This document shows, in pieces, positions 1-32,559 of a stretch of 32,559 nt of DNA. Numbering within the stretch: the stretch's first letter is position 1; each line of letters opens with the position of its first letter. A program made the translations under genes and the position numbers. Under the pieces are notes generated by a model. It saw only the letters and a list, made by a program, of their open reading frames with translations. It made no database searches and was not told the origin of the DNA. The stretch is from Halieaceae bacterium (GTDB lineage Bacteria > Pseudomonadota > Gammaproteobacteria > Pseudomonadales > Halieaceae). Location of the stretch: NCBI GenBank assembly GCA_023253715.1, contig JALRFH010000057.1:1-32559 (forward strand). Reading direction: 5' to 3'.

Positions 1-2
1 CG

Positions 3-506
3 GCGTACATCGCGCCTGAAGTGCTCAAGCGTCAGGTGTACGATGGCAAGAGTGCTGATGTGTGGTCGTGTGGGGTGACGTTGTACGTCATGCTCGTCGG
101 CAAGTACCCGTTTGAAGATAAGTCGGATCCGAGAAACTTTCGACGCACGATTACAAAGATTTTCGCGTGCGATTACGCGTTTCCACCGAACGTCGAGCTC
201 AGCGACGGGGTTAAAGATTTAATTCGCCGCATTTTTGTCGTCGACGCCGCGAAGCGCATCGATGTGGCTGGGATACAAGCGCACCCGTGGTTCACGACAA
301 ACTTGCCCCTGGAATTGCTCGACGTCGACGCCGACGTGGACCAGTCGGATATGATGACGATTGAAGACATTCGTGCCATCGTCGACGAGGCTAAAACGCC
401 AGGCGAGACAACCGCACACGCAAACGCCGCGCACGCGCAAGAAGATATTGGTTTTAGCGGCGAATTCGAGGGCGAATTCGACGACGACGACATGCACGCC
501 GCGTGA
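3..506 (+). CDS. SnRK2-type serine/threonine kinase, C-terminal part (eukaryotic)
   Basis: This is the C-terminal half of a eukaryotic protein kinase, open at the left edge of the window. It begins at the APE motif of the activation segment (AYIAPEV) and continues through the DVWSCGVTLYVML block of subdomain IX, the RRIF..D..KRI block of subdomain XI and the HPWF end of the kinase fold. After the fold come a helix-like stretch containing MMTIEDIRAIVDEA and a tail rich in Asp and Glu ending DDDDMHAA. That order (kinase, SnRK2 box-like helix, acidic patch) is typical of plant and green-algal SnRK2 kinases of osmotic-stress and abscisic-acid signalling. In the family the acidic patch binds PP2C phosphatases. 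Bacterial Hanks kinases do not show this tail. The ATP-binding lobe and catalytic loop lie outside the window. It belongs to the eukaryotic segment, not to the bacterium that follows. Confidence 0.85.
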   Translation, partial: AYIAPEVLKRQVYDGKSADVWSCGVTLYVMLVGKYPFEDKSDPRNFRRTITKIFACDYAFPPNVELSDGVKDLIRRIFVVDAAKRIDVAGIQAHPWFTTNLPLELLDVDADVDQSDMMTIEDIRAIVDEAKTPGETTAHANAAHAQEDIGFSGEFEGEFDDDDMHAA

Positions 507-677
507 GCGGCGCGCGCGCCTTGTAAAATTATATACGTGTATATGCAGACTAATCTGTTAATTACAAGCACGCCAACGCGCGGCGAACTCATCTAATCGT
601 GTTTTGTACGTCTCTCCCTCTAAATGAAATCAAATAATGCATGCGCTCGCATAAGGACACAACAATCGGCAGCTCTC
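507..677. other. Intergenic space between two convergent eukaryotic genes
   Basis: These 171 bases separate the 3' ends of the kinase and the S10 gene. They are richer in A and T than the flanking exons, as expected for 3' untranslated regions. A TGTAA pentamer lies at 522-526 just after the kinase stop. This motif is the polyadenylation signal in several green algae, but one pentamer is weak evidence. I see no coding potential here. Confidence 0.4.
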
Positions 678-992
678 TTAAAGCTTGATTTCCACATCCA
701 CGCCAGACGGAAGTTCGAGCGCCATGAGCGCATCAATCGTCTGCGCCGTGGGCTGGTGCACGTCAATCAAACGGTGGTGCGTACGCGTCTCAAAGTGTTC
801 CCGGCTGTCCTTGTTCACGTGCGGCGAGCGCAACACGCAATAAATGCGGCGCTTCGTCGGCAACGGCACCGGGCCAGAGATGCGCGCCTCCGTGGCGGCG
901 GCGGCGGCGATAATCTTATCGCACGCGCTTTGCATGTGGTTCGTCTCAAACGAGCGAAGACGGATGCGGATCTTTTGCGCCGCAACCGGCGC
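678..992 (-). CDS. rps10: Plastid-type 30S ribosomal protein S10, 3' exon (eukaryotic nuclear gene)
   Basis: The product is a uS10 small-subunit ribosomal protein. It starts [10 protein letters not shown] and contains [47 protein letters not shown] and a terminal [11 protein letters not shown]. The RIYCVL, PTAQTID and GVDVE-KL wording is that of land-plant and green-algal plastid S10, which is nuclear-encoded. Cytosolic S20 and most bacterial S10 differ there. The open frame extends upstream only to an in-frame TGA (1017-1019) with a TTG and no ATG. Reading on the minus strand, the sequence upstream of GCGCCGGTT ends in CCACAG and has an ACTAAC branch-point-like motif about 40 bases earlier. 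I therefore read 992 as the first base of an exon after an intron. The transit peptide and any upstream exon are lost at the join with bacterial DNA. Confidence 0.82.
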
Positions 993-1045
993 CTGTGGAT
1001 GAATCGTAAAACACAATCACGAATACACGGTTAGTTTCCTCGTCT
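993..1045 (-). other. Probable partial spliceosomal intron of the S10 gene
   Basis: On the minus strand this stretch carries ACTAAC at about 1029-1034, then a T-rich run and CCACAG immediately before the S10 coding block. This is the usual order of branch point, pyrimidine tract and 3' acceptor. Its left part would be in the sequence replaced by bacterial DNA. It explains why the S10 frame is blocked upstream by a stop and lacks an ATG. Confidence 0.5.
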
Positions 1046-3709
1046 CGCGTCTCGCGCGTTGGAATACAGGTTGATGAAAATCTGCAGCAGTTTTTGTGGG
1101 TCGGCAAAGACCAATAGCTCGCGATCGCAGTCGTTGGTGAATGAGACATGTTTTGTGCCAGGGTCTAATAGAAGAAGATTGGCGGCCTCGTCGGCGCAAT
1201 CTGCCACATTACAAGGCGCCATACGATTGTCGCTACTCACGTCGCCCGCATGCGAGAAGCGGACCAAGGACTCGACGATACGTCCTATGCGTTGGGTTTG
1301 TTTCAGAATATCACTCGCGGTTTCATCGATTTCTTGTTTGGATTCGGCGTAAGCCAAGTTCTGAGCGAGGCAGGCAATGCCGGTAACGGGGTTGCCAACC
1401 TCGTGTGCGACGCCTGCGGCCAGTCGGCCAATCGAGGCGAGGCGTTCATTGTGCATAAGCTCATGTTCAAGCTGGACATATTCTGTGATGTCTTCCACCA
1501 CCATGACTCGGTCTCGGGCGGTCAGCGTGGCGTCTAAAATTGGCGACTTGTGCAAGCTGACCCACCGCGACTGTTTGTTGGGAATATGTACTTTTTGCCG
1601 CACGACTTGGTCGGTATCCTGCGTACTAAATTGGGTTAGTATTCGTCCCCAAGGTTCCGCGACCTCAGTAATGAAAGAGCCTAAGACATCGGCAGCGGGA
1701 ATTCGAGTAATGAACTCCATGCTTTCATTCCACATTAGAATCTCACCGTCACTACCTAACGAGCACACGCCGATGGGCAAGGTGTTGAGTGTTTCGCGGT
1801 AGTGATGTCGCAAGTTGTTAAGATCGGCGGCAAGCCCGGTGAACTGGAGCTGGGCACGATCGAGCTGCAGCTCGATTAAGTTGATGTCCTCGCTAAAGTC
1901 ACCCGAAGAGCTTGAATAGGGCAGATAACGACTGACCATCGAGTGAGCAACTGAGGGACCCAGTAAGCCAGATAAGTTGGCTTCAAGTCGCGCTCGAAGT
2001 CGGCGAAGTGCGTAAGGGCGCGATTCGTCTTGCTCAAATTGTAATTCGCGCATCGCCCGATTAACCTCGGCTCGCGCGGTGTCTTCGCCCAACCCAGCCG
2101 CGAGGTTGACGATGAATTCTTCTGCGCTGCGCAAGTTTAACGATTGCCTCGCGGGCCGATTTAAATCGTCCATAGAACAGATTTCGGCAGCAATTTTCTC
2201 TTCACGACTGGTTGGTAAGATCATCGACAGCGATAAAAACATTAGAATATTGACTGCGAGTGAAACGGTGGTTGTGATGGTTGTATCTAAACCCGTTGAT
2301 TCAAACCAGTCTGGATTCACAACGGGTTGTCCGAGTATGAGTGGCGCTAGTAACAACAAGCCCCAAATAAACAAACCGGCGCTCAGTCCGCCGAGCAATC
2401 CGATACGGTTCGCACTGGGCCAGTATAGCGAGGCAATAACGCCAGGCAGAAATTGTGCGGTTCCAACGAAGGCGATCAGTCCAAGTTGCGCCAGCGTTTC
2501 GCGGTGAGAGATGACCAAGAAAGAGGCAAAACCCGCCAAGATCAACAAGGCGATCAGCAGGCGTCTAATCCAGATTAATTGGCGATAAATGCCGTGCTCG
2601 GTATCCATCGGAATAATGCTTAGGGGCAGCACGAGGTGTTTTAAGCACATGTTGGAAAGCGCGAGTGTTGAGACGATTAAGGTGGCGCTCGCTGCCGATA
2701 AAGTGGCCACAAACGACAGCGTCAGTATGGTTGGAGACTGTGCTTGAATACCAATCCCCAATGCGGCGTATTCCGGAGCCAGGGGTTGGTTGGTTGCCAG
2801 ACTTGCCCAAGCGATCGGCAAGACCGGAAGACTCAGTGCTAACAAAAATAGGGGCAATGCCCAAGATGCGATGCGCAACTCTTCAACCTTGGGGTTTTCT
2901 GCGAAGATCATGTGAAAAATGTGCGGCATGCAGACAGTGCTCGCAAAAAATAGCATCAAAGCTGTTCGTGTCGAGGCGTCGGTGTCTTCCCGGATAGAGG
3001 GCACCAAAACGTCCCGGTTGGCTGTAAACCAGGCGTCAAAAGCATCGTAGCCTCCGAACACTTGCCAGACTATAAAGATTGCCGCTAGCGAAAATGCCAG
3101 CAGTTTCATGATGGATTCGAAGGCGATTGCGGTGACTAACCCGGTATTTCTGCTTTTGGATAAAGGATTCCTGGTGCCAAATAAAATCGCAAAGACAATC
3201 ACAATTAAACAAAACAAAAACGCCAAACCGTCATGCCGTTCAGATTCGAGTGTAACATCGGTCGCACCTGAAGCGATGATGTGGATGCTGTCGGCTACGG
3301 CCTGAATTTGTAGGGCGAAAAAAGGTAGCAAGGCCAAACACATCGCGATCGTTATACCGGCTCCGACGAATTCGCTACGAAACCGAAAAGTCAGTAAATC
3401 AGCCAGAGAGCTTAGCTGATAGATTCGGCACAGCCTAAGTACCGGCAATAGAATTAAGGCGCTGGCCATAAATGCCAGCGTTGCGCCCAAGAAATAGGTC
3501 AGGGCGCCGTAGCCCTCCCAATGGGCGAGTTCTACCGCGCCATTGGTCGCCATTGCCCCGGCAAATACTCCGAGCGATAAGATGTAAACGGCGGGGTGTT
3601 CGGTAATTTTCTTCGCAATCCAGCCTTTCTCAGCAGCGTGGGCGACACCGAATAAAATGCTGAGGTAGCCAACAATGGCAACCAGTGCCTGCCCTAAGCT
3701 AAAGCTCAT
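1031..3709 (-). CDS. cbrA: CbrA-like sensor histidine kinase with sodium:solute symporter domain, C-terminally truncated
   Basis: The first roughly 500 residues are a multi-helix SSF/PutP-type membrane domain, with segments such as AVYILSLGVFAGAMATNGAV and LADLLTFRFRSEFVGAGI. A helical linker follows, then a PAS domain at about 638-745 (NTLPIGVCSLGSDGEILMWN). A HisKA domain carries the phospho-acceptor His769 in RLAAGVAHEVGNP, and the HATPase domain is cut at its N box (INLYSNARDA, N884). SSF-PAS-HisKA is the CbrA layout. CbrA with CbrB controls carbon/nitrogen utilisation in Pseudomonas, where the order dksA-gluQ-cbrX-cbrA-cbrB is also found, as here. The ATG at 3709 overlaps the end of the small upstream ORF, suggesting coupled translation. 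The last part of the ATP-binding domain, and any cbrB, are replaced by algal DNA. Whether it transports a solute (histidine in Pseudomonas) is inference. Confidence 0.85.
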   Translation of the reverse strand: MSFSLGQALVAIVGYLSILFGVAHAAEKGWIAKKITEHPAVYILSLGVFAGAMATNGAVELAHWEGYGALTYFLGATLAFMASALILLPVLRLCRIYQLSSLADLLTFRFRSEFVGAGITIAMCLALLPFFALQIQAVADSIHIIASGATDVTLESERHDGLAFLFCLIVIVFAILFGTRNPLSKSRNTGLVTAIAFESIMKLLAFSLAAIFIVWQVFGGYDAFDAWFTANRDVLVPSIREDTDASTRTALMLFFASTVCMPHIFHMIFAENPKVEELRIASWALPLFLLALSLPVLPIAWASLATNQPLAPEYAALGIGIQAQSPTILTLSFVATLSAASATLIVSTLALSNMCLKHLVLPLSIIPMDTEHGIYRQLIWIRRLLIALLILAGFASFLVISHRETLAQLGLIAFVGTAQFLPGVIASLYWPSANRIGLLGGLSAGLFIWGLLLLAPLILGQPVVNPDWFESTGLDTTITTTVSLAVNILMFLSLSMILPTSREEKIAAEICSMDDLNRPARQSLNLRSAEEFIVNLAAGLGEDTARAEVNRAMRELQFEQDESRPYALRRLRARLEANLSGLLGPSVAHSMVSRYLPYSSSSGDFSEDINLIELQLDRAQLQFTGLAADLNNLRHHYRETLNTLPIGVCSLGSDGEILMWNESMEFITRIPAADVLGSFITEVAEPWGRILTQFSTQDTDQVVRQKVHIPNKQSRWVSLHKSPILDATLTARDRVMVVEDITEYVQLEHELMHNERLASIGRLAAGVAHEVGNPVTGIACLAQNLAYAESKQEIDETASDILKQTQRIGRIVESLVRFSHAGDVSSDNRMAPCNVADCADEAANLLLLDPGTKHVSFTNDCDRELLVFADPQKLLQIFINLYSNARDARRGN
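1034..1060. other. Chimeric junction: eukaryotic DNA to bacterial DNA
   Basis: Bases 1046-1060 encode NARDA, the conserved N-box core of a histidine kinase. Immediately below 1046 the kinase frame turns into RRGN and a stop at 1031-1033, instead of continuing through the G1 and G2 boxes that every HATPase domain needs. From 1034 downward the sequence fits the intron and exon of the algal S10 gene. The crossover is thus between about 1034 and 1060, in a GC-rich stretch with a repeated CGCGAGACG-like motif. Such a repeat could have allowed a false overlap during assembly or template switching. Confidence 0.8.
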
Positions 3710-3875
3710 CGGATGACCTTTCTAGCTGAAATAGGTAACTCACAATGACCAAGCCTGCCGCAAAGAGATGAGGCCGATACCACGCTGCATTGGCTTCAAA
3801 TAGCCAGCTCGTGAGCATTGGAAAAAATAAAAACAATAGGCCAAATATCAACAGCAGGCCTCGGGTACCTTGCAT
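3699..3875 (-). CDS. cbrX: Small membrane protein upstream of and overlapping cbrA (CbrX-like)
   Basis: This 58-residue ORF starts at ATG 3875 (MQGTRGLLLIFG) and ends in the dipeptide EL at a TAG. It overlaps the cbrA ATG by 11 bases in another frame. It has two hydrophobic segments: about residues 7-25 (LLLIFGLLFLFFPMLTSWL) and 37-49 (LFAAGLVIVSYLF). The short linker between them contains FEANAAWYRPH. In Pseudomonas a small ORF named cbrX sits at this exact place, between gluQ (yadB) and cbrA, and cbrA translation is coupled to it. Size, overlap and neighbours match; I did not compare the sequence directly. It lies 21 bases after gluQ, so it belongs to the dksA-gluQ transcript or has its own weak start. 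Without the synteny it would be called a hypothetical two-helix protein. Confidence 0.72.
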   Translation of the reverse strand: MQGTRGLLLIFGLLFLFFPMLTSWLFEANAAWYRPHLFAAGLVIVSYLFQLERSSDEL

Positions 3876-3896
3876 CGCTCAAGTCCGTCAAAAAGG

Positions 3897-4787
3897 TCAG
3901 TTTATGATACTTTGGCCCTTTTGTAACCGAGGTTCCGGTAAGCGCCAGTGTTGTATCGCCCTCGCAATCAATGATTGGGGGTTGTCGGAGGGGAGCTGTG
4001 CTCCTAGCTCCAGCCCTAAGTGCTGTATCGCGCGTTGTAAATTCTCCAGCGCTTGGGTGTTATCAAGTCCGGTGGCGCCAGTTTGCTTGCTGAGTTTTTT
4101 GCCTTCTTCGTTAAGTACCACGGGGATGTGAGCGAACCGAGGCGGGCGTTGCTCCAGCAGGGCATACAAGGCTAATTGCCGTTGGGTTTCGTGTAATAAA
4201 TCATCGCCGCGCACGATGTCTGTGACCTTTGAATCAACATCATCAACGACGACCGCTAGTAAATAGGCGGGCAGATCATCGCGGCGCCAGATGATGGCAT
4301 TGTCGAAAGTGCGTTTTGGTGTCTCGACAAGGCCATAAACGCGGTCAATAAAATTTAGGTCAGTAAGGGGTAGTGCAGCGCGCAAGTTGTTATTGCGGGC
4401 CCCCAGATTTTTCTTGTAACAGCCCGATGTGCAGCGTCCGAGTTCATCTTGTTGGCGCCTAGGGCATTCGCAATAAAAGGCCTGGCCCGCGCTAATAAGC
4501 TGCTGGCATGTGTCCCGGTAACGCTGCCAATTATTGTGTTGCCAGATGGTGGCGATATTGCTCTGGAGGCCATGACTTGCCAAACATTTTATGATGCTGT
4601 CAGCCGCGCCGTCGACCTCTCTAGGGGGGTCGATATCTTCAAGGCGCAAAAGCCACTGGCCTTGGTTGTACTGGGCGTCAAGATAGCTAGCCAGCGCCGT
4701 CGTGAGCGAGCCAAGATGAAGTGGGCCGGTTGGAGAGGGCGCAAAGCGACCACGGTAGCGAACTACATCTGTGGTCGACATGCTCAC
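3897..4787 (-). CDS. gluQ: Glutamyl-Q tRNA(Asp) synthetase
   Basis: GluQ activates glutamate and attaches it to the queuosine base at the wobble position of tRNA-Asp. The protein (296 residues) is a GluRS catalytic core without an anticodon-binding domain, the family's usual size. It has the start RYRGRFAPSPTGPLHLGSL with the HIGH-like HLGS signature. A Cys cluster, YCECPRRQQDELGRC, matches the zinc site. GDDLL follows, and the KMSKS-like motif is KKLSKQTG. The most plausible start is GTG at 4787, because GAGG at the end of dksA is about ten bases upstream; ATG 4781 is the alternative. It follows dksA by six bases, the normal gammaproteobacterial pair, and is co-transcribed with it and probably with the cbrX-like ORF. 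Confidence 0.93.
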   Translation of the reverse strand: MSMSTTDVVRYRGRFAPSPTGPLHLGSLTTALASYLDAQYNQGQWLLRLEDIDPPREVDGAADSIIKCLASHGLQSNIATIWQHNNWQRYRDTCQQLISAGQAFYCECPRRQQDELGRCTSGCYKKNLGARNNNLRAALPLTDLNFIDRVYGLVETPKRTFDNAIIWRRDDLPAYLLAVVVDDVDSKVTDIVRGDDLLHETQRQLALYALLEQRPPRFAHIPVVLNEEGKKLSKQTGATGLDNTQALENLQRAIQHLGLELGAQLPSDNPQSLIARAIQHWRLPEPRLQKGQSIIN

Positions 4788-4793
4788 GGGCGT

Positions 4794-5225
4794 TTAGCCT
4801 CGCTCTTGTTTCTCTTTGATTTCTGCAAGCGTTTTGCAATCAATGCACAACTCTGCCGTAGGTCGTGCCTCGAGGCGCTTGATGCCAATTTCTACACCAC
4901 AGGCGTCGCAGAAACCGTAATCGTCTTGATCAATACGTTCGATGGTTTGATCGATTTTACGAATTAATTTGCGTTCCCGATCGCGGGTGCGCAATTCAAG
5001 ACTGAACTCTTCTTCTTGAGTTGCACGATCAGCGGGATCCGGAAAATTGGCCGCTTCGTCTTTCATATGTGATACCGTGCGGTCGACTTCCTGCATCAAT
5101 TCAGAACGCCAGTTTTGCAGAATCGCCTTGAAGTGCGCGAGCTGCTCATCACTCATGTACTCTTCGCCTTTTTTTGGCGTGTAAGGAGTGAAGTTTTTAA
5201 AGTGTGTGTCGTTACTTGGAGCCAT
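4794..5225 (-). CDS. dksA: RNA polymerase-binding transcription factor DksA
   Basis: DksA enters the secondary channel of RNA polymerase and, with ppGpp, adjusts rRNA, amino-acid and stress promoters. The 143-residue protein has a long N-terminal coiled coil. Its tip carries the DPADRA form of the DxxDxA motif, needed for activity. A complete four-cysteine zinc finger follows (CDAC, then CIDC, near residues 110-135), so this is the canonical zinc-containing form. The length is close to the 151 residues of E. coli DksA. The ATG at 5225 precedes MAPSNDTHFKNFTPY. It is the first gene of a minus-strand group with gluQ and the cbr genes. The 120 bases upstream separate it from a divergent peptidase and must hold its promoter; I could not pick out clear -35 and -10 boxes. 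Confidence 0.95.
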   Translation of the reverse strand: MAPSNDTHFKNFTPYTPKKGEEYMSDEQLAHFKAILQNWRSELMQEVDRTVSHMKDEAANFPDPADRATQEEEFSLELRTRDRERKLIRKIDQTIERIDQDDYGFCDACGVEIGIKRLEARPTAELCIDCKTLAEIKEKQERG

Positions 5226-5347
5226 GTTTAAAGTCCACGTAGTTCAATTAAAAACTGTCGTTACGCGCAGTCTTGGGCCGGTACCACGAAGCCCTTTCTG
5301 AGCGGGCGCTGAAACTACCAGATAAATGGCAAATGGGCTAGTATTTG

Positions 5348-6121
5348 ATGATATTTTTTGCGACGAATAAGGCAGAATTTGTGAAAAACAGTGACGCTTC
5401 CCAGTTTTCTGCTGATTTATCGGTCTTGTTCGGGATTTCTGAATCGCATGTGATCGAGCGTGATGGACTGCAATTGCAAGCGGAGGTCTTGGATGCCTTT
5501 CACGCCTTGGCTACCGAGGCTCGTGCCGAGGGTTTTGAGCTGAGTGCAGCGAGCAGTTACCGGTCATTTGCCCGACAAGCGCTTATTTTTAATGGCAAGA
5601 TGCGTGGTGAACGTGTCGTGCTCGACGATAACGATCAGCCTTTGGATCAAAGCCACTATTCCGACAGTGCCTGGTTGCACGCAATTTTGCGGTTTTCAGC
5701 TTTACCTGGTACCTCTAGGCACCATTGGGGGACCGATCTTGATGTCTATGATCGGGCCGCGCTAAGTGGTGCTTTGCAACTCACTGTTCAGGAATCACGC
5801 ACTGTGTTTGCGGACTTGCATGCGTGGCTGGATGAGCGGATGGCGCTGGATCAAAGCTTTGGTTTTTTCAGGCCCTACGGGAGAGATCGGGGCGGTGTAT
5901 CGCCAGAGCCTTGGCATTTGAGTTACGCACCCTTGTCTGCGTACTATGAGGACAGAGTGACGCCCACCGTTTGGCGCGAACTGATAAATGGGATGGGTAG
6001 TGTGATAGAGGGCTGGACGCTGATTGATCACCAGCTGGAGGAAATCTTTGATCGATTCGTAAGGGTGCCACGCGAGTGGCGCCCCGACCATTACCGATCG
6101 GGGCAGGCACCAGAGGTTTAG
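5348..6121 (+). CDS. M15 family D-alanyl-D-alanine carboxypeptidase-like protein
   Basis: The protein has the VanY/M15B signature. [12 protein letters not shown] is followed by the zinc-ligand region [13 protein letters not shown] (His and Asp ligands) and by EPWHLSY with the third, C-terminal His ligand. The family trims D-Ala from peptidoglycan stem peptides or cleaves related dipeptides. No signal peptide or transmembrane segment is evident, unusual for an enzyme acting on mature wall. It may therefore handle recycled cytoplasmic peptides, which would fit the nearby mpl, or its start may be misjudged. ATG 5348 has no good ribosome site. GTG 5381 has AAGG eight bases upstream and is an equally good start. 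The stop overlaps that of the convergent pyrophosphatase gene by three bases. Confidence 0.83.
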
Positions 6122-6657
6122 TGACGTTCTTCTTCGTCGAACTTAGCAACCGCTTTGACGATGGCATCGCGAGCATCTTGCGCTGTGCCCCAACCATCGA
6201 CTTTGACCCACTTGCCAGACTCTAGGTCTTTATAGTGCTCAAAAAAGTGTTTGATCTGATTGATCAACAGTGGCGATAAATCGGTCACTTCTTTAACGTC
6301 TTTGTAGACGGGCGTTAGCTTGTCGACGGGTACTGCGATCAATTTAGCGTCGTGGCCAGCTTCGTCGCTCATTTGCAGAATGCCCACAGGGCGGCAACGA
6401 ATCACGCTGCCGGGTACTACTGCATGAGGGGTTTGAACCAATACGTCTAATGGGTCACCATCATCCGCTAAGGTGTTGGGGATGTAGCCATAGTTACAGG
6501 GGTAAAACATAGCGGCTGACATGAAACGATCAACCATGATCGCGCCGCTGTCGTGATCGACTTCGTATTTTACCGGGTCGCTGTGCGCGGGGATTTCGAT
6601 GATAACGTTGACATCATCAGGGATATTTTTTCCTGGTGGGATTAGGCTTAAGCTCAT
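6118..6657 (-). CDS. ppa: Inorganic pyrophosphatase (family I)
   Basis: The enzyme hydrolyses pyrophosphate to two phosphates in the cytoplasm. The sequence from ATG 6657 ([15 protein letters not shown]) gives 179 residues, close to the 176 of E. coli Ppa. It includes [15 protein letters not shown], the metal-binding signature around [10 protein letters not shown], and [11 protein letters not shown], all typical of the bacterial hexameric family. AAGGA lies eight bases upstream of ATG 6657; the frame is open further upstream but without a ribosome site. It sits downstream of the phosphofructokinase gene on the same strand, separated by a hairpin with a T-run, so it probably has its own promoter or is reached by read-through. 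Confidence 0.95.
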
Positions 6658-6708
6658 CTCTTGGGTCCTTGTTGAATCACGGGCTAATTTTCGCGCGCGA
6701 AGTGTAGC

Positions 6709-6733
6709 AAAAAGGCCGTGTTTTAGCACGGCC
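6709..6733 (-). terminator. Rho-independent terminator after the phosphofructokinase gene
   Basis: A perfect seven-base stem (GGCCGTG and CACGGCC, 6714-6720 and 6727-6733) with a six-base loop is followed, on the minus strand, by five T residues (A-run at 6709-6713). It lies 12 bases past the phosphofructokinase stop and before the ppa start, so it should separate the two transcripts. Confidence 0.85.
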
Positions 6734-6744
6734 CGCATCTGTGG

Positions 6745-8007
6745 TTAATTCACATCAAAGGTGCGATTGGTTTTGGGTGCAACCAGTTGGCCTCGAATTT
6801 GTGTATAACTGGGCAGTCCGTTCTGATAGGGCGGATAACTCTCGCCGGCTATCAGGGGTTCTAGATAATCGCGAGCGGCTTGTGTAATGCCAAAACCATC
6901 CTCTGAGATAAATTCGCGGGGCATAAACTTTTCGACGTTGGCGACCTGGTTTAAAGGGGCTTCGGTGATGTGCCAATTGTATTTTGCGCCTGGTAAGCGA
7001 GTAATCGCTGGCATGACAGAATTTTTGCCGGCTAAGGCAAACTCAACCGCGGCTTTACCAACCGCATACGCTTGTTCGACATCAACCGCCGAGGCGATAT
7101 GACGCGCCGAACGCTGCAGGTAATCCGCTACGGCCCAATGATGTTTGTAGCCAAGCTTCGACTTAATGAGCTCGGCAAGCGTGGGGGCTAGGCCACCCAG
7201 CTGTTTGTGGCCGAAAACGTCGGTGGCACCTGAATCCGCCAGAAAGTCGCCGTTGGCGTAACGCGCGCCTTCGGACGCGACAATCACGCAGTAACCACAC
7301 TGTTTCACGCTGGCGTCCACTTTGTCTAAAAACGCCTCTTCGTTGAAGGCCACCTCAGGGAACAAAATAATGTGCGGTGGTTCCTCGCTTGTCTTGCCGG
7401 CTAAGCCTCCGGCTGCGGCAATCCAGCCCGCGTGTCGCCCCATGGTCTCCAGAATAAAAATTTTGGTCGATGAAGCGCACATCGAGACGATATCCAGCGA
7501 GGCTTCCATGGTGGCGATCGCAATGTATTTTGCGACCGAGCCAAATCCCGGACAGTTGTCGGTAATCGGTAGATCGTTGTCGACCGTTTTGGGAATGTGG
7601 ACCGCGTGGATCGGATAACCCATGCTTTGGCTCAGTTCCGAAACTTTTAGGCAGGTATCGGCTGAGTCGCCGCCACCGTTGTAAAAAAAGTAGCCGATGT
7701 TGTGAGCTTTAAAGACCTCGATTAAGCGTTCGTATTCGGCGCGATTGTCTTGCAGGCTCTTGAGTTTATAGCGGCATGAGCCGAAGGCACCGCCTGGAGT
7801 GTGCTTAAGCGCTGCAATGGTCTCGGAGGACTCGAGCGAGGTGTCGATAAGCTCTTCTTTTAACGCGCCAATAATGCCGTTTTTGCCCGCGAAGACCGTG
7901 CCAATTTTGTCGCTGTGGGCTCGCGCGGTTTCGATGACGCCGCAGGCCGAGGCATTGATGACCGCTGTGACACCGCCCGATTGCGCGTAAAAAGCATTTT
8001 TGAGCAT
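6745..8007 (-). CDS. pfp: Pyrophosphate-type 6-phosphofructokinase
   Basis: The protein belongs to the PfkA superfamily, phosphorylating fructose 6-phosphate to the 1,6-bisphosphate. From ATG 8007 (MLKNAFYAQSGG) it has 420 residues. The phosphate-donor motif reads NGGGDSADT. Aligned with the GGDGS of ATP-dependent enzymes, the residue that is Gly in ATP enzymes is Asp here, the change associated with pyrophosphate use. The catalytic PKTVDND and substrate-binding MGRHAGW motifs are present. AGGGG lies a few bases upstream of ATG 8007; the frame continues open upstream but overlaps the divergent mpl start. The reaction would be reversible and compete for PPi with the neighbouring pyrophosphatase. 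ATP use cannot be excluded from sequence alone. Confidence 0.88.
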   Translation of the reverse strand: MLKNAFYAQSGGVTAVINASACGVIETARAHSDKIGTVFAGKNGIIGALKEELIDTSLESSETIAALKHTPGGAFGSCRYKLKSLQDNRAEYERLIEVFKAHNIGYFFYNGGGDSADTCLKVSELSQSMGYPIHAVHIPKTVDNDLPITDNCPGFGSVAKYIAIATMEASLDIVSMCASSTKIFILETMGRHAGWIAAAGGLAGKTSEEPPHIILFPEVAFNEEAFLDKVDASVKQCGYCVIVASEGARYANGDFLADSGATDVFGHKQLGGLAPTLAELIKSKLGYKHHWAVADYLQRSARHIASAVDVEQAYAVGKAAVEFALAGKNSVMPAITRLPGAKYNWHITEAPLNQVANVEKFMPREFISEDGFGITQAARDYLEPLIAGESYPPYQNGLPSYTQIRGQLVAPKTNRTFDVN

Positions 8008-8156
8008 TACTGATCCCCTTGTTTGGTGGGGCGTATGATACCGTTTTTGCCAAGCGGTTAAACTGTGTGATCGATCGGATTCGACTTTTTTACATTGTCT
8101 CTGCGGCGTGGGTTCTGACCGTGCTAAACTGCTGGTCTTAGAACGGGGGTTCAGAC

Positions 8157-9515
8157 GTGAGTAAACACATCCACATCTTGGGTATCTGTGGCACATTTAT
8201 GGGCGGCTTGGCGCTTATTGCACGCCAAATGGGCTATCAGGTGTCGGGCAGCGATGCCAACGTCTATCCCCCCATGAGCACTCAACTCGAGGCGTCGGGT
8301 ATAAGACTTCACGAGGGGTATGACGAGGCCATTCTCGAGCTCAAACCCGACTTGGTGATCGTGGGTAACGCCATGACTCGCGGGGTGCCTGTCGTTGAAG
8401 CTTTGTTAAACAGCAATATACCCTACACGTCGGGGCCTCAGTGGTTGGGCGAAAATTTGCTGAGAGATCGTTGGGTTTTAGCGGTCTCGGGTACACACGG
8501 CAAAACCACTACCTCGAGTCTGCTAGCTTGGATGCTCGAAGAGGCGGGTTTACAGCCAGGTTTTTTAATTGGTGGCGTCACCGCAAACTTCGGCGTATCG
8601 GCGCGCCTGGGGCAAAACCCGTTTTTTGTTATCGAAGCCGATGAGTATGACACGGCGTTTTTCGATAAACGTTCCAAGTTTTTGCATTATCACCCGCGCA
8701 CTTTAATTTTAAATAACCTTGAGTTTGATCACGCCGACATCTTTGATTCGCTTAAAGATATTCAGCGACAGTTTCATCACTTGCTCAGGGTAGTGCCGAG
8801 TTTGGGGCAGGTGATTTACCCGGCTGGGGTGCCAGCCATCGATGAGGTGCTGGCGCGCGGCCTGTGGGCGCCCACAGAAACTTTTGGGGCAAATGCCTCG
8901 GCGCAGTGGCAGTATCAGTGGCGCAATCAGGCGCAAGGCGACTTCCTTATTAAGCAAAGTGATAACGAGTGGGAAGGCAGTACACCACTCAGTGGCGATT
9001 ACAACCTCAGTAACGCGCTAGCCGCTATTATTGCCGCTCGTCATGTTGGCGTGAGTCCCGAGCATTCCATTGCCGCGTTAGCCACCTTCAAAAATACTAA
9101 GCGTCGACAAGAACTTATCGCGAATATCGGTGGCATTAAGGTGATCGACGATTTTGCGCATCACCCCACTGCGATTCAATTGACCCTCGAAGGCTTACGA
9201 GCTGCCTATCAACAGGCGCGTTTGATTTTGGTCATTGAGCCAAGATCAAACACGATGCGTATGGGGGTGCATGCCAATGCTCTGGCAGGTGCGACTGAGG
9301 TGGCTGATAAATGCTACTGGTTGCGCGCTAAGAACATGGGCTTTGAGTTAACCGATGACTTGGTAGGCGGACAGGTGTTTACCGATGTGGACCTTCTTGT
9401 GGCGCAGTTAGTGCCTGAACTTGGTCCCAGTGATGTGGTCGTATGTATGAGTAACGGCGATTTTCAGGGGTTAAAGGACAAATTAGTGCAAGCGCTTAAG
9501 GATCAGTATGAGTAA
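8157..9515 (+). CDS. mpl: UDP-N-acetylmuramate:L-Ala-gamma-D-Glu-meso-DAP ligase (murein recycling)
   Basis: Mpl joins the recovered tripeptide L-Ala-gamma-D-Glu-meso-DAP to UDP-MurNAc, feeding recycled cell wall back into synthesis. The sequence starts GTG at 8157 with HIHILGICGTFMGGLALIAR, the Mpl N-terminal Rossmann signature (MurC has GIGGxGM). It has the ATP-binding loop SGTHGKTTTSS, the EADEYDTAFFDKRSKF block and DDFAHHPTAI of the C-terminal ligase domain. Its 452 residues match the family. It is divergent from pfp and overlaps the next gene by eight bases, so it leads a plus-strand operon. No clear Shine-Dalgarno is visible beyond a G-run about ten bases upstream. Confidence 0.94.
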   Translation: MSKHIHILGICGTFMGGLALIARQMGYQVSGSDANVYPPMSTQLEASGIRLHEGYDEAILELKPDLVIVGNAMTRGVPVVEALLNSNIPYTSGPQWLGENLLRDRWVLAVSGTHGKTTTSSLLAWMLEEAGLQPGFLIGGVTANFGVSARLGQNPFFVIEADEYDTAFFDKRSKFLHYHPRTLILNNLEFDHADIFDSLKDIQRQFHHLLRVVPSLGQVIYPAGVPAIDEVLARGLWAPTETFGANASAQWQYQWRNQAQGDFLIKQSDNEWEGSTPLSGDYNLSNALAAIIAARHVGVSPEHSIAALATFKNTKRRQELIANIGGIKVIDDFAHHPTAIQLTLEGLRAAYQQARLILVIEPRSNTMRMGVHANALAGATEVADKCYWLRAKNMGFELTDDLVGGQVFTDVDLLVAQLVPELGPSDVVVCMSNGDFQGLKDKLVQALKDQYE

Positions 9516-12192
9516 GGGTGTGTTCGCCAAAATTCGGGCCAGCTATCGTCACTGGGTGATCGACAAGCCCTGGCAGGTCTTGGTTTTAGTGGCGGTAATG
9601 ACGGCTTGGGCCGTAACGGTGATTCCGAAAACAACCTTGGATGCCTCGGCCGATTCTTTGTTGCTGCAGGGCGATCCCTCTCTGGCCGATTTTAGAGATG
9701 TGTCGGAGCGTTACGGTGCGGCGGAGTTCTTGCTGTTGACATGGCAGCCCGAGGGCGAGCTGCTGAGCGATGAGAGTCTCATGCCACTGAGTGCGCTGGC
9801 GAACGAGTTGCGAGCTTTGCCCGGTGTTTTGTCGGTGGTTACCGCGCTCGATGTGCCCCTAGTGGAAAGCCCCAGGAAAAGCCTGAGTGACGTGCTGGGC
9901 GATAATCCATTGCCCACGCTTTCTGACCCTGCCACTGATCGGGCTCTTGCGATTGAAGAGCTTAAGAACAGCGTGATTTATTCTGAATTGTTGGCGAGTA
10001 AAGATGGCACCTTGAGCGCGATACAGGTGAATTTGGAGCCTTTTACTGCCTACGATCAAGCGCTGAAAACTCGTGAAGCCTTGCGTGTTGTGCAGGTCGA
10101 ACGCAACTTAACCGAGCCCGAGTTGGTGCAACTTGAAGAAGCGGAGCTGGCGGTAAAAGCGGCCTCAGCCCAAGCCATGGCGCTGCGTAGTGAACTGGTG
10201 GCATCGGTGCGATTGATTGCGGAGCGTTACCGCCAGCACGCGGATATTTTTGTGGGCGGTGTGCCCATGATTGCCTCGGATATGGTGGCCTTTGTGCGCA
10301 GCGATTTGGTGGTGTTCGGTGCCGCTATTGTGGGTGTCATGATGTTGGTGTTAGCCGTGGTGTTTCAGCGCGCGCGCTGGGTCGCCATACCGGTTGTGAC
10401 CTGCATTGTCACCGTAGCGGTTGTTCTGGGCATTTTGGCGGCAATAGATTGGCGTATGACGGTGATATCTTCTAACTTCGTAGCGGTGTTGCTGATTATT
10501 TCTTTGTCAATCGCCATTCACTTAGTGGTGCGTTACCGAGAAATACACCAAAGTAATCCCGATATGCTCGATGCCGACCGAATCGAAGCTGCGATGGCAG
10601 CTATGGCTGTGCCTTGTTTGTATACCGGTTTGACGACGATTGTTGCGTTTTTATCCTTGCTCGTCTCGCGCATCCAGCCGGTCATCGATTTTGGCTCGAT
10701 GATGACTCTGGGTATTGTGCTTGCTCTTATTTTTGCCTTTACCGTGGTTCCCGCTATGATGCGTGTCTGGCCCGCTGGAAAACCCATGGTTCACACGGCG
10801 GACCAAAAACCGTTTACTAGACACTTTGCCCGTTGGGTAGATGAGCGCGGTGCCCTGATCTTGACGGTGACCGCGGCGTTGATCGTGACGGTAACGTTGG
10901 GCGTCAGTCAATTAAAAGTCGAGAATCGGTTTATTGACTACTTCAAAGAAACCACCGAAATTTATCAGGGTATGGAACTGCTCGATGCTGAACTCGGTGG
11001 GACGATTGGATTTGATATCACGCTAGCGGCGCCCGAGGAGATCGATTTGTTTGGCGATCTGGGTCTGGGTGGCAGTGACACAGAGACTAGGCTGGACGAT
11101 TTTGCCGATGATGACCCCTTCCTCGAAGACGACCCTTTTGCTGCCTCTTCAGAAGCAGCCCCGTTTGCGTCCGATGACGATCCGTTCGAATCTGATGGTG
11201 ATATTTTTGCAGAGGATGACCTTTTCGCAGACGGCGACTTGTTGAGTGACTCAACTGGTGTTGAGAAAACTCAGGAGGCGGGGTTTACACCGAGCTATTG
11301 GTTTAGTTTGCAAGGCCGACAAGAAATTGCCGCGGTGCAAAAGTATCTACAAAGCCGTGATGAAGTTGGGAAGGTGATGTCTTTGGATACCCTGTTCAGC
11401 ACGGTGGAGGTGCTATTCAACGGCCCCATAGGCAGTGTCGAATTGGCTCTAGTGCAGCGTAGCATGCCCGCAGATATCGCTGATTTGTTACAAACGCCCT
11501 ATTTTGATGCTGAGCGCAGCGAAGCGAGGATAAGTTTGCGCGTTAAAGAGACCAGTAAGACGCTCCGTCGCGACGCCTTCTTACGGCAAGTCAAAGACGA
11601 TTTGATCAACGAGCTTGGTATTGAAGAAGAACGCATTACGATGTCGGGAATGCTGGTGCTGTACAACAACGTGTTGCAAAGCTTGTTCGCGTCTCAGATT
11701 ATGACCTTGGGCGCTGTTTTTGCTGTGATCTTAGTGATGTTCTACTTATTGTTCCGGTCGTTGAGTTTAGCCTTGCTGGCGCTTGCGCCCAATTTACTGG
11801 CCGCGGGATTGGTTCTGGGGATTATGGGCTTGGCGAATATCCCGCTCGATATTATGACGATCACTATTGCTGCCATTGTGGTCGGTATGGGGGTCGACAA
11901 CTGTATTCACTATGTGCACCGCTTCAAGCGAGAATTTGTGATCGATAAGAGCTATACCGCGGCCATGCATCGTTGTCATTTAAGTATAGGGCGCGCCATG
12001 TACTACACGACCTTAACGGTCGTCGTTGGTTTTTCGATGCTGATTTTGTCCAATTTTAAGCCGAGCACGTATTTCGGTGCCCTGACTGCCGTGGCGATGA
12101 TCGCGGCGGTGTTGGGCGCGCTACTGTTACTGCCTCGTTTAATTGTGTTGCTGAAGCCTCTCGGCCCCGAAGCAAACCATGCAGTGTCGTGA
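9508..12192 (+). CDS. RND-superfamily (MMPL-type) exporter with acidic insert
   Basis: The 894-residue protein has the RND topology. One helix near residues 21-41 (WQVLVLVAVMTAWAVTVI) precedes a large periplasmic domain and a five-helix bundle (about 265-435, with AIHLVVRYRE). A seventh helix near 452-470, a second periplasmic domain and a final helix group (about 730-885, with MGVDNCIHYVHRFK) follow. The single-polypeptide, two-half design matches COG1033 exporters of lipid-like or hydrophobic molecules more than drug pumps needing MFP/TolC partners, none of which is nearby. Residues 513-590 form an Asp/Glu-rich insert with repeated DDDPF-like units inside the second periplasmic domain. ATG 9508 lies inside the end of mpl and has AAGGA five bases upstream, so translation is coupled. 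The substrate is unknown. Confidence 0.85.
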   Translation: MSKGVFAKIRASYRHWVIDKPWQVLVLVAVMTAWAVTVIPKTTLDASADSLLLQGDPSLADFRDVSERYGAAEFLLLTWQPEGELLSDESLMPLSALANELRALPGVLSVVTALDVPLVESPRKSLSDVLGDNPLPTLSDPATDRALAIEELKNSVIYSELLASKDGTLSAIQVNLEPFTAYDQALKTREALRVVQVERNLTEPELVQLEEAELAVKAASAQAMALRSELVASVRLIAERYRQHADIFVGGVPMIASDMVAFVRSDLVVFGAAIVGVMMLVLAVVFQRARWVAIPVVTCIVTVAVVLGILAAIDWRMTVISSNFVAVLLIISLSIAIHLVVRYREIHQSNPDMLDADRIEAAMAAMAVPCLYTGLTTIVAFLSLLVSRIQPVIDFGSMMTLGIVLALIFAFTVVPAMMRVWPAGKPMVHTADQKPFTRHFARWVDERGALILTVTAALIVTVTLGVSQLKVENRFIDYFKETTEIYQGMELLDAELGGTIGFDITLAAPEEIDLFGDLGLGGSDTETRLDDFADDDPFLEDDPFAASSEAAPFASDDDPFESDGDIFAEDDLFADGDLLSDSTGVEKTQEAGFTPSYWFSLQGRQEIAAVQKYLQSRDEVGKVMSLDTLFSTVEVLFNGPIGSVELALVQRSMPADIADLLQTPYFDAERSEARISLRVKETSKTLRRDAFLRQVKDDLINELGIEEERITMSGMLVLYNNVLQSLFASQIMTLGAVFAVILVMFYLLFRSLSLALLALAPNLLAAGLVLGIMGLANIPLDIMTITIAAIVVGMGVDNCIHYVHRFKREFVIDKSYTAAMHRCHLSIGRAMYYTTLTVVVGFSMLILSNFKPSTYFGALTAVAMIAAVLGALLLLPRLIVLLKPLGPEANHAVS

Positions 12193-12442
12193 GCACTGTG
12201 CCGCTTGTTGTTGGGTGCCACACATTCAACAACCGTACTACGGTATGCCCAATGGCAAAGCCGCGGGGGAGCGGTGTCTGCATTTGATGGATGATGACCG
12301 TTGTGCTTTATTCGGTGATCCGCGGCGGCCCAAATGGTGTAATGATTTTAAACCGGAGCCTGAATTTTGTGGTTCTAACAAAGATGAAGCCATGCAGATT
12401 TTAACGTGGCTTAACGAAGTGTCTGACCCTAAAAAGGTGTAA
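12179..12442 (+). CDS. YkgJ-family cysteine cluster protein
   Basis: This 87-residue protein begins MQCREHCAACCWVPH, a C-x3-C-x2-CC cluster at residues 3-11. Further cysteines follow near 33, 42, 54 and 64, the pattern of the YkgJ/UPF0153 putative zinc- or iron-chelating family. It has no signal peptide or membrane segment and is probably cytoplasmic. The ATG lies within the last codons of the RND gene, and the stop is two bases from the next ATG, so expression is coupled on both sides. The function of the family is not established. Confidence 0.82.
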   Translation: MQCREHCAACCWVPHIQQPYYGMPNGKAAGERCLHLMDDDRCALFGDPRRPKWCNDFKPEPEFCGSNKDEAMQILTWLNEVSDPKKV

Positions 12443-12444
12443 CA

Positions 12445-13044
12445 ATGCAGTCCGATTACCCTCTGTTTCCCTTGCCGACGACTTTGTTGCCTTATGGCAA
12501 GATGCCTCTGCAGATCTTCGAACAGCGGTATCTAAAGTTGGTTAAGCAGTGCATGCGCGAGGGCTCGACCTTTGGCGTTATCCAGCTGGTCAAGGGCAGT
12601 GAGGTCATGAAAGATGGCCGGCGTGTTCCGCCTGTCGTTGCCGAGCGTGGAACGGTGGCGCAAATTGTGGACTGGGATCAGTTACCCAATGGTCTGCTGG
12701 GTATTACCTTGCAAGGTCAAAATACGTTTACCGCCTCGAACCTGCGTGTTGCGGAAGATGGTCTGGTCTTGTGTGACGCAGAATTCGAGCCCGAGCTTAC
12801 GCCTTCTCCTTTGCTTGATACTTGGGAGGGCTTGGCGGAAGTTCTTGAGTCGCTCGAGACACATCCCCACGTAGAGCGGCTGCAGCTGAATATTGATTAT
12901 CGCGATGCTTGGCAGGTCGGCTATCATTTATTGCAGCTATTGCCACTGGATGAATCTTTGAAGTTGTCGTTACTTGCCCCGGATTCGCTAGAGCGTCTAA
13001 TGACCACCTTAGATCAAGAACTGACACAACTGTCGGGCGAGTAA
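12445..13044 (+). CDS. Stand-alone LON substrate-binding domain protein
   Basis: The 199 residues match only the N-terminal LAN domain of Lon protease. It opens YPLFPLPTTLLPYGKMPLQIFEQRYLKL-type, with the characteristic FPL..LPG-like first strand and an IFE.RY helix start. GSTFGVIQLVKG and a later GTVAQI strand follow. There is no AAA+ or Ser-Lys protease domain, as in the widespread short paralogues. Such proteins are presumed to bind unfolded or hydrophobic polypeptides, but no role is proven. AAGGTG upstream of ATG 12445 is its ribosome site. It ends the mpl operon, four bases before the convergent rnt stop. Confidence 0.85.
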   Translation: MQSDYPLFPLPTTLLPYGKMPLQIFEQRYLKLVKQCMREGSTFGVIQLVKGSEVMKDGRRVPPVVAERGTVAQIVDWDQLPNGLLGITLQGQNTFTASNLRVAEDGLVLCDAEFEPELTPSPLLDTWEGLAEVLESLETHPHVERLQLNIDYRDAWQVGYHLLQLLPLDESLKLSLLAPDSLERLMTTLDQELTQLSGE

Positions 13045-13047
13045 TTG

Positions 13048-13683
13048 TTATAAATTGGCGTTAAACCCACCACATTGGCGCCAAATATTTACAATGTTGC
13101 AAAACAACTGAGCGGTGCGGTCGGCGTCGTAAGCGGCAGAATGCGCGGCTTTGTTATCGAACTCGATCCCCGCTTGCAAGCAGGCTTTTGCAAGTACCGT
13201 TTGCCCAAAAGCGAGGCCAGCCAGGGTGGCGGTATCAAAGTAAGAGAAAGGATGAAAGGGATTACGTTTTAAACCCGTGCGTTCGACGGCGGCGTTAATA
13301 AAGGCTGCATCAAAATGCGCATTGTGGCCGACTAGAACTGCGCGTGTACAGTTTGTGCTTTTAATTTCTTTACGGATGGCTTTAAAAATACTTTCAAGCG
13401 CATTGGCTTCTGACAGAGCCTCGCGAAACGGATGGTAGGGATCAATGCCAGTGAACTCCAGCGCGGATGCTTCGAGATTGGCGCCTTCGAACGGGACGAC
13501 GTTATGGTGCACCGTTTCATGGACATAAAGCTCGCCGTCTGGCTCCATACGCACAATGGTGGCGGCGACTTCCAGTAAGGCGTCGGTTTGCGCGTTGAAC
13601 CCGCCTGTCTCGACATCGACGATTACGGGTAGAAATCCTCTGAAGCGTTGTTTTATTTCACAAAGCTCTTCGTCAAGGTTCAC
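13048..13683 (-). CDS. rnt: Ribonuclease T
   Basis: RNase T trims the 3' ends of tRNA, 5S and 23S rRNA and turns over the tRNA CCA end. The 211-residue protein is a DEDDh exonuclease. VDVETGG holds the first D and E, GHNAHFD the second D, and [11 protein letters not shown] the catalytic His and last D. The length equals the usual 205-225. It begins with GTG at 13683, overlapping the stop of pyrC in the GTGA arrangement, which implies translational coupling to pyrC. Confidence 0.93.
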
Positions 13684-14723
13684 TGGGTATCCTTAAGTAC
13701 GCTCCACGCGATGGTACCGCCAGCGCGCATTGGAATCAGTTGGCTACCCGCCATTGGCAGGTTTGTTGGTACAGTTTGTGGCTGCTTCACTAAGGTAATG
13801 GTGTCATGATTCGGTGTCAGGTCGTAAAACTTTGGCCCGAACACCGAGGCGAAATTTTCTAATTTATCCAGCGCGCCAGCCTGCTCGAAGGCTTCGGCAT
13901 ACAGTTCGATCGCGGCATGGGCCGTGTATACGCCGGCACAACCGCAAGCGGCCTCTTTAGCGCCCTGAAGGTGCGGCGCAGAGTCTGTGCCTAAAAAGAA
14001 GCTGGGGTCCCCCGAAGTGGCCGCTTTAATTAAGGCCTCTTGGTGCGTGCGCCGTTTGAGCACGGGCAAGCAGTAGTGGTGTGGGCGAACGCCGCCGACT
14101 AATAAATCATTCCGGTTCAGTAGCAAATGGTGCGCGGTAATGGTCGCACCAACGTGAGCGGGCGACTCGGCAACAAATTGCGCGGCTTGTGCCGTGGTGA
14201 TGTGCTCGAACACGATTCTTAAGTGTGGGAAGCGTTTGGTGATGGGCGCCATGTGCTGTTCGATGAAAACCGCCTCGCGATCAAAAATATCGACCTCAGA
14301 TTCGGTGACTTCGCCATGGACCAACAGCGCTAAACCGACCTCCTCCATAACAGCCAGGACAGGGTAAAGCCCACTCAAATCGCCAACGCCAGCGTCTGAA
14401 TTTGTGGTGGCCCCGGCCGGGTAAAGCTTGGCGCCATAAACAAAGGGTGATGCTTTAGCCTCACGAATATCTTCGGGGCGAGTTTGATCGGTTAAATACA
14501 GCACCATTAACGGGTCAAATTGTCGAGCGCTGGGCATGGCCGCGAGGATCCGTTGGCGGTAGGACTCTGCAGCGCTGACAGTGGTAATGGGTGGTGTCAG
14601 GTTGGGCATGACAATGGCGCGGCCCATGACTTGCGCCATATCGCCTACGGTACGAGTAAGCGAAGCGCCGTCGCGCAGATGCACGTGCCAATCATCGGGT
14701 CGGATAAGCGTTAAGGACTGCAC
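13680..14723 (-). CDS. pyrC: Dihydroorotase
   Basis: PyrC closes carbamoyl-aspartate to dihydroorotate in pyrimidine synthesis. The sequence has the binuclear-zinc motif [10 protein letters not shown], the carbamylated-Lys region [28 protein letters not shown] and GTDSAPH. From GTG 14723 it is 347 residues, matching the 348 of E. coli PyrC. AAGGAG lies seven bases upstream of that GTG, which decides against the longer open frame beginning near 14765. It is followed by rnt with a four-base overlap and is divergent from argG; both pathways draw on carbamoyl phosphate. Confidence 0.95.
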
Positions 14724-14730
14724 AGGTAAA

Positions 14731-14736
14731 CTCCTT
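14731..14736 (-). promoter_or_regulatory. Shine-Dalgarno site that sets the pyrC GTG start
   Basis: On the minus strand the bases read AAGGAG, seven bases before GTG 14723. No comparable site precedes the in-frame upstream candidates, so the GTG is the start. Confidence 0.8.
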
Positions 14737-14849
14737 GATTTAAGTCGTGATGCTACCTGAAACACGCGCTTTTCGAAACCAAGACTGGGAATTGATTTGC
14801 GGCAAGAGTAAACTACGCACCCTTAAATTCTAGCTTTACGGAAATTGTC

Positions 14850-16070
14850 ATGAGCGACATCAACAAAGTGGTATTAGCCTACTCGGGCGGCTTGGATACG
14901 TCGGTGATTGTGCGTTGGTTGCAAGATACCTACAACTGCGAGGTGGTAACCTTTACCGCCGACATTGGCCAGGGTGAAGAAGTGGAGCCCGCGCGCGCCA
15001 AAGCCAAAGCCTTGGGTGTGAAAGAGATCTACATCGAAGACTTGCGCGAAGAGTTCGTGCGCGACTTCGTGTTCCCCATGTTTCGCGCTAACACCGTGTA
15101 CGAAGGCGAGTACCTATTAGGTACCTCTATCGCACGTCCTTTAATCGCGAAGCGATTGGTCGAAATTGCCAACGAAACGAATGCCGATGCGATTTCTCAT
15201 GGCGCTACGGGTAAGGGTAACGATCAGGTTCGATTTGAATTGGGTGCCTATGCCTTAAAACCTGGCATAAAAGTGATTGCACCCTGGCGGGAATGGGATT
15301 TGAATTCACGCGAAGCGCTCATGGCCTACTGCGAAGAGCGCAACATTCCGGTCGATTTTTCGAACAAAAAGAAAAAGTCGCCCTACTCAATGGATGCCAA
15401 CCTGCTTCACATCTCTTACGAAGGCGGTCAGTTGGAAGACCCGTGGGTCGAAGCAGAAGAAGACATGTGGCGCTGGTCGGTCAGCCCAGAAGCTGCGCCC
15501 GACGAGCCTACTTATATCGAACTCACCTATCGCAAAGGCGATATCGTGGCGATTGATGGCGTCGAAATGAGTCCCGCTACCGTATTAGAGACCCTAAACA
15601 AACTGGGTGGTGCCAACGGTATTGGTCGTGCCGACTTAGTCGAAAACCGCTACGTAGGTATGAAGTCGCGTGGTTGTTACGAGACACCAGGGGGCACAAT
15701 CATGCTGAAAGCTCATCGCGCTATTGAGTCATTGACGCTTGACCGTGAATCTGCCCATTTAAAAGATGAGCTGATGCCGCGTTACGCCAAGTTGGTCTAC
15801 AACGGTTACTGGTGGTCGCCCGAACGCATCATGTTGCAAAAAGCGATTGATGAGTCGCAGACTTTCGTAAACGGTAAAGTGCGCGTGAAGCTGTACAAGG
15901 GCAATGCGATTATCGCTGGGCGTCAATCTGAGGACAGCCTATTCGATGCACACATCGCCACCTTTGAAGATGACGCGGGTGCTTACAACCAAAAAGACGC
16001 AGAGGGCTTTATTAAATTGAATGCGCTGCGCTTGCGCATCGGCACAAACAAAGGCCGCGATTACAGCTAA
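14850..16070 (+). CDS. argG: Argininosuccinate synthase
   Basis: ArgG joins citrulline and aspartate with ATP to make argininosuccinate in arginine synthesis. The 406-residue protein starts [19 protein letters not shown] with the PP-loop signature. It continues with [25 protein letters not shown] and [17 protein letters not shown], all typical of the bacterial type I enzyme. The ATG at 14850 is preceded by CGGAA. It is a single-gene unit, divergent from pyrC and convergent with ggt (27 bases apart). I could not identify an Arg-box in the 126 bases upstream. Confidence 0.96.
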
Positions 16071-16097
16071 CCTAGTTAAAACACCCAACCCTGACTT

Positions 16098-17834
16098 TTA
16101 CAAAGGGTTTGGTGCATTACTCAAATTTACACCCACCGCCCCAGCATTGGGGCGTCTTGGGTCTGCAGATCCCAGTAGCTTGTCGCCACTGATCAAGATG
16201 GATTGAGTGCTGCCCATATTTTTTTGCTTCAGTAAGATGTGGCCCTTGGCCTCAAGCGCTTTGAGCGTGTCTTCATTGATTCCATCTTCGTAGGTGAGTT
16301 CAGGTTTGCGCCATGCTTGGTAAATGCGTGGACGGCTGGTCGCTTCGGCAATATTCAGACCGTAATCAATGACATTCACGAGGAGCTGCAAGAGGCTGGT
16401 GTGGATCAGACTACCTCCCGGCGTGCCGGTTACCATGAAGAGTTCATTATTGGTATCGAATACTAGCGTGGGTGTCATGGTCGAAACCATGCGCTTACCG
16501 GGCGCCAGGGCGTTTGCATGTTGCGGGTTGCGCAGTGAAAAATTGCGCATTTGGTTGTCTAATAAAATGCCTGTTCCCTCAACCACAAAGGCCGAGCCAA
16601 AGGAATAACCCAGCGTGTAGGTCAAAGAAACTGCGTTACCGTCAGCGTCTACGACCGATAAGTGCGTTGTGTCGTGACTTTCATAGGGTTGGGGGTCTAG
16701 GGGTTCCAACTCGGTTGTCGCAGTGGCTTTTGTCATCGAAATCCCCAAGGCGATCTGTTTTGCGAGCTCTTTACTGAGAAAACCCTTGACGGGTACATCA
16801 ACAAAGTCAGGATCTCCAATGCCATTTTCTTGCAGGCGGCGATTGGCGTTAACGCGTTTCATAACCTCCGCAAGAACGTGCAGGCTTTGCGAGGATCCTT
16901 GAGGCAAGGCTTGCAAATCAAACTCGCTGAGCACATTGAGCATTTGCAGAAGGGCAAGCCCGCCACCACTGCTAGGTGGCATGGTGATAACACGATTGCC
17001 CCTGTACTCGGTTGCTATGGGATTGCGGTGTTTAACCTGATATTGGGAAAGATCTTTCAGGCTGATGAGTCCACCGTGCGTCTGCATGGATTCGGCAAAT
17101 TTTTGGGCGATGGCGCCTAGGTAGAAGGCGTCGGCGCCACCGTCTCGAATTTGTGTTAGTGACCAGGCAAGATCAGGTTGCTTGAAGAGATCGCCTTGCT
17201 GAAAAGGTCGACCTTCGTTTGAATAATTCTGCCAGCTGTGCGGATGGAGTTTTAGAGCGCCCTGAGCCTCGCCCAAGGCGAACGCTAAGTCCTCGCTAAC
17301 CGTAATTCCGTTTTTAGCTTGATCGATGGCAGGTTGTACTAGATCTTTCCACGCCATGCTACCGTGTTGTTGCCAGGCCATATAGAGACCTGCAATGGTT
17401 CCAGGAACGGCGGCTGCTTTCGGGCCAAACGTCAGCGAGGGCCAATCAATTCGCCCCTCGGCGTTGCGAAATTGTTCGACCTTTGCATTTTGGGGCGCTA
17501 CCGAGCGGAAATCTAAAGCCGAGGCCTTGTGCTGGTTGCTATCGTAAATTAAGGCAAAACCACTGCCGCCAAGATTTCCCGCACGCGGTAATGTCACGGC
17601 AAGGCTAAATGCTGTTGCGACCGCCGCATCCGTCGCGTTACCACCCTGTTCGAGGATTTTGGCACCGACGCGGCTTGACAATACATTTTGACTTACGACC
17701 ATTCCTTCGAGCGCCGATACGGGATGGTGAATTGCGTCGTAGCGAATAATGGGCTGGCTGACCTGCTGTGCTTGTGTTTGCACTACTGGGCTTAGCAGTA
17801 GTAAGACTGGGGCTAGAAGTCGAATCGAATACAT
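16098..17834 (-). CDS. ggt: Gamma-glutamyltransferase (glutathione hydrolase), periplasmic
   Basis: GGT cleaves or transfers the gamma-glutamyl group of glutathione and related peptides in the periplasm. It is a self-cleaving Ntn hydrolase. The protein has a signal peptide (MYSIRLLAPVLLLLSPVV...AQA) and the GNLGGSGFALIYD segment. TTHLSVVDADGNAVSLTYTL contains the Thr at about residue 389 that becomes the new N-terminus and nucleophile (E. coli Thr391). The substrate loop PPSSGGG and the end GDKLLGSADPRRPNAGAVG are also present. From ATG 17834 it is 578 residues. An in-frame ATG at 17872 has AAGGA 12 bases upstream but would put 13 extra residues before the signal peptide, so the start is uncertain. 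It is divergent from the DUF3604 gene. Confidence 0.93.
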   Translation of the reverse strand: MYSIRLLAPVLLLLSPVVQTQAQQVSQPIIRYDAIHHPVSALEGMVVSQNVLSSRVGAKILEQGGNATDAAVATAFSLAVTLPRAGNLGGSGFALIYDSNQHKASALDFRSVAPQNAKVEQFRNAEGRIDWPSLTFGPKAAAVPGTIAGLYMAWQQHGSMAWKDLVQPAIDQAKNGITVSEDLAFALGEAQGALKLHPHSWQNYSNEGRPFQQGDLFKQPDLAWSLTQIRDGGADAFYLGAIAQKFAESMQTHGGLISLKDLSQYQVKHRNPIATEYRGNRVITMPPSSGGGLALLQMLNVLSEFDLQALPQGSSQSLHVLAEVMKRVNANRRLQENGIGDPDFVDVPVKGFLSKELAKQIALGISMTKATATTELEPLDPQPYESHDTTHLSVVDADGNAVSLTYTLGYSFGSAFVVEGTGILLDNQMRNFSLRNPQHANALAPGKRMVSTMTPTLVFDTNNELFMVTGTPGGSLIHTSLLQLLVNVIDYGLNIAEATSRPRIYQAWRKPELTYEDGINEDTLKALEAKGHILLKQKNMGSTQSILISGDKLLGSADPRRPNAGAVGVNLSNAPNPL

Positions 17835-18032
17835 GAACACAGGGTGGTTGCAGCTGCAAAGCATGGTTGGCATGACAATTGAGTGTCCTTGAATGCTGAA
17901 TCCCAATGCTGTAACAACATCGCTATGTTCGACAAGTGTTTTATTCGAAAAACATTTAGGTTGCTTATTAAGTCGTTGTGCATAAAAGTCCGATTGTTTA
18001 TGCTCGATAGGATAACAAATAACAAGGAATTT

Positions 18033-19958
18033 ATGATGCGCAGTAAACCATTGGTGTTTGCCACTTTGGCGAGTAGTCTTTTTTTGGCCGCTTGCAGTAG
18101 TCCTGAGCAGGGAGATTCTAGTGCGGCAGCCGCGGAACCAAGTGCGCTAGGCACAGAGTCTGCTAGTATTGTCGTGACACCCACCAAAACAGCCTTATTC
18201 GGTGATTTACACGTACACACCTCGCAGTCGTTTGATGCGTTTGTGTTTGGTGTGCGTCGCACACCAGAAGACGCCTATCGCTATGCTCAGGGCGAAGCGA
18301 TTCCGCAAGATGCGGGTGGCATGATTCAGTTAGCGGGACCTCCTTTAGATTTCTATGCCGTCACAGACCATGGTGAATACTTAGGCGTGGTGCCGGCTAT
18401 GGCTGACCCCAAGAGTCCGATGTCGAAGACGGCAACGGCCCAAGCGGCTTTTGGTGATAATGCCACTGCGTCAGATGCGACTTTTTCAAAGATCGGTTTG
18501 TCGTTTGTGACGCAGTCTCCACTTGAGGATATTTACGATCGCAGTTTTATTGCCGGTAACTGGCGCAAAACAGCGGACATTGCCGATCAGTTTTATCGTC
18601 CAGGCGAATTCACGACCTTTGCAGCTTATGAATTTACCGCGATGCGGGTGGTTGATGCAGCGCAAACGGGTGCCGCTAACTTACATCGAAACGTCGTGTT
18701 CGAAAACTCCGCCCCCGACGATATCTTTACCACCCTAATGTCAGGTGATCCCGCTGAGCTGTGGAATTGGATGGAGCAACAGCGTGCTGCAGGGAATGAT
18801 TCACTAGCCATTCCGCACAACTCTAATGCCTCGAACGGCCTAATGTTTTCCGCCACCGATGAAAACGGCGAGCCCTTATCACAAGAGCTGATGGAGCAGC
18901 GCGTTCGCAACGAGCCCATCATGGAAATTACCCAAATTAAGGGTACTTCGGATACGCGACCTGCGTTTTCACCTGACGACGAGTGGGCTGAATTCGAGCA
19001 TTATCCCTATTTGATTGGCTCGAATATGCTAAACCAAGATGCTGAAGGCAGTTACGCACGCCCCTCGCTCAGCAAGGGTATTCAGCTTCAGCAGGAGCAG
19101 GGTGCGAATCCCTTCGAATTTGGTTTTATTGGCGCCAGCGACACGCACCTAGCGGCGGGCACCTACGTTGAGTCCACCTACTGGGGTAAGTTCCCCTCGG
19201 AAGGGCGCGACCCTAAATTGCGCAATTCGGTACCCAATGGTCCAGAGGGGACGGAGTGGGAAGACGCCGATACAACGGGCGTTGAAGGTCTATTAATCGG
19301 TCGGTCGGCTGCCTCATATTCTGCCAGTGGTCTGGCTGGTGTTTGGGCCGAATCGAACACGCGTGAGGCGATCTTTGCAGCTATGAAGCGTCGCGAGACC
19401 TTTGGGACTTCTGGTCCCAGAATGCAAGTACGTTTCTTCGCGGGTGACTATCAGGACGATCTGCTAACCAAAGTTGATTCGCTTGAGACCGCTTACGCAG
19501 AAGGTGTACCCATGGGGGGGCGTTTGAGCGAGCAATCACAAGCGCCATCGATGATGGTGTGGGCGGTACAGGACCCTCTATCGGCGCCCTTGCAACGCGC
19601 ACAGGTAATTAAAGTATGGCGCAACAGCCAGGGTGAGCACCAAGAGCGGGTGTTCGATGTGGCCTGTTCTGGCGATGCTCAGCCTGATGCGAATTATCGC
19701 TGTCCCGATAACGGCGCAAGTGTCGATTTACGTTCTTGCGATGTTCAGGCCGGTACTGGGCAGGCAGAGTTAAAGGCGCTGTGGCAAGACCCAGAGTTTG
19801 ATGCGTCACAATCGGCGGCTTATTTTGTTCGTGTGCTCGAGAATCCAACTTGCCGCTGGAGCTCTTGGGATGCTGCGCGAGCCGGTATTAAGCCCAATCC
19901 AGAGCTTCCCGCTATTTTGCAGGAGCGAGCGTGGTCGTCGCCGATTTGGGTGAACTAG
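18033..19958 (+). CDS. DUF3604 lipoprotein (PHP-like metal-dependent family)
   Basis: From ATG 18033 the protein has 641 residues. It starts with a lipoprotein signal: positive MMRSKP, a hydrophobic LVFATLASSLFL, then LAAC with Cys as the lipid anchor. A short Ser/Ala/Glu linker leads to the DUF3604 domain. This opens ALFGDLHVHTSQSFDAF, a PHP-type double-His metal motif, with VTDHGEYLG and ASDTHLAAGTY as further probable metal ligands. It is therefore probably a periplasm-facing metallohydrolase anchored in a membrane. DUF3604 proteins are common in marine heterotrophs but their substrate is unknown. AAGGA is four bases upstream of ATG 18033 and seven from ATG 18036. The frame is open to 17883, but that part lacks a ribosome site and would bury the signal. 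It is divergent from ggt. Confidence 0.85.
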   Translation: MMRSKPLVFATLASSLFLAACSSPEQGDSSAAAAEPSALGTESASIVVTPTKTALFGDLHVHTSQSFDAFVFGVRRTPEDAYRYAQGEAIPQDAGGMIQLAGPPLDFYAVTDHGEYLGVVPAMADPKSPMSKTATAQAAFGDNATASDATFSKIGLSFVTQSPLEDIYDRSFIAGNWRKTADIADQFYRPGEFTTFAAYEFTAMRVVDAAQTGAANLHRNVVFENSAPDDIFTTLMSGDPAELWNWMEQQRAAGNDSLAIPHNSNASNGLMFSATDENGEPLSQELMEQRVRNEPIMEITQIKGTSDTRPAFSPDDEWAEFEHYPYLIGSNMLNQDAEGSYARPSLSKGIQLQQEQGANPFEFGFIGASDTHLAAGTYVESTYWGKFPSEGRDPKLRNSVPNGPEGTEWEDADTTGVEGLLIGRSAASYSASGLAGVWAESNTREAIFAAMKRRETFGTSGPRMQVRFFAGDYQDDLLTKVDSLETAYAEGVPMGGRLSEQSQAPSMMVWAVQDPLSAPLQRAQVIKVWRNSQGEHQERVFDVACSGDAQPDANYRCPDNGASVDLRSCDVQAGTGQAELKALWQDPEFDASQSAAYFVRVLENPTCRWSSWDAARAGIKPNPELPAILQERAWSSPIWVN

Positions 19959-19973
19959 AGCGGGAAGTAGGTA

Positions 19974-19995
19974 GGGCCGGGAAAGTAGTCGGCCC
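19974..19995. terminator. Possible hairpin terminator between convergent genes
   Basis: A perfect six-base stem (GGGCCG at 19974-19979 and CGGCCC at 19990-19995) with a ten-base loop lies between the stops of the DUF3604 gene and panD. Neither side has a clear T-run, so this is a weak or Rho-assisted terminator at best. Confidence 0.35.
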
Positions 19996-20001
19996 CAAGG
20001 T

Positions 20002-20376
20002 TTAAAAGGTCTCAGCGACCGTTTTGGGCTCTTCGATAATGTAGCGGAATTCGCGGTTATCGGGTGAGGGCAAAATGACTTTGGGGTGCACTCTCTCGGC
20101 GCTCAACTCAAAGCCAATAATAATGATGTCCTCGCCTGGACCGATCAGATGTGCGGCGGCGCCATTGACACAGATATCGCCCTTACCGCGCTCGCCTTCA
20201 ATCGTGTAGGTTTCTAAACGCGCACCCGATGTATTGCTGACCACCAGCACTTTCTCGCCCGGCCACAGACCTACGGCATCTAACAGGTTTGCATCAATCG
20301 TGATACTGCCCACGTAATCCAAGTCGGCTTGGGTGACCGTTGCCTTGTGAATTTTCGAGCGCATTTGCCAACGCAT
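20002..20376 (-). CDS. panD: Aspartate 1-decarboxylase
   Basis: PanD makes beta-alanine from aspartate for pantothenate and coenzyme A. The 124-residue proenzyme from ATG 20376 (MRWQMRSKIHKATVTQADL) has YVGSITID. There the Gly-Ser bond is cleaved to give the pyruvoyl cofactor on the new N-terminal Ser, near residue 25-28. GKGDICVNGAAAHL is the conserved core near the C-terminal part of the barrel. Length and motif agree with the 126-residue E. coli enzyme. It stands alone, without panB, panC or panM nearby. An upstream in-frame alternative start (20415) lacks a ribosome site. Confidence 0.94.
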   Translation of the reverse strand: MRWQMRSKIHKATVTQADLDYVGSITIDANLLDAVGLWPGEKVLVVSNTSGARLETYTIEGERGKGDICVNGAAAHLIGPGEDIIIIGFELSAERVHPKVILPSPDNREFRYIIEEPKTVAETF

Positions 20377-20531
20377 GAGTACTGACCTACAGAGTCCAAA
20401 TGAGGGGCGTATCATTCCGTATTACAAAAATTTGTCAACCATGGCGAGCGCTCTTACCTCAAGATTTCATGAAAAAATAGGTGTCAGAACGAGTAATTGC
20501 AGGCTTACTCATGCTTTTCAGTCGCAAAGCG

Positions 20532-21308
20532 CTAGGCGTTACGTATGGTCAGCCCACCATCTACCGTGAGCGCCACTCCCGTCATGTAGCTAGACGAGGG
20601 CAGAGTGAAGTTCACAATGGCGTGCGCAATTTCCTCAGGTTCTGCGTAGCGCTTGAGCGCGGTTCGGCGTTTGGCAAACACAACTTTGTCGGTATCTGGA
20701 ATCGCTTGTGTCATGCCTGTTAAAGTTGGTCCAGGGCATACGCAATTTACGGTAATGCCCTCGGGCCCAAGCTCGACCGCGAGTGCCCGAGTTAGACCAA
20801 TAACACCGTGCTTAGCGCTGGTGTAGGTGCTGCCATAGGGCGTTGCGCCAAGACCCTCGGTCGAGGCTAGGTTTACGATGCGGGGGTGTTTGGATTGTCG
20901 CAACGCTGGCAATGCTGTGCGTACCAGACGCACTTGGCCTTTTAGCATGACATCGAACGAACGGTCCCACAGGTCCTCGTAGTCGTCGCTGTCGATTTTG
21001 GTAAACAGCGAAATGCCAGCATTATTGATGAGGATGTCTAAGCCGCCAAAGTGAGCGATTACTTCGCTGGTAACGTCGATAATTTGGGGGGCATTCGCGA
21101 TATCCAGAACCCAGCCTTTAGCCTTGCCACCAGCATCGGTAATTTCTTGAACGACCCGATCGACACCTTCTTGTGTGATGTCGGTCACGGCCACGTGGGC
21201 GCCTTCGTCGGCTAGCAGGTGTGCGGTTGCGCGCCCGATGCCACTGGCCGCGCCGGTGACGAGGGCGGTGTGATTTTGGATGGACCGACTGAGTTGGGAT
21301 AGAGGCAT
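20532..21308 (-). CDS. Short-chain dehydrogenase/reductase (classical SDR)
   Basis: The 258-residue protein is a classical SDR. It has TGAASGIGRA for nucleotide binding (residues 18-27), VLDIANAP and LINNAG, then NLASTEG for the catalytic Ser region. The YxxxK pair (YTSAK) and CPGPTLTGM complete the core. VTDITQ at the end of the second strand (Asp) suggests NAD(H) preference. It resembles 3-oxoacyl reductases and hydroxysteroid- or sugar-alcohol dehydrogenases; the substrate cannot be assigned. AAAGGG four to eight bases upstream supports ATG 21308. It is monocistronic, 156 bases beyond panD on the same strand. Confidence 0.88.
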   Translation of the reverse strand: MPLSQLSRSIQNHTALVTGAASGIGRATAHLLADEGAHVAVTDITQEGVDRVVQEITDAGGKAKGWVLDIANAPQIIDVTSEVIAHFGGLDILINNAGISLFTKIDSDDYEDLWDRSFDVMLKGQVRLVRTALPALRQSKHPRIVNLASTEGLGATPYGSTYTSAKHGVIGLTRALAVELGPEGITVNCVCPGPTLTGMTQAIPDTDKVVFAKRRTALKRYAEPEEIAHAIVNFTLPSSSYMTGVALTVDGGLTIRNA

Positions 21309-21388
21309 AGTAGGCCCTTTATAGCGTTCGTCGATGTGCGAGGTTGTTTGTTTTTGTTATTGGTCTGCTGCCACGACTTAATCGACGA

Positions 21389-21808
21389 TCAAATAGCAGG
21401 GCGTATTGCTGGCTTTTCGGCTTCATTGCTTGTGTGTTTCATACGCCAGTTGAGCCAGGTGGCAGCCACAGTAAAGGTTATGGCCATAACGAAGATCATA
21501 TGGGCAATTGACGCGTTGGGATAGGGCGCCATGGCAGCGCGTGAAATCGATATTAAACCCATCGCCACACCTGCCAGGCAGGCGAGCGCAAGCGCTTTGA
21601 CCGTTAGGTCCTGCTCGCGCGCGGGTAGTCGCTTGTGGTGGCGATATAAAACGATTAAGACGCTGCAAAGCGACAGTCCGGGCAGACTAGCCAATAGTGG
21701 GTGCCAGTCTGACGCGGTATGTGCCGCGGGCTCGGTAGCAGCGAATACACTCGTTATAAGAATGGCGGATAAAACAAGTTCAATTGTAAGTCGCAGTGTG
21801 TTGTTCAT
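21389..21808 (-). CDS. Hypothetical small integral membrane protein
   Basis: I do not recognise the family. The 139 residues contain about four hydrophobic segments: near 8-24 (TIELVLSAILITSVFAA), 39-56 (LLASLPGLSLCSVLIVLY), 71-90 (ALALACLAGVAMGLISIS) and 101-120 (IAHMIFVMAITFTVAATWL). Basic residues RHHKR lie in one loop and WRMKHT near the end, suggesting the C-terminus is cytoplasmic. The ATG at 21808 has AGGA about eight bases upstream. It is divergent from the sugar dehydrogenase gene. No function is proposed. Confidence 0.65.
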   Translation of the reverse strand: MNNTLRLTIELVLSAILITSVFAATEPAAHTASDWHPLLASLPGLSLCSVLIVLYRHHKRLPAREQDLTVKALALACLAGVAMGLISISRAAMAPYPNASIAHMIFVMAITFTVAATWLNWRMKHTSNEAEKPAIRPAI

Positions 21809-21912
21809 ATTATTGTCCTAGGCCTGCAGTGTGTGTAATCCATCTCGATCGCGCTGCGTAAGTTATTAAGCATCTAGTAAAAAGTGTATCCGAGCAATAG
21901 TTTTCGCCGATG

Positions 21913-21919
21913 AAGGAGG
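21913..21919 (+). promoter_or_regulatory. Strong Shine-Dalgarno that sets the sugar dehydrogenase start
   Basis: AAGGAGG lies five bases before ATG 21925. The in-frame ATG at 21910 overlaps this site, so 21925 is the real start and the encoded signal peptide then begins correctly with MRLFWVV. Confidence 0.8.
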
Positions 21920-21924
21920 TGCGC

Positions 21925-23235
21925 ATGCGCTTGTTTTGGGTTGTCGCGGTACTCTGCATGACCGCTTGTGGTCACGCGCCTATCCATGCGCCTGTGGATG
22001 CAGTGGAGTATGGAGCCATTCCGGAACTTGCAGATCCCGAGTCATCTCTGTTACCCACAGCCAGAATTGCTCGGGCGGTAGGTTTTAAGCCGGGCGAGGC
22101 GCCCAGTCCGGCACTGGGCTGGACGATAAATCGCTTCGCGGAGGGGCTAACGCATCCGCGTTGGTTGCTCGAACTTCCCAATGGTGATTTGCTGGTCGCC
22201 GAAAGCGACACCCCGCAAAACAGCGGTGGGTTTGACGGAATAAAGGGCTTCGCTGCTAAATGGATGATGCGCTTCGGTGGTTCCAATAGGGGTAGTGCGG
22301 ACCGTATCCGCTTGCTTCGAGATGCCGATCGGGATGGTATCGCCGAGCGCAGTATTTATTTATTAGAAGACCTGCACTCGCCTTTTGGCATGGCCTATCG
22401 CGAAGGTTATCTGTACGTAGCCAATACCGATGCCTTGCTTCGATTTCCGTATGACTTGGGTGAGGACAGCGTGGCTGGTCCAGCTGAGCATTTAACCGAT
22501 TTGCCGGCTCTTCCGTACAACCACCACTGGACAAAATCGCTACTGTTTGAGCCCGGTGGCCAGAGTCTTTGGATTGGCGTGGGTAGCAACAGTAATATTG
22601 CCGAGAACGGTATAGAAAACGAGAAGATGCGAGCAGCAATACTGCGTTTCGACCTTGAGATTGGTGAGCTTGGTGTCTACGCAAACGGTTTGCGCAACCC
22701 GGTAGGCATGGCGTTGCACCCCGAAACAGGCGGGTTATGGACTGTGGTTAATGAGCGCGATGAGCTTGGCGACCAGCTGGTACCTGATTATCTGACAGAA
22801 GTCATCGAGAACGAATTCTATGGCTGGCCCGTGTGGTACATGGGCGGGAACAAAGATGAACGAGTTCTAGCACTGGGGATCGACAATGGTATGAGACCAA
22901 GAGACCCTGATTACGCGCTCGGAGCACATACGGCATCGCTGGGTTTAGATTTTTATGACTCTCCGCACCCAAGGCTCGATAATGCTGCGATCATTGGGCA
23001 GCGGGGGTCGTGGAATCGCAGTCAGTATGCGGGCTATAAAGTGATTGCAGTTGAATTTGAGGGCGGTCGACCAAAAGATGCGCTGCCCATCACCTTACTC
23101 GATGGCTTCTTGAACGAGACAGGCCAGGCTAGGGGGCGCCCGGTTGGGATTCAGGTAATGCAAGATGGCTCGATCATGATCGCTGATGATGTGGGCGGCA
23201 TAGTGTGGCGTTTAGCGCCGGGGCAAAACCCCTAG
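21925..23235 (+). CDS. PQQ-dependent sugar dehydrogenase-like lipoprotein (glucose/sorbosone dehydrogenase fold)
   Basis: The protein from ATG 21925 has 436 residues. Its start MRLFWVVAVLCMTACG has a lipobox (MTAC) and so predicts a membrane-anchored periplasmic lipoprotein. The mature part is a six-blade beta-propeller of the GSDH family. WTINRFAEGLTHPRWLLELP and NGDLLVAES lie in blade 1, and GLRNPVGMALHPETGGLWT and NERDELGDQL in the active-site region. It ends in a DDVGGIVWRL strand. Relatives oxidise aldose sugars or sorbosone with PQQ, but many family members have no tested substrate. The cofactor is inferred from the fold; no pqq genes are visible here. It is a single-gene unit divergent from a small membrane protein. 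Confidence 0.82.
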   Translation: MRLFWVVAVLCMTACGHAPIHAPVDAVEYGAIPELADPESSLLPTARIARAVGFKPGEAPSPALGWTINRFAEGLTHPRWLLELPNGDLLVAESDTPQNSGGFDGIKGFAAKWMMRFGGSNRGSADRIRLLRDADRDGIAERSIYLLEDLHSPFGMAYREGYLYVANTDALLRFPYDLGEDSVAGPAEHLTDLPALPYNHHWTKSLLFEPGGQSLWIGVGSNSNIAENGIENEKMRAAILRFDLEIGELGVYANGLRNPVGMALHPETGGLWTVVNERDELGDQLVPDYLTEVIENEFYGWPVWYMGGNKDERVLALGIDNGMRPRDPDYALGAHTASLGLDFYDSPHPRLDNAAIIGQRGSWNRSQYAGYKVIAVEFEGGRPKDALPITLLDGFLNETGQARGRPVGIQVMQDGSIMIADDVGGIVWRLAPGQNP

Positions 23236-23383
23236 TCTGGTGAGTTGGTCATTGAGTCGAGAGTTTTGCGTTTAAGTTGTGATTTTTAGTTTTTATAGTG
23301 TGTCCTGGCAGGCTCTTGGTGTGATTGTGATCTAACTCAGGCTGGGTGCGTATCACAGGGCATCGAATAAGAGGTCTGTTGCC

Positions 23384-23566
23384 ATGTTAGAAACTCAGAT
23401 TACGCAGTGTCCTTATTGCTGGGAATCCATAGAGCTGGTTATTGACCACAGTGTTTCTGAGCAAGAATACATCGAGGACTGCGAAGTGTGCTGTCGGCCC
23501 ATTCGCCTGCTTGTTACGGTCGACGATGGCGAGGCATACGTAACCGCGATGCATGAAGATGAATAA
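23384..23566 (+). CDS. CPXCG motif cysteine-rich protein
   Basis: This 60-residue protein has CPYC near residues 9-12 and CEVCCRP near 35-41, the spacing of the CPXCG zinc-ribbon-like family. Its acidic surface and C-terminal HEDE fit. GAGGT lies upstream of ATG 23384. The family's role is unknown. The 148 bases before it hold its promoter; a TGTGATTGTGATC and a TATCACA lie there but not in the spacing of a CRP site. It converges with the FAD/GcvT gene and shares the hairpin after its stop. Confidence 0.8.
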   Translation: MLETQITQCPYCWESIELVIDHSVSEQEYIEDCEVCCRPIRLLVTVDDGEAYVTAMHEDE

Positions 23567-23567
23567 T

Positions 23568-23599
23568 AAAAAAGCCCCGAATGATTTAAATGTGGGGCT
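23568..23599 (-). terminator. Rho-independent terminator, mainly for the FAD/GcvT gene
   Basis: AGCCCC (23573-23578) and GGGGCT (23594-23599) pair around a 15-base loop. On the minus strand the stem is followed by a run of six T (A-run 23568-23573), so it terminates the dehydrogenase transcript. It lies directly after the CPXCG stop and could also slow that gene's transcript. Confidence 0.8.
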
Positions 23600-23620
23600 C
23601 TGCTATCCGGATACCATTGT

Positions 23621-26068
23621 TTACTGCTTCACTCGTAACGCTTTGGGGTCATAGAGGGGAGCGAGCGACACATCGGCGGCATAGCGATTGCCAGCGACCT
23701 CGATTTGGTAGCTGCCCGATTTTATCCACTCTGGGGTTACGCCATCGTCGCATTTGACATAACCCAAGCTCACCGCCGCACCTAATGAGTGCCCGTACAT
23801 AGCTGAACTGGTGTAGCCTACCAGCTCGCCGTTACGATAAATGGGTTCGTTGTGGTACATCATAGGCTCAGAATCACGCAGTTTAAATTGCGCTAAACGC
23901 TTGGTAATGCCCTGTGCTTTTTGTTCAACAAGCGCGTTTTTACCGATGAATCCATCGGGTTTATTAAAGTCACAGCAAAACCCCAGTCCGGCCTCTAGTG
24001 GAGTGTCGTCTGCTCCGAGGTCGTGCCCAAATTCACGGTAGGCTTTTTCTATGCGAAGGCTTTGTAGGGTGTGATAGCCGCAGTGTTGTAAACCAAACGA
24101 CTGGCCGACTTCAATCAGCGTGTCGTATACATGGCAGGCAAATTCGCTGGGAATGTACAGCTCGTAGCCAAGTTCGCCCATGTAGGTTATTCGAAGGGCC
24201 CTGAGGGTTGCATAACCGATCTCGATTTCTTGATGGGTGCCAAATGGAAATGCCTCATGGCTCAGATCTTGTGGCGTGAGACTTTGCAGTAGGTCACGAG
24301 ATTTGGGGCCTTGCAGGTTAATACAGCACAAGCCGCTGGTGACATCCGTTACAAAGGCGTGCGCGCTGTCGGGTATGTGCCGCCGCAACCAGCTGGCAAC
24401 GTGGGTATGCGTCGCTGGCGCCGTAACAATCAGATATTCATCGTCGGTGATTCGACTGACGGTTAAGTCCGCTTCAATGGTACCCCGTTGGTTGAGCCAC
24501 TGGGTGTATACGATTTTACCGGGTTCGACATCGACATTGTTGTTACAGATTTTATTTAAGACCTTGGCGCTGTCACGGCCCTGCAGCTTAAATTTAGAAA
24601 AACTGCTTTGATCAAAAAGCCCCACATTGTCGCGCACGGCCCTATGTTCCGCTGCCTGCCAGTCAAACCAATTTTGTCGTCCATAACTGTAGCGATACTC
24701 TGCAACCTCGCCCTTTGGGGCGAACCAGTTGGCGCGCTCCCAGCCGGCGAGTTCGCCAAAACAGGCGCCTTGTTGTTTGAGTCTGTCGTGCAGAGGAGAC
24801 TTTCGCACGCCTCGACTGGTGGTGTACTGACGAAAGGGCCAATGCATCTCGTACAAAAGACCTAAAGACTCTGTTGTGCGATCGTATAGGTATTTTTGAT
24901 TATTCTGAAAAGATATCATTCGTGTGCTGGATACTTCCCAAAGATCGCTGGGCATACAACCTTGGGTAATCCAATCGGCTAATACTTTACCCGCGCCGCC
25001 CGCGGATTGAATGCCTACTGAATTAAAGCCTGCGGCCAAATACAGTCCATCAATTTCAGGGTCTGGACCCAGCCAGTATCGGTCGTCTGGGGTGAAGCTT
25101 TCGGGTCCATTGAATAAAAGTTGTATGCCAGTTTCGGATAGCGAGGGTATACGGTTCATGGCTCGTTCAAGCCACGGCATCATCCGCTCCCAGTCGGGTG
25201 GTAATTCATCGAAGCAAAAGCTGTCAGGGATACCTTCACCGCCCCAGGGCATGGCCTCTGGCTCGAAGAGTCCTAGCATCAATTTACCGGTTTCTTCTCT
25301 GTAGTAAGCATAGTTGTCCATGTCGCGGAGCACAGGGAGTTGCGAATGCATGCCCGCCATAGGTTCGGTGATTAAGTAATAATGCTCCGCGGCGTGAAGA
25401 GGAGCGCGAGCACCAGCGAGTTTGGCGACTTCGCGGGCCCACATGCCCGCGCAATTTACAACGATATTGGTGCGGATTACGCCGCAGTTAGTTTCTACGC
25501 CGCGGATTGTATTGCGCTGTTTTATGATGTTTGTGACGCTGACACCTTCATAAATTTTAGCGCCGCGTGATTTAGCGCCCTTGGCAAGCGCCAGGGTAGT
25601 GTCTACCGGATTGGTTCGCGCATCTTGCGGAAAATAAAAAGCGGCAAGCACATCATCAATTTGCATCATAGGCCACAGCGCTTGTGCCTCGGCGGGGCTG
25701 AGCTCGTGGGTCTCAACGCCAAAACACGTTGCCATAGAGGCCTGCCGGCGAATTTCTTCGACGCGTGCGGGGGTGGTCGCCACCGATATGGCGCCGCACT
25801 GATTAAATCCGGTGGCCTGACCTGTTTCGGCTTCGAGTATTTTGTACAGCTCTTGCGAGTAGCGCGCGAGTTTGGTCATGTTCTCGCTAGCGCGTAACTG
25901 TGCGACTAAACCCGCAGCGTGCCAGGTTGTGCCGCAGGTGAGTTGCTTGCGCTCGAGCAGCACTACGTCCGTCCAACCCAGTAAGGTCAAATGATACGCC
26001 AGGCTGCAGCCGATAATACCGCCGCCGATAATAACGACCTGGGCCTGTTCTGGAAGCTGTTGAGTCAT
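23621..26068 (-). CDS. FAD-dependent oxidoreductase/GcvT fusion (dimethylglycine/sarcosine dehydrogenase-like)
   Basis: The 815-residue protein has four recognisable parts. A DAO-type FAD domain comes first, with the dinucleotide motif VVIIGGGIIGCSLAYHL near residue 12. GTTWHAAGL follows near 50, whose His carries covalent FAD in mammalian dimethylglycine and sarcosine dehydrogenases. A linker domain leads to a GcvT folate-binding domain (about 430-705) and a GcvT C-terminal barrel (MYGHSLGAAVSLGYV). Such fusions oxidise an N-methyl group and pass the one-carbon unit to tetrahydrofolate. The exact substrate (dimethylglycine, sarcosine or a related amine) is not determined. ATG 26068 has AAGG eight bases upstream, overlapping the regulator's stop; GTG 26074 is less likely. 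It is co-transcribed with the XRE-cupin regulator. Confidence 0.88.
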   Translation of the reverse strand: MTQQLPEQAQVVIIGGGIIGCSLAYHLTLLGWTDVVLLERKQLTCGTTWHAAGLVAQLRASENMTKLARYSQELYKILEAETGQATGFNQCGAISVATTPARVEEIRRQASMATCFGVETHELSPAEAQALWPMMQIDDVLAAFYFPQDARTNPVDTTLALAKGAKSRGAKIYEGVSVTNIIKQRNTIRGVETNCGVIRTNIVVNCAGMWAREVAKLAGARAPLHAAEHYYLITEPMAGMHSQLPVLRDMDNYAYYREETGKLMLGLFEPEAMPWGGEGIPDSFCFDELPPDWERMMPWLERAMNRIPSLSETGIQLLFNGPESFTPDDRYWLGPDPEIDGLYLAAGFNSVGIQSAGGAGKVLADWITQGCMPSDLWEVSSTRMISFQNNQKYLYDRTTESLGLLYEMHWPFRQYTTSRGVRKSPLHDRLKQQGACFGELAGWERANWFAPKGEVAEYRYSYGRQNWFDWQAAEHRAVRDNVGLFDQSSFSKFKLQGRDSAKVLNKICNNNVDVEPGKIVYTQWLNQRGTIEADLTVSRITDDEYLIVTAPATHTHVASWLRRHIPDSAHAFVTDVTSGLCCINLQGPKSRDLLQSLTPQDLSHEAFPFGTHQEIEIGYATLRALRITYMGELGYELYIPSEFACHVYDTLIEVGQSFGLQHCGYHTLQSLRIEKAYREFGHDLGADDTPLEAGLGFCCDFNKPDGFIGKNALVEQKAQGITKRLAQFKLRDSEPMMYHNEPIYRNGELVGYTSSAMYGHSLGAAVSLGYVKCDDGVTPEWIKSGSYQIEVAGNRYAADVSLAPLYDPKALRVKQ

Positions 26069-26078
26069 AGTCACAACC

Positions 26079-26651
26079 TTAATAGTAGGCGGGGTAAATA
26101 CCCCAAATAGAAACTGATGGAACTTTGCCTTCGTTAATACATCGGCGTTTGGAATGTCTGGGTACTTGAATGCTGTCGCCTTCAGTCAGTTGAAAGCAGT
26201 GTTTGTCGATGGTGATCGTTAGTTCACCCTCCATAACATAAACGGTCATGTCCGCCTTAGATGTCAGTGCGCTGGGCCCAGTCGACGCCCCGGGTGCAAA
26301 GCTGGTTCGAACAAGCTGAAAGTCGGTGCTTACTTGAGGTGACAGAAGTTCTTCGTGTACGCCATGATTTTCAAGTTTTAATGCGCGGTGATAACCCTTG
26401 CGAACCACCAGTCCTATTTCGTCGGGAGCTTCAGGGTCTAGGCCCTGAAAAAACCAACTTACGGGTACTCCTAAGACAGTCGCAATTGTGTCTAGTAACT
26501 GTAAAGACACCTCGGTGCGCTCGTGTTCCAGGTTGTTAACAAAGCCTGCAGAGCGATTAATCTGACGCGCAAACTCAGCCGTGCTGATTGCTTTAGCCTT
26601 GCGAAGGGCCCGTATTTGATGCCCGATGTTTAAATGAGATGATTTTGACAT
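26079..26651 (-). CDS. XRE-family transcriptional regulator with cupin sensor domain
   Basis: From ATG 26651 (MSKSSHLNIGHQ) the 190-residue protein has an N-terminal helix-turn-helix at about 10-65 (IRALRKAKAISTAEFARQ, then SAGFVNNLEHERTEVS). A C-terminal cupin barrel follows at about 115-185 (VYVMEGELTITIDKH, EGDSIQVPRHSKRRC). This layout is shared with PuuR-like and other small-molecule-responsive repressors of amine and amino-acid catabolism. It lies immediately before the FAD/GcvT gene on the same strand and divergent from the symporter, so it probably controls both and itself. A further in-frame ATG near 26720 would add 23 residues unlike the family and lie within the palindromic region, so I prefer 26651. 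Confidence 0.88.
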   Translation of the reverse strand: MSKSSHLNIGHQIRALRKAKAISTAEFARQINRSAGFVNNLEHERTEVSLQLLDTIATVLGVPVSWFFQGLDPEAPDEIGLVVRKGYHRALKLENHGVHEELLSPQVSTDFQLVRTSFAPGASTGPSALTSKADMTVYVMEGELTITIDKHCFQLTEGDSIQVPRHSKRRCINEGKVPSVSIWGIYPAYY

Positions 26652-26680
26652 GATGCCCGATCTTGATGTCTTGGATTGCT

Positions 26681-26719
26681 TCGAGTACTCTCGAGTGAAT
26701 AATATTACAAATTTATTCA
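26681..26719. promoter_or_regulatory. Candidate operators between regulator and symporter
   Basis: Two inverted repeats lie in the 137-base divergent region. TCGAGTACTCTCGA (26681-26694) has five-base arms around TACT and also contains the palindrome GAGTACTC. TGAATAA (26696-26702) and TTATTCA (26713-26719) are perfect arms around a ten-base AT-rich spacer. Their position, in front of the regulator and symporter starts, makes binding by the XRE-cupin protein a reasonable inference; the sites are not proven. Confidence 0.45.
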
Positions 26720-26788
26720 TTTCAGAAATACTGATCGCGATATAAGTTAAAGCGATGTGCTTAGGCGTTTGTCTGAGGGGACGGTCAA

Positions 26789-28528
26789 ATGGAACCAATC
26801 AATGCCGCTATTCTTTGGGCTTCAGATTTTGTTTGGACCTGGTTGGTGGTTGGACTATGCGTTGTCGCAGGCGTTTATACCACCATTAAATTGCGTTTTG
26901 TGCAATTTAGAATGCTGCCGCACGCTATTATTTTGCTGAGAGGGCGCTATTCTGAAGGTCAATCAGATAACGATATTTCTACTCTGCAGGCCTTGGCGAC
27001 AACGCTTGCTAGCACGACAGGGGTTGGTAATATCGCCGGTGTGGCGGTAGCCATAAGTTTGGGTGGTCCGGGGGCTATCTTTTGGATGTGGGTGATGGCC
27101 TTACTGAATATGTCCATTAAATTTGTAGAAGCGTCGCTTGGCAGTATGTATCGCCACCCTGAGGCAGGTAAAGATGGCGCACCTCTCGTGGGCGGCCCTA
27201 TGTACTACATCGCCGAGGGTTTAGGTGCGCGCTGGAGGCCCATCGCGATAGCTTTTTCGCTTCTCGGGTCTGTTTCGTTTTTGGGCGCGTGGAATACGTT
27301 TCAATCAAACCAAGCTTCGGCCATAGTTCTAGATCAATTTGGAGTTCCCACATGGCTTACGGCTTTTGTTTTGATGGTGTTCTCGGCCTTGGTTTTGATT
27401 GGTGGAATTCGTCGAATTGGACAAGTCGCCGAAAAAATTGTGCCGGCTATGGCACTGCTGTATCTCGGGGGCGTAGCAGTGATACTACTGACTCATTTGG
27501 ATGAGATACCCAGTCTCTTTGCTTTAATCGTTCGCGAAGCCTTTCACTTCGAGGCTGGTGCCAGTGGTGCTCTAGGAATGATTATTTTGATTGGTGTCAA
27601 GCGCGCAGTGTTTTCCAATGAATCGGGGTCTGGTTCTGCCGCTATCGCTTTTGCGGCGGCACATTCAAACCACCCAATTCGTAAAGGTGTTATCGCGGGC
27701 ATTGGTCCGTTTATTGACACTGTTATAATTTGCACAGCAACGGCCCTAGTAATTTTGTTGGCGGGCATGCATGGCGATGGTCGGTATCAGCCATTGGCTG
27801 AGGCTGAGGTTGCTTTCACTTCTCACGCGGAGGCTGCTATGCGCTCTGGGTGGGACTTGATCGACGCTGAGCCGTTCTCAATGTTACAAGCAACTCGAGT
27901 AAGCTCAGGGCTCGCAATTCCGCTTGATCCGCAGATTCATGCTGATGGTTATTTGCTGAGATATCAGGGAGGGAGTCTTGTTTTGTCATTCGTCTCCGAT
28001 ACAGGCTCTGTGGCTTATACCCGGGAGCTGCCAGTGGCTAGCTCTGCATATGATGCGCATGTCATCTTACCTCAGCGCCTGCCAGGTGATGCCCAATGGT
28101 TCTTAGTGTTTAGCGGGTCAGATGTGCAGATAACGGGGCTAGTGCCGCTTCAAGAACTCAATGGCATCGTGCTATCCACTGCAGCGTTTGCTCAATATTT
28201 TGGGTCATGGAGTGGCTTATTTATCTGCCTATGTGCGGTCTTGTTTTCTTATACTTCTATCATTGCGGGCAGTTACTACGGTGAGGTGTGCGCCCAATAT
28301 CTGTCGCCAAAATTTTTAAAGCCCTACGTCTGGATTTACGTCCTGGCTATTATGGTAGGGGGCTTGTTCGATTTGAGCACAATTATCAACGCGTCTGATC
28401 TGGCTTTGGGTTTGGCTTGTGTGCCGAATTTAATCGCCATTATTTTGCTCACGCCCCGAGTGGCAAGAGAGCAAGAATCCTACCGAAAAGCTATGAACAT
28501 GCGCCATGCGATTGTTGAAGACAACTAG
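26789..28528 (+). CDS. AGCS-family sodium:alanine/amino-acid symporter with an extra loop domain
   Basis: The AGCS family imports alanine, glycine or related amino acids with Na+ or H+. The protein shows the family signatures TTGVGNIAGVAVAISLGGPGA (residues about 75-95), PLVGGPMYYIAEGLG, AVFSNESGSGSAAIA and SYTSIIAGSYYGE. Residues about 325-455, between two conserved helix groups, are hydrophilic and unlike the family core, making the total 579 residues against about 450-500 in typical members. ATG 26789 has GAGGGG eight bases upstream. It is divergent from the XRE-cupin regulator, so it probably imports the substrate whose metabolism the neighbouring FAD/GcvT enzyme serves. That link is inference. 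Confidence 0.88.
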   Translation: MEPINAAILWASDFVWTWLVVGLCVVAGVYTTIKLRFVQFRMLPHAIILLRGRYSEGQSDNDISTLQALATTLASTTGVGNIAGVAVAISLGGPGAIFWMWVMALLNMSIKFVEASLGSMYRHPEAGKDGAPLVGGPMYYIAEGLGARWRPIAIAFSLLGSVSFLGAWNTFQSNQASAIVLDQFGVPTWLTAFVLMVFSALVLIGGIRRIGQVAEKIVPAMALLYLGGVAVILLTHLDEIPSLFALIVREAFHFEAGASGALGMIILIGVKRAVFSNESGSGSAAIAFAAAHSNHPIRKGVIAGIGPFIDTVIICTATALVILLAGMHGDGRYQPLAEAEVAFTSHAEAAMRSGWDLIDAEPFSMLQATRVSSGLAIPLDPQIHADGYLLRYQGGSLVLSFVSDTGSVAYTRELPVASSAYDAHVILPQRLPGDAQWFLVFSGSDVQITGLVPLQELNGIVLSTAAFAQYFGSWSGLFICLCAVLFSYTSIIAGSYYGEVCAQYLSPKFLKPYVWIYVLAIMVGGLFDLSTIINASDLALGLACVPNLIAIILLTPRVAREQESYRKAMNMRHAIVEDN

Positions 28529-28553
28529 TGAAATCTAAGTACGTGCTATGTGT

Positions 28554-29552
28554 TCAGTTTGGTGTCACCCGTAAAGTTTCGGTTAAGAAGCTAACCAACC
28601 GATCAATGACAGATTGTTGGTCAAATTGTGCGGCTAGGCTGGGCGCCTCCATGGGGTAGAAGTGTCCAAATCCTGGCACCCAAGCCTGTTTTAGGGGGGC
28701 GCTGTGCGATTGAAAGAGCTGCGCGATGCTCGCGCTGCCCAAACGGATGCCGGGCAAATCCCATTGCCCCGCAAACATCAGTATGGGCGGAGCGTCTTTT
28801 GACACGGTTTTGTTGAGATCATAACCCCAGCTTGTACCCGACAAGGCAACAACCGCTTGAACGTCGGCTTGTTTACCATAGGCAAGATTAATGGCCGTGA
28901 TAGCCCCTGCTGAGAATCCGCCAACTGCAATTTTGTTGGGGGCGACGTGAAATTCCTGTGCGTTGGCGCGAATAAAATTAAGCGCTGTTTCCATGTCTTG
29001 AATTGCTGCAAAGGTTCCATTCCACAACTGTTCTCGTGAATTTTCGTCCAGACTGGGCAGGCCCATTTTTTGGCGCACGAATTCTATTCGACTGGTGATT
29101 GCAGGGTTCTTCAGCAGCGCTTTAGGCATGAGTTTGCTGTTATCTAGGTCGCTCGGTAATGCAGGGTCATCGGGCACTAAGCGGTAGTCGATAGAAAAAC
29201 ATGCAAAACCTCGACGTGCCAGCGCTGCACAGTAGTCCGCCATCGAGGAGTCGCTCGCGCCATCTTCGCTGAACTGAAAGTCGCCCCTTTCGCCGCGGTG
29301 GAATGCGCCTCCGAAAGCAAGAAGGATAGCTGGTCGTGGATTCTCATCAGCTTCGGCTCCCTTGGGAATGTAAGCGTCCAGATACAGGTCGCGTTCTAGT
29401 GGCTGAGTCGATACATTAACAATGCCAGTACCGTAGATTACATTGCGTTCTAGTTTGTATTCATTGGGTTGTGCTAGGGCCCTTTCAAAAAGGCACGCGA
29501 TGGTAAGGGCTAGCATCAGCACTTGGGGGAATAGGGATTTTGAGCTGCGCAT
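28554..29552 (-). CDS. Secreted alpha/beta-hydrolase (esterase-like)
   Basis: The 332-residue protein has a signal peptide (MRSSKSLFPQVLMLALTIACLF, cleaved after ERALAQ) and an alpha/beta-hydrolase fold. The oxyanion region is LLAFGGAFHRGE, the nucleophile elbow GGFSAGA, and a late DLPG and GFGHFYP hold the probable catalytic Asp and His. This resembles BD-FAE and carboxylesterase-like enzymes that deacylate small esters or cell-wall carbohydrates; the substrate is unknown. AAGG upstream supports ATG 29552. It converges with the symporter gene, 25 bases away. Confidence 0.84.
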   Translation of the reverse strand: MRSSKSLFPQVLMLALTIACLFERALAQPNEYKLERNVIYGTGIVNVSTQPLERDLYLDAYIPKGAEADENPRPAILLAFGGAFHRGERGDFQFSEDGASDSSMADYCAALARRGFACFSIDYRLVPDDPALPSDLDNSKLMPKALLKNPAITSRIEFVRQKMGLPSLDENSREQLWNGTFAAIQDMETALNFIRANAQEFHVAPNKIAVGGFSAGAITAINLAYGKQADVQAVVALSGTSWGYDLNKTVSKDAPPILMFAGQWDLPGIRLGSASIAQLFQSHSAPLKQAWVPGFGHFYPMEAPSLAAQFDQQSVIDRLVSFLTETLRVTPN

Positions 29553-29679
29553 CAGAGTCTTGGCCTTTTTAACGTATCGTCACAGCATACCAATCGCGCC
29601 GCTTTAAAGGGAAGCGTTGTGAGTCGGCTATGTGGGCGACTTCTCTTTGTAGTGTGTGGCTTTTATAGCTTACTTTGGT

Positions 29680-30672
29680 TTAAATATTGCCGCTTATGCG
29701 CTCAAGCGATGGCTCCTGCAGGGCACTCAACTGCTCACGCAGCTCGAGAATATGTTCCCCCCAGTACCGCTCGGTATTAAACCAAGGAAATGCTCTTGGA
29801 AACGCAGGGTCACTCCACCTGCGTGCAAGCCAAGCAGCGTGATGCATCATGCGCAGTGTTCGCAGACTCTCGATGAGTTCGAGTTCGCGATCATCGAAGT
29901 CATAAAACATTTCATAGCCTTCGAGCAAAGCTTCAAGTTGTTGCGTTTGCTCTTGCCGATCGCCGCTGAGCAGCATCCACAGATCCTGCACCGCAGGCCC
30001 CATACGACAATCGTCAAAATCAACGAACACGGCGCGATCGTCACGCCATAAGATATTGCCTAAATGACAGTCCGCGTGCAGGCGAATGGCTTGGTAAGGG
30101 CGGCTTTGAAAGATGACGTTGACGCTTTCGAGTATATCGCGAGTTAAGGTGGCGTAAGAGTCGACTAAACTGGCGGGTATGCACTGGTTGTTGAGCAAAA
30201 ACTCGCGACTCTCGGTGCCATAAGATTCAACCGTAATCGCCGGGCGATATTGGAAGTCGCGTTGCGCGCCAATGGCATGGAGTCTGCCCAGCGATCGCCC
30301 CAGAAGTTCGATGGTCTCGAGGTTACTGGGTTCAGGGGCATGACCACCAAAGCGCGTGAACAGTGAAAATAGGAACCCGTTATCTTCGTAAAGTGACAGG
30401 CCATTTGGTCCGATCAATGGTGCTACGACAGGCCATTCTGCCGCCGTTAATTCGGCGCAAAACGCATGCTCTTCCGCAATTTGTTCCATTGACCAACGGT
30501 CGGGTCTGTAGAACTTGGCAATGAGCGGTGGCTCGTCTTCAATCCCGACCTGAAAGACTCGGTTTTCGTAAGAGTTTAGCGCGTTTATACGTCCATCGCA
30601 GCGATAGCCCTGGGCTTCGATTGCGTCGAGGATCCGTTCGGGGCTTAGTGCGCTGTAGGGATGTGTGGCCAT
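29680..30672 (-). CDS. srkA: Stress response kinase A (SrkA/YihE/RdoA)
   Basis: The 330-residue protein is a choline-kinase-like (APH-fold) Ser/Thr kinase, the size of E. coli SrkA (328). It has LNSYENRVFQVG in the glycine-rich position and PPLIAKFYRPDRW with the ATP Lys. Its catalytic loop is LHADCHLGNILW and the metal-binding motif is VDFDD, all as in SrkA. In E. coli the kinase is part of envelope and oxidative stress control through Cpx and helps counter MazF. Here it stands alone; dsbA, its E. coli partner gene, is not next to it. The ATG at 30672 begins MATHPYSALSPERIL. Confidence 0.92.
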   Translation of the reverse strand: MATHPYSALSPERILDAIEAQGYRCDGRINALNSYENRVFQVGIEDEPPLIAKFYRPDRWSMEQIAEEHAFCAELTAAEWPVVAPLIGPNGLSLYEDNGFLFSLFTRFGGHAPEPSNLETIELLGRSLGRLHAIGAQRDFQYRPAITVESYGTESREFLLNNQCIPASLVDSYATLTRDILESVNVIFQSRPYQAIRLHADCHLGNILWRDDRAVFVDFDDCRMGPAVQDLWMLLSGDRQEQTQQLEALLEGYEMFYDFDDRELELIESLRTLRMMHHAAWLARRWSDPAFPRAFPWFNTERYWGEHILELREQLSALQEPSLERISGNI

Positions 30673-30891
30673 AGTAATGAAGAGTCCCAGGGGTCTGTTG
30701 GCATTATACGCGGATTTGCCAATGTATTTTTACGATGTTTGAGCAGAGAGCGAGTCGCAACGCGGTGGGCTAGTGAGTGCTACTAGTCTCGATGAGCTAA
30801 GTGTGAGAGTGTTTGCACAGGAGCTAGTGTATTAGGTTAGGTTTCAGGCATGCTGTCTTAGTGAAAGAATAAAAATATGTGAGGGTCGTAC

Positions 30892-31341
30892 ATGGTAAAC
30901 GGCGTAAATAGAGTCATTTTGGCAGTTAAAGATTTGGAGGCGGCCAAGAGATATTATGAGACCCTACTGGGAGCCGAATTCTATTTGGCTGATTGGACAG
31001 GTGAGCCTTTTGGTATTCAAGTCGCGATTAGTTGGAATGCCGGGATTGAGCTTTGTGCGCCCATCGTTGGTAAAGAGGACGTCTGTTTTTTGACGCCTGT
31101 TCTTCGTGAGCGCGGGGAGACTGTTCTAGGTGTTGTCTTTAATGTAGAAGATGCTGACATGGGGTTGAGCCGAGCGAGCTCGATGGGTATTGGCACTGTT
31201 AATTCTGTGGATTATAGCCAAGCAGAAATCGATGCCCATTTGGATGGGTTGTTCACTCGATATAAAGAGTATTTTCTAAATACATCTGCTGAGATTGGTT
31301 ACGGTTTGACCTTGGGGCAATTTGAAAGCCGTCAGCGTTAA
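30892..31341 (+). CDS. VOC-superfamily (glyoxalase/bleomycin-resistance fold) protein
   Basis: The 149-residue protein has the beta-alpha-beta-beta-beta repeat of the vicinal oxygen chelate fold. VNRVILAVKDLEAAKRYYETLLGA is a typical first module and VLGVVFNVEDADMGLSRASSMG a second. Candidate metal ligands are not the usual set: the first strand lacks the His seen in many glyoxalases. It may therefore be a non-glyoxalase member. GAGGG lies ten bases before the ATG. It is a single gene, with a 219-base spacer behind it (30673-30891) in which I see no further gene. Confidence 0.78.
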   Translation: MVNGVNRVILAVKDLEAAKRYYETLLGAEFYLADWTGEPFGIQVAISWNAGIELCAPIVGKEDVCFLTPVLRERGETVLGVVFNVEDADMGLSRASSMGIGTVNSVDYSQAEIDAHLDGLFTRYKEYFLNTSAEIGYGLTLGQFESRQR

Positions 31342-31354
31342 CGAGGCAGAGCTG

Positions 31355-31392
31355 GGGTACTCCTCTCGACAATGCAAAGCATTGTCGTACCC
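31355..31392. repeat. Strong inverted repeat between VOC gene and tRNA-Leu
   Basis: CGACAATGC (31367-31375) and GCATTGTCG (31379-31387) are perfect nine-base arms around AAA. Outside them GGGTA (31355-31359) and TACCC (31388-31392) pair again, leaving a seven-base one-sided bulge. There is no T-run directly after either end, so it is not a classic terminator. It could be a small repetitive palindromic element or a processing or pausing structure for the tRNA transcript. Confidence 0.55.
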
Positions 31393-31429
31393 ACCTGACT
31401 TAAACAGTGCGAGTTGAACAAAAAAATAA

Positions 31430-31516
31430 TGGTGCCCAGGAGAGGACTTGAACCTCCACGCCCTTGCGAGCACCAGCACCTGAAGCTGGCGTGTCTACCA
31501 ATTTCACCACCTGGGC
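31430..31516 (-). tRNA. tRNA-Leu (anticodon CAG)
   Basis: The 87-base gene folds as a class II tRNA. The acceptor arms GCCCAGG and CCTGGGC (31510-31516 and 31434-31440) pair fully. The anticodon stem CCAGC/GCTGG encloses CTTCAGG with CAG at the anticodon. A long variable arm and GGTTCAAGTCC for the T-loop follow. The discriminator base is A, as in tRNA-Leu, and CCA is encoded (31430-31432). It lies alone between a VOC gene and a divergent metalloprotease. Confidence 0.96.
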
Positions 31517-31548
31517 AGGGGATGAGACGTCTGATCGACGGGACGCGA

Positions 31549-31577
31549 AATATACTGCCGAGCCTGACACTTGTCAA
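31549..31577 (-). promoter_or_regulatory. Promoter of tRNA-Leu
   Basis: On the minus strand a consensus TTGACA (31572-31577) is followed after exactly 17 bases by TATATT (31549-31554) and a GC-rich TCGCG discriminator. Transcription should start near 31542, about 26 bases before the mature tRNA. The GC-rich discriminator is the type found in promoters sensitive to ppGpp and DksA. Confidence 0.8.
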
Positions 31578-31608
31578 AGACATTAACAACAAAGGTGCCA
31601 ATTTGGTA

Positions 31609-31638
31609 TTGATAATTAATCCATAACGGCTCTATAGT
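31609..31638 (+). promoter_or_regulatory. Candidate promoter of the metalloprotease gene
   Basis: TTGATA (31609-31614) and TATAGT (31633-31638) are separated by 18 bases on the plus strand. Just behind lies a repeat of GTTAAC (31637-31642 and 31648-31653), which could be a binding site or chance. The first ATG follows at 31656, so the leader would be very short. Confidence 0.5.
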
Positions 31639-31655
31639 TAACAAAACGTTAACAA

Positions 31656-32559
31656 ATGGTGGTCGAAATGCTAAAAACAATAACAACAACCTTGGCTTTG
31701 GCATCGCTGGGGGTTATCAGCACTGCTAGTGCGGCACCCAATGAAAAAGCCTTTGAAAACGCAAACCCCAAAGCGGCATTCTTACGATGCGGTACCAAAC
31801 ACCCAAGCCCGGAAGAGGCCGAGCGCCTCGAAAAACGCTTTCAGCTGGATAAGCTTTCGAAAGCAGGTAAAAAACCTTCGGGTACACCAGGTGGTGGCGG
31901 TAATTCCGGAGGCGGCGGTGGCGGTGGTGGTACCGACCCAGGCCCAAGCTTGCCTGCGGATGGCAGTATTTTGGTGGATACCTACGTACACATTATTTGC
32001 AGCGATACTGGTGCGTGCGCCGCCAATGCGAATCAGGTAAACGATCAGATGAACGTGCTGGTCGCGGCTTTTGCCAATACGCCCTATGCCTTCCAATTGG
32101 CAGGTATTACGTACACGAATAATTCGTCGTGGCTGGCTGCAGGGCCGGATACTGCAGCTGAAATGGCGATGAAAAGCGCCTTACGTCAGGGTGACAAAGG
32201 CGATTTAAATTTGTACATCAGTAATCCAGGTGGAGGCTTATTGGGTTGGGCGACTTTCCCCTCTTGGGTCGATAATTTAGCAGACGATGGCGTGGTATTG
32301 CTGGGGGCGTCATTACCCGGTGGTAGTGCATCACCTTATAATTTAGGTGACACCGCAACACACGAGGTCGGCCATTGGTTGGGCTTGTATCATACCTTCC
32401 AGGGAGGTTGCCGCGGTGCCGGCGATTACGTGAGTGATACTCCAGCGGTAAGCCGAGCAAATTACGGTTGTCCTGTGGGAATCGATAGTTGCAGAAAAGA
32501 CCCGGGTGACGACGATGTGTTCAATTATATGGATTACACCGACGATGCCTGTATGTATC
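31656..32559 (+). CDS. Secreted M43 (pappalysin-like) zinc metalloprotease, 3' end outside window
   Basis: The frame is open from ATG 31656 (or ATG 31668, four codons later) to the right edge, about 300 residues. A signal peptide (LKTITTTLALASLGVISTASA) is followed by an N-terminal region containing FLRCGTKHP, a possible cysteine-switch propeptide. An unbroken glycine-rich linker with nine consecutive Gly or similar runs follows near residues 77-95. The catalytic part has THEVGHWLGLYHTF, the HExxHxxGxxH zinc motif. NYMDYTDDACM serves as the Met-turn. Cysteines in GGCRGAG, NYGCP and DSCRKD fit disulfides of the M43B family. The C-terminal part is missing. No Shine-Dalgarno is obvious at either ATG. 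Confidence 0.86.
   Translation, partial: MVVEMLKTITTTLALASLGVISTASAAPNEKAFENANPKAAFLRCGTKHPSPEEAERLEKRFQLDKLSKAGKKPSGTPGGGGNSGGGGGGGGTDPGPSLPADGSILVDTYVHIICSDTGACAANANQVNDQMNVLVAAFANTPYAFQLAGITYTNNSSWLAAGPDTAAEMAMKSALRQGDKGDLNLYISNPGGGLLGWATFPSWVDNLADDGVVLLGASLPGGSASPYNLGDTATHEVGHWLGLYHTFQGGCRGAGDYVSDTPAVSRANYGCPVGIDSCRKDPGDDDVFNYMDYTDDACMY

Follow-up and report, generated by a model that had tools for sequence, protein, structure and literature searches.

In a chimeric contig, the break falls within a conserved gene, the sequence on one side of it overlaps almost identically with a second contig from the same bin, and unrelated sequence lies beyond. The contig analysed here (C37; the window is this entire contig, 32,559 bp) shares these traits, and differs in that its foreign piece is eukaryotic, hence conspicuous, and in that the case is known from contigs, not from reads. 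The genes that meet on it also have described counterparts. Plant SnRK2 kinases (SRK2E/OST1 and SAPK10) have in common with its kinase piece the kinase C-lobe, the region that follows, and the acidic tail, whereas the contig holds the C-terminal half only. Chloroplast ribosomal protein uS10c aligns to its S10 without gaps over 101 residues (chains of 5x8p and 5mmj), while the transit peptide and the 5ʹ part are absent from the window. The bacterial genes may be compared with the CbrAB region of Pseudomonas, in which the order is dksA-gluQRS-kinase-regulator-pcnB-folK-panBC.

The contig is one of the 250 that make up a draft genome of 2,701,149 bp, with a completeness of 83.3% and a contamination of 2.65%; we infer this genome to be a metagenome bin. 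The algal/bacterial junction near its start looks like an artefact of assembly or library preparation, and gene transfer is not favoured. The foreign head is best accounted for as a chimera formed at a contig end in an assembly of metagenome type, a reading to which we give a probability of about 90%. The features on which the argument depends are as follows.

1 to 1045, no strand: foreign head, supported as eukaryotic and green-lineage by its SnRK2 and plastid-type S10 matches and its outlying composition
3 to 506, plus strand: last 167 residues of an SnRK2-type serine/threonine kinase, acidic tail included, truncated where the contig starts (Pfam and PDB matches)
678 to 980, minus strand: ribosomal protein S10 of plastid lineage, with the mature part whole and the 5ʹ part absent (Pfam, PDB, and relatives in the genome collection)
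981 to 1045, minus strand: probable spliceosomal intron (3ʹ end) ahead of the mature part of S10 (motifs read by eye)
1045/1046, no strand: junction of foreign head and bacterial DNA, within the tandem TCTCGCG TCTCGCG at 1043 to 1056
1046 to 3709, minus strand: first 888 residues of a sensor histidine kinase, whose ATPase domain is cut off by the junction (open frame 1031 to 3709)
1046 to 1231, minus strand: overlap with positions 289 to 474 of contig C41, 181 of 186 bases identical (97.3%)
3897 to 4787, minus strand: gluQRS, native, upstream of the sensor kinase (NCBIfam)
4794 to 5225, minus strand: dksA, native, upstream of the sensor kinase (NCBIfam)

The head consists of the C-terminal half of an SnRK2 kinase and an S10 gene arranged tail to tail. 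When compared with the collinear stretch of a same-genus genome (G004), it gave only chance matches of 12–15 bp. Its composition was set against 305 overlapping windows of equal length taken from the rest of the contig. The dinucleotide delta of the head was 0.179 (highest elsewhere, 0.115), its tetranucleotide distance 0.293 (0.231), and its CpG observed/expected ratio 1.72 (1.37). The comparison of tetranucleotide profiles that the first-pass annotation had proposed thus placed the head outside the range of all 305 windows. The G+C content (0.556 and 0.558 for the head, 0.448–0.572 elsewhere) would by itself not mark the head as an outlier.

The kinase piece could be assigned closely. The frame at 3–506 on the plus strand matched the Pfam Pkinase profile (E = 1.2e-19) over positions 163–263 of 263, and the seven solved structures that matched it best were all plant SnRK2s (SRK2E five times, SAPK10, and SRK2I), with E values from 1.8e-41 to 6.4e-38. 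The next solved relative followed at 1e-22, so that the E values of the SnRK2s were lower by at least 15 orders of magnitude. Residues 1–163 of the piece aligned to residues 181–351 of SRK2E, acidic tail included. SnRK2 is therefore the nearest family among the kinases, and both the C-terminal regulatory region and the acidic tail are present, bearing out the earlier identification of this piece as an SnRK2 kinase with an acidic tail.

The frame at 678–1016 on the minus strand contains the entire S10 domain (Pfam Ribosomal_S10, 1–98 of 98, E = 5.5e-35). The four best solved relatives were chloroplast S10s, as expected for the plastid-type protein that had been reported here. Among at least 516 confirmed relatives in genome_contigs, the best 80 were all cyanobacterial by title, with identities of 66–69%. 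The genome's own S10 lies on another contig (C12), and the head S10 is 48% identical to this native copy. Considering that it is 66–68% identical to the three cyanobacterial loci compared, we rejected the possibility that it is a second bacterial copy.

Upstream of the S10 core, the reading frame meets an in-frame stop, and no ATG follows thereafter. A CTAAC motif, and a CCACAG preceding GCGCCG, were read by eye ahead of the core; such motifs would be in keeping with a spliceosomal intron ending here at its 3ʹ side. The 5ʹ part of the gene was probably cut within an intron. The junction had been described as cutting the upstream part of S10, and this holds insofar as the part before the mature protein is missing; the S10 domain itself is complete. 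Taken together, the SnRK2 kinship, the plastid and cyanobacterial affinity of S10, and the splice-site-like sequence support the view that the head is nuclear DNA of the green lineage, from a plant or an alga. Of the original description as green-algal nuclear DNA, it is the "green lineage, nuclear" part that these observations support.

We searched for the source of the head and for other algal DNA. In the kinase search, 44 stretches of genome_contigs and 10 of viral_contigs contained pattern matches, none of which was confirmed as a relative; the same was true of the 308 stretches of viral_contigs with pattern matches to S10. None of these searches, nor the one for S10 in genome_contigs, led to an algal source. 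At the DNA level, with two candidates scored per genome, 31 of the 390 genomes searched in the order and 144 of the 398 in the phylum gave a match to the head, the genome itself being counted in both. Outside its own genome, the matches fell within the S10 gene or directly next to it and extended over at most 235 bp, the exceptions being four stretches of about 30–41 bp in the kinase half. No second contig of clearly algal character turned up in the bin. Within the same genome, there were two further kinase matches, on contigs C197 and C71. A search of the bin for a chlorophyll a/b-binding protein returned none, with the control matching in 1 of 14 genomes (Synechococcus), and a search for ubiquitin gave no match in any control and is therefore uninformative.

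The transition to bacterial DNA is sharp. BLASTN similarity starts at 1047 to the four same-genus genomes G001–G004 and at 1046 to contig C41, which places two origins at a single point, eukaryotic up to 1045 and bacterial from 1046. The foreign part had previously been placed at about the first 1.03 kb, and its extent can now be given more precisely as 1–1045. From 1047 to 16064, the contig is collinear with G004 at 80.4% identity. The open frame of the sensor kinase enters the foreign sequence for 4 codons and ends at a stop at 1031–1033. On this contig the protein has a HisKA domain and no HATPase match in Pfam. G001–G004 carry the gene without a break at this position.

The rest of the gene was found in the same assembly. 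When the sensor kinase was searched against its own genome, residues 813–889 were found again on C41 at 83% protein identity, a value lowered because the first part of the match is C41's own foreign head. At the DNA level, the overlap of 97.3% between the two contigs compares with 70–78% between the window and its relatives. Four of the five differences in the overlap fall on a third codon position; the fifth, on a second position, turns V into G in C41. As the overlap is 97.3% and not 100% identical, the two contigs would come from slightly different strains. Beyond the overlap, C41 goes on in frame with HATPase_c (E = 1.4e-23), followed by an NtrC-type response regulator and, further along, by pcnB, folK, panB, panC, and acs. 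The ATP-binding domain, which the first-pass annotation had seen to be cut at the junction, is thus present on another contig of the same genome.

The collinearity of C41 extends over 9,465 bp with G002 (78.0%) and over at least 6,543 bp with G004 (77.6%). Because C37 and C41 are collinear with the relatives on either side of the break, they are neighbors on the chromosome, where the sensor-kinase gene is whole; judged from these alignments, the native locus is intact and merely divided between the two contigs. We rejected the possibility that the bacterial chromosome is truly rearranged at the break, since both contigs are collinear with G004 on either side. Once they are placed as neighbors, they show the same gene order as the CbrAB region, and our use of "gammaproteobacterial" for the bacterial part presumes this order for Pseudomonas. 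The resemblance to Pseudomonas CbrAB would be one of gene order: no family model called the kinase CbrA above its cut-off, and Pfam reported no sodium-symporter family on the C37 frames at E 0.001.

C41 (L031) carries a foreign head of its own. Its positions 1–288 hold a fragment of GAPDH (Pfam Gp_dh_N, E = 1.2e-16) joined to the sensor-kinase gene. The best match of this fragment among 200 genomes of the phylum was 68% identical and came from outside the class, in comparison with 47–49% for the best copies in four same-genus genomes and 39% and 34% for the other two members of the GAPDH family in this genome. Similarity to GAPDH at the DNA level reaches base 297, and similarity to the kinase begins at 289, leaving about 9 bp common to both parents. 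The GAPDH head is foreign and comes from another organism, and the end of C41 that ought to adjoin C37 is itself a chimera. With a different foreign head on each of two contig ends that belong together, chimerism is the strongest reading of both by a wide margin. The assembly chimera that the first-pass annotation had favoured is thus strengthened by the finding that the broken gene continues on C41 and is unbroken in G001–G004.

The contigs directly back the foreign head, the junction, the continuation on C41, which overlaps at 97.3%, and the GAPDH head of C41. The events behind them may be pictured as follows. Most likely, the bacterium was present as two strain variants, and it would be on their account that the assembly broke within the sensor-kinase gene. 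A chimeric read or a short spurious overlap would then have added to the loose end of C37 some 1 kb of nuclear DNA from a green picoalga that shared the sample, with short shared sequence as the cause of the joining. The partner loose end on C41 may have gained its GAPDH fragment in the same way.

Template switching would account equally well for the nine common bases at the C41 junction and for the heptamer repeated in tandem at that of C37, and 250 contigs with a completeness of 83.3% would also fit a single-cell genome. A physical chimera could thus have formed by template switching during whole-genome amplification of one or a few sorted cells, with algal DNA in the same reaction. We consider this unlikely, as DNA from one cell should give an identical overlap between C37 and C41, whereas 5 of its 186 bases differ. 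A recent real insertion of green-algal nuclear DNA in one strain, breaking the sensor kinase there and leaving it intact in the C41 strain, would agree with a contig that reads without interruption across the junction and with the slightly different strain origin of C41, which leaves room for an insertion-bearing strain, but it is extremely improbable, just as the first pass had judged a true transfer to be by far the lesser possibility: the foreign piece extends to the contig end, with native DNA on one side and no second bacterial boundary; neither of its genes is intact or expressible, the kinase being without its N-terminal part (profile 163–263 of 263) and S10 without its start; G001–G004 have the unbroken gene in place of the same insertion; the partner C41 bears, at this very locus, a foreign head unrelated to it; and, with two candidates scored per genome in 390 genomes from the order and 398 from the phylum, those other than the genome itself match the head only at the S10 gene or over about 28–41 bp.

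For the contig-end chimera as the preferred reading, the practical weight lies in quality control of the draft genome. Automatic annotation could call the plant-type kinase and the extra S10 bacterial, and the heads of both C37 and C41 should be trimmed before any reading in terms of gene transfer.

Elsewhere on C37, two stretches (16065–18173 and 23566–29683) are not collinear with G004. By eye, these stretches contain a gamma-glutamyltransferase-like frame and a block of frames resembling an FAD oxidoreductase/aminomethyltransferase, a regulator, a sodium:amino-acid symporter, and an esterase. An open frame at 31656–32558 runs off the far end of the contig; it has a glycine-rich stretch and contains the sequence HEVGHWLGLYH, which we take to be a zinc-protease-like motif.
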